Source: Aliikangiella marina
Lineage (GTDB): Bacteria; Pseudomonadota; Gammaproteobacteria; Enterobacterales; Kangiellaceae
Direction of reading: 5' to 3'
DNA: 64,000 nucleotides
NCBI RefSeq assembly: GCF_007004765.1
Contig: NZ_VIKR01000002.1
Coordinates: 868,001 to 932,000, forward strand
In this document: one piece after another, positions 1 through 64,000 of the stretch
Numbering within the stretch: position 1 is the stretch's first letter
Layout of the letters: each line of letters starts with the position of its first letter
The notes under the pieces: model-generated
The model's input: only the letters and a program-made list of their open reading frames with translations
What the model was told of the DNA's origin: nothing
Databases searched by the model: none
Program-made: the position numbers and the translations under genes

Positions 1-1355
1 GTATTGCAGAGGTGCTGATTAACCAAGGTTATTCAGTAACCGGTTCTGATCCGAGCGACAATCAAGTGACTAGAAGACTCGAAACTCTGGGCGCAGAAGT
101 GTTTCATCAGCACACCGCAAATAACGTCTTGGGTGCTGATGTGGTAGTGGTGAGCACGGCGATCCCGCCTGATAATCCAGAAATGGAAGCGGCGCGTTCG
201 CGGAGAATTCCGATCGTTCCTCGCGCAGAAATGCTCGCAGAATTAATGCGATTTAGACATGGTGTCGCGGTAGCTGGTACACACGGAAAGACAACGACGA
301 CGAGTCTATTAGCAACGCTTTATGGAGACGCAGGACTCGATCCAACTTTTGTGATCGGTGGTTTACTTAATCGCTTGGGGGCGAATGCTCGATTGGGAAG
401 AAGTCGATATTTTATCGCTGAAGCAGACGAAAGCGACGCATCGTTTTTACATTTGCAACCGATGGTCTCGGTAGTCACAAATATCGATATGGATCATATG
501 GATACCTATGATGGCGATTTCGAAAAAGTAAAACATACTTTTATCGAATTTCTACATAACCTTCCGTTTTACGGACTTGCTGTTTTATGTGGCGACGATG
601 AAGGAGTTCAACAAATTATTCCAAAGTTGATGCGGCCCTATGTGACTTATGGGTTTAACGATGGCGTTGATTATCAAGCGGTTGATTTTAGACAAGATGG
701 CGGACACTCTTTTTATAAAATCAAGCGCAAAGGCAAACCGGGCTTAGTCGAGATTCAACTCAATATGCCAGGCAGACATAACGTTTTAAATTCATTGGCG
801 GCTTTTACCGTAGCCAATGAAGATGGCGTAAGAGCGCCTGCGTTAATGGAGTCTCTGAAAAACTTTGGTGGTATTGGGCGGCGTTTCCAATTTTGCGGTG
901 AGTTTGAGACGAAAGCTGGAAAGTTACAGCTGGTTGACGATTACGGACATCATCCAACTGAAGTCGCCGCAACCATTGCTGCGGTTCGAGACGGTTGGAA
1001 AGATAAACGTTTGGTGATGGTGTTTCAGCCACACCGATATACGAGAACGCGAGATTTGTTTGAAGACTTTGCATCGGTTTTATCGAAAGTTGATGTGTTG
1101 ATCATGTTGGAAGTATACGCAGCTGGCGAAGCACCCATAGCCGGTGCTGATGGGCGGAGTTTGTGTCGTTCAATTCGTCAACGAGGAAAACTTGATCCGA
1201 TATTTATTGAAGATCAGTCTGAGTTAAATGCAACCTTAGCAGCAGTGGTTAAGGATGATGATTTGATCGTTACTCAGGGGGCGGGCAATGTTGGCGGAAT
1301 AGCTAAGTCATGGTCCCAAGAAAGCCTCAGTTTTATCGACAAGTTTAAAAGCTAG
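1..1355 (+). CDS. murC: UDP-N-acetylmuramate--L-alanine ligase (5' end outside window)
   Basis: Cytoplasmic Mur ligase that adds L-alanine to UDP-MurNAc in peptidoglycan precursor synthesis. The reading frame is open from base 3 (I-A-E-V-L-I), so the true start lies upstream and the N-terminal glycine-rich loop is cut off. The ATP-binding motif GTHGKTTTT is near residue 90 of the visible part, followed by the central-domain motif EADESDASF and the C-terminal [10 protein letters not shown]. About 450 residues are present, close to the family length less the missing start. It is the first visible gene of a dcw cluster and lies 34 bp before ddl. Confidence 0.97.
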
Positions 1356-1389
1356 TAAGCCCAGGATTTTTTAGGAAATAAGTATTTAA

Positions 1390-2355
1390 ATGAGTTTAAG
1401 CCACTTGAAATCGAATAGAGCACCTGAAGATTACGGCAAAGTAGCTGTGTTATACGGTGGTGAATCGGCAGAGCGAGAAGTCTCATTAAATTCTGGCGAA
1501 GCGGTCTATCAAGGCTTAATAAAGTCTGGAATAGATGCGATAAAAATTGACCCCAGCGACAACTTTTATCAGCAATTAATAAGCAACAAGATTGACCGAG
1601 TGTTTAATGTGCTACACGGACGTGGCGGAGAAGATGGTGTTGTTCAAGGTTTTTTAGAAACGTTGAAGATTCCTTACACCGGGTCAAATGTCGTCGGCGC
1701 CGCTATTTCTATGAACAAGTTGTTGAGCAAACAGGTGTGGCGACAACTGGGAATTTCAACGGCACATTTTGAAGCTGTCGAAAAGCAAGATAGTTTTGGC
1801 GTGAGTGAAGCGAGAAGGCTGTTGGCAAAACTGGGGCCTAATTTATTTGTTAAGCCAGTAAAGGAGGGGTCGAGTGTAGGAATGTCAAAAGTCTCCACCC
1901 CGGAGGAGCTAGTGGATGCGGTGACGCTTGCCCATCAATATGACTCAGAGGCGCTAGTCGAGAGTTTTATTGCGGGTAAAGAATATACCGTTTCGCTCGT
2001 TAAAGGTGTGGCACTACCGAGTATTAGCATGCAAACACCGCGAGAGTTTTATGATTATGAGGCTAAATATCAGTCAAACGAAACTGAGTATTTTTGTCCA
2101 AGCGGACTGTCATGGGAAGAAGAAAAAAGGATTGGCGAAATCGCCTTACGAGCATTCACTAGTTTGGGATGTTCAGGTTGGGGAAGGATTGATTTTATTC
2201 GTGACGGTAGAGATGGTGAATTCTTAATCTTAGAAGCGAATACCGTACCCGGAATGACCACGAGCTCGTTAGTTCCCAAAGCGGCTAATGCACTGAATAT
2301 CAGTTTTGAAGAGTTAGTTTTATCGATTTTAGATACCAGTTTTGATTCTAAGTGA
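1390..2355 (+). CDS. ddl: D-alanine--D-alanine ligase
   Basis: ATP-grasp ligase that joins two D-alanines for the UDP-MurNAc pentapeptide. It shows the N-terminal motif AVLYGGESAEREVSLNSG, the conserved HGRGGEDG loop near residue 76, the ATP-grasp core VKPVKEGSSVGMS and the metal-binding end LEANTVPGMT. The 321 residues fit the DdlB type found in dcw clusters. It sits between murC and ftsQ, as in Escherichia coli, with no murB copy between. Probably cotranscribed with its neighbours. Confidence 0.97.
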   Translation: MSLSHLKSNRAPEDYGKVAVLYGGESAEREVSLNSGEAVYQGLIKSGIDAIKIDPSDNFYQQLISNKIDRVFNVLHGRGGEDGVVQGFLETLKIPYTGSNVVGAAISMNKLLSKQVWRQLGISTAHFEAVEKQDSFGVSEARRLLAKLGPNLFVKPVKEGSSVGMSKVSTPEELVDAVTLAHQYDSEALVESFIAGKEYTVSLVKGVALPSISMQTPREFYDYEAKYQSNETEYFCPSGLSWEEEKRIGEIALRAFTSLGCSGWGRIDFIRDGRDGEFLILEANTVPGMTTSSLVPKAANALNISFEELVLSILDTSFDSK

Positions 2356-2376
2356 TAGAGAGAAAACGAGAAAGTA

Positions 2377-3171
2377 ATGACAAAAAAAATGGCTGTCAGA
2401 AAAAATAAACCAAAGCAGAAGCGCTTTGAGTTTAAAGCGCCGCGATTGAGTAAGGCAATTGCGCGTGCGACTGCCGTGTTGACTGTGTTACTTGGCTTAG
2501 GCTTTGCCGTTTATCAAGGCACCCAAGCGTACCATGATATTTGGCCGGTTAAACAAGTGATGGTTGAGAATGACCTTCGCTATGTCAAAGAGAGTGACTT
2601 AGCCAAATTTGTTATGTCACAAGACGTAAAAGGAATGCTCGCGATTGATATCAAGCAACTGCAATCTAAAGCGGTTGAGATTGATTGGGTAAAAGGTGTT
2701 GAAGTCAGAAAAGTATGGCCAGATCAACTGTTGTTTTCTGTATCCGAGCTACAGCCTGTCGCAGTTGTCGATGGGGGCATATTGACTCGCGAGGGCACCA
2801 AGATAGCAAAGGACGATAGAGAGTGGTTGTTTAGTAGCTTACCCAATCTCTCTATCGCTTCTACCGATAAAGTCACTAATCAAGACTATTTAAAAGTTTG
2901 GCAAGAATTTAAACAAATTAAACGGCAACTTGAGTTGTTAGCATTAAATTTAGACGCTCTAAAAGTCGATGAAGTGAAAAACTGGCATCTCAGTTTTGAC
3001 AATGGTTTGCAAATGAATTTAGGGCGTAAAGATAGGGCCGAGCGGATTGCTAGATTAGTTAAAGTTTATGCTTCTATCAAAGAAGTGAAGCGAATCAAAA
3101 ATATTGATCTTCGTTACCACAACGGAATATCCGTTGAATGGTTAGCTGCTGACGAAGCATTGAATAGTTAA
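2377..3171 (+). CDS. ftsQ: Cell division protein FtsQ
   Basis: Bitopic inner-membrane divisome protein linking FtsA/FtsZ-side proteins to the FtsB-FtsL complex. A basic cytoplasmic N-terminus (KKMAVRKNKPKQKR) precedes one membrane helix near residues 30-47, then a periplasmic POTRA-like domain (about 55-125) and the FtsQ beta domain, with WVKGVEVRKVWPDQLLFSVSE as the family signature. At 264 residues it is of normal length. It lies 21 bp after ddl and 30 bp before ftsA, consistent with one operon. Confidence 0.95.
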   Translation: MTKKMAVRKNKPKQKRFEFKAPRLSKAIARATAVLTVLLGLGFAVYQGTQAYHDIWPVKQVMVENDLRYVKESDLAKFVMSQDVKGMLAIDIKQLQSKAVEIDWVKGVEVRKVWPDQLLFSVSELQPVAVVDGGILTREGTKIAKDDREWLFSSLPNLSIASTDKVTNQDYLKVWQEFKQIKRQLELLALNLDALKVDEVKNWHLSFDNGLQMNLGRKDRAERIARLVKVYASIKEVKRIKNIDLRYHNGISVEWLAADEALNS

Positions 3172-3201
3172 AGAATTTTAGGGCAAAGAGAGCCGTAAAT
3201 T

Positions 3202-4434
3202 ATGTCTAAGATACAAGAAAAAAAATTAATTGTTGGTTTGGATATCGGTACTTCCAAAGTCGTTGCAATCGTGGGTGAAATTAGCCCCGAAGGTAAAACC
3301 GATATTATCGGAATTGGAAGCCATCCCTCTAACGGATTAAAAAAAGGTGTGGTGGTAAATATCGAATCGACTGTGCAATCAATTCAGCGTGCAGTGGAAG
3401 AAGCTGAGTTGATGGCTGGCTGTCAAATACACTCGGTATTTGCCGGTATCGCTGGTAGCCATATTCGCAGTTTAAACAGCCATGGCATCGTTGCAATTCG
3501 TGATAGCGAAGTTAATGCCGGAGATGTAGAACGAGTAATTGATGCAGCTCGAGCAGTCGCTATTCCGGCCGACCAACGGATACTCCACATTCTTCCGCAG
3601 GAATTTATTATTGACAATCAAGAAGGCGTTCGAGAGCCGATAGGAATGTCAGGCGTTCGACTCGAAGCAAAAGTTCACATGGTAACAGGGGCGGTCAGCG
3701 CAGCACAAAATATTGTCAAATGCATTCAGCGATGCGGCTTAGAAGTCGATGACATTATTTTAGAGCAGCTGGCATCTTCTTATTCTGTTTTAACAGAAGA
3801 TGAAAAAGAATTAGGCGTCTGTATTGTGGATATTGGTGGCGGCACCACAGATATTGCAGTGTTTACTGAAGGCGCTATTCGTCACACCGCGGTTATACCG
3901 ATTGCCGGCGATCAAGTGACCAATGATATTGCTGTTGCTTTGCGGACACCAACGCAACATGCCGAAGATATAAAGATTAAATATGCCTGCGCGCTTCGAC
4001 AACTGACGTCACTCGAAGACACAATTGAAGTGCCCGGTGTAGGCGACAGAAACTCGCGGAAAATGTCTCGCCAAACACTCGCCGAGGTTGTCGAGCCTCG
4101 CTATGAGGAGCTTTTTACATTAGTTCAAGCTGAACTGAGAAGGAGTGGTTTCGAAGAGATCATTCCCGCTGGAATTGTGTTGACCGGTGGTTCTTCAAAA
4201 ATGGAAGGACTGATTGATTTAGCGGAAGAAGTATTTCACATGCCGGTGCGCTTAGGTGTGCCGCAAGGTGTTCATGGATTGGTTGATGTGGTTCGGAATC
4301 CGATCCACGCAACCGGTGTGGGATTGCTGTTATATGGACAGCAGCAAAATGTTACACGCAACGTATTTGACGAGCAGGAAAATGGATTTGGTCGTCTAAT
4401 AAAGCGAATGAAGCAGTGGTTTAGTGGATTTTAA
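3202..4434 (+). CDS. ftsA: Cell division protein FtsA
   Basis: Actin-like ATPase that tethers FtsZ to the inner membrane. Visible are the phosphate-1 motif VGLDIGTSKVVAIVGE near the start, the adenosine/phosphate-2 motif VDIGGGTTDIAV near residue 211, and a glycine-rich GIVLTGGSSKMEGL near residue 320. The last residues (GRLIKRMKQWFSGF) form the amphipathic membrane-targeting helix. At 410 residues it is of family length. It lies between ftsQ and ftsZ in the standard order. Confidence 0.97.
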   Translation: MSKIQEKKLIVGLDIGTSKVVAIVGEISPEGKTDIIGIGSHPSNGLKKGVVVNIESTVQSIQRAVEEAELMAGCQIHSVFAGIAGSHIRSLNSHGIVAIRDSEVNAGDVERVIDAARAVAIPADQRILHILPQEFIIDNQEGVREPIGMSGVRLEAKVHMVTGAVSAAQNIVKCIQRCGLEVDDIILEQLASSYSVLTEDEKELGVCIVDIGGGTTDIAVFTEGAIRHTAVIPIAGDQVTNDIAVALRTPTQHAEDIKIKYACALRQLTSLEDTIEVPGVGDRNSRKMSRQTLAEVVEPRYEELFTLVQAELRRSGFEEIIPAGIVLTGGSSKMEGLIDLAEEVFHMPVRLGVPQGVHGLVDVVRNPIHATGVGLLLYGQQQNVTRNVFDEQENGFGRLIKRMKQWFSGF

Positions 4435-4511
4435 ATGGGACTTAACTGCGACATTTATAGTTTTTTATTTTTAGTTTTAATCGGAAGTAGCAAAAACGAA
4501 GGGGAAACAAC

Positions 4512-5654
4512 ATGCCTAATATGTTTGAATTAGTCGACAATTGTCGAGATAACGCGGTCATTAAGGTCGTCGGTGTTGGTGGTGGTGGCGGTAACGCCGT
4601 TGAGCATATGCTCAAAGCCAACGTGGATGGTGTCGAGTTTATTTGTGCCAATACTGACGCGCAGGCACTTAACCGTTCAATGGCAAAAACTACGATTCAG
4701 TTAGGAAGTGCGATCACTAAAGGATTGGGGGCAGGAGCCAATCCTGAGATCGGTCGCCAAGCTGCAATTGAAGACAGAGAGCGTATCGCGGAAATGATGA
4801 GCGATACCGACATGGTTTTTATTACCGCTGGAATGGGTGGTGGTACTGGAACTGGCGCTGCGCCAGTGATTGCTGAAGTGGCCAAAGAAATGGGAGTATT
4901 GACCGTTGCCGTGGTGACTAAACCGTTTTTCTTTGAGATGAAAAAGCGAATGCAAGTTGCTGAAGAAGGTATCGAGCAACTCCGCCAGCATGTCGATTCA
5001 TTGATTATTGTACCGAACGATAAGGTGCTTAATGTCATGAAGGGCAAAAAACTAACGGAAGCATTCAGAGCGGCAAATGATGTGCTTCATGGCGCTGTGC
5101 AAGGTATCGCCGAATTAATGACTTGTCCTGGTCTTATCAACGTGGATTTCGCCGACGTACGCACTGTTATGTCAGAAAAGGGTACCTCTATGATGGGGAA
5201 TGGCGTGGGCTCTGGTGAAGATCGTGCTAAACGAGCGGCTGAGCTCGCAGTTTCTAGCCCGCTTCTTGAAGATGTCGATTTAGCCGGCGCTAAAGGTATT
5301 CTGGTGAATATTACTTCTGGTGAAGATATGAGCATTGACGAATTCTCTGATGTTGGTAGCGTCGTTCAAGAATTTGCTGCTGATGATGCAACCGTTGTTA
5401 TCGGTACTGCGATTGATCCGGAACTGAATGATGAAATTCGTGTCACAGTAGTGGCGACAGGTATTGGCCAGCAGGCAGCACCAGCTCCACAAGTGAAAGT
5501 TGATAACACCAAAAAAGCGGATGGCAGTAACAATTATCCTGAATTAGATCGTCCAACTATTCTGCGCCAACAAGCAGCAACTCCAAAGCAAGCGGTTGGC
5601 AGCGATATGGATTATTTAGATATTCCGGCGTTTTTGCGTAAACAAGCCGATTAA
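4512..5654 (+). CDS. ftsZ: Cell division GTPase FtsZ
   Basis: Tubulin-like GTPase that forms the Z ring at mid-cell. The tubulin signature GMGGGTGTGAAPV is near residue 105 and the early GVGGGGGNAVEHM loop near residue 21. The extreme C-terminus DYLDIPAFLRKQAD is the conserved peptide that binds FtsA and ZipA. At 380 residues it is normal. A purine-rich GAAGGGGAAAC run just before the ATG supplies the ribosome binding site. The next gene is 390 bp away and has its own upstream region. Confidence 0.98.
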   Translation: MPNMFELVDNCRDNAVIKVVGVGGGGGNAVEHMLKANVDGVEFICANTDAQALNRSMAKTTIQLGSAITKGLGAGANPEIGRQAAIEDRERIAEMMSDTDMVFITAGMGGGTGTGAAPVIAEVAKEMGVLTVAVVTKPFFFEMKKRMQVAEEGIEQLRQHVDSLIIVPNDKVLNVMKGKKLTEAFRAANDVLHGAVQGIAELMTCPGLINVDFADVRTVMSEKGTSMMGNGVGSGEDRAKRAAELAVSSPLLEDVDLAGAKGILVNITSGEDMSIDEFSDVGSVVQEFAADDATVVIGTAIDPELNDEIRVTVVATGIGQQAAPAPQVKVDNTKKADGSNNYPELDRPTILRQQAATPKQAVGSDMDYLDIPAFLRKQAD

Positions 5655-6044
5655 TCTGGCTTAAAATTACCAGCAAAGACTGGATACCAACAGGATGGTT
5701 GATTGAAAGGTCAACTCTTGAGAGTTTGTCAGTATCGGTGGTCTCCCTTCACCGCCGGTATTGCTTTTGCTGGATAATTTTCTGCGACTCGGATGAGAAG
5801 TAACTCGAATCGCGATGTTTTTGAAGATATATCAAATATAAGTGACGACTGGATTACATTTTTGCGTAAAATTAGCCAAATCTGGGAGTTACGATTATTA
5901 AATAAGCGGTTTTTCGTGTCATAGCGACGAACTTTATGATAACATTCGGCAAATTTTGGAATAACTCATCCGATGAGTTCAAAATTTGTTCTCAATGTAG
6001 AACGCGGCAAGAACATTAGTAATTAATTGGAGATACTCTCAATT
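5655..6044 (+). other. Gene-free ftsZ-lpxC spacer
   Basis: About 390 bp with no supportable gene. It holds a hairpin shortly after ftsZ (entered separately) and, nearer lpxC, AT-rich DNA with a -10-like TATGAT at 5935-5940. No convincing -35 lies at the right distance, so the lpxC promoter is only inferred to be here. Confidence 0.5.
5733..5760 (+). terminator. Hairpin after ftsZ, probable terminator
   Basis: A 10-bp stem (5733-5742 with 5751-5760, including two G-U pairs) closes an 8-base loop and is followed by TTGCTTTTGC. The U-tract is interrupted, so it may be a weak intrinsic terminator. Confidence 0.5.
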
Positions 6045-6959
6045 ATGATTAAACAGCGTACCCTGAAGACCGCAATTCGTGCGACAGGTGTGGGTCTCCA
6101 TACGGGTGATAAGGTTTATCTGACACTGCGTCCAGCGCCAGTCGATTCAGGTATTATCTTTCGCCGCGTAGACTTAGATCCAGTTGTCGAGATTTGTGCG
6201 GCGCCAGAAAACGTGGGCGATACCACGCTTTCTACGTGTTTGATCAAGGATGACGTTAGAATTTCAACTGTTGAGCACTTGCTAGCCGCGATGGCGGGCT
6301 TGGGCATCGACAATGCATATATTGATGTTTCTGCACCTGAAGTTCCGATTATGGACGGCAGTGCAGGACCTTTCGTATTTTTAATCCAATCTGCGGGTGT
6401 CGAAGAGCAAAATAAAGCAAAACGATTTATCCGGATTAAAAAGCGCGTCGAAGTTTCTGAGGGTGACAAAAAGGCGATTTTTGAGCCGTTTGATGGTTTC
6501 AAAGTGTCTTTTGGTATCGATTTCGATCACCCTGTATTCACCAGTAGCTCAAAATTTTCTGAAATCGACTTCTCCGCAACCTCGTTTGTGAAAGAAGTTA
6601 GTCGTGCCCGAACATTCGGTTTTATGAATGATATCGAGCACTTACGTTCGAAAAACCTTGTCCAAGGTGGCAGCATGGATAATGCGATCGTTCTTGATGA
6701 GTATCGAGTACTCAATGAAGATGGTCTGCGTTACGACGATGAATTCGTCAAGCACAAAATTCTTGATGCCATTGGTGATTTGTATCTTCTCGGTAATAGC
6801 CTTGTCGGCGCATTTACTGGAATCAAGTCCGGTCACTCTTTGAATAATATGCTCTTAAGAGCATTGGTCGCGGATGCTGATGCATGGGAAGTAGTGACTT
6901 TTGAGGATGCAAGCGCAGCCCCAATTTCATATATTATGAAACCTGGCTTAGCGATATAA
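6045..6959 (+). CDS. lpxC: UDP-3-O-acyl-N-acetylglucosamine deacetylase
   Basis: Zinc-dependent deacetylase that commits UDP-acyl-GlcNAc to lipid A synthesis. The zinc ligands are seen in the motif [12 protein letters not shown] and in the later [14 protein letters not shown] and SGHSLNN segments. The start is the ATG giving [21 protein letters not shown], which matches the family N-terminus and follows a TTGGAGA ribosome binding site; an in-frame TTG six codons upstream is not needed. At 304 residues it is of normal length. A strong terminator follows directly. Confidence 0.97.
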
Positions 6960-6973
6960 TCCAAAAATCTATG

Positions 6974-7001
6974 AAAAAACCGGGAAAGTCCCGGTTTTTT
7001 T
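6974..7001 (+). terminator. Intrinsic terminator after lpxC
   Basis: AAAAAACCGGGA, a 3-base loop and the exact complement ending in TTTTTT. The symmetric A- and T-tracts mean it could also stop transcription of the convergent gene on the other side. Confidence 0.9.
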
Positions 7002-7104
7002 AGTTTTGGTTTCTGAGATATTTTTAAGAAATTGTGAAGTTGGACAAGATTTCTAGAAAAATCAGCAATTTATCCTACACTTATCAAGTAAATTCGCTAA
7101 AGGA

Positions 7105-7410
7105 TTATCTTGGTTGGACGATAACTTCAATGTTAGATAGACCAAAGTAGCCATTTTCACGAAAATAGCTCAGTAAATCAGGAAGTTGGAACCTGATTTT
7201 ATTTGACCAAGCCGGACTGTCGACGGCAATTACTAGGACGTTTTTACGCAAATTTATTACCCGGCAATGCTTTGCAAGTGTTGCATTAAGTTTGCCATGT
7301 AAGGTATTGTTTAACGTCTGAATTTTGGACAGTTTGTCTAACAGGGCTTTGATTTCGCCACCTGGTTCGGAAATCAAGTTATTAACATTGTGGGTAGAAG
7401 GACGACTCAT
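7105..7410 (-). CDS. DciA-like (DUF721) protein
   Basis: A 101-residue protein of the DUF721 family, which includes DciA, a loader or partner of the replicative helicase DnaB in bacteria lacking DnaC. Supporting features are the N-terminal helix around LISEPGGEIKALLDKLSKIQ and the compact KH-like core with NLRKNVLVIAVDSPAWSNKIRF and the final IEVIVQPR. Its place beside lpxC and an M23 peptidase is the usual one in Pseudomonas and Vibrio relatives. The helicase role is family knowledge, not visible here. Confidence 0.8.
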   Translation of the reverse strand: MSRPSTHNVNNLISEPGGEIKALLDKLSKIQTLNNTLHGKLNATLAKHCRVINLRKNVLVIAVDSPAWSNKIRFQLPDLLSYFRENGYFGLSNIEVIVQPR

Positions 7411-7563
7411 AGTTATAAATTCAATTAGAAATCAGCGGATTGAGCCGATAAAATGGCGCGTTTTCCTGAGATGATTGATTAATTAATGGATTGTAAGAGG
7501 TCGGTAGCCTCTTTGACAATAATTATTAAAAAACAATTCGAAATTAAAGAGATAGAGTAGTCC

Positions 7564-8499
7564 ATGAGTATTACAATTTTACAGCGCTCGCCGCAAGGCA
7601 TGCGGTCAGTGAAGCTAAAAAATCGCTACTTGTACACTATTGTGAGCCTCCTAGTGCTATGTCCATTAGTCGCTGGAGTGAGCGGTTACTACATTGCTAT
7701 GAAGCAGTCTGACGCGGCTTACGTCGAGCAAGTAACAATAGACAACTGGAAAAATGAACTCGCCGAGCAATGGCAAGAGTTAGAACAAGCCAAACAATCT
7801 TCGCAACAGCAACTTAATGCTTTAACCGCCAAAATGGGCATGATGCAGGCTCATATTCGTCGCTTAGATGCTGCGGGTGAAAGAATCGTTAGCGTTGCCG
7901 GCCTCGATGCCAAAGAATTCAACTTCGGCGAAGCGCCAGCAATTGGTGGTCCAGAACGTCCTGCTGCGGAGAGCGATATCGATATCAGCAACTTACTGAG
8001 TTCGCTCAATGAAATCGATTACCAACTCGATTCTAGAGAACAGCAATTAACTGTTCTTGAATCTCTTTTGATGGACAAGCACATGGGGGTTGAGCGGTAT
8101 ATTTCAGGTCGACCAATTCGCAAGGGGTGGATGTCTTCTTACTACGGTGAAAGAAACGACCCATTCACCGGCAAACCTGCATGGCATGCAGGTGTTGATT
8201 TTGCTGGCAAAGAGGGTGACAAAGTGTTTTCTACTGCTGCTGGCGTGGTGACTTGGGTCGGCGATCGATTCGGTTACGGTTTATTGGTTGAAGTTAACCA
8301 TGGTGATGGATTAGTCACTCGCTACGGACACAACAAGGAAATTTTAGTCAAAAAAGGCGACGTGGTAGAGAAAGGCCAAGCAATTTCACTGATGGGCAAC
8401 ACAGGCCGCTCAACAGGCGCTCATGTTCATTACGAAGTGTTGAAAAACGGCCGCACGGTTAACCCGCTTCCCTTTATTAATCGGCGGAGTAAAGGCTAG
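7564..8499 (+). CDS. M23 family metallopeptidase (LytM domain)
   Basis: Probable periplasmic or membrane-anchored peptidoglycan peptidase or LytM regulator. A membrane helix near residues 24-45 is followed by a coiled coil (about 60-110, rich in Q, E and L). The LytM domain from about residue 190 carries WHAGVDFAG with the zinc His/Asp pair, and HVHYEVL with the HxH pair, so the zinc site looks intact. At 311 residues it matches the peptidase found between lpxC and secA in related genomes. Here secA does not follow, which marks a synteny break. Confidence 0.88.
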   Translation: MSITILQRSPQGMRSVKLKNRYLYTIVSLLVLCPLVAGVSGYYIAMKQSDAAYVEQVTIDNWKNELAEQWQELEQAKQSSQQQLNALTAKMGMMQAHIRRLDAAGERIVSVAGLDAKEFNFGEAPAIGGPERPAAESDIDISNLLSSLNEIDYQLDSREQQLTVLESLLMDKHMGVERYISGRPIRKGWMSSYYGERNDPFTGKPAWHAGVDFAGKEGDKVFSTAAGVVTWVGDRFGYGLLVEVNHGDGLVTRYGHNKEILVKKGDVVEKGQAISLMGNTGRSTGAHVHYEVLKNGRTVNPLPFINRRSKG

Positions 8500-8530
8500 T
8501 CAGACCATAACCGTCAAATTCGTTACAAGG

Positions 8531-8558
8531 AAAGCCCGGCAGAAGCCGGGCTTTTTGT
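8531..8558 (+). terminator. Intrinsic terminator after M23 peptidase gene
   Basis: AAAGCCCGGC, a short loop, GCCGGGCTTT and a T-run. It is a strong stem with a U-tract. Confidence 0.9.
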
Positions 8559-8750
8559 TTTTAGGTGGTCAATCACACGACTGCTGGTAAAGTTTTTACA
8601 CATCATTTGGTCGATTTGACCTAAATTCTCAGAATATCAAGGCCATTTGCCTGGTATATATTTTGCTAACTTTGATTGGTTACTTTTATTGAAATATAAA
8701 TTGTGAGCGAAAAAACACGGGTGGAGTGTTTAAGTTTAGGGAGCAAAAAA

Positions 8751-9857
8751 ATGAAATTACGCTACAAAATTTTGAATAGTGTTATGGGGGTAATAGTACT
8801 CGCTACGGTCGGTTTGGTGGTAACACTCAGTTATACAACCGATTGTGAGGCAATAAAAAAGGTTACTCAACAAGATGATGGAATGCGAGCAATTGCTCAC
8901 TACTGTTATGGTGCAGCTGACCAATTGAAGTTAGAAAAAGTCGCTAAACCAAGCCCAAGTGACAAGCAAGTGCTGGTTAAAGTGCACCGAGCGGCTGTTA
9001 ACCCGCTCGATTATCATATGATGCGCGGAGCGCCATATTTTATCCGCTTAGGCCGCGGAATAGGGCACCCCGAACGAAACGTTATGGGCGCTGATTACGC
9101 AGGAGTCGTAGAAGCTGTCGGCAGTAATGTGAGCCGATTTAAACCGGGTGATAGAGTCTTCGGCGGTTCCCGAGGTGCATACGCGGACTATATTATGGTG
9201 GCGGAAGACAGTGCGATTGCGTTGATTCCTGAAAACGTTTCTTTTGAACAGGCATCCGCAGTCGGGGTTGCTGCTTCGACTGCTCTCCAGGCGCTTCGCG
9301 ATCACGGTCAATTAACAAGAGGTCAAAGTGTTCTTATCAATGGTGCATCTGGTGGTGTTGGAACATATGCTGTCCAGATTGCTAAATCAATGGGTGCTGA
9401 AGTCGCGGGTGTTTGCAGCACTCGAAATGTAGAGCGTGTCGTTGCTATTGGCGCAGACAGAGTATTTGATTATAAAAAAGAGAGCTACATCGATAGTGGT
9501 GAAAAGTATGATTTAATTGTTGATATGGTGAGCAATCATTCAATCAGTGACAATCGTAAAGTGTTAAAGCCGGGTGGTCGTTACGTTATGGTTGGCGGTT
9601 CAAAAGGTAATTGGCTCGGTCCGCTGGCCCAACCTATCAGTGCCATGATCCAAAACTCATTTGTGGATGAAGAGTTAATATTTTTTGTGGCCAGTTTGAC
9701 GCAAGCTGATACCCAAGTATTGGCTGACATGATGGCTCAGGGCTCAGTCACCTCTGTGATCGATCGCGTTTACGAACTTGAACAAGTCGCCGAAGCGATC
9801 AGTTACTCGGAATCAAGGCGTGCACGCGGTAAAATTATTATCAGAGTATCTGATTAA
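8751..9857 (+). CDS. Membrane-anchored zinc-type alcohol dehydrogenase-like (MDR) protein
   Basis: A medium-chain dehydrogenase/reductase, probably an NAD(P)H-dependent quinone or enone reductase. The chosen ATG follows AGGGAG at good spacing; an in-frame GTG 16 codons upstream is less likely. Residues 1-35 form a membrane helix or uncleaved signal (VMGVIVLATVGLVVTL), unusual for this cytoplasmic family. The GroES-like fold holds VNPLDYHMMRGAPYF and GADYAGVVEAVGSNV, and the Rossmann fold has GASGGVGTYAVQIAKSMGAE. The structural four-cysteine zinc loop is not seen, so it is probably zinc-free. Its substrate cannot be told. It stands alone between a terminator and a convergent gene. Confidence 0.8.
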   Translation: MKLRYKILNSVMGVIVLATVGLVVTLSYTTDCEAIKKVTQQDDGMRAIAHYCYGAADQLKLEKVAKPSPSDKQVLVKVHRAAVNPLDYHMMRGAPYFIRLGRGIGHPERNVMGADYAGVVEAVGSNVSRFKPGDRVFGGSRGAYADYIMVAEDSAIALIPENVSFEQASAVGVAASTALQALRDHGQLTRGQSVLINGASGGVGTYAVQIAKSMGAEVAGVCSTRNVERVVAIGADRVFDYKKESYIDSGEKYDLIVDMVSNHSISDNRKVLKPGGRYVMVGGSKGNWLGPLAQPISAMIQNSFVDEELIFFVASLTQADTQVLADMMAQGSVTSVIDRVYELEQVAEAISYSESRRARGKIIIRVSD

Positions 9858-9885
9858 TGCCGATCTAGTTACGCCCAGTGAAACG

Positions 9886-11604
9886 TTAAACCGCTGGTAA
9901 CTCAGCGGTTTGCACTTGATTTCGACCCGAATTTTTTGCCTTATAGAGAGCTTTATCTGTCCTCTCGATGAGGGATCTATTTGATTCTTCTTCATGGGAT
10001 ATTGAGATGCCAATACTCACTGAGCAGTATATCTTTTCACCCTTGATCTCAAAGGCTTCGGACGCGAATCTCTTGCGGATCCGTTCGGCAACATAGGTCA
10101 TATTTTTATCGTCGACATCACTCATTATCACCGCAAATTCTTCGCCGCCCATTCTGACTGCTAAGTCATCTTGCCTGATAGCCGATTTAAGGATATCGGC
10201 TAACTTAACTAACACCTGATCACCCGCTAAGTGGCCATGTTTGTCATTAAACATTTTGAAATTATCAATATCGAGCAGCAATAAGCCAAAGGAAGACTTA
10301 GAGAGACGCAGTAGTTCTACTTTTCGATCAAATGCGCGTCGGTTGGCAAGTTGAGTTAATGAGTCTAGTCTTGAAATTTGCTTATAGTGGTGTTCACTCA
10401 ATTCCAATTGAGCAGCCTGCTCGTTCAACAATCTGATTCGGTAAGCAAGCGCAAGCGACAAGAGGACACTCTCTAGGGCGGCGCCAATAATAAGCGGTAA
10501 TTCGATCCATTCATTCAGGGTGAAAACTCCCAACCAGTAGTTCAGCCACAAGAACCCTGCAAAAATATAAATAGTCCAAGCGATGATAAAAATACGAGCC
10601 GTTTGACTGCCTCGATACCACGCATAAATTGAAATGAAAAGTGCAATTAGCGGAAGTTGGCCGAATACAATTAGCACTAAGTTAAGTGCCCAATTAGGCG
10701 GTATAAATATGGCGATAAATGTGAGCGCGGTAAGAATGCCCAAAAGATACTGACAGAACTTCAAAATGTTCGGTGTATGCTGCCGAAGGTTGCAAAAATA
10801 GTACAAGAAGTACATCGACAAAGTCGTTATCACCATCACTAAAATGTTGAGACAATAATTAACAACATCCCAATTAAAGTGAGCGAAAATCCGAGCATGT
10901 CCATGGGCAAAAAACTGGTAGATTAACGTCGAGAGAATGGCTCCTGAGTAAATAAAATAAAGTTTGTCATTTAAATTTCGGCCAATCACGACATTATAGA
11001 TCACCATAATCAGTAACAGGCCATAGCCCATTGCGTAGATAAAATTCAAAACAGCGCTGTGATTAAAAAACTCGTGATTGGTTTTTAAATTAAATTGCAA
11101 ATGAAACTTATTAGAGGCTTCTACTCGCAAAAAATAAATTCTTTGCATGGTTTCGGTTGAAATTTTAAAACTAATAAATCGACTGCGTATAAAATTGTCA
11201 GAGTGCTTTGATTGTTCGTCGCTATCAATCACTTGCCAGCTGCCATCATTTTGCGGTCGGTACAATTTTGCTCTTGTTACACCGCTAGAAGCGAGTTCAA
11301 ACCACAAACTGTCTTCTCTAAAGGCAGATGGTTCGACGGTAACTTTTAACCAAGCTACTTTCGGCGTACTTCCCGCCCAAAAATCCTTTTGAAACAGGTC
11401 TTCTTTTATCCAGCCGTTAGCAGATGACTGCCACTGATCGCTAAACTCAATATTTTCAAAGTCAATCTCTGGGGAAACAGGAAGCTGATATTCGATTTTG
11501 TAGGTGTGCGAGGGTATTGATACCGTGCGCGCTACGGTGTCGTGAGTAAAACAAAAATTGAGTGTAATAAATATTAGAATAGCCCTATAACTATTCATGA
11601 CCAT
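9886..11604 (-). CDS. 7TM-DISM diguanylate cyclase
   Basis: Membrane receptor that probably makes cyclic di-GMP. A signal peptide (about 1-23) precedes a periplasmic 7TMR-DISMED2-like carbohydrate-binding domain (about 30-170), then about seven membrane helices (180-390), a short coiled linker and a C-terminal GGDEF domain from about residue 405. The active-site loop is GGEEF, and an RQDD sequence five residues upstream is the RxxD inhibitory site, so product feedback is expected. At 572 residues it is typical of the class. It is transcribed divergently from the leucine operon; no functional link to its neighbours is visible, although c-di-GMP commonly acts on FleQ/FlrA-type regulators such as the one at 49.6 kb. 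Confidence 0.9.
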   Translation of the reverse strand: MVMNSYRAILIFITLNFCFTHDTVARTVSIPSHTYKIEYQLPVSPEIDFENIEFSDQWQSSANGWIKEDLFQKDFWAGSTPKVAWLKVTVEPSAFREDSLWFELASSGVTRAKLYRPQNDGSWQVIDSDEQSKHSDNFIRSRFISFKISTETMQRIYFLRVEASNKFHLQFNLKTNHEFFNHSAVLNFIYAMGYGLLLIMVIYNVVIGRNLNDKLYFIYSGAILSTLIYQFFAHGHARIFAHFNWDVVNYCLNILVMVITTLSMYFLYYFCNLRQHTPNILKFCQYLLGILTALTFIAIFIPPNWALNLVLIVFGQLPLIALFISIYAWYRGSQTARIFIIAWTIYIFAGFLWLNYWLGVFTLNEWIELPLIIGAALESVLLSLALAYRIRLLNEQAAQLELSEHHYKQISRLDSLTQLANRRAFDRKVELLRLSKSSFGLLLLDIDNFKMFNDKHGHLAGDQVLVKLADILKSAIRQDDLAVRMGGEEFAVIMSDVDDKNMTYVAERIRKRFASEAFEIKGEKIYCSVSIGISISHEEESNRSLIERTDKALYKAKNSGRNQVQTAELPAV

Positions 11605-11786
11605 GCTTTCTTAATATTGTTTTTGGCTTGTTTAAGAGTTTAGCAAAAGATTGAGATATTTGATGAAAGAATTGTAAACGAGAAGTTGATATTGTGTGGT
11701 GATATCGGTGTTTGTCTAACCGTATAATTAACTTTTGTTGTTGTTCTCGCACTAATTGTCGTTCAATATCGAAAAGTTATATAAGA

Positions 11787-11815
11787 TTGACGTTACGGAA
11801 ATCTTGGATTAGATT
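11787..11815 (+). promoter_or_regulatory. Candidate sigma70 promoter for leu leader
   Basis: TTGACG, a 17-bp spacer and TAGATT (4 of 6 matches at -10). Transcription would start only a base or two before leader 1, making it near-leaderless. A perfect TATAAT at 11723-11728 lacks a good -35 but is an alternative with a longer leader. Confidence 0.35.
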
Positions 11816-11822
11816 GGATTAC

Positions 11823-11873
11823 ATGAAAACGAAGCCGCAATCAATTACAACAATTCTCCTCCTCATCTGTTGA
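11823..11873 (+). CDS. leuL: leu operon leader peptide 1
   Basis: A 16-codon open frame, MKTKPQSITTILLLIC, ending TGA. It has three consecutive CTC leucine codons flanked by isoleucine codons, placed just before an attenuator hairpin set. This is the expected design of a leucine-sensing leader peptide: ribosome stalling at the Leu codons when charged tRNA-Leu is scarce would favour read-through into leuACDB. Its Shine-Dalgarno is weak. It is too short for routine gene finders; the call rests on its codons, position and the pairing segments that follow. Confidence 0.8.
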   Translation: MKTKPQSITTILLLIC

Positions 11874-11937
11874 TGGGGTTTTTGTGTTGCGCGCAAGAAT
11901 ATTGAAAACCCCGAAGCGAAATCTTCGGGGTTTTTTT
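11861..11937 (+). promoter_or_regulatory. Attenuator 1 of the leucine operon
   Basis: Segment 1 (CCTCATC, 11861-11867) can pair with segment 2 (GATGGGG, 11872-11878). Segment 2 extended (GGGGTTTT from 11875) can instead pair with segment 3 (AAAACCCC, 11905-11912) as antiterminator. Segments 3 and 4 (CCCCGAAG with CTTCGGGG, then seven T, ending 11937) form a strong intrinsic terminator. This mutually exclusive set is the classic ribosome-mediated attenuator. Confidence 0.82.
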
Positions 11938-11996
11938 GTTGAATTTATTTTTATGACTAACAAGTAACAAAACACTGAGATTAAGAAAAAAGACCG

Positions 11997-12074
11997 ATGA
12001 ATAGATTAAATCGCCAAATTATTAACCTCCTCATTCTCTTAGCATATAGGAGATGGCGGGATATGGTTGACTAA
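11997..12074 (+). CDS. leu operon leader peptide 2
   Basis: A second leader frame of 25 codons plus TAA, starting MNRLNRQ and containing the run IINLLILL, encoded with CTC CTC ATT CTC TTA. Five leucine codons lie close together (six in all), followed by a basic tail (YRRWRDMVD). It sits 60 bp after the first terminator and just before a second attenuator, so it repeats the leader-1 design. The Shine-Dalgarno is weak (purine-rich AAGAAAAAAGA). A real second sensing step seems more likely than chance, because the codons and the pairing segments occur together. Confidence 0.7.
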   Translation: MNRLNRQIINLLILLAYRRWRDMVD

Positions 12075-12122
12075 ATGACACAAAACACACCAAAGAAACC
12101 CGCCAAATAAGCGGGTTTTTTA
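12027..12122 (+). promoter_or_regulatory. Attenuator 2 of the leucine operon
   Basis: Within leader 2, CTCCT (12027-12031) can pair with AGGAG (12048-12052) as a pause hairpin. GGCGGG (12055-12060) can pair with CCCGCC (12099-12104) as antiterminator. AAACCCGC (12096-12103) and GCGGGTTT (12111 onward) with a T-run form the terminator. The antiterminator and terminator share the CCCGC segment, so they exclude each other. The terminator ends about 25 bp before leuA. Confidence 0.75.
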
Positions 12123-12145
12123 CTTTTTAAAGGTTGCAAATTGAA

Positions 12146-13357
12146 ATGAGTGATAACAAGCGAATAATAATTTTTGATACAACGTTGAGGGACGGTGAGC
12201 AGTCTCCCGGTGCAAGTATGACCATCTTTGAGAAAATTCAATTAGCACACCAACTGCAAAAACTCGGCGTTGATATTATCGAAGCAGGTTTTCCAGTGAT
12301 TTCAAAAGGTGATTTTGAAGCTGTGAATCAAATCGCTCGGCAAGTCAAAGGTCCTAAAATATGCGCTCTTGCTAGAGCGAAAGCACAAGATATCGAAGCG
12401 GCTGCTGCCGCTTTAGAGCCGGCAACCAATAAAAGGATTCATACCTTTATTGCGACCAGTGATATCCACATGAAATATAAGCTAAAAATGACTCGAGAGC
12501 AGGTAGTTTTACAGGCGGTTGCGGCAGTTAAAAAAGCTAAAACATATGTCGATGATGTGGAGTTTTCCGCAGAAGATGCGGCAAGAAGCGACCCTAACTT
12601 TCTGTTTCAAGTACTGGAGGCCGTTATTAGCGCAGGCGCGACTACGGTGAATATTCCAGACACTGTGGGCTATTCAACGCCTTTAGAGTTCGCCCAATTA
12701 ATTAAGTCGATTAAAGACAATGTCCCCAATATCGAGAGCGCGGCAATTAGTGTGCATTGCCACAACGACCTTGGTCTAGCGTCAGCGAATAGTTTAGCTG
12801 CGGTAGAAGCGGGAGCAGAGCAAGTCGAGTGCACGGTTAATGGGATAGGAGAGCGTTCAGGCAACTGTGCGCTCGAAGAAATTGTTATGGCCCTCAATAC
12901 ACGTAGTGATGTTTTTGGTCATAAAACTCGCATCGACACAAAGCAATTAGTGCCGAGTAGCAAGATGGTTGAGTCATTTACCGGAATAAATGTTCAACCT
13001 AATAAAGCAATCGTTGGCCGTAATGCATTTGCGCATGAAGCCGGAATTCACCAGCATGGTGTAATCGCTAACAGAGGAACCTATGAGATCATGAGAGCTG
13101 AAGACGTTGGATTTGAAAGTAATGAATTTGTTTTGGGTAAACATAGCGGGCGCCATGCAATGAAGCTTTGGCTAAGTCGAAACAATATTCGCTTGGCTGA
13201 CGATGAAGTCGCTGCGTTGTCAGAAAGCGTTAAGTCGCTATGCGATCAGAAAAAGCGAATCACTGACTCTGATGTTTTTGCGATTTTAAAAGAAACTCAG
13301 CAAGAAGCTGTCGCCATGGCAGAGCCGACGCATTTTATGGAGACCCGTCGATGGTAA
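12146..13357 (+). CDS. leuA: 2-isopropylmalate synthase lacking the C-terminal regulatory domain
   Basis: Claisen condensation of acetyl-CoA with 2-oxoisovalerate, the first step of leucine synthesis. The DRE-TIM barrel shows [16 protein letters not shown] at the start, the metal-binding [13 protein letters not shown] near residue 209 and [13 protein letters not shown]. The linker motif AGIHQHGV is present. The chain stops at about residue 403, where the leucine-binding domain (roughly 120 more residues in the usual 510-520 aa enzyme) should begin. The stop overlaps the leuC start by 7 bp, so the short form is fixed in the operon and not a frameshift with a remnant. The ATG chosen matches the family N-terminus; a TTG four codons upstream is possible. 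Confidence 0.93.
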
Positions 13358-14754
13358 AAACGCTATTCGATAAAGTTTGGGAGGCCCATTTGGTGACGCA
13401 AGAGTCGCGTGATACGCCAGCGATTCTGTATATTGATACTCATTTAATTCATGAAGTCACTTCACCACAAGCGTTTGCTATGCTGAGAGAAAAAAAGCTC
13501 AAAGTACGTTGCCCGCAAAAAACTTTTGCAACGATGGATCACTCAACACCAACATCCAAGCCCGATTCTAATGGTAATTATGTTTTTAATGGAGAGAAAG
13601 AAAAGCTTCAAGTCGAGCAGCTCAAGAAAAATTGTCAAGAGTTTGGCATCTCATTGTTTGAATTAGGCGATGATCGCCAGGGAATTGTGCATGTGGTTGG
13701 GCCCGAGCAAGGGATTACCCAACCGGGTAAAACCATAGTTTGTGGAGATAGTCATACCAGCACGCATGGGGCATTTGGAGCGCTCGCCTTTGGTATCGGA
13801 ACGAGCGAGGTTGGTTATACTTTAGCGACTCAATGTATCCCTCAACGAAAACCGAAAACCATGGGCATTGAAGTCAAAGGCAAACTTGCACCTGAGGTTT
13901 CAGCGAAAGACTTGATCCTCGCCATCATCGCCAAAATCGGGATAGGTGGGGCAACCGGTCATGTCATTGAATATTATGGAGAAGGAATAAGCGCGTTAGA
14001 TATGGAAGCGCGTATGACCATCTGCAATATGTCTATTGAAGCGGGTGCAAAAGCCGGCATGATTGCACCGGATCAAGTAACCTTTGACTACTTAGCAGGG
14101 AGACCCTACTCACCTAAGGGAGATAGTTGGGATCGCGCCGTTACTGCCTGGTCGAATCTATTCACCGATGAAGGCGCTAAGTTCGATAGCTATGTCTCGA
14201 TTAATGCCGCAAATGTTAAACCAATGATTACCTACGGAACTAATCCTGAAATGGCGATACCGATAGACGAGAAGATTCCAGAGAGTGCGACTCAACAGGC
14301 GCTAAATTATATGGGGTTTGTCAAAAATGAAAGCTTGGTGGACAAAAACGTCGATGTGGTTTTCGTTGGTAGTTGTACCAACTCTCGAATTACCGACCTT
14401 CGTGTCGTTGCTGAAGTTCTTAAAGGCCAACGAGTTTCTGAGAAGACGCGAATGTTAGTCGTACCAGGCTCGCATCAAGTGAAAGCACAGGCAGAGGCAG
14501 AAAACCTTGATCAAGTTTTTATTGAGGCCGGGGCGGAATGGCGCGAACCTGGCTGTTCAATGTGTTTAGGAATGAACGGCGATATTATTCAACCCGGGCA
14601 AATTTGTGTAAGTACCAGCAATCGTAATTTTGAAGGCAGGCAAGGCAAAGGTGGTAGGACAATATTAGCAAGTCCGAGAACTGCAGCGATGGCTGCTATC
14701 GCTGGGAAATTAGTCGGCGCTTCGGCACAACCGCTATGCGAGGAGTATGCCTGA
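13351..14754 (+). CDS. leuC: 3-isopropylmalate dehydratase large subunit
   Basis: Aconitase-family [4Fe-4S] subunit that with LeuD isomerises 2- to 3-isopropylmalate. Conserved segments include [25 protein letters not shown] and [12 protein letters not shown], plus the cluster cysteines in [11 protein letters not shown]. At 467 residues it is standard. It overlaps leuA (ATGGTAA) and leuD (TGATG), which points to translational coupling along the operon. Confidence 0.97.
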
Positions 14755-15335
14755 TGGAGAGCTTAAAACAAGTTGAAACCATTGCCGCAGTCCTTCCGAT
14801 AGAGAATATCGATACTGACCAAATCATTCCAGCGGAATATCTAAAAATTACCACTAAAGAAGGTTTAGGTCAGCATGTGTTTTCCAATTGGCGTTATGAT
14901 TCAGAAGGTGGACTTGAGCAAGGCTTTGTCTTGAATTGTAGGCCGACTAATTCGGCAAAAGTTTTGATCGCTGGTGATAATTTTGGTTGTGGCTCCTCGA
15001 GAGAACATGCTCCTTGGGCATTAACTGACTTTGGAATTAAGGTGGTCATTAGTTCTTCAATCGCGGATATTTTTCGTAACAACGCAGTTAAGAATGGCTT
15101 GCTACCGATAGTGGTTGATAGTAACACTCATCAGGAACTACTTCAGAGCAACGGAGAAAGAATCAAAGTCGACATAGTGCAGCAATCAATCCATGTAAAT
15201 GGCATGATTTATCAATTTAAGCTCGAACCATTTACTCGTTATTGTTTTTTAAATGGTCTTGATCAGTTGGATTTTCTTTTTAAACATGAACAACAAATTA
15301 GTGACTTTGAGTCACGACAGGAGTGCTTTCTCTAA
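14754..15335 (+). CDS. leuD: 3-isopropylmalate dehydratase small subunit
   Basis: Swivelling small subunit of isopropylmalate isomerase. It has the conserved NIDTDQIIPAEYLK near the start and the substrate loop GDNFGCGSSREHAPWAL near residue 70. The start is the ATG that overlaps the leuC stop (TGATG) and is preceded by GAGGAG; the six-codon upstream extension is not supported. At 193 residues it is near the usual 200. Confidence 0.96.
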   Translation: MESLKQVETIAAVLPIENIDTDQIIPAEYLKITTKEGLGQHVFSNWRYDSEGGLEQGFVLNCRPTNSAKVLIAGDNFGCGSSREHAPWALTDFGIKVVISSSIADIFRNNAVKNGLLPIVVDSNTHQELLQSNGERIKVDIVQQSIHVNGMIYQFKLEPFTRYCFLNGLDQLDFLFKHEQQISDFESRQECFL

Positions 15336-16390
15336 TGGCTATTAAAATCGTATGTTTGCCAGGTGATGGCATCGGTCCTGAGGTAACTCAGTCGACGATC
15401 GCGGTACTCAAGGCGGTGGGCGAAAAATTTCGAATTGAGTTTGATATAGCAGAGTACCCGATTGGTGGAATCGCGATTGAACAGTCGGGAACGCCATTAC
15501 CTGATCAAACCTTGGCAGCTTGCAAAGAGGCCGACGCGGTTTTTCTTGGCGCTATCGGTGGGCCGCAGTGGGAAAACCCAGAAGCGTCGGTAAGACCTGA
15601 GCAGGGTTTATTAAAATTAAGGAGCGAATTAGGTGTTTTTTCAAATATCAGACCACTGAAAGTATTCCCTTCGTTAATATCGAGCTCGCCGCTAAAACCT
15701 GAGCGGTTAGCAGGCGTCGACTTTGTAGTTGTTAGAGAGTTGACCGGTGGAATTTATTTTGGCGAAAGAACGCGTCAAGATGATTATGCGACCGATGAAT
15801 GTCGTTATTCAGTGGGTGAAGTCGAGCGAATCGCGCGAGTTGCCTGTGAAATGGCAATGCAAAGAAATAAACGGGTTACTTCGGTCGACAAAGCGAATGT
15901 ATTAGAAACATCTCGACTCTGGCGCGAGGTTGTTACGCGTGTGGTTAAAAATGAATTTCCTGAAATCAATCTTGAACATCAATTAGTTGATTCCTGCGCA
16001 ATGAAACTGATTCAACAACCCGCTCATTTTGACGTAATTCTGACTGAAAATATGTTTGGAGATATTTTGTCTGATGAAGCGAGTGTACTCTCGGGTTCGA
16101 TGGGGTTATTAGCCAGCGCCTCCATTGGAGATGGTGTTGGTTTGTTTGAGCCTATTCACGGTAGCGCTCCGGATATCGCAGGCCTTGGAATCGCCAATCC
16201 TTACGCGTCGATTTTGAGCGCCGCGATGATGCTTCGGTGGCTAAATTTAGAGTTGGCTGCTAAGGCCGTGGAGGATGCCGTTCTTGATGCAATTGATAAT
16301 GGAACACTGACTCGAGATCTAACCATTAGTAATAGCATGCGAGAAGCATCAACAAAAGAAGCAACTCAAGCTGTCCTAGAAGCGATATAA
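15335..16390 (+). CDS. leuB: 3-isopropylmalate dehydrogenase
   Basis: NAD-dependent oxidative decarboxylase, the third leucine-pathway step. Signatures are CLPGDGIGPEVTQ, the substrate-binding RELTGGIYFGERT near residue 138, VDKANVLETSRLWR, and the metal-site segment ENMFGDILSDEAS. The ATG overlaps the leuD stop (TAATG) after a GGAG site. At 351 residues it is slightly short of the usual 360 but complete. The operon order is A-C-D-B, not the E. coli A-B-C-D. The 250 bp after it hold no clear terminator or gene. Confidence 0.97.
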   Translation: MAIKIVCLPGDGIGPEVTQSTIAVLKAVGEKFRIEFDIAEYPIGGIAIEQSGTPLPDQTLAACKEADAVFLGAIGGPQWENPEASVRPEQGLLKLRSELGVFSNIRPLKVFPSLISSSPLKPERLAGVDFVVVRELTGGIYFGERTRQDDYATDECRYSVGEVERIARVACEMAMQRNKRVTSVDKANVLETSRLWREVVTRVVKNEFPEINLEHQLVDSCAMKLIQQPAHFDVILTENMFGDILSDEASVLSGSMGLLASASIGDGVGLFEPIHGSAPDIAGLGIANPYASILSAAMMLRWLNLELAAKAVEDAVLDAIDNGTLTRDLTISNSMREASTKEATQAVLEAI

Positions 16391-16642
16391 ACAGTAAGCG
16401 CTTAATATTTCGCTTGGGTGATTAGATTTTTAATTTTTGTTCTAGCGCTGGTGTCAGAAATTTTTGTATGGGTTAAGCAACAAGCGGAACTGAGTAACGC
16501 TCCTTTATTTTTGGGACAAGTCAAAATTTTACGTAACTTTGGCGCAAGAATGAGTCGAGTCATTGCAAACGCATCGGATTAAAACTCCCTTGCGTACTTG
16601 TCTCAATGTCAATTGAGTAGTCGGTACCGAATCGCGCGCCGC

Positions 16643-17521
16643 TCAGTTTTGTGCGATCCGAATATAAACACGACGATTTTTCGCTCGACCACTTGCCGTT
16701 CGGTTAGAAGCAACGGGCTGCTTTTCACCAACGGCGATTGTGCGAAAACGATTATCAGGTACACCATCTAGTTTGAGTATTTTTAAAGTAGAGTCTATCC
16801 GTCTCTGGGCGAGTTTTTCATTATAGTATCGCGAACCTTTGCTATCGGTATAACCACTAACAAAGACAACTTCGACACTTTCATCATATTTTATGTATTG
16901 GGCGAGAGCGTGTAGTTTAGATTTATATCTTTCTCGTATTGAGGCTCTATCGAAATCAAACATTAGCGTCAGTTTGGTTAATTCGTTGATTTTGTATGGG
17001 ACTAGTGAAGCGAGGCAGTCGAGGAATTTGTCATATTCAGCCTTAAAGCCCACAGAGGACAATGATACTGAGACTTGATCTTCGATATCAGAGAAATCTT
17101 GATAGTAAAACGTTGGAAAACGGCCGACTTCTAGTTCATTTAAAAGCCGCCAAGTTGCTAGTTCTTCACTTTGAAAAATATGCTTACCAGACTTTATTTC
17201 TATTTTCCCCAGTTCGCGACTAGATTGCATTGGCTGCCATGCCGGAGAAATGGCTCTGACATCAGCGACTTTAACGTTCCTAATGGGTTGTCTTTTGTAT
17301 CCGAGCTTGAATCCAAGCTTTTCTCCTTTGCCTGCGACCTTTTTAAAGTTTGCGTCACCATACATAGGAATTGAGTGATTGAGTTGGCAAGATAGTGGAT
17401 TTCCTAAAAACTGCCAACTCGATTCGCCCATCGGTGCTTCAAACTTCTTAAAACTGGCTGAAACGTAACAACTACTCGAAGCTATCAGCATAGTGAAAAG
17501 GACTTTTACTGTGTTGTTCAT
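16643..17521 (-). CDS. motY: Flagellar T-ring protein MotY
   Basis: Outer-membrane-side protein of the polar flagellar T ring that docks the stator to the basal body. A signal peptide (about 1-22) is followed by the MotY-type N-terminal domain, with ESSWQFLGNPLSCQLNHSIP and an FPTFYYQD segment. The OmpA-like peptidoglycan-binding domain from about residue 185 includes FDFDRASIRERYKSKL and GYTDSKGSRYYNEKLAQRR. The 292 residues match Vibrio MotY in length. It lies next to rnt, as in Pseudomonas. A near-perfect sigma28 promoter sits 88 bp upstream. No motX is visible in the window. Confidence 0.9.
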   Translation of the reverse strand: MNNTVKVLFTMLIASSSCYVSASFKKFEAPMGESSWQFLGNPLSCQLNHSIPMYGDANFKKVAGKGEKLGFKLGYKRQPIRNVKVADVRAISPAWQPMQSSRELGKIEIKSGKHIFQSEELATWRLLNELEVGRFPTFYYQDFSDIEDQVSVSLSSVGFKAEYDKFLDCLASLVPYKINELTKLTLMFDFDRASIRERYKSKLHALAQYIKYDESVEVVFVSGYTDSKGSRYYNEKLAQRRIDSTLKILKLDGVPDNRFRTIAVGEKQPVASNRTASGRAKNRRVYIRIAQN

Positions 17522-17608
17522 GAGGTATATTCCTGATGCTATTAGGCCTATACTGACAGCAGAAATAGGCGCTTTGATAAACTCGAAGGTTGAGCTGCAT
17601 TGGTTATG

Positions 17609-17635
17609 TTATCGGCTTCAAAAATCCCGACTTAA
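17609..17635 (-). promoter_or_regulatory. Sigma28 (FliA) promoter of motY
   Basis: Read on the minus strand: TTAA, 15 bases, GCCGATAA. The -10 octamer is a perfect match to the flagellar sigma consensus and the -35 matches 3 of 4, at the right distance. Confidence 0.8.
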
Positions 17636-17811
17636 ATCTTTTTATATGAGTCTTATCGGCCGGTCTGAACCTCATAAGATGCATATTTCGGGGTGGTATA
17701 GCCTTAATAGGCAAGCAGTGCTAGAATCGGCCAGAACTCAATGACAAGCTGAATTCGTCTCAAGGTATCAAAGTCGTTCTAGACCTTCTCAGCTTTAAGG
17801 ATCACAATTCA

Positions 17812-18429
17812 ATGACAATGATGAGCCGGCGTTTTCGGGGATTTTTCCCGGTGGTTGTCGACGTCGAAACAGCAGGGTTTAACGCTGCGACTGATGCACT
17901 TCTCGAAATTGCTGCAGTTTCTCTCCAATTTGATGATCAAGGTTATTTAAGACCGGCAAACCGTTGGCACTATCATATTGCCCCTTTTGAGGGGGCCAAT
18001 ATTGAACAATCCTCTATTGAGTTTAACGGGATCGATCCCTTTAACCCGCTTCGCGGGGCGGTCTCTGAGCGCGACGCGTTAAAAGAGATATTTACTGGAG
18101 TCCGCGCCGAGCAAAAGGAAGCGGAATGCCAACGTTCAGTTTTGGTCGGCCATAACCCAGGGTTTGATATGGGCTTCTTACTGGCTGCGTCCGATCGAAT
18201 AAAGGCAAAACGCAATCCTTTTCATCCATTTACCACATTTGATACAGCAACTTTAGCCGGACTCGCACTCGGTCAGACGGTACTTGCCAAAGCTTGCGAG
18301 GTCGCTAATATTGGCTTTGACAACGAGCAAGCTCATTCTGCTTTGTATGATACTGAGAAGACTGCGGAACTATTTTGTTTTATTGTTAACCGGTGGAAGA
18401 AACTCGGTGGTTGGCCTTTGGGAGATTAG
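17812..18429 (+). CDS. rnt: Ribonuclease T
   Basis: DEDD-family 3'-5' exonuclease that matures tRNA and other stable RNA 3' ends. The catalytic acidic residues lie in [11 protein letters not shown] (near residue 17), in HNPGFDMGF and in the [15 protein letters not shown] motif with the His/Asp pair. [11 protein letters not shown] and the arginine- and phenylalanine-rich start fit RNase T rather than the DnaQ epsilon subunit. At 205 residues it is near the usual 215. It is divergent from motY across a 290-bp spacer that holds the motY promoter; its own promoter was not identified. Confidence 0.93.
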
Positions 18430-18540
18430 CTTCAAATAGGCATCAAGTTTTTTAAAGTGCACAAATTGAGTAAACTTGGATTGAAGAAAAACGCCCATGA
18501 AGAAAGCACCGCAAAGAAACCTGTAATTAATTTCTAGCTG

Positions 18541-18921
18541 ATGAAAAACTTAGTAATAGCAATAATATTTATACCGTTACTTTTTGTGATTTCGCCTCGA
18601 GTTCTTGCTGATAAAGAATTGGAAGGTGTTTGGAAACACGCGAATAAACCTGCCCGGATTGTGATAACATTCAAGTCGAAAATTGGTTCGGCTGCGGTTG
18701 TGGAGCATAGAAACAATTCGAAGGCTGACGGCTTGAATATTATTCATTCAATTAAGAGAGTCAACACCGAGTCAATGACTTGGCAAGGCAAGATGTATTC
18801 AGCGGCGATAGATGATTATGTTGCGGTAACACTGGCTCTGCAAGACTCCCATACACTGGTTGTCATGCTCAAAGCTGACAACCGACAGACAGAAGAAGTG
18901 TTACGACTTTTGAAAGAGTAA
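18541..18921 (+). CDS. Small secreted protein of unknown function
   Basis: I do not recognise this 126-residue protein. It begins with a signal peptide (MKNLVIAIIFIPLLFVISPRV, cut near ADKE), so the mature part of about 102 residues is probably periplasmic. That part has alternating beta-strand-like segments (LEGVWKHANKPARIVITF, DYVAVTLALQ, HTLVVML), which recalls small DUF2147- or lipocalin-like barrels, but the usual motifs are absent. No clear Shine-Dalgarno precedes the ATG. A 16-bp tandem repeat begins inside its last codons. Confidence 0.55.
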   Translation: MKNLVIAIIFIPLLFVISPRVLADKELEGVWKHANKPARIVITFKSKIGSAAVVEHRNNSKADGLNIIHSIKRVNTESMTWQGKMYSAAIDDYVAVTLALQDSHTLVVMLKADNRQTEEVLRLLKE

Positions 18922-19007
18922 CTGGGTAAAAGAGTGACTGCGTAAAAAGGTAACCGCATAAAAGAGTGACTGCCTAAAAGGGTAACCGCATAAATGAGTA
19001 CCGGCGA
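18912..19007 (+). repeat. Six imperfect 16-bp tandem repeats
   Basis: Units follow the pattern AAAAGAGTGACTGCGT alternating with AAAAGGGTAACCGCAT, six copies in exact 16-bp register. Two 32-bp double units are nearly identical. The array starts in the final codons of the preceding gene and runs into the spacer before flgN. Confidence 0.85.
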
Positions 19008-19095
19008 CTAAATTATAAAAGTCGGGTAGTCCAAATTCATGACTAATATATCAGCCTCAATAAGTGATAATTCGCTGTTACACTCCGAGTGAAAA

Positions 19096-19557
19096 TTAGG
19101 CTGACACAGAGCTGTTGTAGTAGCGTACCGTTGACTGATTGCCTTTAGCATTATAGACGTTGTTGTCAGGATCAAATCCTTTAATCAAGTTAAATGTGCG
19201 CCGAGAAGAGTCGTTCAATAATTTAATCAAGCGAGCATTGACTTCGTTTTTAATACTACATTGTTTGATCAGATCGAGTAGTTTTTGCCATTCTTGATTC
19301 AAGTTTGGCTGGTTTTCGCAAAATAGTTTAAATTGATTCAGCTGCGCAATTAAATTACCAGCATCGTCGAATAATTGGGGAACTTCATGCTGATTTATGC
19401 GGCTAACAACATCACCTTTTTCTTTGATGTAGTTAGCGAGCTGGTCAAAGTTTCTCTGCTCCAAAGCTTTCTGTTCTGCTTTTAAAATATCGTGCAGGGA
19501 TTGATAGTCTTGAATCCAAACGCGAATGAGCGTCTGTGCGATTTGACGATTTTTCAT
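19096..19557 (-). CDS. flgN: Flagellar export chaperone FlgN
   Basis: Type III export chaperone for the hook-associated proteins FlgK and FlgL. A 153-residue, almost all-helical protein with long amphipathic helices (for example LHDILKAEQKALEQRNFDQL and LARLIKLLNDSSRRTFNLIKG-like segments), as in FlgN. No catalytic motif is expected. It is the last gene of a minus-strand flgA-flgM-flgN set, 80 bp after flgM, the usual arrangement in polarly flagellated gammaproteobacteria. Confidence 0.85.
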   Translation of the reverse strand: MKNRQIAQTLIRVWIQDYQSLHDILKAEQKALEQRNFDQLANYIKEKGDVVSRINQHEVPQLFDDAGNLIAQLNQFKLFCENQPNLNQEWQKLLDLIKQCSIKNEVNARLIKLLNDSSRRTFNLIKGFDPDNNVYNAKGNQSTVRYYNSSVSA

Positions 19558-19637
19558 GCTGTTATCCTAATCAAAAATGTTCCAAGTGATAAACGCTGAG
19601 TATTGATCGATTAAAAAATCTGAGCTTTTATCCGTTG

Positions 19638-19949
19638 TTAGTAACCATAATAAGAAGATTCAAAATCCAACATTTTGTTGGCAACTCTCTCATAATCAAT
19701 ATCGTACTCACCTTTATCCATCTTTTCTTTTACTGGGGAAACCCTGTCAGGATCAACTACCGGAGCAGCTTTCATCTGAGCCACTAATGCACCAATTTTT
19801 GACGCAGCACCAGTCAAACTTACCGAGTCGTCGCTTTCGGCTGCAGCGGAAGAAGCGTCGCTTGAAGCCGACTTTTTCTTCGCTTTATCTGAGCGACTCA
19901 AGTTCGTTTTGGTGTGTCCTGGTACCAGGCTTTTAATGTCCATAACCAT
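19638..19949 (-). CDS. flgM: Anti-sigma28 factor FlgM
   Basis: Binds and holds FliA (sigma28) until the hook is complete, then is exported. The 103-residue protein has a disordered Ser/Ala-rich middle and the conserved C-terminal helices (KIGALVAQMKAAPVVDPDRV and EKMDKGEYDIDYERVANKML), the sigma28-binding region. Start is ATG at 19949 or two codons on, at ATGGACATT. It begins 3 bp after flgA ends, so the two are likely coupled. It would control the sigma28 promoters seen upstream of motY, fliD and both flagellin genes. Confidence 0.92.
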   Translation of the reverse strand: MVMDIKSLVPGHTKTNLSRSDKAKKKSASSDASSAAAESDDSVSLTGAASKIGALVAQMKAAPVVDPDRVSPVKEKMDKGEYDIDYERVANKMLDFESSYYGY

Positions 19950-19952
19950 TGC

Positions 19953-20720
19953 TTAATTGGATCCCGCTATTGTGACGTTTAACTGGTTTTTTCCGACGAC
20001 GGTTGCGCCGAAAGTTTTTCGAGAACTAGAGTTACGCACCTGCGCAACTTCGCCAAGCACTGCATTGCTGAGGGCGACGCCTTCAACATTAATACTTAGG
20101 AAGTCATTCTTCGCAGTAACGGTCACTTTATCTCCTCGACAAACCAAACAAACACTATCTTGAAAAATGGTTGCTCCAGCGCGCATTGTGCGCCTCGGGC
20201 TTGCATTGATTATTTGATTCAAATCTGTCATGGGGATTTTTCTAACATTCAGAATTTCCACACGACTTTTAGTTAGGTCACTCTGGCTAATAAGCTCGCC
20301 AGAAGCCACATTTCGATTAAGCACCCATACTTCTTGATATTGGGTAATCTTAGCTGAGACAAAAATCTTCCAAGTGATAGGTCCACCGCAACGGATGCCT
20401 ACAGTTGTTTTACCTGTGCGCCTGCTAGTCTGCGGTAGAAATGCTTCTATTTCTGATGAGCATTTTGCCAGACGCATGCGAGGGTCAATTTGGCCGATTG
20501 TAATCTCAGTATTTACCTTATCGGCAGCAACCTGCTTTTCCTCAAGGAATATTTTTGCCGCTTGGCGAATTTTTTCTATATCCTGAAACTCTCGAGCATC
20601 AACTGCACTGTTAAAACCCAGTAAAGACGCAGTAAATAAGCTAAAAAGGCAAAATCGCGGAATCAGCGGTATTTTATTTGAGCAGTTCCCAAAAACTGCT
20701 AAAAACGTAATTAATTTCAT
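19953..20720 (-). CDS. flgA: Flagellar P-ring assembly chaperone FlgA
   Basis: Periplasmic chaperone for P-ring (FlgI) assembly. A signal peptide (about 1-41, longer than usual) is followed by the SAF domain region with VLNRNVASGELISQSDL and MRAGATIFQDSV, and the C-terminal VVGKNQLNVTIAGSN-like ending. At 255 residues it is normal. It is the first gene of flgAMN, transcribed away from cheV; a sigma54-like element lies about 130 bp upstream. Confidence 0.9.
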   Translation of the reverse strand: MKLITFLAVFGNCSNKIPLIPRFCLFSLFTASLLGFNSAVDAREFQDIEKIRQAAKIFLEEKQVAADKVNTEITIGQIDPRMRLAKCSSEIEAFLPQTSRRTGKTTVGIRCGGPITWKIFVSAKITQYQEVWVLNRNVASGELISQSDLTKSRVEILNVRKIPMTDLNQIINASPRRTMRAGATIFQDSVCLVCRGDKVTVTAKNDFLSINVEGVALSNAVLGEVAQVRNSSSRKTFGATVVGKNQLNVTIAGSN

Positions 20721-20848
20721 GATTTTCCTGTTGTTTTACGAATTTTGGCTATACTTAAATTCTGGAAAGCGCGAACTTTTATAACCGATTCGTTACCGTC
20801 GAGTGATTAACTCAAAAGCGCGTTATTTACGTCACATATGTAAAGCAA

Positions 20849-20864
20849 AGCAATTTGCATGCCT
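20849..20864 (-). promoter_or_regulatory. Candidate sigma54 promoter of flgAMN
   Basis: Minus strand: AGGCAT, 5 bases, TTGCT. GG and GC are at the strict -24/-12 spacing; the match to TGGCAC-N5-TTGC is good but not perfect. Confidence 0.5.
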
Positions 20865-20900
20865 GAGAAGTAAAAAATTTATTAAAAAGGAAGGTTTCTG

Positions 20901-21827
20901 ATGTCAAGTATCCTTGATTCAGTCAATCAAAGAACCCAGATGGTGGGTCAAAATCGGCTCGAGCTACTTTTGTTTAGACTTCGAGGCAAACAGGTTTATG
21001 GTATTAATGTTTTTAAAGTTCGCGAAGTTTTACAATGCCCCGAGCTAACTGAGTTACCACAGCGAAATCCTGTCGTGAGAGGGGTTGCCCACATTCGCGG
21101 CGCGACTATATCAGTTATTGATTTAAGTTTGGCTGTTGGTGGGCCATCCTTAGGAGATGTCAAAAACTGTTTTGTGGTAATCGCAGAATATAATCGGAAA
21201 GTTCAAGGGTTTTTAGTTAAGTCCGTGGAGAGAATCGTTAACATGAATTGGAGCGACATTCATCCACCACCCAAAGGCGCCGGCAAGACCAGTTATTTGA
21301 CTGCGGTCACTGATATCGATGGAGAAATCGTTGAGATTATCGATGTTGAAAAGATACTAGCTGAAATTACCCCAAATGACGATGTCGTCAGTCAGGAGTA
21401 TGTTGAGGAGAGTATCGCTAAAGCACCGCAAGACAAAGTGGTACTAATCGCTGACGATTCATCGGTCGCGCGTGGCCAGATTAAAAGAACCATAGAGCAG
21501 CTCGGTTACAAAACTCACTTATGTAAAGACGGTAAGGAGGCTCTCGATTATTTAGAAGGGATTGTCAATGATGGGCGAGAGCTAAATGACGAAGTCCTGC
21601 TACTGATTTCAGATATTGAAATGCCCGAAATGGATGGCTATACCTTAACTGCAGAAATTAGAAATAACGAGAAACTAAAACATCTTTGGGTAATGCTCCA
21701 TACATCACTCAGCGGAGTCTTTAATGAAGCCATGGTGCAAAAAGTTGGCGCCAACGACTTCATACCCAAGTTCAATCCGGATGAGTTAGCGCAATCTGTA
21801 CAGAAAAGAATGGATTTAGAAGACTAG
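20901..21827 (+). CDS. cheV: Chemotaxis coupling/response protein CheV
   Basis: Scaffold protein joining chemoreceptors to CheA, with a receiver domain for adaptation. The CheW-like domain (about 20-165) carries GINVFKVREVL and PVVRGVAHIRGATISVIDLS. The receiver domain (about 182-308) has the acidic pair LIADDSS, the phosphoacceptor in LLISDIEMPEMDGY, and a conserved Lys in FIPKFNPDEL. At 308 residues it is standard. A GGAAGG site precedes the ATG, and cheR follows 15 bp downstream. Confidence 0.95.
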   Translation: MSSILDSVNQRTQMVGQNRLELLLFRLRGKQVYGINVFKVREVLQCPELTELPQRNPVVRGVAHIRGATISVIDLSLAVGGPSLGDVKNCFVVIAEYNRKVQGFLVKSVERIVNMNWSDIHPPPKGAGKTSYLTAVTDIDGEIVEIIDVEKILAEITPNDDVVSQEYVEESIAKAPQDKVVLIADDSSVARGQIKRTIEQLGYKTHLCKDGKEALDYLEGIVNDGRELNDEVLLLISDIEMPEMDGYTLTAEIRNNEKLKHLWVMLHTSLSGVFNEAMVQKVGANDFIPKFNPDELAQSVQKRMDLED

Positions 21828-21842
21828 ATAAGTTCTCAATTC

Positions 21843-22649
21843 ATGGAAATCTCATCTAACGATTACCAGCGCTTTAAAGTTATTCTCGAAAAACAAAGCG
21901 GGATATTACTTGGTGACAACAAGCAATATCTCGTGGTTAGTCGACTAAGTAACTTTATTCAAGAAAAAGGCTTGGTATCCATGTCGAAGCTATTGGACCA
22001 AATATCGGGTCCTTCTGGCCGCATGTTGCTTAAACAGGTCATTGATCGAATGACCACCAATGAAACTTTGTGGTTTCGTGATAAGTATCCTTTTGATTAT
22101 CTAAAATCAACAATCGTACCTTCAATAAAAAAATCTCAACCCACACTAAGAATTTGGTGCGCTGCTTGTTCGACTGGCCAAGAGCCTTATTCGATTGCCA
22201 TGCATTTGGATGAAATAGGCGCTTTGATGAGCACTGAAATATATGCGACCGACTTGTCAGAGCGAGTGATCGATAAAGCCAAAAAAGGCATTTATCAACA
22301 AATCGAACTAAAACGAGGAATGCCCCAGGACAAGCTTAAAAAATTCTTTACTCCCCATGACGGTGAGGATTGGCAAATCAACACAAAACTGCGCGGTAAA
22401 GTAAGGTTTCAACCATTGAATTTGTTAGAGACACCTTATCGCATGGGTAAGTTTGATGTGATTTATTGCCGTAATGTTCTTATTTATTTCTCGAATGAAA
22501 ATAAAACTAAAGTTATCAATGGCTTAATTGACAATTTAAAACCTGGTGGGTTCTTGTTTTTAGGCGCTTCCGAAGCCCTAACCCGTGGTTCCCATCCGAT
22601 GAAAATGGTTCGTTGCAATCCTGGCTTGGTCTATCAAAAAGAAGCCTAA
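21843..22649 (+). CDS. cheR: Chemoreceptor methyltransferase CheR
   Basis: SAM-dependent methyltransferase acting on glutamates of chemoreceptors. The N-terminal helical domain (about 1-75) includes TTNETLWFRDKYPFDYL, and the SAM-binding domain has RIWCAACSTGQEPYSIAM and FDVIYCRNVLIYF. At 268 residues it is normal. It is paired with cheV ahead of the flg operon, as in Vibrio and Pseudomonas. Confidence 0.95.
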   Translation: MEISSNDYQRFKVILEKQSGILLGDNKQYLVVSRLSNFIQEKGLVSMSKLLDQISGPSGRMLLKQVIDRMTTNETLWFRDKYPFDYLKSTIVPSIKKSQPTLRIWCAACSTGQEPYSIAMHLDEIGALMSTEIYATDLSERVIDKAKKGIYQQIELKRGMPQDKLKKFFTPHDGEDWQINTKLRGKVRFQPLNLLETPYRMGKFDVIYCRNVLIYFSNENKTKVINGLIDNLKPGGFLFLGASEALTRGSHPMKMVRCNPGLVYQKEA

Positions 22650-22740
22650 GGATTCTTTTTTCGAATCCGCTCTCTAAATCCAAAAGAAAAAGCCCACAAC
22701 CTATTGCCGCTTTTTGCGGAGTCGGCTTGCCGCTTTTAAA
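22650..22740 (+). terminator. Hairpins after cheR, possible terminator
   Basis: GGATTC/GAATCC (22650-22668) lies just after the stop. A nested inverted repeat follows: AAGCC/GGCTT around CCGC-TTTTT-GCGG (22690-22728), then CCGCTTTT. The U-tract is short, so termination is plausible, not certain. Confidence 0.4.
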
Positions 22741-22987
22741 GATCACATTGCCAGATATCAAGATTAAGTTGCTGTCTTATTGTCTGGCACCATAAATCAC
22801 CCCAAGCCCAGCAAAACAGCGGATTTTAGCGACGACTGACGAATAAGTACCGCAATCCCCTGAGCGCGTATGTGTTTGACATCTACTAAATTTAATTAAT
22901 TTTTTCAATGAGTTAGGCGAGATGTTGCTCGAGTTGGTGATTTTCCCCGTGGCCATCAATAAAACCTTCCGTTTGACTTTAATTTGA
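22741..22987 (+). other. Rest of cheR-flgB spacer, nothing recognised
   Basis: About 250 bp between the cheR hairpins and the flgB promoter. No gene with coding character, RNA gene or further repeat is seen. Confidence 0.4.
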
Positions 22988-23004
22988 TTGGCACAAGGAT
23001 TGCA
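22988..23004 (+). promoter_or_regulatory. Sigma54 promoter of the flgB operon
   Basis: TTGGCACAAGGATTGCA matches the -24/-12 consensus TGGCAC-N5-TTGC fully. It lies about 72 bp before the flgB ATG and should need a FlrC-type activator. Confidence 0.9.
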
Positions 23005-23075
23005 AAATAAGCACTGGAATAAATGTAAGGGCGGTCAGAGGCCAACATTTAGGTTGTGAGTAAAAAGGAAAATCA

Positions 23076-23474
23076 ATGTCGATAAACTTTAACAGAGCAT
23101 TTGGAGTCCATGAATCTGCACTTGAAATAAGAGCAGAGCGAGCGCAAGTGCTCGCGGAAAACTTAGCCAATTCAGATACCCCAAATTTTAAAGCAAGAGA
23201 TATAGATTTTTCCCAAGCTCTCTTACAAGCGCAGTCAAATCGAAAAAGTGGTTTAACCCGAACGAATGAACTGCATATGGATAGCAAGATCGGTCGGGAA
23301 ATCCCTGGTCTTTCTTATCGCATCCCTTTTCAACCTGACACAGGTGACGGAAACACTGTGGACGCACAAATAGAGCAAGCGAAGTTCGCAGAAAACGCGA
23401 TGCAATATCAAGCAACTTTGCGATTTCTTGATGGAAAAGTGAAAGGTTTGATTCGAGCAATTAAAGGCGAATAG
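23076..23474 (+). CDS. flgB: Flagellar proximal rod protein FlgB
   Basis: Axial rod subunit of the basal body. The N-terminal rod motif (VLAENLANSDTPNFKARDID) is clear near residues 28-47, and the C-terminal helix region contains FAENAMQYQATLRFLDGKVKGL. At 132 residues it is normal. It is the first gene of flgBCDEFGHIJKL, read from a sigma54 promoter. Confidence 0.96.
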   Translation: MSINFNRAFGVHESALEIRAERAQVLAENLANSDTPNFKARDIDFSQALLQAQSNRKSGLTRTNELHMDSKIGREIPGLSYRIPFQPDTGDGNTVDAQIEQAKFAENAMQYQATLRFLDGKVKGLIRAIKGE

Positions 23475-23503
23475 TCGCATAGGATTTTTGGAGAAGAATT
23501 AAA

Positions 23504-23923
23504 GTGAGTTTGTACGACATTTTTAACATTAGCGGTTCGGGGATGGCGGCACAGAGCGTTCGCTTAAATACGACAGCAAGCAATATTGCCAATGCTGATA
23601 GCGTTGCAAGCAGCAGCGGTGAGGTATACAAAGCTCGACATCCAGTATTCCAGACGGTGATGAACGGGCTGAGTACGAGCAACGGTGCGCCTGATGGTGG
23701 TGTCTCAGTCGTCGGTGTTATTGAGAGTCAAGCAGAGGCTATCGCCCGATACCAACCGCAAAATCCATTGGCTGATGAGCAAGGTTTTGTATACGCGCCA
23801 AATATTAACTTAGTCGAAGAAATGGCAAACATGATTTCGGCGTCTCGTTCTTACCAAACCAATGTGCAAGTCGCTAATTTGACTAAGAACTTACTCAACA
23901 AAACGTTAACACTGGGTCGCTAA
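23504..23923 (+). CDS. flgC: Flagellar proximal rod protein FlgC
   Basis: Rod subunit next to FlgB. The start is GTG, after a TTTGGAGAAG ribosome binding site. The rod motif is TTASNIANADSVASSSGEVY, and the C-terminal region ends NLVEEMANMISASRSYQTN with the terminal NLTKNLLNKTLTLG helix. At 139 residues it is standard. Confidence 0.96.
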   Translation: MSLYDIFNISGSGMAAQSVRLNTTASNIANADSVASSSGEVYKARHPVFQTVMNGLSTSNGAPDGGVSVVGVIESQAEAIARYQPQNPLADEQGFVYAPNINLVEEMANMISASRSYQTNVQVANLTKNLLNKTLTLGR

Positions 23924-23941
23924 TAGCGAGAGGCAAAGACA

Positions 23942-24622
23942 ATGACAAATTCTATTAATCCAAGCGACTACGCTGATATCGGTCTCCGAGTCAACAATGG
24001 TCCGGTGCAAAGAGAAATCAAAAAAGAGTTGGGCCAGGCCGATTTTCTTGCATTGCTGACGACTCAGCTGGCGAATCAAGACCCTTTGGCACCGACCGAT
24101 AGTAAAGAGTTTATTTCGCAAATGACGCAATTCGCCAGCTTAGATGCAGAGCAATCGATGGTTAATCAGTTAACCGAGCTGTCAACAGCGTTGACGTCTA
24201 ATCAAGCACTGCAAGCTTCCGCGCTAGTAGGACGCAATGTACTTATTGATGGAAACGAGAGTTATCTTCATGAAGGTGGGGTCATAGCAGGGCAGCTTAA
24301 CTTGGATGCTACGACAACCAATATCCGTTTCGAGGTTCGCGATCAATCAGGACAAACTGTGCGGAGTATCGCTGTTGGCACGCAAGAAGCTGGAGATTTG
24401 GATTTTATCTGGGATGGAAACAATGACCTCGGTGAGAGAATGCCGCCTGGTGTTTATACGGTGGCGGCTTTTGGACAAGTCGGTGGGGCATCTGAGCAGT
24501 TAAGAACTTCAGTAATCGCGAGAGTAGAAAGTGTAAACCTTGGCGGTGCAGATGGACAAATTGTATTGAACCTTGCCGGGTTAGGACAAATTGGATTTAA
24601 CGATGTAAAAGAAATTGGTTAA
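23942..24622 (+). CDS. flgD: Flagellar hook capping protein FlgD
   Basis: Scaffold at the tip of the growing hook. The conserved N-terminal block QADFLALLTTQLANQDPLAP is followed by EFISQMTQFASLDAEQSM. A beta-rich C-terminal part (about 110-226) holds the FlgD Ig-like region with FIWDGNNDLGERMPPGVYTV. At 226 residues it is normal. Confidence 0.95.
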   Translation: MTNSINPSDYADIGLRVNNGPVQREIKKELGQADFLALLTTQLANQDPLAPTDSKEFISQMTQFASLDAEQSMVNQLTELSTALTSNQALQASALVGRNVLIDGNESYLHEGGVIAGQLNLDATTTNIRFEVRDQSGQTVRSIAVGTQEAGDLDFIWDGNNDLGERMPPGVYTVAAFGQVGGASEQLRTSVIARVESVNLGGADGQIVLNLAGLGQIGFNDVKEIG

Positions 24623-24724
24623 AGATTTTTTTACGATTGAATATTAAATAGATTGAATAAACAGATTGAACAAATAAATTGAAATCGAAAAAAGTAGTTT
24701 CGGTAAAAACAGGAGAGAGTAGTT

Positions 24725-26014
24725 ATGTCATTTAATACAGCACTTAGTGGATTAAACGCCGCTCAAGCCGATTTGAATGTGACGGCGAATAATATCGCTA
24801 ATGTCAGCACAACGGGGTTTAAAGAGTCTCGCGCTGAGTTTGCCGATATATTTTCGACTAGTTCATTTGGTGCGTCTGGTACCGCAATTGGTAATGGTGT
24901 TTTGTTGGCGAATGTTGCCCAACAGTTCAACCAAGGGAATTTAGAATTTACCGCAAATACTTTAGATTTAGCGGTTTCAGGTGAAGGTTTTTTTATACTT
25001 TCGCCGAGCGATACTAACACTAACGCGATCTTCACGCGCAATGGTGAGTTTGGTGTCGATTCTAACGGATTTGTTGTTAATAATGCGGGCGCCCGTTTAC
25101 AAGTATTCCCGGTTAATGCCGACGGTACCGTTACAGCGACAAGTTTATCAAGTACGATTCCGTTACAGTTACCACAAACTCAAGGTGTACCAACTGTGAC
25201 ATCAGCGGTCGATATCGGGGTAAACTTGCCCGCTAATGGCTCGATATTAAACCCGCTTGCTTTTGATCCGCTCCAAGCTTCGACATTCAATGCTTCAACA
25301 TCACTCACCGTTTTTGACTCTTTAGGCGAAAGCCATGTTGTTACTGCCTATTACGTTAAAGTTGCCGACAATCAATGGGCAACTTATTACAACACGACAG
25401 ATGATGTCGGGGCGACTTTGCCAATCGACATTACTGGCGGAATTGCGGGTGCAGGCGGACAACTCTATCACTTAACTGACTTTGATAATTCAGGTGGTTT
25501 CCAAAGCAACACTCCCGATCCTATTATTACCACGGCGATTGATTTTGGAAATGGCTCTGACCCAACCCAAACGATTAACTTTAATTATGCGAACAATGGT
25601 ACAACACAATTTTCGTCTCCGTTTACGGTGAATGTGCTTAATCAAAATGGTTTCCCGATTGGCCGACTAACAGGAGTCGAAATTTCCGAAACGGGTGTGG
25701 TAAGAGCAAACTTTAGTAATGGTCAAACTAATGCGATTGGAAAAATTGCTTTGTCGCGCTTCCAAAATGCTCAAGGCCTCTCGCAAATTGGTAACAACTC
25801 ATGGGAAGATTCGGTTGAATCAGGAACGCCACTGGTTGGCGAAGCATTGACATCAAGCTTTGGTCAAATTCGATCGGGCGCGCTAGAAGTTTCAAATGTG
25901 GACTTAACTGCGCAACTGGTTAACTTGATTTCAGCACAAAGAAACTTTCAGGCAAATGCCAAAACCATAGAAACGAATAATACGATTACTCAGGCAATTA
26001 TTAATATTCGTTAA
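24725..26014 (+). CDS. flgE: Flagellar hook protein FlgE
   Basis: Forms the hook. The N-terminal axial motif TANNIANVSTTGFKESRAEF, the domain around GEGFFILSPSD, and the C-terminal NLISAQRNFQANAKTIETNN are all present. At 429 residues it is of usual size. A GGAGAG site precedes the ATG, 102 bp after flgD. Confidence 0.96.
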   Translation: MSFNTALSGLNAAQADLNVTANNIANVSTTGFKESRAEFADIFSTSSFGASGTAIGNGVLLANVAQQFNQGNLEFTANTLDLAVSGEGFFILSPSDTNTNAIFTRNGEFGVDSNGFVVNNAGARLQVFPVNADGTVTATSLSSTIPLQLPQTQGVPTVTSAVDIGVNLPANGSILNPLAFDPLQASTFNASTSLTVFDSLGESHVVTAYYVKVADNQWATYYNTTDDVGATLPIDITGGIAGAGGQLYHLTDFDNSGGFQSNTPDPIITTAIDFGNGSDPTQTINFNYANNGTTQFSSPFTVNVLNQNGFPIGRLTGVEISETGVVRANFSNGQTNAIGKIALSRFQNAQGLSQIGNNSWEDSVESGTPLVGEALTSSFGQIRSGALEVSNVDLTAQLVNLISAQRNFQANAKTIETNNTITQAIINIR

Positions 26015-26080
26015 TGACTTTGCGAGTTAATCAAGTGGTTAACTCGCGCCTTCGTTACTTCCTTTTTTCTAGGTACTTCA

Positions 26081-26818
26081 ATGGATAACTTGCTTTACAT
26101 TTCAATGGCTGGTGCGCGTGAAACTTCAATGGCGCAAGCAACCTCGGCAAATAATTTGGCTAACGCGAAAACGACTGGTTTTAAAGCGGACCTCGCTCAA
26201 TTTAGAGCGATGCCAGTTTATGGCGATGGGTTGCCGACTCGAGCGTTTGCGATGGCAGAGCGACCAGGTTTTAACTTTGACCAAGGGTCTCTAGTGAGTA
26301 CAGGAAGAGACTTAGATGTATCGATTCGCGGAGAAGGCTGGTTTGTTACGCAAACTGAAGACGGTGAGGAACGTTTAACTCGTCGCGGTGATTTGAAAGT
26401 GACCGCTAACGGAGAATTGTTGAACGGTTTAGACCAACCTATTTTAGGCGATGGTGGCCCGATCGCTTTACCACCATTCGAAAAACTCGATATTGCGCGA
26501 GACGGTACTATCACCATCCGTCCACTCGGTGCTGAGGCGAATGCCATCGCTATCGTTGATCGGATACGCATGGTTAATCCTGACCCTACGACGCTTGACA
26601 AAACAGAAGGTGGACTTTTTAAAAGCCGAGATGATGAGCCATTTGCCGCTGATGCGGCGGTTCAATTAGATAGTGGCTTTTTGGAGTCAAGTAATGTCAG
26701 TGTCGTTGAAGAACTCACTAATATGATTTCACTTTCTCGCAAGTTTGAAGTTCAAGTGAAGCTAATGGCATCAGTTGAAGAAAATGGACGCGTATTGGAT
26801 CGATTATTGCAACCATAA
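26081..26818 (+). CDS. flgF: Flagellar rod protein FlgF
   Basis: Proximal rod subunit. N-terminal motif SANNLANAKTTGFKADLAQF, middle GEGWFVTQTEDGEERLTRRG, and C-terminal ELTNMISLSRKFEVQVKLM. At 245 residues, typical. The product of its paralog flgG forms the distal rod. Confidence 0.95.
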   Translation: MDNLLYISMAGARETSMAQATSANNLANAKTTGFKADLAQFRAMPVYGDGLPTRAFAMAERPGFNFDQGSLVSTGRDLDVSIRGEGWFVTQTEDGEERLTRRGDLKVTANGELLNGLDQPILGDGGPIALPPFEKLDIARDGTITIRPLGAEANAIAIVDRIRMVNPDPTTLDKTEGGLFKSRDDEPFAADAAVQLDSGFLESSNVSVVEELTNMISLSRKFEVQVKLMASVEENGRVLDRLLQP

Positions 26819-26874
26819 AAAACAACGTATTAATAAATTTTAAGTTAGAAAGATTTTTAAAGAGGTAAATCAAG

Positions 26875-27663
26875 ATGCATCCGGCACTTTGGATTTCAAA
26901 AACAGGTTTAGAAGCGCAAACAAAAGATCTTGCCGTAATTTCGAACAACTTAGCAAACGCGGGAACCGTTGGGTTTAAAAAGTCTCGAGTTGCTTTTGAA
27001 GACCTCTTTTATCAAAACCTTCGCCAGCCAGGCGCCGACTCTTCAGCTGATACCCGCTTACCTTCCGGGCTGCAGTTAGGGACTGGAGTAAAAGTGGTAG
27101 CGACGCAAAAAATTCATTCACAAGGAAATTTCCAAACCTCGGATAACCAATTGGATATGGCAATCCAAGGAGCGGGGTTCTTCCAGGTTTTACTGCCAGA
27201 CGGAACTAACGGTTATTCTCGAGCTGGTAATTTTACCTTAGATGAAAATGGGCAAATTGTTACCCAAGGAAGCGGCTATGTTTTGCAGCCAGCGATTACC
27301 GTTCCGCAAGGTGCGACGAGTTTGGATGTCTCAATTGATGGAACGATTTCCGCCCAAGAGCCTGGACAGGCAGCACCAACCAATTTGGGTCAGCTCCAGT
27401 TGGCCAGTTTTATTAACCCAGCAGGATTACAGCCGGTTGGAGAAAATCTTTATATCGAAACCGGGAGTAGCGGAGCGCCAGTATTAGGAACACCCGGTTT
27501 AGACGGTCTCGGTCAGTTACGCGGTGGCCAACTGGAAACTTCGAACGTTTCAACCGTCGAGGAACTTGTTTCACTAATTGAGACGCAACGTACCTATGAA
27601 ACAAACACCAAAGTTTTATCTGCGGTTGATCAGATGCTTCAATATGTGAATCAAAACCTTTAG
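26875..27663 (+). CDS. flgG: Flagellar distal rod protein FlgG
   Basis: Distal rod subunit. ISNNLANAGTVGFKKSRVAF, the GAGFFQVLLPDGTNGYSRAG block, and the C-terminal ELVSLIETQRTYETNTKVLS are diagnostic. At 262 residues it is normal. An AGAGGT site precedes the ATG. Confidence 0.97.
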   Translation: MHPALWISKTGLEAQTKDLAVISNNLANAGTVGFKKSRVAFEDLFYQNLRQPGADSSADTRLPSGLQLGTGVKVVATQKIHSQGNFQTSDNQLDMAIQGAGFFQVLLPDGTNGYSRAGNFTLDENGQIVTQGSGYVLQPAITVPQGATSLDVSIDGTISAQEPGQAAPTNLGQLQLASFINPAGLQPVGENLYIETGSSGAPVLGTPGLDGLGQLRGGQLETSNVSTVEELVSLIETQRTYETNTKVLSAVDQMLQYVNQNL

Positions 27664-27682
27664 TCATTGAGTGAATTGGATT

Positions 27683-28399
27683 ATGAAATCTAAAAAGCCT
27701 AGTTACTTATCCAGCCTATTAAAAAGTTTGCTCGCTATGTCTAGTGTTGCAATTGTCAGTGGATGCGCGAACTCTTTTAAAGACATGAAGGAAAATGATC
27801 CTTATTGGGCGCCGGCCTTGCCGACGGTAAATGATTCAAGAAACTCAGAAACAGGTTCGATATACAATCCGGCATCGGCACAAATGTTGTTTCAAGATAA
27901 AAAAGCTTTGCGAATTGGTGACATTGTAACTGTTGTGTTGACCGAGAATACTAATGCGAGCAAAACCGCTGATACTGAAGTGACAAAAGATTCGCAAATT
28001 ACCATGCCCCAAGTTTCAGCTTTTGGACGAGATCTAAATATCGGTGGAGATAATCCGTTGGTTGTGACAGTTCCCGCGCAAAATCGTACTTTTGCCGGTG
28101 AAGCTGATAGTACTCAAACGAATCGTTTACAAGGCACGATTACCGTCACGGTTCATCAGGTTTATCCGAATGGAAATTTAATGGTAAAGGGTGAGAAATG
28201 GATCTCATTGAATCAAGGTAGTGAGTTCATACGTATCGCAGGGATTATACGACCAGAAGATATTGATAAAGATAACCAGGTCATTTCTACCCGCGTGGCT
28301 AATGCAAAAATTTCTTATGGTGGCGAAGGGCCGCTAGCTGATGCTAATCGCCCTGGCTGGTTAACACGATTTTTTAGCTCTGATTGGTGGCCATTTTAA
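27683..28399 (+). CDS. flgH: Flagellar L-ring lipoprotein FlgH
   Basis: Outer-membrane L-ring subunit. A basic N-terminus and hydrophobic stretch lead to the lipobox VSGC near residue 28, so it should be lipidated. IYNPASAQMLFQDKKALRIGD and the TVVLTENTNASKTADTE segment are conserved. The ATG after TTGGA is preferred over the GTG four codons upstream. It gives 238 residues, standard. Confidence 0.94.
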   Translation: MKSKKPSYLSSLLKSLLAMSSVAIVSGCANSFKDMKENDPYWAPALPTVNDSRNSETGSIYNPASAQMLFQDKKALRIGDIVTVVLTENTNASKTADTEVTKDSQITMPQVSAFGRDLNIGGDNPLVVTVPAQNRTFAGEADSTQTNRLQGTITVTVHQVYPNGNLMVKGEKWISLNQGSEFIRIAGIIRPEDIDKDNQVISTRVANAKISYGGEGPLADANRPGWLTRFFSSDWWPF

Positions 28400-28506
28400 T
28401 TTTATTATTTAATGGTGATTCTCCAGCGAATAACTAAAAATTTGATGACTAGATAAAAGAAAAAGACGGACTTAAAAAGCAAGACTGACAGCAAGAGAAA
28501 GTATTG

Positions 28507-29604
28507 ATGAAGTTACTCAAAGTTATATTCATAGTGTTTGCCGCACTGCTGAGCCAGCAGGTCGCAGCAGAGCGCATCAAAGATATCACCAGTATTCAAG
28601 GTGTAAGAGAAAACCAATTGATTGGATATGGGTTAGTCGTCGGACTCGATGGAACTGGAGAGAAAACTCGTTATACCGAACAGACTTTTAGAACGATGCT
28701 GGCTCGATTTGGAATTAATGTGCCTCAAGGTAGTCAATTGAAACTAAAAAATACTGCAGCCGTAGCTGTTCACGCATCATTACCCGCTTTTGCGAAAGTC
28801 GGACAAACTATTGATATCACCGTGAGCAGTTTAGGTGAGGCGAAAAGTCTCCGTGGCGGTACCTTATTGATGACGCCTTTACGGGGAACCGATGGAAAAA
28901 CATATGCGATCGCTCAAGGAAATCTAATCGTCGGTGGTTTCGGTGCGCAAGGTGCTGACGGCTCTCGAATTTCTGTCAATCATCAAACGGTTGGAAGAGT
29001 GCCCAATGGCGCAACGGTTGAACAAACTGTCGCATCAAATTTTTTAACTAACGATTACTTAGTTTTTAATCTCAATAAACCAGACTTTACAACAGCCGTT
29101 AGACTAGCAAAGGCCATTAACGATCTTGTTGGTAGTCAAACAGCGAAGCCAATCGATCAGACATCAATTCAAGTCAATGCGCCTAGAGACCCCGCACAAA
29201 GAATTAATTATCTTTCTGTAATCGAAAATATTACCGTAGCGCCTGCGGAGTCAATCGGCAGAATTGTGGTCAATTCGCGCACTGGTACTATCGTCATTGG
29301 TAAACATGTCAACCTAAAAGAGGCTGCAATAGCGCATGGTAATTTGATCGTTAAGATTAAGGAAAGCCAGGACATTAGTCAGCCTGCACCACTGAGTCTT
29401 CAAGGTACCACAGTTGCTGCGCAAGATAGTCAAGTAGAACTAGAACGCGAAGACTCGAGAATGTTTCATTTTAAACCGGGTGCTACATTACAGCAGCTCG
29501 TAGAGGCCGTTAATGCGGTAGGAGCGGCGCCAGGCGATGTGATGGCGATCCTTGAAGCCTTAAAGCAGGCGGGCGCTATTAGTGGAGAGCTTGTCGTTAT
29601 TTAA
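28507..29604 (+). CDS. flgI: Flagellar P-ring protein FlgI
   Basis: Periplasmic P-ring subunit. A signal peptide (about 1-21, ending SQQVAA) precedes RIKDITSIQGVRENQLIGYG and GLDGTGEKTRYTEQTFRTML, both family hallmarks. It ends AILEALKQAGAISGELVVI. The ATG at 28507 follows an in-frame TTG that is not needed; AAGAGAAAG lies upstream. It has 365 residues. Confidence 0.97.
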   Translation: MKLLKVIFIVFAALLSQQVAAERIKDITSIQGVRENQLIGYGLVVGLDGTGEKTRYTEQTFRTMLARFGINVPQGSQLKLKNTAAVAVHASLPAFAKVGQTIDITVSSLGEAKSLRGGTLLMTPLRGTDGKTYAIAQGNLIVGGFGAQGADGSRISVNHQTVGRVPNGATVEQTVASNFLTNDYLVFNLNKPDFTTAVRLAKAINDLVGSQTAKPIDQTSIQVNAPRDPAQRINYLSVIENITVAPAESIGRIVVNSRTGTIVIGKHVNLKEAAIAHGNLIVKIKESQDISQPAPLSLQGTTVAAQDSQVELEREDSRMFHFKPGATLQQLVEAVNAVGAAPGDVMAILEALKQAGAISGELVVI

Positions 29605-29613
29605 GAGATCCCT

Positions 29614-30753
29614 ATGCCAATTGTTAACTCGCCAAATTTAGAACAAGCCAGTATCTATTCGGATATCAACTCGCTTGATCACATTCGTCGTCAGGGGCAG
29701 GTTGATCAAACAGGGGCGATTAAAAAAGCGGCAAAAGAATTTGAAGCTTTTTTTATGAATATGATGCTCAAGTCAATGCGACAAGCGAGCGAAGTTATCG
29801 GAAGCGATTCTCCACTGTTCAGCCAACAGGAAAAAATGTACACCGCAATGCTTGATGAACAGCTCTCAGTCGATCTTTCTCAAGGCGGACATTTAAAAAT
29901 TGCTGACTTAATGGTTGAACAGTTAACCAGACAAAACAGCAAGGCGGCGGGTACGTTTGATACCGACTATCATCTGAATAAAATTAAGCTTTCAGCGACT
30001 TCTCAAAAATTAAGTGAACTCTCAAGAAATCAAACTAGCACAATATTACCTGAACAAGGTCCTGAACAAGCGACGATTGATGAGACACTTTTCCGCACCA
30101 ATCAAGGTCAATTGACCACGAGCTTCAGAGGTTTAATCACGCAGGCTCAAGAAATCACGGTAAACGGCGTAAGTAGCGATAGTAACAAAAGCAATGACAG
30201 CAGCCATGATAGTGACATTGATAGTCAACTAGCTGAAAGTTCAGCCGTTAAGCCTCAAAAGAAAGCACTGTTTGAGCGAATGGGTGATTTTGTTAATGAG
30301 TTAATGCCTTATGCCGTTGAAGCCGCTAAGAAACTCAATCTCGACCCACGAATTTTGGTTGCCCAAGCTGCATTAGAGACCGGCTGGGGTAAATATATTA
30401 TGCATGATAGTCAAGGCCAGCCAGGCTTTAATCTGTTTGGTATTAAGTCGAACAATAATTGGCAAGGCGAAAGTATCGAAATAAACACGTTAGAGGTCGA
30501 AGACCAAGCGTTTAAAAAAGTTAATGCTAAATTTCGCAAATACGAAAGCTTCGCTGAGTCCTTTAAAGATTATGTTGATTTTATCATTTCGAATCCGCGC
30601 TACGAGCAGGCGGTTAACTCAACAGAAGATGCGAGTAATTACGTGAAAGCATTACAGGATTCTGGATACGCTACGGATCCAGACTATGCCGATAAGATTT
30701 TGAGAATTTTTGGGGACCAACGATTTCAAAATGCAACGGTAGGATTCAAGTAA
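29614..30753 (+). CDS. flgJ: Peptidoglycan hydrolase / rod assembly protein FlgJ
   Basis: A two-domain protein. The N-terminal rod-capping domain (about 30-110) has AAKEFEAFFMNMMLKSMRQA. The C-terminal glucosaminidase domain from about residue 225 has LDPRILVAQAALETGWGKY, including the catalytic glutamate in ALETGWG, and would open peptidoglycan for the rod. A Ser/Asp-rich linker (about 185-210) joins them. At 379 residues it is a full-length fused FlgJ. Confidence 0.96.
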   Translation: MPIVNSPNLEQASIYSDINSLDHIRRQGQVDQTGAIKKAAKEFEAFFMNMMLKSMRQASEVIGSDSPLFSQQEKMYTAMLDEQLSVDLSQGGHLKIADLMVEQLTRQNSKAAGTFDTDYHLNKIKLSATSQKLSELSRNQTSTILPEQGPEQATIDETLFRTNQGQLTTSFRGLITQAQEITVNGVSSDSNKSNDSSHDSDIDSQLAESSAVKPQKKALFERMGDFVNELMPYAVEAAKKLNLDPRILVAQAALETGWGKYIMHDSQGQPGFNLFGIKSNNNWQGESIEINTLEVEDQAFKKVNAKFRKYESFAESFKDYVDFIISNPRYEQAVNSTEDASNYVKALQDSGYATDPDYADKILRIFGDQRFQNATVGFK

Positions 30754-30775
30754 TCCAAAATAGTGAGAGTTTGAT

Positions 30776-32764
30776 ATGGGCATATTTGATATTAGTATTT
30801 CTGGATTATTAGCGAACCAAGCGGCAATTCAGACCACATCTCACAACATAGCAAATGCTAATGTTGAGGGATACTCTCGCCAACGGATCGATCAAATTCA
30901 GCGTAATCCGCAGTTCATCGGTGGTAACTATTTCGGAACGGGTGTTGAGGTAGGAACGGTCAAAAGAATATTTGAGCTGAGCCAACAAATGGAACTTCAG
31001 TCCACGACAGCGGACTTTAATTTATTTGACTCATTTCTCACTCAAGCGAACCGAGTGGATAGTTTACTGGCAGACAGTGATACAGGAGTAAACAATGCGA
31101 TTCAACAATTCTTTACTGCATTGCAGGGGGTAGTGAACGATCCCGCTTCGGTGCCTGCCAGACAAGTCATGTTAAGCCAAGCGCAAAATATGACGGCTCG
31201 ATTTGATCTGGTACATAATCAGCTCGAGGCTCAACTTACCGAGATTAATGGAAGTATTGATTCGCTAGCGAAAGAGATTACCACTTTGGCAGATTCAATT
31301 GCCAAACTAAACCTTCAGATTACGGGATCGTCTGGCAGTGCACCACCCGACTTACTCGACCAACGAGATAGAGAAATTGTGCGATTAAGTGAATTAGTTA
31401 CGGTGCAAACATTAGAGCAGTCAGACGGCTCGTTAAATGTCTTTATTGGAACCGGACAATCATTAGTCGTTGGAGCCCTCTCCAATTCTCTGGTTGCTTC
31501 AGTTGACCCAGTTAATCCTCGAAGTCAAATTTTAAGTCTTACTTCGGGCTCCTCAAGTATTGAAGTCACTAACAACGTTACCGGCGGGAAGTTAGGTGGC
31601 TTACTCAATGCGGTGGATGAAATTATTGAACCAGCGTTTAATACGCTTGGGCGAGTGGCTATTGGTATTGCAGAAAGTTTTAACTTACAGCATCAGTTAG
31701 GTATTGATCTCAATAATCAATTGGGTGGTAATTTTTTCACCGACATTAATAGCGCATCGCTAGAACTTAACCGAGTAATCAACTCAACTTTAAACACTGG
31801 AAATGCACAACTAAGCATTACAGTCGATGACCCGTCTTTGCTAAATGATCGAAACTATGAACTGATTTTGTCAGGTGGAAACTACAACCTTGTGGATGCC
31901 GATAGCAATGCGGTACTCGCCACTTTTGCACCACCTGCAGTTGTTCCTGATACGGTTACCGTTGCTTCCGAGGGATTTACGATTAACTTTTTGTCAGGCG
32001 CTGCGAACAATGGCGACACTTTTGCGATTCAACCAACGCGAAATTTTGGCCGAGATATGGATGTATTGATTACCTTGCCAGAACAAATTGCTGCAGCTTC
32101 GCCGGTTAGGGGAGAACAATTGATCAGTAATATCGGCTCGGGTTCGATAACTGGTATAACGGTGACTGACACTGCTACAGCACAATTTACAACAACCCCT
32201 GGTGCACTAGCACCGCCTCTCCGGATTGAATTTGACGCTACACCGGGTGAGTTTTCTATTTATGATATGACAACCGGAACCCCTGTTTTGTTAGCCGGCG
32301 GCATTGCGGGTTACGTACCGAATCAAGACAATAATATGCTAGCACTCGCAGGGGCGCCATTTAATTCATATGGCTATGAAATTACTATAAATGGTGATCC
32401 GCAAGCGGGTGATAGTTTTGATATCAGTTACAACACCAACGGAGCAGGGAATAATGACAATATTCGTTTACTTGGTGATTTACAATTAGCCAATACACTG
32501 GACAATGGCAACACGAATTACCAGCAGGCATTTGGAAGAATTGTCAGTACAGTAGGCGTAGCAACCCAATCGGCAAGAATTAAACGAGACTCGTCAGAAA
32601 GTTTATTATTCCAAGCACAAGAGCGCAAAGCCGCAACGTCTGGCGTAAATCTTGATGAAGAAGCTGCAAATTTAATTAAATTTCAACAAGCTTATGAAGC
32701 CTCGGCACAAGTCATTCAAGTAGCGCGAACTTTGTTTCAAACAGTTCTCGACTCAGTGAGATAG
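30776..32764 (+). CDS. flgK: Flagellar hook-filament junction protein FlgK (HAP1)
   Basis: First hook-filament junction protein. The N-terminal motif TTSHNIANANVEGYSRQRID and the C-terminal GVNLDEEAANLIKFQQAYEA are clear. At 662 residues it is longer than the E. coli protein because of a long Gly/Asn/Thr-rich central region (about 330-580). It would be delivered by FlgN. Confidence 0.95.
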   Translation: MGIFDISISGLLANQAAIQTTSHNIANANVEGYSRQRIDQIQRNPQFIGGNYFGTGVEVGTVKRIFELSQQMELQSTTADFNLFDSFLTQANRVDSLLADSDTGVNNAIQQFFTALQGVVNDPASVPARQVMLSQAQNMTARFDLVHNQLEAQLTEINGSIDSLAKEITTLADSIAKLNLQITGSSGSAPPDLLDQRDREIVRLSELVTVQTLEQSDGSLNVFIGTGQSLVVGALSNSLVASVDPVNPRSQILSLTSGSSSIEVTNNVTGGKLGGLLNAVDEIIEPAFNTLGRVAIGIAESFNLQHQLGIDLNNQLGGNFFTDINSASLELNRVINSTLNTGNAQLSITVDDPSLLNDRNYELILSGGNYNLVDADSNAVLATFAPPAVVPDTVTVASEGFTINFLSGAANNGDTFAIQPTRNFGRDMDVLITLPEQIAAASPVRGEQLISNIGSGSITGITVTDTATAQFTTTPGALAPPLRIEFDATPGEFSIYDMTTGTPVLLAGGIAGYVPNQDNNMLALAGAPFNSYGYEITINGDPQAGDSFDISYNTNGAGNNDNIRLLGDLQLANTLDNGNTNYQQAFGRIVSTVGVATQSARIKRDSSESLLFQAQERKAATSGVNLDEEAANLIKFQQAYEASAQVIQVARTLFQTVLDSVR

Positions 32765-32769
32765 TCAGC

Positions 32770-33984
32770 ATGCGTGTTTCTTTCCAACAAATGACCAACG
32801 CAGGGGTTCGCGAGTTACTCTTGAGGCAGTCTGAAGTGCAGCGGACTCAACTTCAGTTAGCCACTCAAAAGCGTGTGATAAACCCATCAGATGATCCGGT
32901 CGCAGCAACATCAATTAGCTTCCTAAAAGCCGAGATCGAACAGTTAGAACAATTTAATCGAAATGCCGACGCGGCCCTTTCCAGCAATCAACTTGAGGAA
33001 ACCGCGCTTGGTACAGTGACAAACATTTTATTCAGAATTCAAGAGTTGACGGTTTCAGCAGGCAACGGTGTCTATGCGGGCTCTCAACTAGAGGCAATCA
33101 AAATAGAGTTGGAAGAGCGGCTTGAAGAGGTATTGGGTCAAGCAAATACTCAAGATGCAAAAGGTGATTATGTTTTTTCAGGTAGTATCGTCAAATCGCA
33201 GCCATATACCGTTGATGCTTTAGGCAACGTTGTTTACAACGGCGATCAAAATCAGCGAAACTTGCGAATTAGCAGTGGTACATCTGTCGCAATTTCCGAC
33301 TCGGGTTTTGAAGTATTCTCCAACGTTAAAAATGGTAATGGCACTTTTTATACTACGGGTGATATCACTAATGCGGGTAGTGGTGTAATCACGCGAGGCG
33401 GATATAATGGTGCTTCGCCATTTTTGGCTGAACCTTACGACATTACATTTGCGTTGAACGCGGGTCAATTAGAGTACACGGTGACAGGACGAACCTCTGG
33501 AACTGTTGAAGCTGGACCAGCAGTTTATCAAGATGGCGCAGATATTAACTTTCAAGGAATCCAGATCAATATTTCTGGTACGCCACAGGCTGGCGATTTG
33601 TTTACCGTCGAACCAAGCCAAAGTGAAGATGTGTTCACAACCATCCAAAATCTCATAACCGCATTGGATGGCTTTGTTGAGTCCGACAAAGGAAGAGCCG
33701 ATCTCAGAAATGTATTAGAAAGTAGCCAAGCAACATTGGAACGACATATTGATAATATTGATGGTGTCAGAGCAAAAGTCGGTGCAAGACTCAATGCAAT
33801 TGATACTGAATATGGAAGTAACTTGTCTTTGCTAGTGACAAGCAAGTCATCTTTGTCAGATGTCGAAGACTTAGATGTCGTTGAAGCTTCGACCCGACTG
33901 TCGGAACAATTAATCGTTTTAGAGGCTGCTCAGGCGAGCTTTATTCGAGTTAGAGATTTAAATTTATTTAACTTTCTAAGATAA
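32770..33984 (+). CDS. flgL: Flagellar hook-filament junction protein FlgL (HAP3)
   Basis: Second junction protein between hook and filament. It starts with the flagellin-like VSFQQMTNAGVRELLLRQSE and KRVINPSDDPVAATSISFLK, and ends DLDVVEASTRLSEQLIVLEAAQASF. At 404 residues it is typical. It lies 5 bp after flgK and is the last gene of the flg operon. Confidence 0.95.
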   Translation: MRVSFQQMTNAGVRELLLRQSEVQRTQLQLATQKRVINPSDDPVAATSISFLKAEIEQLEQFNRNADAALSSNQLEETALGTVTNILFRIQELTVSAGNGVYAGSQLEAIKIELEERLEEVLGQANTQDAKGDYVFSGSIVKSQPYTVDALGNVVYNGDQNQRNLRISSGTSVAISDSGFEVFSNVKNGNGTFYTTGDITNAGSGVITRGGYNGASPFLAEPYDITFALNAGQLEYTVTGRTSGTVEAGPAVYQDGADINFQGIQINISGTPQAGDLFTVEPSQSEDVFTTIQNLITALDGFVESDKGRADLRNVLESSQATLERHIDNIDGVRAKVGARLNAIDTEYGSNLSLLVTSKSSLSDVEDLDVVEASTRLSEQLIVLEAAQASFIRVRDLNLFNFLR

Positions 33985-34001
33985 CACGCAAGCATCTTGG
34001 G

Positions 34002-34496
34002 TCAGTCTAAAAATTTACGCGCAGTAATCGAGGTTGGTACCAGACCACAACTTTCCCAAAATTTTCCGGCTAATTCGTTTTGAGCCGAGTAATTAACCTC
34101 ATAATAACTCACCTGTTGTTCTTTGAAGATAGACTCAATAAAACTAACAATGCTAGCCCCGGCTTTTTTTTGACGAAACTCATCATCTACCCAAATAGTT
34201 TGAATGAGCCCAAAGGAACGGTACTCGGTAAAGTTATTCGGATTAGGCAATATCTTGAGAAAAGCAAATCCAATTCTTTGTTGATTATCGGAAACAGTAA
34301 AAATAAGACTTGAGTCGTTAGCAAGCTCCAAAGACAGCCAATGTCGAATGTTGTCTTCAAATTTATCGTTGACTTGAAGTTCTGCCTTTCCATTAGCGGA
34401 TTCAAATTGATGTAATTGAATGGTTTTTTGAGTAAGGTAGTCTAAGTCTTCTCGCGTTGCTTGGCTGAAGGCTAGCTCAGGATTGTTCATCGTCAT
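34002..34496 (-). CDS. GNAT family N-acetyltransferase
   Basis: Probable acetyl-CoA-dependent acetyltransferase of 164 residues. The acetyl-CoA loop is RQKKAGASIVSFIESIF near residue 117, a slightly degenerate R/QxxGxG/A motif, and the C-terminal strand contains the NELAGKFWESCGLVP signature. The substrate is unknown. Its 5' end overlaps the fliT-like gene by 20 bp, so it looks like the last gene of the fliD-fliS-fliT unit; a flagellar role, such as protein or glycan acetylation, is inference from position only. Confidence 0.8.
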   Translation of the reverse strand: MTMNNPELAFSQATREDLDYLTQKTIQLHQFESANGKAELQVNDKFEDNIRHWLSLELANDSSLIFTVSDNQQRIGFAFLKILPNPNNFTEYRSFGLIQTIWVDDEFRQKKAGASIVSFIESIFKEQQVSYYEVNYSAQNELAGKFWESCGLVPTSITARKFLD

Positions 34497-34806
34497 GTAT
34501 TTGTGAGTAAGCTTTGATAGCGTGTGTTCTTTTTTTTAGGTCAATGACTTCTCGAGTCGATTGGTTTTTCGCTTGCTGTACTTGTTCCGACAGGTTTCTA
34601 TCGGTTTCTATAATTGTCTTAATGCTTTGCATCACTGTCAGTCTCTCAGACTCATCGATGGGCGAAGCAAAAATCGCTTCCAACTGATTTTGTCTTGAAG
34701 CGAGCAAGGCTTCCAGTTCATCCCAATCTTCTTCATCGATGAGGGCTTGAAAGCCATTTGTTTGAGAAATGATGTTATCAAGAGATTTGGTCGCTGAGTC
34801 AGTCAC
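34477..34806 (-). CDS. fliT: FliT-like flagellar export chaperone
   Basis: A 109-residue, nearly all-helical acidic protein immediately after fliS, the usual place of FliT, the chaperone of the filament cap FliD. DDLDEL-type helices such as EEDWDELEALLASRQNQLEA and a basic C-terminal helix fit, but FliT proteins are poorly conserved. The start is GTG, with TTAGGA upstream. Cotranscription with fliD and fliS is likely. Confidence 0.7.
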   Translation of the reverse strand: MTDSATKSLDNIISQTNGFQALIDEEDWDELEALLASRQNQLEAIFASPIDESERLTVMQSIKTIIETDRNLSEQVQQAKNQSTREVIDLKKRTHAIKAYSQIHDDEQS

Positions 34807-34814
34807 AACAAATC

Positions 34815-35237
34815 CTAAGCTAAATTACTGCGCGCTTGTTGGTTAGTCATCTGTCTGACCTCTTCTTCGATGCCATCCCAGCCCGACTTCACTTCTTTTA
34901 AAAGTAGGGTAACTTCATCAAGCTTTTCAATCGAGTTTTCTGCATGAGCTTGCATGAGTGTATCGATCATATAGTCATAAAGCCGGTATAGCTTTTCAGA
35001 AAGATCACCACCTTGCTCCATATTTAAAGAGTTTTGCAAACCGGCGATAATTTTTATCGCCCAATTGATGTGGTGGCCCTTTTCTTCAATCTTATTACGC
35101 TGCATAAAGCCTTTAGCTTTAGCAATTTTTTCTAAAGCTCCTTCAAAGAGCATTTGAATTAAGCGATGAGGGCTTGCTTCAAATATTCCACTTTGTGTAC
35201 TGGTAGATTGATACTGTTTTAAACCATGTAAACTCAT
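34815..35237 (-). CDS. fliS: Flagellin export chaperone FliS
   Basis: Binds unassembled flagellin in the cytoplasm and delivers it to the export gate. Family signature segments are HRLIQMLFEGALEKIAKAKG and INWAIKIIAGLQNSLNMEQG, then KLYRLYDYMIDTLMQAH. At 140 residues it is normal. It lies between fliD and the fliT-like gene on the minus strand. Confidence 0.95.
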   Translation of the reverse strand: MSLHGLKQYQSTSTQSGIFEASPHRLIQMLFEGALEKIAKAKGFMQRNKIEEKGHHINWAIKIIAGLQNSLNMEQGGDLSEKLYRLYDYMIDTLMQAHAENSIEKLDEVTLLLKEVKSGWDGIEEEVRQMTNQQARSNLA

Positions 35238-35266
35238 GTATATTCCTCAAAAAGCTTGGATATTAA

Positions 35267-36625
35267 TTACTCGTTTTGACCTGAAAGTGCACTAAATTGC
35301 TGCTCTAAAAACGAGCCTGTAAAGTTGAAACTCGATACGATTGTGTCAGTTGCCGCAAATTTTTTCCTTAGCGAAAATTCGAGTTGTGCAATTCTAAAGT
35401 CGAGTTGATCGCGATCGTCGGCAATCCTTGTGAGAGTAGATTGGAGTGAGTCGGTTCGGCTATCTAACAACCCTGAAAATTCGGTATATGGGTCAATCGC
35501 GGCTTCGAGCTGTGTACCCAATCCATCGGCCGCATAAAATATGTTACCCACATCACTAAAGGCAGAGTCTAACGCTGACTCGAGCTCGCTGGCGTTAATT
35601 TGCAGTGTTCCATCTTTTTGGGTTCTTAAACCAACTCTTGAAAGAGAGTTAAAGTCGGTAGTTATCGAGGCGACTTCTGACGATAGAATACTGCTGATAG
35701 AGCTGCGAATGTTACGCAAGGTTGCATCACCAAGAAGCGCGCCTTCAGCTCCCTCTGTTGCAGAACCAAGCGCATTAACAGTTGCGATGAACGAATTATA
35801 ATCTTCGACGAACTGTTCAATGTTAGACTTTACTGTATCAGGATCTTTAAGCACTGATACGGTAACCGTTCCAGCAACCGCATCATCAGCGAGTGTAATA
35901 TCAACGCCTCGAACAGGATCTTGAAATGTGTTAGTTTCACTACTTATGGTTAAACCGGCAATTGTAATTTGTGCATCTAAAGCCGTGCTATCTTGATTGA
36001 GAGTGCCACCATTTCCATCAGATATAGCGGCTAAGTTAGCATTGTCGTTAGTTACTGAGAAATCATTGATTGCGCCGGTATCACTTCCCCGATAAATTAT
36101 TTTTGTGCCACTATCACCATTGACCAAGGTTGCAGTGACACCAAAATTATCGGCGGCAGTATTGATTGCGTCGACGATATCTAACAGGCTATCACTAGCA
36201 CCGACATTTATGACAAAGCTGTCACTGTTCGCATTTTGAAAAGTTAAGTTGCCAGTTCCAAGAACCGTACTAGAATCACCAGCAATGGTGCTGGTGCTAA
36301 GTTCTGTTATTGTTGCTGTTTGCACAATAGTAACATCAAATTCACCTTCACTAGAGTTACCGTCAGCAACGGCAGTTAACTGAGTATCATCGGCTGATGT
36401 TGCAGTTCGTGCATTAAAGTTTTCTTCATTGAGGTTTTCTAAAGAGTCTTGCAATGCTGAAAGCGAAGATTTTAGTTGACCGACACCAGAGATCTCGACG
36501 TTAGTTCGAACTTCCAGGCGAGCGAGAGAAGACTCTTTCGGGGCTCTTTCAGCATTCACTAATGCTGCAATTATCGATTCAACATCGATTCCTGAACCTA
36601 ATCCTGCTGCTGTAATTAAACCCAT
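35267..36625 (-). CDS. fliD: Flagellar filament cap protein FliD (HAP2)
   Basis: Cap at the filament tip that folds incoming flagellin. It begins ITAAGLGSGIDVESIIAALV, the FliD hallmark, and ends with a long coiled-coil helix and a KKFAATDTIVSSFNFTGSFLEQQF segment. At 452 residues it is typical. A perfect sigma28 element lies about 50 bp before the ATG. Confidence 0.96.
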   Translation of the reverse strand: MGLITAAGLGSGIDVESIIAALVNAERAPKESSLARLEVRTNVEISGVGQLKSSLSALQDSLENLNEENFNARTATSADDTQLTAVADGNSSEGEFDVTIVQTATITELSTSTIAGDSSTVLGTGNLTFQNANSDSFVINVGASDSLLDIVDAINTAADNFGVTATLVNGDSGTKIIYRGSDTGAINDFSVTNDNANLAAISDGNGGTLNQDSTALDAQITIAGLTISSETNTFQDPVRGVDITLADDAVAGTVTVSVLKDPDTVKSNIEQFVEDYNSFIATVNALGSATEGAEGALLGDATLRNIRSSISSILSSEVASITTDFNSLSRVGLRTQKDGTLQINASELESALDSAFSDVGNIFYAADGLGTQLEAAIDPYTEFSGLLDSRTDSLQSTLTRIADDRDQLDFRIAQLEFSLRKKFAATDTIVSSFNFTGSFLEQQFSALSGQNE

Positions 36626-36676
36626 ATCGTTACCTATCGATGACTTTTTGAAGTCACGTTGCTTTGTACTAGTAGT

Positions 36677-36703
36677 TTATCGGCCTGCAAATATTCGACT
36701 TTA
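36677..36703 (-). promoter_or_regulatory. Sigma28 (FliA) promoter of fliD operon
   Basis: Minus strand: TAAA, 15 bases, GCCGATAA, a perfect 12 of 12 match at the correct spacing, about 52 bp before fliD. Confidence 0.9.
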
Positions 36704-36856
36704 AATTATTATCAAAATTATCTATATGATTTTAGACTTAAAACAGCTCTTTTTTTATAGAAAATTTGGATAAGAATTCACTTATTGATAGTTAAAATTC
36801 TTGCTGGTTGTATATTGAGAATATCAGCAATATACATACCAGAATGTGTGGGCATT

Positions 36857-36882
36857 AAAAAAGGGGTCGAAACCCCTTTTTT
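36857..36882 (-). terminator. Intrinsic terminator after flaG
   Basis: AAAAAAGGGG, a 6-base loop, CCCCTTTTTT overlapping the flaG stop codon. It separates flaG from fliD. Confidence 0.88.
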
Positions 36883-37309
36883 AAGCTTTTTCCTGTAAGA
36901 GAACACCACTAGCCAATATCCCTTCCTCGCTTAAATCTTTCAATCTTCTAGAGAGATTGAGCAATTCCTCAGGAGGAAACTGGCGGATTAACTCGTCAGT
37001 TGCTTTATCTACGACTTTTACAACAGTAACACCAAGCTCATCGTCGACACGGAATTGAAGACTGCGACTGATCTGCTGATTGAATTCTTGAAGATCTTCA
37101 ATCTCAGTTTTAGCTTCTTCTAATTGACGAGTGTTTGAGTCTGCTTTTGCGTTTCTATTGACCGGTTGTTGAGCTATTTCGACAACCGTTGAGTCATTAC
37201 TTCTGTCGATATCGCTAGTTGAAGGTTGTGCATTAGCTAATGACAGCAAAGACTTGCCGTTATCTCTTAAGACTGGTTGAAAATTGCCAGACAATTCTTC
37301 AATAGCCAT
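36881..37309 (-). CDS. flaG: FlaG family flagellar protein
   Basis: Small protein found between flagellin and fliD genes in polar flagellates, thought to affect filament length. The conserved C-terminal domain (about 75-142) includes ISRSLQFRVDDELGVTVVKV and DELIRQFPPEELLNLSRRL. At 142 residues it is normal. A strong AGGAGG site precedes the ATG, 95 bp after flagellin 1. Confidence 0.92.
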   Translation of the reverse strand: MAIEELSGNFQPVLRDNGKSLLSLANAQPSTSDIDRSNDSTVVEIAQQPVNRNAKADSNTRQLEEAKTEIEDLQEFNQQISRSLQFRVDDELGVTVVKVVDKATDELIRQFPPEELLNLSRRLKDLSEEGILASGVLLQEKA

Positions 37310-37333
37310 AGCAAATTACCTCCTTTGAACAGA

Positions 37334-37368
37334 CAAAGAAACTATGGAAAACTTCGATAATTTCTTTG
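37334..37368 (-). terminator. Hairpin between flagellin 1 and flaG
   Basis: CAAAGAAA and TTTCTTTG form a perfect 8-bp stem around a 19-base loop, followed on the minus strand by a U-rich stretch. It could terminate or stabilise the flagellin 1 transcript. Confidence 0.4.
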
Positions 37369-37404
37369 CCATGTCTTAATTAGCTCTTAGCGTTAAGCTT
37401 CAAC

Positions 37405-38193
37405 TTACTGTAACAAGGACAGTACTGACTGACTTGACGCATTCGCCTGAGCTAATACGGAGAAACCGGCCTGCTGAAGTACCTGGTTTTTAGCCAAGTT
37501 AGCGGTCTCAACTGCATAGTCAGTATCACGGATACGAGATAGTGCTGCTGAAGAGTTCTCAATGTTAGCATTTAGGTTATTCGCTGCAAAAGTTAATCGG
37601 TTTTGCGCCGCACCTAAAATACCTCTTTGCGTGTCAACGGCCGTAATAGCGGTATCAACTGCAGCTAAGCCTGCAGAAGCATCGGTACCGCCCGTATCAA
37701 AAGCCGCACCATCAGTTGTTGCGATAGCGATCGTAGAACTACCATTGGTATCAACGGTGATGTTTGTGGCGTTCGCAGAGAAAACCGCGCCACCCGCAAA
37801 CTCAGTATCGCCAACAATACGCGTTATTTCAGCGTCTAGCGCAGAGAATTCAGCATCCAATGCCGTTTGACCTGCTGCTGTTACCTGACCACTTGATGCC
37901 TGTACCGCGATGTCACGCATACGAAGTAAGATACTACTGATTTCTTGAAGTGCACCCTCTGCCACCTGGGCAAAAGAGATACCATCGTTAGCGTTTCTTG
38001 CTGCGATTCGTGCACCACCGACTTCTTTAGCTAACTGACTCGCGAGTACCAGACCAGACGCATCATCTCGCGCACTGTTGATACGGAAACCAGATGATAA
38101 TCGAGAAAAAGTCGTAGATAGTTCGTTATTGGTTTTAAATAAGCTTTTTTGAGCGCCTAAAGACGCCACGTTAGTTTGGATTACATTACCCAT
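37405..38193 (-). CDS. fliC: Flagellin 1
   Basis: Main filament subunit candidate. The N-terminal D0/D1 domain has SLGAQKSLFKTNNELSTTF and RINSARDDASGLVLASQLA, and the C-terminal D1/D0 has SRIRDTDYAVETANLAKNQV and ASSQSVLSLLQ. With 262 residues, only a short central segment (about 140-180, Gly/Thr/Ala-rich) remains, so D2/D3 are absent. The 5' leader is about 245 nt and carries repeated hairpins with a TTCTCAG loop. A sigma28 element lies upstream, and its start region is complementary to a predicted small RNA at 48.9 kb. Confidence 0.96.
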   Translation of the reverse strand: MGNVIQTNVASLGAQKSLFKTNNELSTTFSRLSSGFRINSARDDASGLVLASQLAKEVGGARIAARNANDGISFAQVAEGALQEISSILLRMRDIAVQASSGQVTAAGQTALDAEFSALDAEITRIVGDTEFAGGAVFSANATNITVDTNGSSTIAIATTDGAAFDTGGTDASAGLAAVDTAITAVDTQRGILGAAQNRLTFAANNLNANIENSSAALSRIRDTDYAVETANLAKNQVLQQAGFSVLAQANASSQSVLSLLQ

Positions 38194-38260
38194 GATAAAT
38201 CTCCTAAACCTTTGATATCTAAATTAAATTAGATTTACAAAGTGCTTAAAAAGTAAGACA

Positions 38261-38440
38261 GCTAGCGGCCTGAGAAACCGTTTTACTATCCGCGTATATT
38301 ACAAAAGTGATGAATATTGCTCTGAGAAGCACCTTTCCATCGATAAATCGGTGTTCCCGCAAAGAAATGAAATCTGAGAAAAATCATCGCCTGAGAAACA
38401 ACAATTTGCTGTCCGCAAGATACTGAGAATATTTTGCGTT
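38261..38440 (-). repeat. Array of CTGAGAA inverted repeats in flagellin 1 leader
   Basis: CTGAGAA (+ strand) occurs at 38270, 38322, 38374, 38391 and 38423. Arms differ but pair in most copies: 9 positions of CGCAAGATA/TATTTTGCG at 38423, ATGA/TCAT with a small internal loop at 38374, TGC/GCA at 38322 and CGG/CCG at 38270. In the mRNA the loop reads UUCUCAG. Confidence 0.8.
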
Positions 38441-38448
38441 CAAAAGAT

Positions 38449-38475
38449 GTATCGGCCCTGAAAAAGGCGAATTTA
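38449..38475 (-). promoter_or_regulatory. Sigma28 (FliA) promoter of flagellin 1
   Basis: Minus strand: TAAA, 15 bases, GCCGATAC, 11 of 12 positions matching. It predicts a 5' leader of about 245 nt. Confidence 0.8.
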
Positions 38476-38575
38476 ATTTACTTTGAAAAAAAAATGAAGA
38501 AAATAGGTGTTTGCCACCTAATCTATTGAAAATTAAGTGAAAATAATTTTAATGATTTCGTAGCAAGCTAAGGAG

Positions 38576-38601
38576 GAGAGAAGGAGCGTACTCCCTCTCT
38601 C
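38576..38601 (-). terminator. Hairpin after flagellin 2
   Basis: An 11-bp stem (GAGAGAAGGAG against CTCCCTCTCTC, with one G-U pair on the minus strand) and a 4-base loop, 50 bp past the flagellin 2 stop. No U-tract follows, so termination is uncertain. Confidence 0.45.
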
Positions 38602-38650
38602 AGGCACCTAAAGTTGTCGTACGGTAGGGGCGTTTTCGGGAATCATGTCA

Positions 38651-39475
38651 TTACCCTTGTAGAAGTGATAGTACGTTCTGAGATGAGGCGTTTGCCTGCC
38701 CCAGGACGCTTAATCCGGCCTGTTGCAGTACCTGGAACTTGGCGAGATTGGAAGTTTCAACGGCATAATCGGCATCCCTTATTCGCGAGCGTGAGGCCGA
38801 GGCGTTCTCGATAATGCTGTTTAAGTTTGAGACCGTTGATGATAATCGGTTCTGGAAAGCACCCAGTCCGCCACGTGCGGTGTCAATAGCGATGATATCT
38901 GCGTCAATATTCGTCAGAACGTTAGAGGCATTCGCTGCTGTATTGATATTGCTTGGCGCGTTACTGGAGTTTAATCCAGTGACATCAGGTAGGGTAACGG
39001 CGATAGTTTCGCCAGCGTTTATACCGACCTGTATGTTGATGGTAGCACCGGTATTCAATACATCGGTATTACCAAATTGGGTTTGGTTGGCGATACGAGT
39101 TATCTCAGCTGAAAGGGCTTGATATTCTGCATCCAGAGCACCTTTTTCAGGTCCAGAGTCCGCGGTTTGTCCGGATGATGCTTGCACCGCTAAATCACGC
39201 ATTCTCAGAAGGATATTAGTAACTTCTTGTAATCCGCCCTCTGTTACCTGGGCGAGAGAAATACCATCATTGGCATTTCTCGCTGCGACCGTAAGGCCGC
39301 CGATTTGAGATGACAGTTGGTTGGATATGAATAGTCCAGATGCATCATCTTTGGCGCTGTTAATTCGGAAACCCGATGATAATCGTTGGAAGGTGGTTGA
39401 TAGGCCACCATTGGTTCCAATCAGATTTCGTTGGGCGTTTAGTGAGGCTACATTAGTCGAGATAACGTTTCCCAT
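38651..39475 (-). CDS. Flagellin 2
   Basis: Second flagellin, 274 residues, paralogous to flagellin 1 and also lacking outer domains. Conserved parts are SLNAQRNLIGTNGGLSTTF, RINSAKDDASGLFISNQLS, SRIRDADYAVETSNLAKFQV and ASSQNVLSLLQG. The central region differs from that of flagellin 1. It has its own sigma28 promoter and a leader of about 215 nt with the same heptamer hairpins, so each flagellin gene appears separately transcribed. Confidence 0.96.
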   Translation of the reverse strand: MGNVISTNVASLNAQRNLIGTNGGLSTTFQRLSSGFRINSAKDDASGLFISNQLSSQIGGLTVAARNANDGISLAQVTEGGLQEVTNILLRMRDLAVQASSGQTADSGPEKGALDAEYQALSAEITRIANQTQFGNTDVLNTGATINIQVGINAGETIAVTLPDVTGLNSSNAPSNINTAANASNVLTNIDADIIAIDTARGGLGAFQNRLSSTVSNLNSIIENASASRSRIRDADYAVETSNLAKFQVLQQAGLSVLGQANASSQNVLSLLQG

Positions 39476-39570
39476 TTTTTTGACTCCTAATCTAACGCTT
39501 CAATACGGGCGGTCAGAGTTTTAAATGCCGTAAATTCGAAGCTATAAATAATTAATAAAAAAATATTTGG

Positions 39571-39690
39571 GAAAGAAACACTGAGAATAATTCTTTCGTA
39601 AAAGAATCAACCATCTGAGAATTGGTGATTAGACTTTAATCTCGAGCTGAGAACTATCGATTAAAGTTGAGGGGGTTGAGAAGTCCCGCT
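39571..39690 (-). repeat. Array of CTGAGAA inverted repeats in flagellin 2 leader
   Basis: CTGAGAA at 39581, 39615 and 39647, and TTGAGAA at 39676. Arms: GAAAGAA/TTCTTTC at 39581, ACCA/TGGT plus TC and GA extensions at 39615, ACTTTAATC/GATTAAAGT with inner AG/CT at 39647, and GGG/CCC at 39676. Spacing is 29-34 bp. Different arms around one constant loop point to RNA structure. Confidence 0.85.
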
Positions 39691-39698
39691 CAATTAAC

Positions 39699-39725
39699 TT
39701 ATCGACTGTGAAAATAGCGACTTTA
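39699..39725 (-). promoter_or_regulatory. Sigma28 (FliA) promoter of flagellin 2
   Basis: Minus strand: TAAA, 15 bases, GTCGATAA, 11 of 12 positions matching the consensus. Confidence 0.82.
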
Positions 39726-39964
39726 AAATATTTTTATTTTATTTCACTTATTTATTGGGTGAGCCATAGAGCGTTGGTATGGATTTTGCCTTATTTCATT
39801 GAATGAACTGTGGATTACTAAACCAATCAAGGCTAAAGTGTTAATAGATAGGTCTTTTTAGTTTCCTGACTCATCGTCATTACGCATTACTTTTAATTTG
39901 CTGTTGATGGCGAAGTTTGATGATAACGCGAGCGACGTCTCGCCTCGATAATTAAAGAGCGATT
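39726..39964 (+). other. Spacer before the glycosylation island, nothing recognised
   Basis: About 240 bp upstream of the glycosyltransferase gene. No promoter of convincing quality, repeat or RNA gene was recognised on either strand beyond the adjoining flagellin 2 promoter. Confidence 0.4.
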
Positions 39965-41899
39965 ATGCCAAAGAAGAGAAATAAGCGAGTAAAAAGTAAG
40001 GCAAGTCAAAAAAGTTTACACAAAAAGGCCCGAGGTGGATTGCAAGTAACTTCAGGCTCGGAATTCGTTTTAGAGACTTTTGAGGGATATGTTTACGGAG
40101 GTAAGCATACACAGGCACTCGGTTATTTGTTGAATTTGCTGGGAACATTCGAAGAGTTTATGCTGATTCAACATAAAGAAGAGCCCTATCAGCTATTTCA
40201 ACTCAGAAAGCAGCGTTGGTCGACAAGACTTGCCTCAGCTTGTTGTGCACTTTTTGTCAATCCAAATTGGAATTTTGATGATGAGCAGTACTTTTATTTA
40301 AGTCGATTCCATGATTGGTATGGAAAGATCTTTGAGTTATCGCAAGCCGGAGACTCAAACTATGTATTGGATTTAATAAATAGCACAAAATATCGCTCTG
40401 ATGAACAGATGCTAAAGCGTTTCTATCTGCATCTTACACTTAATTCACCCGTTGAAATTTATCGAATGCTTAACCTAAATAGAGACTTAGCATTACCGAT
40501 CATTCTCTCTTTAGTCGGCGATAGTTGCACCTTAATTACCCGACACGAAGACAATCGAAGCGTTTTGATTCAAAACTTTGATGCATTAACGAGCGAGTCC
40601 AATTTACATCAACAATATCTTGGTGCAATTCATAAATCTTGGATGCTTTGCAGTTATGCCATCGATGACCGAAAGCACCTAGTCAAACTTGGCATCAATA
40701 AGTTAATTCGTAAACTATTAAGCTTTGTTAAAGAAAGTAGTCTGGCTACAAAAAAAACGATAAGACCCAGTATTGCAGTTTTAATCGAAGTCTGTCGGAC
40801 TAGCCATGTGATGTATCGCTGTTATGGTGACCGTATCAAGTCGTTAAGGGAAACTTTCGATGTTACGATTTACGCAAATAAAGACGACATTGACGAAACC
40901 GTTGCGGGATTAGCGGATAGCGTGGTTTATGTTGATATTAATAGTGAATCGATCCAAGCTGTTGCGGATAAAATCAGGACGGCCGATCACGATATTATTT
41001 ATTACCCCAGTTTAGGCATGGCAAATTGGACTGTATTTACAGCGAATTTGAGGCTAGCGCCGGTTCAATGTATGTCTTTAGGGCATCCTGCAACGAGTTG
41101 TTCTAGTCAAATGGATTTTGTAATACATCCCAAAGACGTTTTAGCAGACCCGTATTGTTTTACCGAGAAGGTTGTTGTTGGTGACTTTACGCCAAACTAT
41201 ATCGCACCAAAAATTGATGAAGAAATTGAGTTTATGGAAACTAATGACGATATCGTCAGAGTGGCGATAGTTTCTAAATATATGAAGATTAATTTGTTAA
41301 TGATTGAAGTCTGTAAAGAGTTGTTAAAACACTGTAAAGCAAAAATTGAATTTCATTTCTTTCCTGATACTAAGGGGTTATTGCTCGACTATATTACCCA
41401 AATAGTGAAAAGTGAATTGCCCGCAAGTGGTGTCTTTCCGACTATGTCTTACAAGAACTATATGCAGTTTTTAAGTCGTTGTGATTTACGGATTGGGACG
41501 TTTCCTTTCTCAGGAACAAATACGACGATAGACTGTTTTTCCATGGGAGTACCAACCATTGCATTCGATGGACCAGAAGTGTCAAGCCATTTCGATAGCG
41601 TTGTAATTAACCGTCACTGTCCAGAAGTTCATGATGATCTAGTCGCGTCGACTGTCGAGGACTTGATTTCCAAATGTGTACGAATGATTGATGATGAAGC
41701 CTTTCGGCTTCAGATTTCAGAAAAAATTAAAAGTATTGATATTGATAAAACAATATTTAAAAGTACTTCAAGCAATTCACAAACCCAATTCGCAGACACG
41801 ATTTTGTGGGCGTACCAAAACATTGAAGAAATAAGAAACTCAAGTGAACAGGTTTTTGAAGCTGATTTAGGCCCGACTCTTGAAAAAATTGCGCCTTAA
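39965..41899 (+). CDS. GT41 (HMW1C-like) protein glycosyltransferase
   Basis: Probable cytoplasmic glycosyltransferase acting on protein, here most likely flagellin. The C-terminal half resembles the HMW1C/O-GlcNAc-transferase GT-B fold: APVQCMSLGHPATSCSSQMD near residue 362 matches the HMW1C motif APVQ...LGHPATT, and later segments include SGTNTTIDCFSMGVPTIAFDGP, the nucleotide-sugar site. The first 280 residues are helical without clear TPRs, as in HMW1C. At 644 residues it is similar to that family. The substrate (flagellin) and whether linkage is via Asn or Ser/Thr are inferred from position only. Confidence 0.75.
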   Translation: MPKKRNKRVKSKASQKSLHKKARGGLQVTSGSEFVLETFEGYVYGGKHTQALGYLLNLLGTFEEFMLIQHKEEPYQLFQLRKQRWSTRLASACCALFVNPNWNFDDEQYFYLSRFHDWYGKIFELSQAGDSNYVLDLINSTKYRSDEQMLKRFYLHLTLNSPVEIYRMLNLNRDLALPIILSLVGDSCTLITRHEDNRSVLIQNFDALTSESNLHQQYLGAIHKSWMLCSYAIDDRKHLVKLGINKLIRKLLSFVKESSLATKKTIRPSIAVLIEVCRTSHVMYRCYGDRIKSLRETFDVTIYANKDDIDETVAGLADSVVYVDINSESIQAVADKIRTADHDIIYYPSLGMANWTVFTANLRLAPVQCMSLGHPATSCSSQMDFVIHPKDVLADPYCFTEKVVVGDFTPNYIAPKIDEEIEFMETNDDIVRVAIVSKYMKINLLMIEVCKELLKHCKAKIEFHFFPDTKGLLLDYITQIVKSELPASGVFPTMSYKNYMQFLSRCDLRIGTFPFSGTNTTIDCFSMGVPTIAFDGPEVSSHFDSVVINRHCPEVHDDLVASTVEDLISKCVRMIDDEAFRLQISEKIKSIDIDKTIFKSTSSNSQTQFADTILWAYQNIEEIRNSSEQVFEADLGPTLEKIAP

Positions 41900-41909
41900 G
41901 GACCTTTAA

Positions 41910-42923
41910 TTGTTTAATTGGATTAATAAACGCACTCGCCGTTTTAAGCGTAACAATGAACTCGATCAATATCTCGAAGAATTGACAGATATACTCTGTT
42001 CTGCCGAAAACCAACTACCTGTATCGAAGCGTAATGCTGACTGTCCAGTTGTGTTTATTGTGGGGCCGCCACGGGCAGGTACCACGTTATTAATGCAGGT
42101 TATTGCTCAATCAGGTTGTTTTACTTACCCGACCAATTTTTTATCTCGGTTTTATGGGGCGTTAGAAATTGGATACAAAATTCAACGGATACTTTTTGAT
42201 GGGCAGTTGCAGTATCGTGATGAGTTAAATCTTAATCAACAGCCCCTCGACTTCGAGTCTGACTTAGGTAAAACTACTGGGGCATTATCGCCAAATGTGT
42301 TTTGGTATTTCTGGTATCATCACTTTCAATTTGGCGAACTATCTTATTTATCAAAAGACCAATTCCACCGCTCAAATACCGAACGTTTTAAGCATGAGCT
42401 GGCTAGGCTTTATGCCGTTTCTTCGCAGCCAATTGCGATGAAGGCAATGATTATTAACTGGAATGTTTTAGATTTTGCAGGGCTTTTACCTAATGCAGTT
42501 TTCTTGAGAGTTAAACGGGAAACACCTTATGTTGCTAACTCTATTTATGAGGCAAGAAAAACGGTCATGGGAAGTTATGCCAATTGGTGGTCATTTAAGC
42601 CGCCAGAATTTGACCAGTTAAAAAGCCTTTCTCCAAAAGAGCAAGTTGCGGGGCAATGTTTATCCATTGAGTATGCATTAGACGAGGCCTTTTCGAAGTT
42701 AAAAAGTACTCAAAAACTTGAGTGTCACTACGAAAAAATTTGTAAAAATCCCCAAGGTTTTATTGATGAGTTATGCCAGTTAATGAACGCTGAAGACACA
42801 GATACGAACAAGGTAACTTACCCACGGTTTAGCATGTCTAATTCGATGGATAAAGCTTTAGAAGACGAATGGCAGACTCATTTAAATCAGGTTGCTAGCA
42901 AAGTTAGCTTTGCTAGCAAATAA
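41910..42923 (+). CDS. Sulfotransferase family protein
   Basis: Likely transfers sulfate from PAPS. The 5'-phosphosulfate loop is VGPPRAGTTLLMQVIAQSG near residue 53, and a 3'-phosphate-binding-like segment ends around FLRVKRETPYVANSIYEARK. At 337 residues it is typical of Sulfotransfer_3-type enzymes. The start is TTG with AAGGA eight bases upstream, 10 bp after the glycosyltransferase gene, so the two form one transcript. A sulfated flagellin glycan is a possible product, by inference. Confidence 0.78.
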   Translation: MFNWINKRTRRFKRNNELDQYLEELTDILCSAENQLPVSKRNADCPVVFIVGPPRAGTTLLMQVIAQSGCFTYPTNFLSRFYGALEIGYKIQRILFDGQLQYRDELNLNQQPLDFESDLGKTTGALSPNVFWYFWYHHFQFGELSYLSKDQFHRSNTERFKHELARLYAVSSQPIAMKAMIINWNVLDFAGLLPNAVFLRVKRETPYVANSIYEARKTVMGSYANWWSFKPPEFDQLKSLSPKEQVAGQCLSIEYALDEAFSKLKSTQKLECHYEKICKNPQGFIDELCQLMNAEDTDTNKVTYPRFSMSNSMDKALEDEWQTHLNQVASKVSFASK

Positions 42924-42950
42924 CATTGACTCATAAAATAAGGTTACCGC

Positions 42951-43628
42951 TTACTCTGTCATGTGGGTGCCATTGAACATTGGATGATTGTTTTCTAGAG
43001 AGCCAATAGAGCTAAATACGTGGAGGGGTAAAACGATAAGGTGCTCACCGTCGGTCTCAAAATGATGAGGGCACATTTTCTCTAGGACAACAACTTTCCC
43101 AGGGTAGAGGTCCTCAACGATATTTTTATCATTCATACCGACAATACTTCGGCCGGTCCCCTTTAAAATATAAGCAACTCGAACCGTTGAATGAATATGG
43201 TGCGCTTGTTCTGATGAAAATGGTGGAATATCTAAAATTTGTAAAGTTGGATCGCCCAAGCGAGCAGGAGAGAACACTTGTTTAGTGGAACATCCGTTAA
43301 CGTAGGGTAAATTTGTTTTAGTCACTATTTCTGAGCTTTTATTTTCCGGCATATAGCCGCGAATAACGGTCGCGACGTGAAAACTTTCTACTTGTTTTTC
43401 TCCGCGCTGCATGAAAGCAGTGGTTTTATCTTCTGATATATAAAATATACAGTCACCTCGCTCGACTGTTAACTGATGGTGGCCGACGTATACCGTGTAA
43501 AAATAGAGATCATCTTCACGAGCTTCAACCACGGCTTTGTTATTGGGTTCGAAATATTGAACGCCGAATAACGATTTCATATATTCGTTGCTCATTTCCT
43601 GCTGGTTATTAACTTTTGGATGTCCCAT
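42951..43628 (-). CDS. Cupin-domain protein
   Basis: A 225-residue protein with a C-terminal cupin fold: HHIHSTVRVAYILKGTGRSIV carries the metal-binding histidines, and VVVLEKMCPHHFETDGEHLI the second cupin motif. The N-terminal half may be a second, degenerate cupin. The ATG at 43628 follows GGGGAG; the ORF also has an upstream TTG. Cupins occur in sugar biosynthesis as isomerases or epimerases, but the function here is not known. It is the last gene of the minus-strand set that starts at the aminotransferase. Confidence 0.7.
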   Translation of the reverse strand: MGHPKVNNQQEMSNEYMKSLFGVQYFEPNNKAVVEAREDDLYFYTVYVGHHQLTVERGDCIFYISEDKTTAFMQRGEKQVESFHVATVIRGYMPENKSSEIVTKTNLPYVNGCSTKQVFSPARLGDPTLQILDIPPFSSEQAHHIHSTVRVAYILKGTGRSIVGMNDKNIVEDLYPGKVVVLEKMCPHHFETDGEHLIVLPLHVFSSIGSLENNHPMFNGTHMTE

Positions 43629-43705
43629 CAAAACTCCCCTTATTTAGGTGCGGTTTAACGTTAGTTTTACTCATTATCGGCAAAAAATTTACCGAAATTA
43701 ATTTT

Positions 43706-44329
43706 TCATCTAATTTTTTTCGCAGGAGCGCCAGCAAAAACTGAATTTGCCTCGGTATCCCTTATCACGGTGGAGCCTGATCCTATCAGGCCATGAGCTG
43801 CAATATGTAAGTCCGGATTGATAGTCGTATTACTACCAATGAAGCAATTTTTTTCGACTCTAGTGCCGCCAGTAACCACTACGTGAGGTGCAAGTACCGA
43901 ATTTTCTCCGATCAGTACATCGACTCCGATAGTGCTACTTTCTTCAATTAAAACGTTGTTTTCAATAATCGCGCCTGTTTGAATAACACTATAGGGTTGA
44001 ATGACAACACCCTTGCCGATTTTACTCCTTGGGTACTGGATGACCGTTGGGTGAATTAGCGTAGCAAGAGTTAAGTTTTGAGCAGCACAAGTTTTTGCAA
44101 GCGCTTTTCGCTTAGCCATATGTGATATGCATATAATGAGCTGTGCCTGATGTTTTGTTTGGAGTTCATCTAGAATTTCGGTATTTCCGAGAACGGGTAA
44201 ATCATCCACGATTGTTCCTGGAGACATAGTATCATCCGCAAATCCAAGCACCTTAAACTGACAAACTTCTGCCAAGCATCGAGTAAACCGACCGAATCTT
44301 CCTCCGCCGATAATGATAAGATTATTCAT
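43706..44329 (-). CDS. PglD/NeuD-type sugar N-acyltransferase
   Basis: Likely acylates the amino group of a UDP- or dTDP-4-amino-sugar. The N-terminal Rossmann-like domain starts NNLIIIGGGRFGRFTRCLAE. The rest is a left-handed beta-helix of hexapeptide repeats (about 95-195, such as IGKGVVIQPYSVIQTGAIIE and IGENSVLAPHVVV), ending GSGSTVIRD...AGAPAKKIR. At 207 residues it matches PglD. It overlaps the preceding acyl-CoA ligase gene by 8 bp, which suggests that ligase supplies its acyl donor. Confidence 0.85.
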   Translation of the reverse strand: MNNLIIIGGGRFGRFTRCLAEVCQFKVLGFADDTMSPGTIVDDLPVLGNTEILDELQTKHQAQLIICISHMAKRKALAKTCAAQNLTLATLIHPTVIQYPRSKIGKGVVIQPYSVIQTGAIIENNVLIEESSTIGVDVLIGENSVLAPHVVVTGGTRVEKNCFIGSNTTINPDLHIAAHGLIGSGSTVIRDTEANSVFAGAPAKKIR

Positions 44330-46247
44330 GCTTATTAATCACTCCGATAAATGCGAGTACCGTCCGCCTGAATTTGAGCGGCGAAATTGTCAAAGAATAT
44401 TCGTTTAATGGCATTTCATTTATTTGGTCCATGATGCTCTCATAAGAAGCAATTTTATTGCCAAGTTTGTGCAACAATAAATAAATTGGATTATTCAACC
44501 CGCTAGAGATTTTTTTTGGTATCGAAAAAAACACAAGGCAGTCGCCTTTATTCATTGAATCTATAGTTGACTGATTAACGGCTACATTCTGTAATGCCCC
44601 CAACTGGATTTTGTTGCCAGAGTCTTTGTGAGCAACAATGCCTCGCTCGAGGAAGTTCTCGGAGAAGCTTGGCGTCGGAAAGTTAAATAACTCGAAGATC
44701 ATTAAAACTTGTTGCTTGAGTGTACTAATAATTAGCTCTTCTGATAGATTGTTTCGTTTCATAGGGGCTATTTTATTAAATAGCTCGGATATTTGGGGAC
44801 GATATCGTTCTGGAATGATTTGACTGAGACATCTTTCTAAACTGACTTGTTCGTTAGTTTTTAATCGGTCGTAGTATTTCAAACTCCATAATATTTTTAA
44901 AATATCGTGGCTGACTCCTTGAAAAGAAAAAATGGAAGCGCCTTCTTTAATCCTTTGTGGTTTTCCGGTTGAAGTACGAGATATCGTCTTAAATGTAACG
45001 CTGGCGGGAATTTTGTTGACCTGCATAAAGTGTTGAGTTACTTCGCTCGGTGATAACCTGTCTGAATCTTGATTTTGTGTGTCGATAATGACTCCCACCT
45101 CATTGTCGAGTGCTTTATGTTTCGTTGGTACTACGATAAAAGGTAAACTAATTTCAAGTTGTTCTTTGAAATTTTCTTCTAACTCTGCAGGGTGGAGCGA
45201 CTCTCCGCCTCGATTGATAATTTCTTTTTTCCTGCCTTGTAAAACGAGATAGTTACCCCTTAAAACGCCAATATCTCCAGTGTGCAACCAGTTATTCTCA
45301 CTAATTGTATTTTGGGTTTCCTCTTCATTACGCCAGTAACCCTGCATATTATTAGGGCCTTGGACTAAAACTTCCCCATCTGCAGCAATCTTTAGCGCTG
45401 TTCCCTCGAGTGGTAATCCGACTGGTGGATAATCCCATAGGTATTCTTTGACAAACAATGACTTTGTCAATTCTGGCATGACAAATGAAAAGTTGACTGC
45501 CTCAGACAAACCATAACCTTGTCTAAGTTTTGGACCATATTGGTCATAAAATCTTTTGGCGAGATCTTTGCTTAATGGTGCTGCCGCAGTTATTAAGTAT
45601 TTTAATTGATTGGGCCATTGGGGTTTAGAGTCTAAAAGCTGCTCAAGAAGTGCAGGGACGATTGAAGCTGTTGTAACTTGTTCAGCGTCGAGTAGTTTAA
45701 AGTAGGTATCAGCCTCAAAGGAACTGAGTAGGACCAGTGGACAGTTTGAAAGGTAGCACCCGATAAGCGACATCATCAATGCGTTACAATGATAAAGCGG
45801 TAAACAGGTTGCGTGTGACTGATTTGGCGAAAATTGATGTAGCTTCGAGACAGCTTCAGCGTTGTGAGTTACGGCCTGAATATTCTGAATTACGCCTTTT
45901 GGGCTGCCAGTTGAGCCCGATGTATAAATGATGAATCGATGATCTTTACTCGATTTAATAGTGCTTGTCCTGGGCTGGTATTTTATCACGCCATGTTTAC
46001 GAAAAAATACGCCGTCGACGTCGGCATGCTCAATGATGTATTGCTTTTGATGCTCGGTAAGACTCGGAGTAATTGGCACCGAAACAGCCTGTTTTTTAAA
46101 AACTTCGATTAAGATTAATGCGAGGTCGAGACCATTTTCTAAATCAATGCAATAGCGCTTTCCAGGCTCTATGATCTCGAACAATCCATTTGGAATCGTT
46201 TTACTAATGAGACCTCGAGAGGATGTGTAAGCAGTTATTGAAAACAA
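44322..46247 (-). CDS. AMP-forming acyl-CoA synthetase with C-terminal extension
   Basis: Adenylates a carboxylic acid and probably transfers it to CoA or a carrier. The ATP-binding P-loop is FIIYTSGSTGSPKGVIQN near residue 108, followed by QGYGLSEAVNF and the hinge region LHTGDIGVLRGNYLVLQGRKKEIINRGG (split over two motifs). The usual catalytic lysine segment STGKPQR is present near residue 432. About 190 further residues follow the AMP-binding part and were not recognised. The start is a TTG with GAGG upstream. In context it likely activates the acyl group placed on the flagellin sugar by the neighbouring PglD-like enzyme. Confidence 0.82.
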   Translation of the reverse strand: MFSITAYTSSRGLISKTIPNGLFEIIEPGKRYCIDLENGLDLALILIEVFKKQAVSVPITPSLTEHQKQYIIEHADVDGVFFRKHGVIKYQPRTSTIKSSKDHRFIIYTSGSTGSPKGVIQNIQAVTHNAEAVSKLHQFSPNQSHATCLPLYHCNALMMSLIGCYLSNCPLVLLSSFEADTYFKLLDAEQVTTASIVPALLEQLLDSKPQWPNQLKYLITAAAPLSKDLAKRFYDQYGPKLRQGYGLSEAVNFSFVMPELTKSLFVKEYLWDYPPVGLPLEGTALKIAADGEVLVQGPNNMQGYWRNEEETQNTISENNWLHTGDIGVLRGNYLVLQGRKKEIINRGGESLHPAELEENFKEQLEISLPFIVVPTKHKALDNEVGVIIDTQNQDSDRLSPSEVTQHFMQVNKIPASVTFKTISRTSTGKPQRIKEGASIFSFQGVSHDILKILWSLKYYDRLKTNEQVSLERCLSQIIPERYRPQISELFNKIAPMKRNNLSEELIISTLKQQVLMIFELFNFPTPSFSENFLERGIVAHKDSGNKIQLGALQNVAVNQSTIDSMNKGDCLVFFSIPKKISSGLNNPIYLLLHKLGNKIASYESIMDQINEMPLNEYSLTISPLKFRRTVLAFIGVINKHE

Positions 46248-46317
46248 ATTAACCTCGTAGATTTAAAACAATGCTTCATTTGACTCGGACATTAAAATCG
46301 ACAAATGAAAATACGGA

Positions 46318-47412
46318 TTATTTCTTACGCAGATAAAGCGTATCACCGGAACAAAATGCTGTAGACAGCTCAAGAGTCGCGAGTAATTCATTACCGGCTC
46401 TTTGAGGTCCATCACCGAATGCCCAAAGATAATCGTCAATCAGAATCCATCCACCGCTGGCTACCAATGGAGTCCATAATTCAATATCCTTTTTAACCTG
46501 ATCATATCGATGATTGCCGTCAATGTGCAACAAAGCGATTGTTCCATTAAGTTTAATTGAACCTAAGTTTTCGCTGACCGCTTCGCCTTTTTTCGAAGCA
46601 ATTAAATAATCAGTGTGCGCATCAGCGGATTTTTTTTTGATGTAGCCTATATTGTCTTGCAAAGCGGCATTAGCCATAAAAATAGAGAAAATGTTGTCAA
46701 ACCTGATAGAATCGATTTGTGAGTTAAGTAGTTCAGCTGATTTGCCTTGATGATCTGACTTTTCATTGAACCAATGATCAATGCAGAGTACGTTCCCTAG
46801 TTGATATTTCTTGGCAAGCCAACTCAACGTGATCGCAGAGCGTCCGTATAATGTGCCAATTTCAATGATATCCCCGTCAGGTAAAACTCTCGCCACTTCA
46901 CATAAATCGAATAACTTATCTTCATCACACTGTCCTGGAATATCGAGGAATTTTTTGTGAAGCCCGCTGTACTCAAACTCAGTCAGTGATGATTTAACAG
47001 TAACGTTTGAGGCTAAATAGTTTACGTAAGCGTATTGAGTTACCGCGTTTGCCCATTTTTTACTTATCGAATGTTCATCCCATATAGCTTCGAAGGGATG
47101 AGGTTGGTTCAAAAAAAGTTCAAAGTTTAGAAGTCCTGATTCACTCAGCTTATTTAGGCTTACCCAAACTCCAACATGTGGAGTGTATACATGAGTTATT
47201 TCGAGCCTTCTTGCGAGATTGCTGAATGCTTCTTCAAAATTGTCAGCGGTTATGTAAGGTAAGTAATAACAATCCTTTATTGCAGACGTTTTGAAAGATA
47301 CAGCTGATGAAGCAAAACTAATTTTAAAGCCCAATGTCCTCGCATAACGCGCAAACCGCTGCGCTGAGTCCATTTCTTTTGGAAAAATAAGTAAATGATT
47401 TTTTTCGCTCAT
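46318..47412 (-). CDS. SAM-dependent methyltransferase with N-terminal preATP-like domain
   Basis: The C-terminal half (about 165-364) is a class I methyltransferase: DGDIIEIGTLYGRSAITLSWL is the SAM-binding strand and glycine loop, and ALLHIDGNHRYDQVKKDIELW with GGWILIDDYLW fits the Methyltransf_24/TylF-like group. The first about 110 residues (LLIFPKEMDSAQRFARYARTLG...THVYTPHVGVWVSL) look like the N-terminal Rossmann lobe of ATP-grasp enzymes, but no ATP-grasp catalytic part follows. At 364 residues it may be a fusion. It is probably part of sugar modification in this island; its substrate is unknown. Confidence 0.7.
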   Translation of the reverse strand: MSEKNHLLIFPKEMDSAQRFARYARTLGFKISFASSAVSFKTSAIKDCYYLPYITADNFEEAFSNLARRLEITHVYTPHVGVWVSLNKLSESGLLNFELFLNQPHPFEAIWDEHSISKKWANAVTQYAYVNYLASNVTVKSSLTEFEYSGLHKKFLDIPGQCDEDKLFDLCEVARVLPDGDIIEIGTLYGRSAITLSWLAKKYQLGNVLCIDHWFNEKSDHQGKSAELLNSQIDSIRFDNIFSIFMANAALQDNIGYIKKKSADAHTDYLIASKKGEAVSENLGSIKLNGTIALLHIDGNHRYDQVKKDIELWTPLVASGGWILIDDYLWAFGDGPQRAGNELLATLELSTAFCSGDTLYLRKK

Positions 47413-47450
47413 CGGCTAACTAATTGGGTCGGTTAAAGTTCAGATAGTGA

Positions 47451-48572
47451 CTAAATCGCAATATCGTGGTTAACAATTAAAAATTCCGACAAAGTATTAC
47501 AAACCCTATCGACGTCTTGTTGCGTCATTTCCAAGTGGAATGGAAGTCCCAAAAGCGAATTTGCGACCTGCTTGGCGTGTTTCAAATCACTGGCACATTT
47601 TAGGTGTTGAAAGCCCGAATGTTGGGGAAGAATTGGACAATACCACCTTCTAGTTTCGATATTTTTATTAGCCAAATATTCTTGCACGTCTTTATTAAGC
47701 ACATTATTGCCAAATGTAATAACGAAAGTACTTAATACGTGTTGTGATATATTCGGTTGCGTATTGACTGGGAGTTTGAGCTCATTGATTTGATCGAGAT
47801 ATTTGCTGAGTAACTTTAGTCGAAATGCTTTTTGTTGTTCCCAAAGTGAGAGGCTTGCTAAGCCGACTGCAGCGTGATACTCGCTTTGTTTGGCGTTGCA
47901 TCCTCGGCTTTGATCGACATTTTTAGTCTTTGCATCGATACCAAAATTGCTTGATTGTTTGCACCAAAGGTTATGCGCCCGGTTGTTAGAAACTATCAGC
48001 CCCCCCTCACCGGTAGAAAAACTTTTGGTCGCATGGGTGCTGAATACAGTGATGGTCTTGCAACCGATATTTTGATTACCGAATGCACCAGCAGCATCGA
48101 CGATTACCGGTATATCGGTTTCCGCTACGAATTCGTCCCAGGCAACTTGATTGACTGGTAAGCCGAAAGTAGCAACCGGAATTACTGCGTCGAAAGCCTG
48201 ATGCTTTAGCGCGTCGCATGCAATTTTCGGTGTTAATTGCCATGAGTCCGGATCAATATCAGAGATGATTGGCTGATAGCCGAGGCTCGAAACCGCAGTC
48301 GCGGTAGCCGGGAAAGTAAGTGCAGGTACTAAAATTTTTGCACCACGCTTTAAGTTTAAAGAGCTTATTGCCACTTCAAGTGCGCTTGTGCCACTTGAGG
48401 TAGTCGCAACGAAAGCGTCAGTAAAGTGGCGCTCGAGTTCTTTAGTGAGCTTTTGATTGAGTGGACCGAAATTTGTATACCATCGGTTTTGGTCTATTTG
48501 CCTTAAAAAAGGCAAGAGCATCTCTGCATCGGGCAGTCTTGGTTTTAACAGGTGAACTTTATTTTTTTTCAT
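47451..48572 (-). CDS. DegT/DnrJ/EryC1-type sugar aminotransferase
   Basis: PLP-dependent enzyme that converts a keto-nucleotide-sugar to the amino-sugar, similar to VioA/RffA-type enzymes. The PLP lysine lies in VFSTHATKSFSTGEGGLIVS near residue 176, and ATTSSGTSALEVAI near residue 57 is the cofactor-binding loop. The ATG at 48572 (MKKNKVHLLKPRLPDAE) has AAGG upstream and matches the family start; an ATG nine codons earlier is possible. At 373 residues it is standard. It is the first gene of the five-gene minus-strand island, with a sigma70-like promoter just upstream. Confidence 0.88.
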   Translation of the reverse strand: MKKNKVHLLKPRLPDAEMLLPFLRQIDQNRWYTNFGPLNQKLTKELERHFTDAFVATTSSGTSALEVAISSLNLKRGAKILVPALTFPATATAVSSLGYQPIISDIDPDSWQLTPKIACDALKHQAFDAVIPVATFGLPVNQVAWDEFVAETDIPVIVDAAGAFGNQNIGCKTITVFSTHATKSFSTGEGGLIVSNNRAHNLWCKQSSNFGIDAKTKNVDQSRGCNAKQSEYHAAVGLASLSLWEQQKAFRLKLLSKYLDQINELKLPVNTQPNISQHVLSTFVITFGNNVLNKDVQEYLANKNIETRRWYCPILPQHSGFQHLKCASDLKHAKQVANSLLGLPFHLEMTQQDVDRVCNTLSEFLIVNHDIAI

Positions 48573-48642
48573 AAATTTCGTTACCTTAAGCCGTGACATT
48601 CAAAAGAGTTTTAGAACTTTCTCATTTCTAAGCGTTGCTTTG

Positions 48643-48670
48643 AGTATACGGTAAATAGTTGATTATTCAA
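48643..48670 (-). promoter_or_regulatory. Candidate sigma70 promoter of the glycosylation genes
   Basis: Minus strand: TTGAAT, 16-bp spacer, TATACT. Transcription would start about 60 bp before the aminotransferase ATG. Confidence 0.55.
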
Positions 48671-48861
48671 TAAATAAACAAAAAACATGCCAAAAACAAC
48701 GGATGAAAAGTGCGTCGTAGCGTGCTCGCTCGCGTTAAAAAAAGTTTCTGACAGTTATAACTATTTTTCCAACTTTGGAGGTTAGCAGTTGGCTGACTTT
48801 AACTATTATGTATGAACTTAATGACTCACTGAGAAAAGAAAAAAATCGTTTATCAATAAAG

Positions 48862-48878
48862 TTGGCACACCCATTGCT
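48862..48878 (+). promoter_or_regulatory. Sigma54 promoter of a small RNA
   Basis: TTGGCACACCCATTGCT matches TGGCAC-N5-TTGC fully. No protein gene follows in this direction for over 700 bp; a terminator lies about 215 bp downstream. Confidence 0.8.
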
Positions 48879-48883
48879 TTTAG

Positions 48884-48940
48884 TTAACTAGCCAACATAA
48901 ATGTGAGCGTTGAAAAATCATTACCCATGATAGATCTCCT
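48884..48940 (-). pseudogene. Flagellin 5'-end relic
   Basis: On the minus strand, the Shine-Dalgarno AGGAGA and start ATGGGTAATG match flagellin 1 at 21 of 22 positions. The frame then departs from flagellin and stops after 14 codons (48884). It looks like the 5' end of a lost third flagellin gene, or a copied fragment. Confidence 0.6.
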
Positions 48941-48989
48941 TATGCTTATGTCGGTCACGTTCTTCGGAACATTGCTATAGCTTAAGGCT

Positions 48990-49064
48990 TAGGTTGCTGA
49001 GAACAGCTTATTTCAAGGGCTACAGCGCGAAGATTAAAGGCGAGTGGTTGCTGAGAACAACCAC
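48990..49064 (+). repeat. Two CTGAGAA-loop inverted repeats in the small-RNA region
   Basis: TAGGTTG-CTGAGAA-CAGCTTA (48990-49010) and GTGGTTG-CTGAGAA-CAACCAC (49044-49064). The second stem is perfect. The first pairs fully only as + strand RNA, through two G-U pairs. Confidence 0.8.
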
Positions 49065-49091
49065 ATTGCACTTAAACTTCAGTCGTACGGT

Positions 49092-49122
49092 AAGGGGTCG
49101 TAAAGCGACCCCTTTCTCTTTT
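49092..49122 (+). terminator. Intrinsic terminator of the small RNA
   Basis: AAGGGGTCG, loop TAAAG, CGACCCCTT: a perfect 9-bp stem followed by the pyrimidine run TTCTCTTTTCT. Confidence 0.8.
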
Positions 49123-49624
49123 CTGCAAGTCTGATTTTTTCTTCCGGTAAATTACTTGCCGCAAACTAAGGCAAATGTTTGCCACTCTTATTTCCGCTAA
49201 TTGAGATACAAGCCAGTTGAGTGAAGCAGTAGACTCAACGATAAGGCTGTCGAAACAAATGAATAATCTGGAATAGAATAGAAGCGGGTCAAGATGTCGG
49301 CATTTTTTTGACTAATCGAAGAATTACCGTGATTAAATGTATGAAAAAATGATGATTTTTATTTGTAAACGAATTGTAAATAGGAAGTAAACTTTGATTA
49401 CTTTTTTGTAATGCTTCGACCAGTTTAACTTTTTTACGGTCGCAACTACTTGATTTTATGAGAAAAAAAACACTGTATAAAAACTATTCTTTTTTATAAG
49501 AAATTATTTAGTGACAATTCTTTGACAAATAAAATACCCTCTACTAAAACTTAGGCTATATGATTAATTTTTATATGTTTTTGGTCAATTGTTGTTCGAT
49601 ACCAGGTTCTAAGGGATGGTAAAA
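49123..49624 (+). other. AT-rich upstream region of flrA
   Basis: About 500 bp without a supportable gene. The only site seen is a possible flrA promoter (entered separately). A TGTTTGCCAC sequence near 49169 also occurs upstream of flagellin 1 near 38508, which fits the idea that this stretch derives from a flagellin upstream region. Confidence 0.4.
49522..49550 (+). promoter_or_regulatory. Candidate sigma70 promoter of flrA
   Basis: Perfect -35 TTGACA, 17-bp spacer, weak -10 TAAAAC. A sigma70 promoter for the top-level regulator is expected in this hierarchy. Confidence 0.35.
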
Positions 49625-51073
49625 ATGGTAGAAAACAAAAAGCTGTTAATAATCGATGATAATAAAGAACGTAGTCACGACTTAAAAACAGTCTTTGATT
49701 TTATTGGTGAGGAATGCCAAGAAGCAAACAGCAAAAATTGGCAAGACGTTTTTTCGCCAGTCGATTCACTTATTGGTGTATTGATAGGTGAAGCTTCTCA
49801 TTATCGAGACATTGTCGGCTTGATAGAGAAAATAAGCTCACTCGATTCCACAATGCCTGTATTGCTGTTAGATGATGTTCAAATGACAGGTAACATTTCT
49901 CAAAAGCTATCCCGCCAAATTGTTGGAAGACTCAGCTGGCCATTAAAACAAAGCGAAGTACTTGAAGTTATTCATTCTTGTCAGTATTGCAGAGATAACC
50001 AACATGCTTTCAGTGAAGAGAACAAATCACTTGAGTTATTTCGAAGCATGGTCGGCCAAAGCGAAGCCATGCAAGAAATTCGAAAGCTTATTGAACAAGT
50101 CGCCTCAACTGACGCGAGCGTGTTAATTACGGGTGAGTCTGGAACAGGGAAAGAAGTCGCTGCTCGGAATCTACATTATTTGTCCGATCGTTCAGATAAA
50201 CCTTTTGTTCCGATCAACTGTGGCGCAATTCCCGCCGAACTTTTAGAGAGTGAATTGTTTGGTCATGAAAAAGGGGCTTTTACTGGCGCCTTGACCGCGA
50301 GAAAAGGACGCTTCGAACTTGCGCAAGGTGGCACAATTTTTCTCGATGAGATTGGCGATATGCCACTGCCAATGCAGGTGAAGCTGTTAAGAGTTTTGCA
50401 AGAGAAAACGTTTGAGAGAGTTGGTAGCAACCAACCAATCCAAGCGGACGTTAGAATCATTGCGGCAACCCACCGAGAGTTAGAACAAGAAGTAAAGGAA
50501 AACCGATTTCGAGAAGACCTCTTTTATCGCTTAAACGTTTTTCCGATCGAAATGCCTGCGTTACGTGATCGAGCAAGTGATATTCCTCTGTTGGTTAACG
50601 AGTTAGTTGCTCGTCTTGAAAACGATCAAAGAGGTTCTGTAAGACTCAGCCCTAATGCCATTCAATCGCTCATGCAAAGTCCATGGCCAGGTAATGTTAG
50701 AGAATTGGCCAACCTTATCGAAAGATTGTGTATTCTTTATCCCTATGGCGTTGTTGACTTAAAAGACTTACCGACAGACTATCAAAACAAAGAAGGAATC
50801 GATTCTTATCCTGAACCAGAGCTCGCTGAACGACGCGCCAAAGTTCAAGAAACTACAGCGGTCGCTCCGTTAGCTGGCCCATCTCCACTGGCGAACCTTC
50901 CAGAAAGCGGTGTTAATTTAAAAGAGTTTGTAGCAAAGCTGGAAATTTCTTACATCGAGCAAGCTCTCGCAGAAGAGGACTGGGTTGTTGCGCGAGCAGC
51001 AAAAAGATTAGGTATGCGCAGGACCACCCTCGTTGAAAAAATGCGTAAGTACGATCTCCAAAAGGCTAGCTAG
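49625..51073 (+). CDS. flrA: Sigma54-dependent flagellar master regulator FlrA/FleQ
   Basis: Top-level activator of sigma54 flagellar promoters. The N-terminal FleQ-type receiver-like domain ([16 protein letters not shown]) lacks a clear phosphoacceptor. The AAA+ domain has Walker A GESGTGKE, the sigma54 contact loop GAFTGA, and [13 protein letters not shown], and a C-terminal Fis-type helix-turn-helix ends [19 protein letters not shown]. The ATG at 49625 is chosen because AAGGG lies at proper distance; an ATG three codons upstream overlaps that site. It gives 482 residues. FleQ homologues bind c-di-GMP; whether this one does cannot be told. Confidence 0.93.
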
Positions 51074-51164
51074 CCGCGCTGCTTTTCCCGGCAAATAATT
51101 GACACATCCCCGTTTACTTTTTATAAAAGCGCTCTATCTATCTGAAAAATAACAATAATAAAAA

Positions 51165-51181
51165 TAGGCACACTAATTGCT
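51165..51181 (+). promoter_or_regulatory. Sigma54 promoter of flrBC-fliE operon
   Basis: TAGGCACACTAATTGCT: GG and GC at the strict -24/-12 distance and an otherwise good match, 130 bp before the flrB ATG. It is presumably activated by FlrA. Confidence 0.8.
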
Positions 51182-51310
51182 TTATCTCTAGTTAAACAGT
51201 CAATAGGAAAATTTATTGACGCTCTTGAGTATCCTACGAGCTAACGAACTGATGGTTCAAAGTTCACAGGCTCGTTGAAATACAATAGAAAATTTTACAG
51301 AGAGGTAGCG

Positions 51311-52672
51311 ATGCCACAAGCGAGTAGTCAGGCGACAAATCACAACCTATTGTCTCAACAGGCAAAAATAAATGCTGTTAACGGAAAAGCAAAGTCATTC
51401 GATAACGATTTCGATTCTGCCAGCAAAAATTCAACAAGCAACAATGCAGATGAAGTGGTTTTAGAAAATGGTGTTCAATTGAAGTCAGTTATGTCTGAAC
51501 TAAACAGGCTCTCTCAATCATTCGTTCATTCCTATCAGTCTCTTGAGTCACAAGTTGAAAAACTCAACGGGCAATTACAAAGCGAAGTTGCAGAGAAACG
51601 AAACGCTATTGAAGAGAACCAGCAGTTACTGGTTGAAAAAGCCTCTTTATCTGATCGATTACAAAACTTGTTAGCAGTTATGCCTGCTGGCGTGGTCGTT
51701 ATCGACGGCAAAGGTTTAGTCAGAGATTGCAATGCCATGGCTGTCGATATTCTTGGCCGTCCGCTTCTGGGAGAAAGTTGGTTAACGGTAATTAATCGCG
51801 CGTTCGATCCTCAGGCTGACGATGGCCACCAAGTCTCCTTAAAAGATGGTCGCAAGATACATATTGAAACGCGAGCACTGGATTCTGAGCCTGGCCAAAT
51901 AATTGTTTTAACCGATCTCACTAAAACGCGTCAGCTTCAAGCAGAGCTGAGTCAACAACAAAAACTATCTAGCATGGGTAAGATGATTGCCTCTTTAGCA
52001 CATCAAATTAGAACACCACTTTCTGCGGCAATTTTATACGGTTCGCATCTTAAAAATGAAGATCTTGGCAAACAAGTCAAACAGCAATTTAGTGACAATT
52101 TAATGGAACGTCTTCATTTTATAGAGCGTCAAGTTAATGACATGCTTAATTTTATGAAGGGTGAAAGAAAACAAAAAGCTGAATTGTCGGTGACTGATTT
52201 GTTTATGCAGTTACAAATGATGAGTGAAGAATTACCGCAAAATGTTCAGTTTTCTATTAGCGATAATAATTATGGTAATGCTTCGATTATGGGAGATAAG
52301 GACTCATTGTTGGGAGCCTTAATGAATCTAGTGGTTAATGCCTGTGATGCCTGTTGCGATAAAGATGACATAAAAATAACTGTCAAATTTGTGATATCAC
52401 ATCGATTAGAAATTTCTGTTGAGGATAATGGTCACGGAATTTCAAAAGCAATAAAAGATAAGATTTTTGAACCTTTTGTGACGAGTAAAAGTAATGGTAA
52501 TGGCTTGGGGTTAGCGATCGTGCACGGAGTAATTATCGATCATGGTGGACAAATAAAAGTAGAGTCTGAAGAAAGCAAAGGAACTCAATTTTTTATTTGT
52601 TTACCTCTGCATAAATCTTTAAGTGCAGTTAGTAACAGAGAAACTCAAGCGGAGGTGAAACATGAACTCTAG
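51311..52672 (+). CDS. flrB: Flagellar sensor histidine kinase FlrB/FleS
   Basis: Cytoplasmic kinase that phosphorylates FlrC. A coiled coil (about 75-120) and a PAS domain (about 128-215, LLAVMPAGVVVIDGKGLVRDCN) precede the HisKA motif LAHQIRTPLSAAILYG near residue 229 and the HATPase boxes VNACDACCDKDD, EDNGHGISK and NGNGLGLAIVHG. No membrane helix is seen. The ATG follows AGAGGTAGCG and is preferred over a TTG 12 codons upstream. It has 453 residues. Confidence 0.93.
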   Translation: MPQASSQATNHNLLSQQAKINAVNGKAKSFDNDFDSASKNSTSNNADEVVLENGVQLKSVMSELNRLSQSFVHSYQSLESQVEKLNGQLQSEVAEKRNAIEENQQLLVEKASLSDRLQNLLAVMPAGVVVIDGKGLVRDCNAMAVDILGRPLLGESWLTVINRAFDPQADDGHQVSLKDGRKIHIETRALDSEPGQIIVLTDLTKTRQLQAELSQQQKLSSMGKMIASLAHQIRTPLSAAILYGSHLKNEDLGKQVKQQFSDNLMERLHFIERQVNDMLNFMKGERKQKAELSVTDLFMQLQMMSEELPQNVQFSISDNNYGNASIMGDKDSLLGALMNLVVNACDACCDKDDIKITVKFVISHRLEISVEDNGHGISKAIKDKIFEPFVTSKSNGNGLGLAIVHGVIIDHGGQIKVESEESKGTQFFICLPLHKSLSAVSNRETQAEVKHEL

Positions 52673-54014
52673 TGTTCTTGTTGTAGAAGATGATCAGGTA
52701 CTCAGGGATGCGTTATGTGCAAGCTTAGAAGTCAATGGTTACCAGACCATTCCTGCCGATTGCGGTGAGTCTGCATTGAACTTACTCAGTGGTGATAGCT
52801 TACCCGATATGGTGGTCACTGATATTCAGATGGGAAATGTGAGCGGTATCGATCTCTTAAGAAATTTGCGCCGCCGCAGTACCAATCTTCCCGTCATCCT
52901 AATGACTGCATACGGTGATGTCTCTGACGCTGTTGAAGCGATGCGGTTAGGTGCGTGTGACTATCTGCAAAAACCATTTGAAGCGGGAAAGCTTACTCAT
53001 CTTATTGAGAACTATTTACCTAAGACAGTAACGTCACAAGTTATTATCGAGGACCCTGCGAGTCAAGCGGTCTTTGGATATGCAGAGAAAATTGCTAAAA
53101 CGGATTCGACCGTTTTGTTACATGGACCGAGTGGTGCAGGCAAAGAAGTTATGGCACGATTTATACACCGCAACTCTTCCCGCAGCGAGTATCCGTTTGT
53201 TGCCATCAATTGTGCTGCAATTCCTGAAAATATGTTGGAGGCAACATTATTCGGTTATGAGAAAGGCGCATTTACCGGTGCACATCAAGCAAACCCAGGA
53301 AAGTTCGAGCAAGCTCAAAATGGAACCTTACTATTAGATGAAATTTCTGAAATGGACCTTGGGTTACAAGCCAAAATTTTACGGGTTATCCAGGAAAAAG
53401 AAGTTGAGCGACTGGGTGGCAAAAAATCAATAGATTTGGATGTCAGAATTATCGCAACGACAAATAGAGATCTTAAAAGAGAAGTCGCGGAAAAACGTTT
53501 TAGAGAGGATTTATATTATCGACTCAATGTTTTTCCAATTAAATGTTTACCGCTGAAAGAAAGACCTAAAGATATCATACCTTTATTCGAAAGTTTACTG
53601 GCTGCCAATGATAGCGTGCGCCAACGAGGTGGTTTAACCATTAGTCCAGAAGCTAAGGCAAAATTGGTCAGTTATGCTTGGCCTGGTAATGTCCGCGAGC
53701 TCGACAACTTAGTGCAAAGAGTTGCAGTGCTCGCTGCAGATAACTTGGTTATGGCTGATGATATCTGTTTTGAAAATGAGGTCTTGGGAAATACCAATGA
53801 ATCATCAGACAACGAAGTTCAAAGTGACGGGCAGTTAGGTAGTGACTTACAGCACCACGAGTTTCAACTGATTATTGAAGCTTTTAACACTTATAACGGC
53901 AAGAAAAAAGATATTGCAGAGGGGCTTGGTATTAGCCCACGAACTTTACGTTATAAACTCGCGAAAATGCGAGAGCTTGGCTACGAGATTCCGAATTGCA
54001 GAGGTAAAAAATGA
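52662..54014 (+). CDS. flrC: Sigma54-dependent flagellar response regulator FlrC/FleR
   Basis: Activator of the hook/basal-body sigma54 genes. The receiver domain has VVEDDQ, phosphoacceptor D in MVVTDIQMG, T in LMTAYGD and K in YLQKPF. The AAA+ domain has GPSGAGKEV, GAFTGA and [15 protein letters not shown], and a Fis-type HTH ends ISPRTLRYKLAKMRE. It overlaps flrB by 11 bp with GGAGG before the ATG, and its stop overlaps the fliE ATG. At 450 residues it is typical. In context it should act at flgB, flgA and possibly the small-RNA promoter. Confidence 0.94.
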   Translation: MNSSVLVVEDDQVLRDALCASLEVNGYQTIPADCGESALNLLSGDSLPDMVVTDIQMGNVSGIDLLRNLRRRSTNLPVILMTAYGDVSDAVEAMRLGACDYLQKPFEAGKLTHLIENYLPKTVTSQVIIEDPASQAVFGYAEKIAKTDSTVLLHGPSGAGKEVMARFIHRNSSRSEYPFVAINCAAIPENMLEATLFGYEKGAFTGAHQANPGKFEQAQNGTLLLDEISEMDLGLQAKILRVIQEKEVERLGGKKSIDLDVRIIATTNRDLKREVAEKRFREDLYYRLNVFPIKCLPLKERPKDIIPLFESLLAANDSVRQRGGLTISPEAKAKLVSYAWPGNVRELDNLVQRVAVLAADNLVMADDICFENEVLGNTNESSDNEVQSDGQLGSDLQHHEFQLIIEAFNTYNGKKKDIAEGLGISPRTLRYKLAKMRELGYEIPNCRGKK

Positions 54015-54352
54015 AAACAGGCATAGATCAAAATTTAATATTAGCGCAAATGCAGCGATTAAATCAGCTGGCAAAATCTGGTTCTAATGTTGCGCCGAGC
54101 AGCGCTGTTTCAGAGACGCAAGGCACGACCAATCAATTCGGTAATGTATTGACCAACGCAATCAATACAGTGAATAAATATCAGCAAGCATCTTCACAGG
54201 CAGCTGCAAGCGTGGAAACTGGAGATGGTGGTGCCAGTCTAGTTAAAGCCGTTATCGCCTCACAAAAAGCAAATGTTGCTTTTCAAGCCACGGTGCAAGT
54301 ACGAAATAGAGTAGTGTCGGCTTATCAAGATATTATGAATATGCCAATTTAA
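54011..54352 (+). CDS. fliE: Flagellar hook-basal body protein FliE
   Basis: Rod-MS ring junction protein. It is 113 residues long, with the C-terminal GDGGASLVKAVIASQKANVAF and VRNRVVSAYQDIMNMPI segment conserved in the family. The ATG overlaps the flrC stop (ATGA), which ties basal-body genes to the flrBC transcript. Confidence 0.95.
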   Translation: MKTGIDQNLILAQMQRLNQLAKSGSNVAPSSAVSETQGTTNQFGNVLTNAINTVNKYQQASSQAAASVETGDGGASLVKAVIASQKANVAFQATVQVRNRVVSAYQDIMNMPI

Positions 54353-54378
54353 GTTTAATTTAGAATAAAGGTGTTACT

Positions 54379-56061
54379 GTGGCAGACACAGCTTCAACAA
54401 ATTTAGTCGAACTCGATTCTCCCTCATCACCGGGTATATTACCTGGTATGACTAGTTTGGCGCCGCTAAAACAAGTCGGTATTTTAATCGCGATTGCGGC
54501 CAGCATTGCGCTAGGTGTTTTTATCGCACTTTGGTCAAATGACCCGCCAATGCGTCCCTTGGAAAATATGTCGCCAGAATCTTCGATGGATGTTATCAAT
54601 TATTTAGAACAACAACAGATTAAATATGATATTGATAATTTAGGAAGAATTTTAGTCCCACAAAGCGGTTATCAACGCATACAAATGGAACTAGGTTCGC
54701 AAGGGATCGAAGTACAAAATAACATGGATGATCCTTACTTAAAAAAGGATTCAGGTTTTGGCGTTTCTCAGAGAATGGAGCAAGCACGCTTGCTGAGAAA
54801 TCAAGAAATACGTTTGACCAATACCCTCCAACAATTTAACGGCGTCAAAGCGGTTAAGGTACACTTGGCGATACCGAGAGAAAGCTCATTTATTAAGAAC
54901 CGACGTAAGCCAAGCGCGTCGGTGTTGTTAAATCTGTTTTCGCGCGGTGGCTTATCCGATGAACAAATTGATGCGATGGTTGATTTAGTTTCGGGAAGTA
55001 TTCCCAACTTGGAAAGAAATCGAGTAACGATTACCGATCAATTTGGTCGTTTGTATCACTCAGGCAGTATGACTGAAAGCAGTCGTCAAACTTCCAAAGA
55101 ATTAAAAATCGTTCGTGAAAGGCAAGCGGATATTAAGAGTCGGATCGAGGAAATTTTAACACCATTGGTTGGGGCTACCGCCTATACAGTTCAAGTGAAT
55201 GTTGATATGGACTTCACTCAAAAAGAACAAACTTTACAGACTTTCAACCCTGATTTACCGGCAGTGAGAAGCGAACGTACTATTGATGATTCGAGGACCG
55301 CTGCGGCTGTCGCTGGTGTACCGGGTGCCTTAACCAATCAACCTCCAGGCGCCGCCAATATTCCGGCGACCAATCCACCCGCTGGTGGAGATAACCAACC
55401 AAGCAATGCCAACAAACGTCTAGAGGCCGAAAGAAATTTTGAGCTAGATACGACAATAAGTCATATACTTCCACAAGTGGGGGTTATTAACCGTATTAGC
55501 GCATCGATAGGACTGGACCATGTGGCTGATCCGGCGAATCAAGGTCAAAGAATCCCGCGCTCACCGGATGAAATTGCGCGCATAACTCGGTTGGTTCAAG
55601 CGGCAATTGGCTTCAATAATCAACGCGGTGATTTAGTGAGTGTTGAGTCATTCCCGTTTACAACCGGTGAAACTTTGCCCACCCCAGAGCCACCAGCATT
55701 CTACGAGAACGAAATGCTAATGACTTGGTTTCAGCCGCTTTTGGGATTGATTGCATTTCTCATCTTAATATTTGGCGTTTTAAAACCGATGATGCAAAAA
55801 CTTTCAACACCTGCACCGGTTGCTAAAACACCTGAATCGCAAATGGGGGATGACTTAGATTTAGCTGCCCTAACCGACGAGTCGGGTGGTGTCGACGGAT
55901 TAGGTGAAGACCAAGTGATATTAAGTGGGCACGACAATTTAGAACTTCCACCGCCGACGGTTGGTGAAGTGAAAAAACTTGAGCAAGCAAAAGGGGTTGT
56001 TGCGAACAATCCAACGCTCGTAGCACAACTCGTTAAAAGTTGGATAGAAGAAGATGGCTGA
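54379..56061 (+). CDS. fliF: Flagellar MS-ring protein FliF
   Basis: Forms the MS ring in the inner membrane. Two membrane helices lie near residues 32-54 and 455-475. Conserved segments include YLEQQQIKYDID, DPYLKKDSGFGVSQRMEQARL, RESSFIKNRRKPSASVLLNL and LERNRVTITDQFG. The cytoplasmic C-terminus binds FliG. The start is GTG after AAAGGTG. It has 560 residues, standard. Confidence 0.96.
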   Translation: MADTASTNLVELDSPSSPGILPGMTSLAPLKQVGILIAIAASIALGVFIALWSNDPPMRPLENMSPESSMDVINYLEQQQIKYDIDNLGRILVPQSGYQRIQMELGSQGIEVQNNMDDPYLKKDSGFGVSQRMEQARLLRNQEIRLTNTLQQFNGVKAVKVHLAIPRESSFIKNRRKPSASVLLNLFSRGGLSDEQIDAMVDLVSGSIPNLERNRVTITDQFGRLYHSGSMTESSRQTSKELKIVRERQADIKSRIEEILTPLVGATAYTVQVNVDMDFTQKEQTLQTFNPDLPAVRSERTIDDSRTAAAVAGVPGALTNQPPGAANIPATNPPAGGDNQPSNANKRLEAERNFELDTTISHILPQVGVINRISASIGLDHVADPANQGQRIPRSPDEIARITRLVQAAIGFNNQRGDLVSVESFPFTTGETLPTPEPPAFYENEMLMTWFQPLLGLIAFLILIFGVLKPMMQKLSTPAPVAKTPESQMGDDLDLAALTDESGGVDGLGEDQVILSGHDNLELPPPTVGEVKKLEQAKGVVANNPTLVAQLVKSWIEEDG

Positions 56062-57076
56062 TACTGAATTAGATAAAACTCCAAGCAAACTATCTGGCGT
56101 TGATAAAGCCTCAATCTTATTACTGTCGTTAGGAGAAGAAACTGCGGCCGAAGTGCTTAAACACATGGGGCCGAAAGAAGTTCAAGTGATCGGTATGCAG
56201 ATGGCTTCTCTCCGGAATGTCGGAAAGGGGGCTGTTGAAGATGTTGTTGATGAGTTTTTGGAGAAAGTCGAAGAACAAACCGGCATCGGAATTGGTACCG
56301 AAGATTACATAAGAAGTACCCTGAAATCTGCGCTGGGTGAGGACAAAGCCGGTGCGCTCATTGATAGAATACTTGCCGGTGCAAACACCAAGGGGTTGGA
56401 CACCTTAAAATGGATGGATTCGCGCTCGGTCGCTGACGTAATTCGATTTGAACATCCGCAAATACAATCAATCGTACTCTCATACTTGGACCCCGACCAG
56501 GCCTCAGAAATATTATCACTGCTTCCCGAAAAGGTCAGAGTGGACTTAATGATGCGAATTGCTGCATTAGAAGCGGTTCAACCAGATGCGCTTCAGGAGC
56601 TCAACGACATTATGGAAAAACAGTTTACTGGAAGTGGCTCGTCTCAATCGCGTCAAATCGGCGGTGTAAAAACTGTTGCCGACATAATGAACTTTATGGA
56701 TGGTGCCAATGAAACGTTGATTATGGACTCACTCCGTGAAACTGATGAAGATCTCGTGCAACAAATCGAAGATCTTATGTTTGTCTTTGACAACCTGATC
56801 GATGTGGATGACCGTGGTATCCAAGCCTTGCTCCGTGAAGTTTCTACAGACACGTTGATTGTGGCCTTGAAAGCATGTGAAGAAGATATAAAGGAAAAGA
56901 TTTTCAAAAATATGTCTAAGCGTGCTGCAGAATTGATGAGAGATGATCTTGATGCAATGGGGCCGGTGAAGTTGAGCGAAGTAGAAGCCGCGCAAAAAGA
57001 GATACTAACCGTCGCGCGACGTATGGCTGATGCGGGAGAAATTGTCCTTGGTGGTGGCGGTGAAGAAATGGTGTAA
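56054..57076 (+). CDS. fliG: Flagellar motor switch protein FliG
   Basis: Rotor protein that interacts with the stator. KASILLLSLGEETAAEVLKHM near the N-terminus binds FliF, EHPQIQSIVLSYLDPDQAS is the middle-domain EHPQ motif, and the C-terminal torque domain includes DDRGIQALLREVSTDTLIVALK and FKNMSKRAAELMRDDLD. At 340 residues it is normal. It overlaps fliF by 8 bp. Confidence 0.97.
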   Translation: MADTELDKTPSKLSGVDKASILLLSLGEETAAEVLKHMGPKEVQVIGMQMASLRNVGKGAVEDVVDEFLEKVEEQTGIGIGTEDYIRSTLKSALGEDKAGALIDRILAGANTKGLDTLKWMDSRSVADVIRFEHPQIQSIVLSYLDPDQASEILSLLPEKVRVDLMMRIAALEAVQPDALQELNDIMEKQFTGSGSSQSRQIGGVKTVADIMNFMDGANETLIMDSLRETDEDLVQQIEDLMFVFDNLIDVDDRGIQALLREVSTDTLIVALKACEEDIKEKIFKNMSKRAAELMRDDLDAMGPVKLSEVEAAQKEILTVARRMADAGEIVLGGGGEEMV

Positions 57077-57160
57077 ATGTTTTTTAATAGTCGAATTTCG
57101 AATGCGACTTAAGATTGCACAAGCTCGCGCGTAGTTCCTTAATAACATGGGTGAATCTCA

Positions 57161-57862
57161 ATGGTAACCAAGACACGTTCTGATCAGCCAATCAAACTGA
57201 TTCGAAATGCAAGTAACGTAAACTCGTGGAAAGTGCCGGAGCTTGGCTTTAGCTCTGCGCCTAGTTTTCATCATCCCGCTGAGGAAGAAGAGCAGGCTAG
57301 CAACGAAGAAGTGGTTGCCGAGGTTTCTGAAGAAGAATTAGCTGAAATCAGAGAAACGGCTCGCCAGGAAGGCTTAAAAATAGGTCGCGACGAAGGCCTT
57401 AAAATTGCTCAAGAAGAAGTTACCAATCAATTAACGATGCTCAACCTTGTGATGGGAAAGCTAGCTGAGCCACTAAAAGAGTGTAAAGATCAAACTCAAC
57501 AACAGTTGTTAGAATTAGCCTTTGCGATTGCTCGGCAAATTGTTCGCCGCGAGTTACGTCAAGATCCCACCCAAATTATTGCGGTAATCCGCGAAGCTTT
57601 GAAACTTTTACCCGCTGGCGCTGAGGGGATCGTGATTTCTCTCCACCCTGAAGATGCCAATAAAGTGACCAGTGCTTTGTCCATTGACCCCTCGAACCAA
57701 ACCGACAATTGGCAAATTAAAAGTGATCCCGCTGTTGAACGCGGCAGTTGTCAAGTTGATACGCACAACTCCAAAATTGATGCCTCAATCGATAAACAAA
57801 TAGCGGTTTTATTTAGCCGTATTGTCGGTGGAGAGCGGGCCGGTGAATCAACCGATGAATGA
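57161..57862 (+). CDS. fliH: Flagellar export ATPase regulator FliH
   Basis: Binds and regulates FliI on the cytoplasmic side of the export gate. A Glu-rich coil (about 45-90, with ARQEGLKIGRDEGLKIAQEE glycine-zipper-like repeats) precedes a C-terminal V-ATPase E-subunit-like domain with LAFAIARQIVRRELRQDPTQ. At 233 residues it is typical. Its end overlaps the fliI start. Confidence 0.93.
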   Translation: MVTKTRSDQPIKLIRNASNVNSWKVPELGFSSAPSFHHPAEEEEQASNEEVVAEVSEEELAEIRETARQEGLKIGRDEGLKIAQEEVTNQLTMLNLVMGKLAEPLKECKDQTQQQLLELAFAIARQIVRRELRQDPTQIIAVIREALKLLPAGAEGIVISLHPEDANKVTSALSIDPSNQTDNWQIKSDPAVERGSCQVDTHNSKIDASIDKQIAVLFSRIVGGERAGESTDE

Positions 57863-59183
57863 TCAGGAATTTGCTGATTTTTTAAATCAGTTCAAAAGTA
57901 ATATTGAATCACATTCCAGCCTTGTTGTTGAAGGGCGCTTAACCCGCATGGTCGGCATGACATTGGAAGCGGTTGGTTGTAGTGTCAATGTCGGCGAGCG
58001 CTGCTTTGTCGAAACGGTCGACGGCAAAATGGAAGAGGCCGAAGTGGTCGGTTTTGCAATGGATAAAATCTACTTAATGCCGATAGGATCTATCCAAGGT
58101 CTTGGGCCTGGCGCAAGAGTAATCCCAACACACCGCCAAGCGTCAATACCGGTCGGTGAAGCTTTGTTAGGTCGAGTACTGGATGGACAAGGCAACCCCA
58201 TCGATGGAAAAGGCTCAGTGCATTGCCACGAGAGTCGGCCGCTAGCTTCAGAGCCTATTAATCCACTCAATCGAAAACCGGTTGAAGAACCTTTAGATGT
58301 TGGTGTTCGATCGATAAATTCAGTTTTAACTGTTGGTCGTGGCCAGAGAATGGGTTTGCTTGCCGGGAGTGGTGTGGGTAAAAGTGTGCTGCTGGGTATG
58401 ATGACAAGGTTTACCGAAGCCGAGGTAATTGTCGTTGGTTTAATTGGTGAACGAGGTCGAGAAGTTAAAGAATTTATCCAACAAATTCTTGGTGATGAAG
58501 GGGTGAGACGTTCTGTGGTTGTGGCGGTCCCGGCTGATAACTCTCCATTAATGCGATTGCAAGGCGCGATGTCGGCAACCACGATTGCTGAGTACTTTAG
58601 AGACCAAGGGAAAAACGTATTGCTCCTCATGGATTCATTAACTCGTTTTTGTCAGGCCCAAAGGGAGGTCGCTTTGGCGATCGGCGAGCCTCCGGCGACT
58701 AAGGGCTACCCGCCATCAGTTTTTGCGTTACTGCCAAAGTTAGTTGAAAGGGCCGGTAATGGCAGCGAGGGCAGTGGTTCGATTACGGCGTTCTACACGG
58801 TTCTTGCAGAAGGAGACGATCAACAAGACCCGATTGTTGATGCCGCGCGAGCAATTCTAGATGGGCATATCGTATTAACTCGGGAATTGGCTGATTCTGG
58901 GCATTATCCGGCAATCGATATTGAGGGCTCTGTGAGCCGAGTTATAAATCAGATCACGAGTGAAGAGCATCGCGATGCGATCAGTCAATTAAAGTTCCTT
59001 TATTCAACTTACAACCAAAATAAAGATCTAATCACGGTTGGTGCCTATCAAAAAGGTAGTGATTCATTGATCGACCAAGCCATTGAGATGATGCCCGCGA
59101 TTCGCGCATTTCTTTGCCAAAACATCAATGAAAAAGTGGTTATGCAAGAAAGCATCGATAATCTTCAGCAGATGATGTACTAG
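57855..59183 (+). CDS. fliI: Flagellum-specific export ATPase FliI
   Basis: F1-beta-like ATPase of the flagellar type III export system. Walker A is GLLAGSGVGKSVLLGMM, Walker B VLLLMDSLTRF, with GEPPATKGYPPSVFALLPKL and LTRELADSGHYPAIDIEGS conserved. The start is ambiguous: ATG at 57855 overlaps fliH by 8 bp, while a GTG at 57843 has GGAG at good spacing. From the ATG it has 442 residues. Confidence 0.96.
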   Translation: MNDQEFADFLNQFKSNIESHSSLVVEGRLTRMVGMTLEAVGCSVNVGERCFVETVDGKMEEAEVVGFAMDKIYLMPIGSIQGLGPGARVIPTHRQASIPVGEALLGRVLDGQGNPIDGKGSVHCHESRPLASEPINPLNRKPVEEPLDVGVRSINSVLTVGRGQRMGLLAGSGVGKSVLLGMMTRFTEAEVIVVGLIGERGREVKEFIQQILGDEGVRRSVVVAVPADNSPLMRLQGAMSATTIAEYFRDQGKNVLLLMDSLTRFCQAQREVALAIGEPPATKGYPPSVFALLPKLVERAGNGSEGSGSITAFYTVLAEGDDQQDPIVDAARAILDGHIVLTRELADSGHYPAIDIEGSVSRVINQITSEEHRDAISQLKFLYSTYNQNKDLITVGAYQKGSDSLIDQAIEMMPAIRAFLCQNINEKVVMQESIDNLQQMMY

Positions 59184-59271
59184 CGGTCTATACTTAAGGT
59201 ATTAATTAGGTCATAACCTTTTTAATTAATTTATAACTTTCAATAGGTTATCGCATTACTGGTAATACGAG

Positions 59272-59712
59272 ATGGTTCGCTCTAAAAGACTTAATCCCAT
59301 AAAAACCTTGGCTAAAAATAAAGAAAAAGCTGCGGCGCAGGCTTTAGGCAACTCTATCGAGCGGCAAAAAGTCGAAGATCAAAAGTTACAACAGCTCTAT
59401 CAGTATCGCCATGAGTATCTTTTACAAATGGAAAGTAAAGTTAAGTCAGGAATTTCAGGTTCGGAATTGCAAAGATACCATTTGTTCCTCGCTAAACTCG
59501 ACAGCGCCATCGAACAACAAAAAGATGTGTTGATGGTAAGCGCGAAGCAGCTTGATGCGAGTCAAAGTCATTGGCAAGAGAAACGAAATCGCACAAAAGC
59601 GATATCTCAAGTAATGGAGAAAATGCAGAATCAGGAAAAATTTGACGCCTCAAAAAAGGAAGCGAAAGCGAGTGACGAAATTTCGACACAAGCTTTTTTA
59701 AGAAGCCGCTAA
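59272..59712 (+). CDS. fliJ: Flagellar export chaperone FliJ
   Basis: Coiled-coil component of the export ATPase complex. It is 146 residues, basic and fully helical, with heptad patterns across KEKAAAQALGNSIERQKVED and LFLAKLDSAIEQQKDVLMVS. It lies 88 bp after fliI, the usual position. fliK does not follow; chemotaxis genes come next. Confidence 0.9.
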   Translation: MVRSKRLNPIKTLAKNKEKAAAQALGNSIERQKVEDQKLQQLYQYRHEYLLQMESKVKSGISGSELQRYHLFLAKLDSAIEQQKDVLMVSAKQLDASQSHWQEKRNRTKAISQVMEKMQNQEKFDASKKEAKASDEISTQAFLRSR

Positions 59713-59802
59713 GTCTTTCATTAATAGGATTAACGCACTAATTTTAAGGCATTTTTTCAGATTTCTGCTATACCTTAAAAACCATTAACACTTATTAGAC
59801 AT

Positions 59803-59825
59803 AAAACCCTGCCAAAGGGTGTTTT
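59803..59825 (+). terminator. Short hairpin before STAS gene
   Basis: ACCCT-GCCAA-AGGGT flanked by AAAA and TTTT. It is weak (5 bp) but sits between fliJ and the chemotaxis genes. Confidence 0.35.
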
Positions 59826-59840
59826 GGGGAGGTTTTACGG

Positions 59841-60119
59841 GTGACAAAGAAAGCGACCATCTCCTTGGGCGAGGCGCTAGATATCGCTCATGTCGGAAAG
59901 CTGAAACCAAGATTAACTAATTGTTTGGCAAAGAATCTGCCAGTGCAGATTGCCGCCGATAAAATCGAAAAAGTCGACTCAGCGGGATTACAACTGATGT
60001 GTTGCTTTATTCGAGAAGTTGAAAATAAGGGTAATCCGGTAACTTGGACTAAAACCTCTGACTCGATTTTTACTATTGCCGAGTTGCTCGGTCTAACGAA
60101 TTCGTTGAAACTAAAATAA
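59841..60119 (+). CDS. STAS domain protein
   Basis: A 92-residue single STAS domain resembling anti-sigma-factor antagonists and MlaB-like proteins. The phospho-acceptor motif is KVDSAGLQLMC near residue 47, with the Asp-Ser pair intact. The start is GTG with GGGGAGG upstream. It is followed 23 bp later by cheY and begins a chemotaxis gene set; STAS genes occur in this place in other Che clusters, but its partner kinase is not visible. Confidence 0.85.
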   Translation: MTKKATISLGEALDIAHVGKLKPRLTNCLAKNLPVQIAADKIEKVDSAGLQLMCCFIREVENKGNPVTWTKTSDSIFTIAELLGLTNSLKLK

Positions 60120-60142
60120 TGATTAATTTGGAGAAAATATAG

Positions 60143-60505
60143 ATGGCTAAGATTCTCGCCGTGGATGATTCAACATCGATGAGACAAATGGTGACATTTA
60201 CACTCAAAAGCGCCGGCTTTGATGTTGTTGATGCCGCCGATGGTGTTGACGCGTTAGAGGAAGCAAAGAAACAACAATTTGATCTCGTTGTTTCTGATGT
60301 CAATATGCCGAAAATGGACGGGATAACACTAGTAAAAGAACTGAGAAATTTACCTGCTTACAAATTCACCCCAATTTTAATGTTAACCACAGAGTCCTCC
60401 AACGAGAAAAAACAATCGGGTCGACAAGCAGGCGCAACGGGCTGGATAGTCAAACCGTTTAATCCCGATCAGCTGCTGGCGACGGTGAAAAAAGTTATCG
60501 GCTAA
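60143..60505 (+). CDS. cheY: Chemotaxis response regulator CheY
   Basis: Stand-alone receiver. The acidic pair is in ILAVDDSTSMRQM, the phosphoacceptor in DLVVSDVNMPKMDG near residue 53, Thr in LMLTTESS and Lys in WIVKPFNPDQL. At 120 residues it is normal. It resembles the CheY partner of the CheA encoded next rather than an output regulator. A GGAG site precedes the ATG. Confidence 0.94.
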   Translation: MAKILAVDDSTSMRQMVTFTLKSAGFDVVDAADGVDALEEAKKQQFDLVVSDVNMPKMDGITLVKELRNLPAYKFTPILMLTTESSNEKKQSGRQAGATGWIVKPFNPDQLLATVKKVIG

Positions 60506-60558
60506 CAGCGGATTTTTGATGCGCTCAGCATTAATTGACTGAGGGAATGGGAGTCGCG

Positions 60559-62655
60559 GTGGAGATAGATTTAAGTCAATTTCATCAGGTCTTTTTTGAG
60601 GAGAGTCTCGAAGGCCTGGATGCCATGGAAGAAGTGTTACTCGATCTAGAGGGCGAGGCTGACGCCGAGAGTATCAATACTATTTTTCGTGCCGCGCATT
60701 CTATCAAGGGCGGCAGTTCTACTTTTCATTTTCAAGAAATCGCAGACTTTACTCATTTACTCGAAACCCTCTTAGACGAGATGCGCGATGGCAAGCGCCA
60801 AATAAACAAAGAAATTGTTGATTTACTTTTAAAATCAGTCGACGAAATAAGGAAGATGATTAGTCATATACAAAACGATGAGCCAGTCGGCGATTCTCAC
60901 AAAGAGCTAGAAAGTTTTTTCAGCGAGTTGCTCTCTGGAGAATCAAGCGCTGAAGGTTCTGAAAAAGAAAGTGAGTCCATTGATATTGATGAAAGTGAAT
61001 CAAAGTTTTATGAAATAGATTTTTTTCCTGAACCTTACATTCTAGAAACGGGTAACGAACCTTTTAGAATGTTTAGAGAGCTGGCGGCACTGGGCGAAAT
61101 AACTGTCAGTGCAAACTTAGAAAAGCTGCCTGACTTTGATTCTCTCAAGCCTGAGTCTTGCTATCTTTCTTGGAAAATCATCTTAGATACCGATGCACAA
61201 CAGAGTCAAATCGAAGAAATATTTGAGTGGGTAGAGGATGACTGTGAATTAAAGATTAATCAATTTGCCGGAGTTTCTTTAGAAACTCAACCTGAGCCAA
61301 TAAGCACCGAACCTTCCTCAATGACTCAAGCTAGCTCAGAAAAAAATCAAGCTGCTGCCGTGCCCGGTAAATCCCTGGATATCTTGGATAGCGCCGTGCC
61401 GTCCAAACAGTTACAACTTGAGCAAACCAAAAAGCCAGAGTCTAAAGCAGCAAAAGCGCCCAGCGCTTCGATTCGTGTTGGCATTGACAAAGTCGATGGG
61501 CTAATAGATTTAGTAGGCGAATTAGTGATTACTCAATCCATGTTAGGTCAGCTTGGCGACAACTTTGATATGAGCAAGCTAAACCAGCTCATATCTGGAC
61601 TTGCTGAGCTTGAACAAAATACGCGTGAATTACAAGAAAGTATCATGCGGATCCGAATGTTGCCAATCGGATTCGTTTTTAATCGTATGCCAAGACTGGT
61701 ACGAGATTTATCATCAAAGCTCGGCAAAAATGTTCGACTCGAAATTAGTGGAGAATCAACAGAACTCGATAAAACGGTGATGGAACAAATCGGCGATCCG
61801 CTAACTCACTTAGTTCGGAATGCGCTTGATCATGGGTTGGAAACTGCGGAAAGGCGTATTGAAAGTGGTAAAGATCCTGAAGGTACTTTACGGTTAAACG
61901 CTTTCCATCAAGGCGGAAATATAGTGATAGAAGTTGCCGATGATGGTGGCGGTATTAACCCTCAAATTATTTATGATAAAGCGGTTGAAAGAGGCCTTAT
62001 TCAGCCAGGCGCTGATATTCCCAAAGAACAAATTCTTTCTTTAATCATGGAGCCAGGTTTTTCTACAGCAGCGGTTATCAGCGACGTTTCCGGCCGTGGT
62101 GTCGGAATGGATGTCGTTAAACGAAACATCAATAATTTAGGGGGGAGCGTTGAAATACACTCGGAACTCGGAGAGGGTACAACATTCACTATTAGACTTC
62201 CATTAACTTTGGCAATACTTGATGGACAGTTAATTGAAGTGTCTGGTGAGGTTTATGTTGTTCCGTTAGTGTCGATTGTCGAGTCTATTCCTATGTCGAA
62301 AGTTGAGGTCTCAAGAATCGCTGGCAATATGAAGGTCTATAAGATGGATGATGGCTACATCCCTATCATTGATTTGACCAGAGAGTTTCAAATTAAAGGA
62401 CAATCCCCTTCAAATGAAGAGGGGCTTCTTGCGATTGTAGAAGGAGAAAATCGTAAGGTCGCGCTAGAAATCAATCAGCTTCTTGGCCAACAACAAGTGG
62501 TGATTAAGAGTTTGGAGACCCACTATAAATCGATTCAAGGGGTATCCGGCGCAACAATCTTGGGTGATGGTAAAGTTGCCTTAATTTTGGATGTTGTAGG
62601 CTTAGCAAGGCGAGCTTCAGAGTCTGCTGCTGGCTCGAATTCGCAAGTGGCATAA
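60559..62655 (+). CDS. cheA: Chemotaxis sensor kinase CheA
   Basis: Histidine kinase at receptor arrays. The P1 HPt motif is FRAAHSIKGGSSTF near residue 45. An acidic linker and P2-like region (about 135-240) are followed by P3 dimerisation, the P4 kinase with HLVRNALDHGLE, VADDGGGINP and SGRGVGMDVVKRN, and a C-terminal CheW-like P5 domain. GTG at 60559 has GGGAG five bases upstream and gives MEIDLSQFHQVFFEES; an ATG four codons earlier has its purine site too close. It has 698 residues. Confidence 0.95.
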   Translation: MEIDLSQFHQVFFEESLEGLDAMEEVLLDLEGEADAESINTIFRAAHSIKGGSSTFHFQEIADFTHLLETLLDEMRDGKRQINKEIVDLLLKSVDEIRKMISHIQNDEPVGDSHKELESFFSELLSGESSAEGSEKESESIDIDESESKFYEIDFFPEPYILETGNEPFRMFRELAALGEITVSANLEKLPDFDSLKPESCYLSWKIILDTDAQQSQIEEIFEWVEDDCELKINQFAGVSLETQPEPISTEPSSMTQASSEKNQAAAVPGKSLDILDSAVPSKQLQLEQTKKPESKAAKAPSASIRVGIDKVDGLIDLVGELVITQSMLGQLGDNFDMSKLNQLISGLAELEQNTRELQESIMRIRMLPIGFVFNRMPRLVRDLSSKLGKNVRLEISGESTELDKTVMEQIGDPLTHLVRNALDHGLETAERRIESGKDPEGTLRLNAFHQGGNIVIEVADDGGGINPQIIYDKAVERGLIQPGADIPKEQILSLIMEPGFSTAAVISDVSGRGVGMDVVKRNINNLGGSVEIHSELGEGTTFTIRLPLTLAILDGQLIEVSGEVYVVPLVSIVESIPMSKVEVSRIAGNMKVYKMDDGYIPIIDLTREFQIKGQSPSNEEGLLAIVEGENRKVALEINQLLGQQQVVIKSLETHYKSIQGVSGATILGDGKVALILDVVGLARRASESAAGSNSQVA

Positions 62656-62663
62656 AAGGTAAC

Positions 62664-63218
62664 ATGATGACGTCAGAAATCATTCAGCTAATTCAAGAGC
62701 AAGAACCTCAAATTATTGAAGATGACATCTTTGCGGATGAAGATTCTTCACAGTACCTTAGTTTTGTTGTTGGTGAAGAAGAGTTTTCAGTAAATATTTT
62801 AAAGGTACAGGAAATCAGAGCTTGGGAACATACGACGTTTTTACCGAATTCTCCGAGTTATATTAAAGGCGTGCTGAATCTGCGTGGCACTATTGTGCCT
62901 GTTATGGATTTAAGAATTCGATTTGGTTTTAAAAATCCTGAATACAAACCGACTACTGCGGTAATCATTCTAAAAACAGTAGATGCTGAGCGAGAGCGAT
63001 TAATGGGGTGTATCGTTGATGCTGTTTCAGATGTGATTAATGTCGCAGAAAACGATATTAGTGAAAAGCCAGATTTTGGAAGTTCAATCGATAGCGAGTT
63101 TATTGATGGGATTATGACGGTAAACAATAGCCCAGTAACCTTGCTTAATCTTGATGCTCTATTGAACCTCGAGCTTATAGCGCATCCCTTCACCGCGCAG
63201 AAGGTGAGCAATGGCTGA
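62664..63218 (+). CDS. cheW: Chemotaxis coupling protein CheW (first copy)
   Basis: Links receptors to CheA. The CheW fold shows YLSFVVGEEEFSVNILKVQE, PSYIKGVLNLRGTIVPVMDL and a closing DGIMTVNNSPVTLLNLDALL. At 184 residues it has an acidic N-terminal extension of about 25. It follows cheA by 8 bp and overlaps the second cheW by 8 bp. Confidence 0.94.
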   Translation: MMTSEIIQLIQEQEPQIIEDDIFADEDSSQYLSFVVGEEEFSVNILKVQEIRAWEHTTFLPNSPSYIKGVLNLRGTIVPVMDLRIRFGFKNPEYKPTTAVIILKTVDAERERLMGCIVDAVSDVINVAENDISEKPDFGSSIDSEFIDGIMTVNNSPVTLLNLDALLNLELIAHPFTAQKVSNG

Positions 63219-63717
63219 GTCACTGAGAAAAAATAGCAAAGCTGAAGCTGATGAATCTGTTGAAACTATTGAACAGTGCTTAACATTTATGGTTTCCAAT
63301 GATGAGTTTGGCCTAGATATATTAGCTGTTCAAGAAATTCATGGTTGGCTTGAGCCCAGGCCCATTCCGAATACGCCTGACTATATTAAAGGTGTAATTG
63401 ATTGGCGTGGAACGATTGTGCCAATCGTAGATCTTCGGATAAAGTTTAATTACCCACAAGCGAATTACGAAAAAACCACAGTCGTTATAATATTAAAAAC
63501 ATTTTTAAAGGAATTAGAACAGTTTGCAATTGTTGGCGTTGTTGTCGATGCTGTTTCCGATGTGGTTGACATAAAAAAACATGAGCTTAAAGACGCACCA
63601 ACGTTGGGGTCAAAAGTTGATACGGATTACATCAAAGGAATTGCAAAAGTTAATAATAAAATGACCGTTATTCTAGAGTTGCAAAAGTTAATCAATCTCG
63701 AAAACTTAGATGGGTAG
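63211..63717 (+). CDS. cheW: Chemotaxis coupling protein CheW (second copy)
   Basis: A second CheW, 168 residues, with CLTFMVSNDEFGLDILAVQE, TPDYIKGVIDWRGTIVPIVD and KGIAKVNNKMTVILELQKLI. The two copies are paralogs but clearly different in sequence, so they may favour different receptors or array positions. Translation is likely coupled to the first copy through the 8-bp overlap. Confidence 0.93.
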   Translation: MAESLRKNSKAEADESVETIEQCLTFMVSNDEFGLDILAVQEIHGWLEPRPIPNTPDYIKGVIDWRGTIVPIVDLRIKFNYPQANYEKTTVVIILKTFLKELEQFAIVGVVVDAVSDVVDIKKHELKDAPTLGSKVDTDYIKGIAKVNNKMTVILELQKLINLENLDG

Positions 63718-63833
63718 ATTACCCGTTTGATCGGGTTGGCGCTTCTGATGCTGAAATAGGTTTGAGTGGCGATAATCGCAAAGCGTTTAGTCAACCGTCA
63801 TTAATTCTAAGCGCTAGGATTGAATTTATCGTC

Positions 63834-63903
63834 TTAAAGGTTTTGATTTAAAGGTTTTGATTTAAAGTTTTTGGTTTAAAGGTATTGGTTTAAAGGTATT
63901 GAT
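63834..63903 (+). repeat. Five 14-bp tandem repeats abutting the chemoreceptor start
   Basis: Five units in exact 14-bp register, pattern TTAAAGGTTTTGAT or TTAAAGGTATTGAT, ending on the base before the ATG. Four of the five units contain AAAGG, so the last one supplies the ribosome binding site and the others are spare copies. Confidence 0.9.
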
Positions 63904-64000
63904 ATGGATACACAAGATAAATCGGAAAAAATTAAAGAGTTCGAAGGCCTTGTTGAAGCAATCCGAAAGTCGCAAGCGGTGATTGAGTTTAATATGGATG
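63904..64000 (+). CDS. PAS-type methyl-accepting chemotaxis protein (3' end outside window)
   Basis: Only 32 residues are visible: a hydrophilic helix followed by SQAVIEFNMD, the characteristic start of the PAS domain in soluble PAS-containing chemoreceptors. The absence of an early membrane helix suggests a cytoplasmic receptor. Its position after two cheW genes supports the call. The signalling domain is beyond the window. Confidence 0.7.
   Translation, partial: MDTQDKSEKIKEFEGLVEAIRKSQAVIEFNMD

Follow-up and report, generated by a model that had tools for sequence, protein, structure and literature searches.

A predicted sigma54-dependent small RNA with three complementarities to flagellin messages in Aliikangiella marina and its relatives

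The segment 48889-49122 (+) of the window, the 64,000-nucleotide stretch of Aliikangiella marina DNA analysed here, very likely encodes a sigma54-made, terminator-ended trans-acting small RNA (sRNA), which would recognise flagellin mRNAs by three contacts and block translation of the flaB-type flagellin. Because it is predicted to pair with flagellin messages, including one start site, this RNA probably controls when filament protein is made. Comparison with related genomes supports an RNA gene, a fold on the + strand and three complementarities with co-changes between RNA and target (few of them for the loops), and from these we infer transcription, kissing in cells, repression and the timing role. 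Flagellin-dedicated small RNAs have rarely been described, and the present one, with copies in three further families, would make as many as three distinct contacts, among them one through repeated loops of full complementarity. If confirmed, it would be a case of a sigma54-made RNA that gates flagellin messages made by sigma28 and would offer a natural system for RNAs with multiple kissing contacts, and it makes testable the question of which flagellin is translated first in multi-flagellin bacteria.

The predicted RNA gene and its distribution

The predicted gene sits in the gap between the ORFs 47451-48599 (-) and 49616-51073 (+). Its parts are listed below.

48889-49122 (+): predicted small RNA of about 234 nt, from conservation and RNAalifold
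48863-48878 (+): sigma54 (-24/-12) promoter TGGCACACCCATTGCT, exact pattern match, predicted +1 at about 48889
48919-48940 (+): anti-Shine-Dalgarno/start block (anti-RBS block) against flagellin 1 (38184-38205), 22-nt run with one G-U
48959-48970 (+): UUCG-loop hairpin GTTC-TTCG-GAAC, from sequence and consensus fold
48991-49009 (+): hairpin 1, loop CTGAGAA at 48997-49003, 6 of 6 flanking pairs, covariation (RNAalifold)
49044-49064 (+): hairpin 2, loop CTGAGAA at 49051-49057, covarying stem
49082-49098 (+): 3' tail GTCGTACGGTAAGGGGT, complement of the flagellin 2 3'UTR, duplex of -29.8 kcal/mol
49092-49122 (+): intrinsic terminator, 10-pair stem (49092-49114) plus T-rich tail, stem kept in relatives

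The initial annotation had described a full-consensus -24/-12 promoter and an intrinsic terminator around some 230 bp with no supported gene, and all three statements held. TGGCACACCCATTGCT matches the sigma54 pattern exactly, as does only one other site in the 64-kb window (at 22989), and the terminator stem with its T-rich tail was found again. No conserved reading frame was found between promoter and terminator in an alignment of 12 copies; as judged by eye, the frame that the antisense ATG opens on the minus strand (MGND...) does not last beyond a few codons in the relatives, where it either diverges or meets a stop. With promoter and terminator both conserved, 48889-49122 (+) is a predicted small RNA gene forming a predicted transcription unit of its own.

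In the RNAalifold consensus of 12 sequences, both partners have changed in 17 of the 66 predicted pairs (the alignment also held promoter columns, which are involved in 4 of the 66 pairs). For the 3' module, 93.1% of cells are paired among 16 sequences, and the covariation score was reached in 0 of 500 shuffles and lies above every slid version of the alignment; the tool warns that such pairing and covariation scores can arise from kinship without structure. Six of the eight pairs in the hairpin 2 stem show both-side changes, and its loop is invariant (16 of 16). The CUGAGAA loop stems contain 30 G-U against 1 A-C on the sRNA strand, which argues that the fold belongs to the + strand RNA. According to the predicted fold, the loops of hairpins 1 and 2 have mean unpaired probabilities of 0.79 and 0.93, respectively, and the anti-RBS block is half paired (0.47).

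We searched for relatives in 40 genomes of the own family (Kangiellaceae), 394 genomes of the order and a 369-genome sample of the class; G-numbers denote genomes, and the 22 genomes mentioned below are 19 of the own family and 3 of family f14. By DNA search, 20 of the 40 family genomes match at E<=0.01, and 12 of these matches (the window's own included) span at least 200 nt, the others at most 75 nt. The promoter core is invariant and the anti-RBS block nearly invariant in the oriented 12-copy alignment, in which the two hairpins, the terminator and a conserved tail can also be seen. A further five copies, of diverged sequence, were found next to flagellin genes, then two more. A covariance model of the 3' half of the RNA, built from 16 copies, matches 19 of the 40 family genomes (weakest G013, E 0.0018). 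It turned out that the carriers are exactly the 19 flagellin-bearing family genomes, and the 21 flagellin-less ones gave no covariance-model match, so that sRNA and flagellin are either both present or both missing in 40 of 40. The model included 16 of the 19 carriers, and G007, G013 and G039, which were left out of it, were still matched, as were all three genomes of family f14, none of them in the model. The GG-N10-GC promoter core occurs in 21 of the 22 copies in the own family and f14, the exception being G076 with GT at -12.

An order-wide pattern search for the promoter combined with the anti-RBS core gave matches in 22 of the 394 genomes, with a backwards control of zero in every row: 14 belong to the own family, 2 to f14, 2 to f13 (G051, G094) and 2 to f4 (G042, G067), the others being G683 and G742. 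The f4 and f13 sites are divergent to a flagellin 206-405 nt away, whose start matches over 13-20 nt, and the G094 site is a genuine, shorter relative of the sRNA. Together, the copies in the own family, f14, f4 and f13 mean that the RNA spans at least four families and 26 genomes, and the shorter f4 and f13 relatives may show how it was built up.

Several other matches were taken as chance, namely G683 and G742 from the order-wide pattern and the order-level model matches G130 and G191 (E about 0.015). In the class sample, the covariance model matched 7 of 369 genomes at E<=0.01, the own genome among them; the other six matches hold no CTGAGAA inside and were also regarded as chance. The class-sample match L132 has one CTGAGAA some 70 nt upstream. 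A pattern search of genome contigs gave 30 stretches, and those in Treponema, Kribbella, Paenibacillus and so on were likewise set aside. The plasmid collection had no match to the sRNA. No Rfam family matched over the locus (cmscan of 36500-51000, E up to 5), the only match in this range being sR5 at 41688-41740, below its gathering score. Rfam includes RNAIII, and the cmscan of 36500-51000 gave no sign of homology to it.

Complementarity to the flagellin messages

The window carries two flagellin genes, for which we coined the names flaA-type (38651-39475) and flaB-type (37405-38193) in this analysis. Their relevant features are as follows.

37405-38193 (-): flagellin 1 (flaB-type, MGNVIQTN...), ORF with PF00669, anti-RBS target
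38184-38205 (-): anti-RBS target by complementarity, comprising the flagellin 1 Shine-Dalgarno (SD) and its first three codons, start codon included
38194-38440 (-): flagellin 1 leader with five UUCUCAG sites (38270, 38322, 38374, 38391, 38423)
38450-38475 (-): flagellin 1 sigma28-like promoter TAAA-N15-GCCGATA, from sequence, relaxed pattern
38616-38630 (-): flagellin 2 3'UTR site CCCCTACCGTACGAC, complement of the sRNA tail
38651-39475 (-): flagellin 2 (flaA-type, MGNVISTN...), ORF with PF00669
39480-39700 (-): flagellin 2 leader with three UUCUCAG sites (39581, 39615, 39647)

The initial annotation had reported 22 bases complementary to the SD and start of flagellin 1, with 21 matches and one G-U, and we reproduced exactly this: sRNA 48919-48940 and mRNA 38205-38184 form a 22-nt run of 21 Watson-Crick pairs and one G-U. 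Among 49 starts (all ORFs of at least 150 aa in the window, first start codon used), the flagellin 1 start gives the best duplex with the RNA 5' domain (-41.3 kcal/mol; next -34.0). At least one flagellin matches the block at its start codon in every one of the 22 genomes, with runs of 13-25 nt, and a second flagellin also matches in G013, G052 and G095. The contiguous run reaches over the SD in 16 of the 22 and stops before the full SD in six (G001, G002, G005, G036-G038); in Pleionea-like genomes the block is present but shortened. In a permutation test, own pairs scored 18.9 (run minus G-U) against 15.5 for permuted ones (0 of 20,000); the shuffles and permutations for all modules leave the relatedness among genomes in place.

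Several changes in the start region are accompanied by changes in the RNA. G013 has a perfect 25-nt run on its own RBS variant, G005 has GTAGTG with CACTAC, family f14 has GGAGACC with GGTCTCC where most g1/g2 genomes have GGAGATTT with AAATCTCC, and f13 has ATGGC in the mRNA with GCCAT in the RNA. G008 carries GTAGTG without a co-change, its pairing being kept through G-U, and G001 has an uncompensated indel in its anti-RBS block. By eye, there are about five independent co-changes for the RBS, two or three for the tail and two for the loops. Start-region complementarity is conserved in all 22 genomes and in four more of f4 and f13, with the co-changes given above. The flaA-type start is not above background against the RNA 5' domain in 21 of 21 genomes (lowest fraction 0.052), and the flaA-type RBS was accordingly rejected as a second blocking target. 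On the whole, the conserved promoter, structure and terminator and the RNA-target co-changes lend comparative support to the core claim of a sigma54 sRNA antisense to the flagellin 1 RBS. The pairing originally described covers the anti-RBS module; the CTGAGAA hairpins, the TTCTCAG leader sites and the tail with its 3'UTR site (38616-38630) are additions of the present analysis.

The second complementarity lies between hairpin loops. Two or three CTGAGAA sites were found in the sRNA of each of the 22 genomes, the 7-mer is unchanged in all of them, and 30 of 37 distinct stems reach at least 5 of 6 flanking pairs (the third loop of G013 has 2 of 6). Its exact complement, UUCUCAG, occurs in 49 of 52 flagellin leaders (125 sites), mostly in hairpin loops. 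In the window, the sites have 5, 1, 4, 6 and 5 of 6 flanking pairs in the flagellin 1 leader and 5, 4 and 3 in the flagellin 2 leader, in the order listed, and the 38322 site with its single pair misfits the 7-nt-loop frame. In average, leader-site flanks form 4.58 of 6 pairs against 2.56 with arms swapped (0 of 5,000), and 92 other places with the 7-mer served as control (2.38 against 2.35 swapped). On the flagellin sense strand the stems contain 65 G-U against 21 A-C, and of the 106 distinct leader sites, 60 have at least 5 of the 6 pairs. Both RNAs carry exact 7-nt complements in apical loops, with arms that pair on the sense strand, as a predicted contact. The leader motif was found in 0 of 24 scorable flagellins from ten other families. 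In f4, G042 has the RNA loop CTGAGAA with TTCTCAG in the leader at -185 and -144, and the G067 loop is CTGAGAG, its leader sites being TTCTCAG (-171) and CTCTCAG (-130). In f13, the RNA loops read CCGGGAA in G094 and CGGGAA in G051, and the target leaders carry TTCCCG at -85 and -87, a 6-nt match estimated to occur by chance in about 5% of 200-nt leaders and doubtful in its hairpin context. These would be two events of apparent co-change between RNA loop and leader, one in G067 and one in f13.

The third complementarity involves the 3' tail. CCCCTACCGTACGAC or a variant lies about 20-30 nt past the flaA-type stop (57 in G013) and complements GTCGTACGGTAAGGGG of the RNA. Over 20 genomes the tail duplex has -30.6 kcal/mol for own pairs and -27.3 for permuted ones (0 of 20,000), and the two controls, shuffled 3'UTRs and the flaB-type 3'UTR (19 genomes), gave -14.7 and -11.3, respectively. 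Co-changes occur in G002 (CCGCACA with TGTGCGG) and in G035 and G039 (CTGTACGT with ACGTACAG), the changes in G005 and G038 are uncompensated, and the tail duplex of G095 is weak (-23.1). By reading, no tail was seen in the f4 and f13 copies; it is confined to the own family and f14.

In line with the initial annotation, which had stated sigma28 promoters, both flagellins of the window have sigma28-like ones, that of flagellin 2, directly upstream of its leader, by the strict pattern and that of flagellin 1 by the relaxed one. The strict pattern was found at 20 of 52 flagellins and the relaxed one at 43 of 52, against 30 of 1,040 mononucleotide-shuffled sequences, and a strict sigma54 pattern at 0 of 52. 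The RNA starts less than 0.8 kb from the flaA-type gene and divergent to it in 15 of the 22 genomes, is 1.8-13 kb away in G000, G006, G011 and G013, and lies on another contig in G001, G007 and G012.

Proposed mode of action and alternative explanations

In the mechanism that we propose, the sRNA would be transcribed alongside earlier flagellar genes by sigma54 polymerase, with FlrA or FlrC as the presumed activator, and could, as the initial annotation put forward, delay flagellin translation until export is ready; RpoN and Hfq genes are encoded. Recognition would proceed by three collinear, antiparallel steps, in which the CUGAGAA loops would kiss the UUCUCAG loops in the leaders of both flagellins, the 3' tail would pair just past the flaA-type stop codon, and the 5' block, after docking by the loops, would cover the flaB-type start codon and usually the SD too, which should block flaB-type translation. 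The flaA-type mRNA, with loops and tail site, may serve as a decoy or be altered in stability. A tentative and rather doubtful extension is that the system orders the two flagellins in the own family. The flaA-type mRNA, with its loops and strong 3'UTR site, would be the decoy, which could bind the RNA and still be translated since it has no RBS match, while the flaB-type mRNA, with loops and RBS match, would stay silent until the flaA-type mRNA has titrated the sRNA, leading to a filament with unlike base and tip. The second flagellin retrieved from f4 (G067) and from f13 (G051) has no loop motif, a poor fit to such ordering, which would therefore be a later addition.

The same contacts could be read in other ways. 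It is unlikely that the RNA activates or protects flagellin mRNA through the 3'UTR and leader contacts rather than repressing it: the tail and leader sites do lie away from any RBS and the flaA-type starts are at background (21 of 21, lowest fraction 0.052), but flaB-type pairing over the start codon, usually with the SD, is the standard repressing geometry. The 7-mer in the loops, constant throughout the 22 genomes, might also suggest that the UUCUCAG hairpins are sites of an RNA-binding protein and that the sRNA acts through the RBS block only. We consider this improbable, as all 22 RNAs carry two or three exact complements with mostly well-paired stems (30 of 37 at 5 of 6 pairs or better), G067 and f13 show apparent co-changes of loop and leader, and the motif is absent from the 24 scorable flagellins of ten other families.

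Two further explanations concern the gene itself. With flrA downstream in the same orientation, the segment could be its 5' leader (regulatory UTR or attenuator), and flrA begins 0.2-0.6 kb past the RNA in 10 of the 22 genomes, the window included; yet the distance is 1.8-9.2 kb in eight (G002, G008, G013, G035, G037-G039, G052), no flrA match of at least 50% identity was found in the stretch fetched for G005, G006, G011 and G036, the terminator is strong and conserved, and the predicted pairing is with flagellins, which makes a flrA leader very improbable. The initial annotation had suggested a decayed third flagellin gene as the origin. The RNA order of anti-RBS block, loops and tail is indeed the reverse of the flaB RBS, leader loops and flaA 3'UTR in the tandem region, so far in agreement with it, but no coding remnant is seen past the first codons; the RNA may be described as a condensed antisense of the flaA-flaB region, perhaps derived from an inverted copy. 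Collinearity of the minus strand with flaA-3'UTR, leader sites, flaB RBS and start would also be expected from a functionless decayed flagellin or leader, whose complementarity reflects common ancestry and nothing else. We give this reading hardly any credence, for promoter and terminator are conserved on the + strand, the G-U excess (30 against 1 A-C) is specific to that strand, no minus-strand frame is conserved by eye, the RNA co-changes with its target, and its presence tracks flagellin in 40 of 40 family genomes. The sRNA acting on flagellin messages is thus the explanation that we prefer.

Known RNA systems and genomic surroundings

Parts of the proposed system resemble known RNAs. ColE1 RNA I and RNA II, a sense/antisense pair in cis-encoded control of plasmid replication, also have fully complementary 7-nt hairpin loops, whereas the present RNA comes from a separate chromosomal gene. 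The decoys CsrB and RsmZ have repeated identical hairpin loops as well; theirs contain GGA, while CUGAGAA does not. A Vibrio RNA is reportedly named FlaX.

Three published systems may be compared here. RNAIII of S. aureus binds coa mRNA by an SD duplex and a loop-loop contact on the same mRNA (PMC2837412), and the present RNA is predicted to be likewise a structured trans RNA that combines both. It differs from RNAIII in target and promoter class, in having up to three identical loops that face repeated loops 5' of the RBS, and in a predicted contact with the 3'UTR of the neighbouring flagellin. CJnc230/FlmE of C. jejuni is RpoN-dependent, is processed from the flgE mRNA and represses flgM and Cj1387c, and its overexpression raises flagellin (PMC11187230). 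Both would be RpoN-class, mRNA-repressing small RNAs of the flagellar hierarchy, but the present one has its own sigma54 promoter, is aimed at flagellins and sits between flagellin-side genes and flrA. UhpU, MotR, FliX and FlgO of E. coli are sigma28-dependent and UTR-derived; UhpU, MotR and FliX alter flagellin levels, and MotR and FliX pair within coding sequences (PMC10578931). They are also small RNAs of flagellar genes, whereas the present gene is intergenic with its own sigma54 promoter, not sigma28-dependent or UTR-derived. As far as these accounts of RNAIII, CJnc230 and the E. coli flagellar sRNAs go, none includes a three-part recognition of flagellin. No description of such an RNA was found in Rfam or among the papers listed by searches of a PMC collection, which leaves most subscription journals and preprints outside.

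Besides, several features of the surroundings were recorded. The other exact sigma54 match of the window is TGGCACAAGGATTGCA at 22989-23004 (+). A one-mismatch sigma54 site, AGGCACACTAATTGCT (51166-51181, +), lies about 100 nt 5' of the ORF at 51275, whose product reads as a histidine-kinase-like, FlrB-like protein. Between the flagellins and the RNA gene, the segment 39965-48599 resembles, by reading, a cluster of flagellin glycosylation genes, with aminotransferase-, ligase- and acyltransferase-like products. The shorter f4 and f13 relatives of the RNA (L205, L206, L207, L208) are flagellin-divergent, with altered loops and no tail. The flaA-type frame of G011 (L067, around 5886, -) ends after 157 codons, unlike in its relatives. 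Within the same genera, some species have flagellins of about 257-278 aa and others have flagellins of about 480-555 aa, a contrast that sets G000, G002, G012, G036 and G038 against the other family members.
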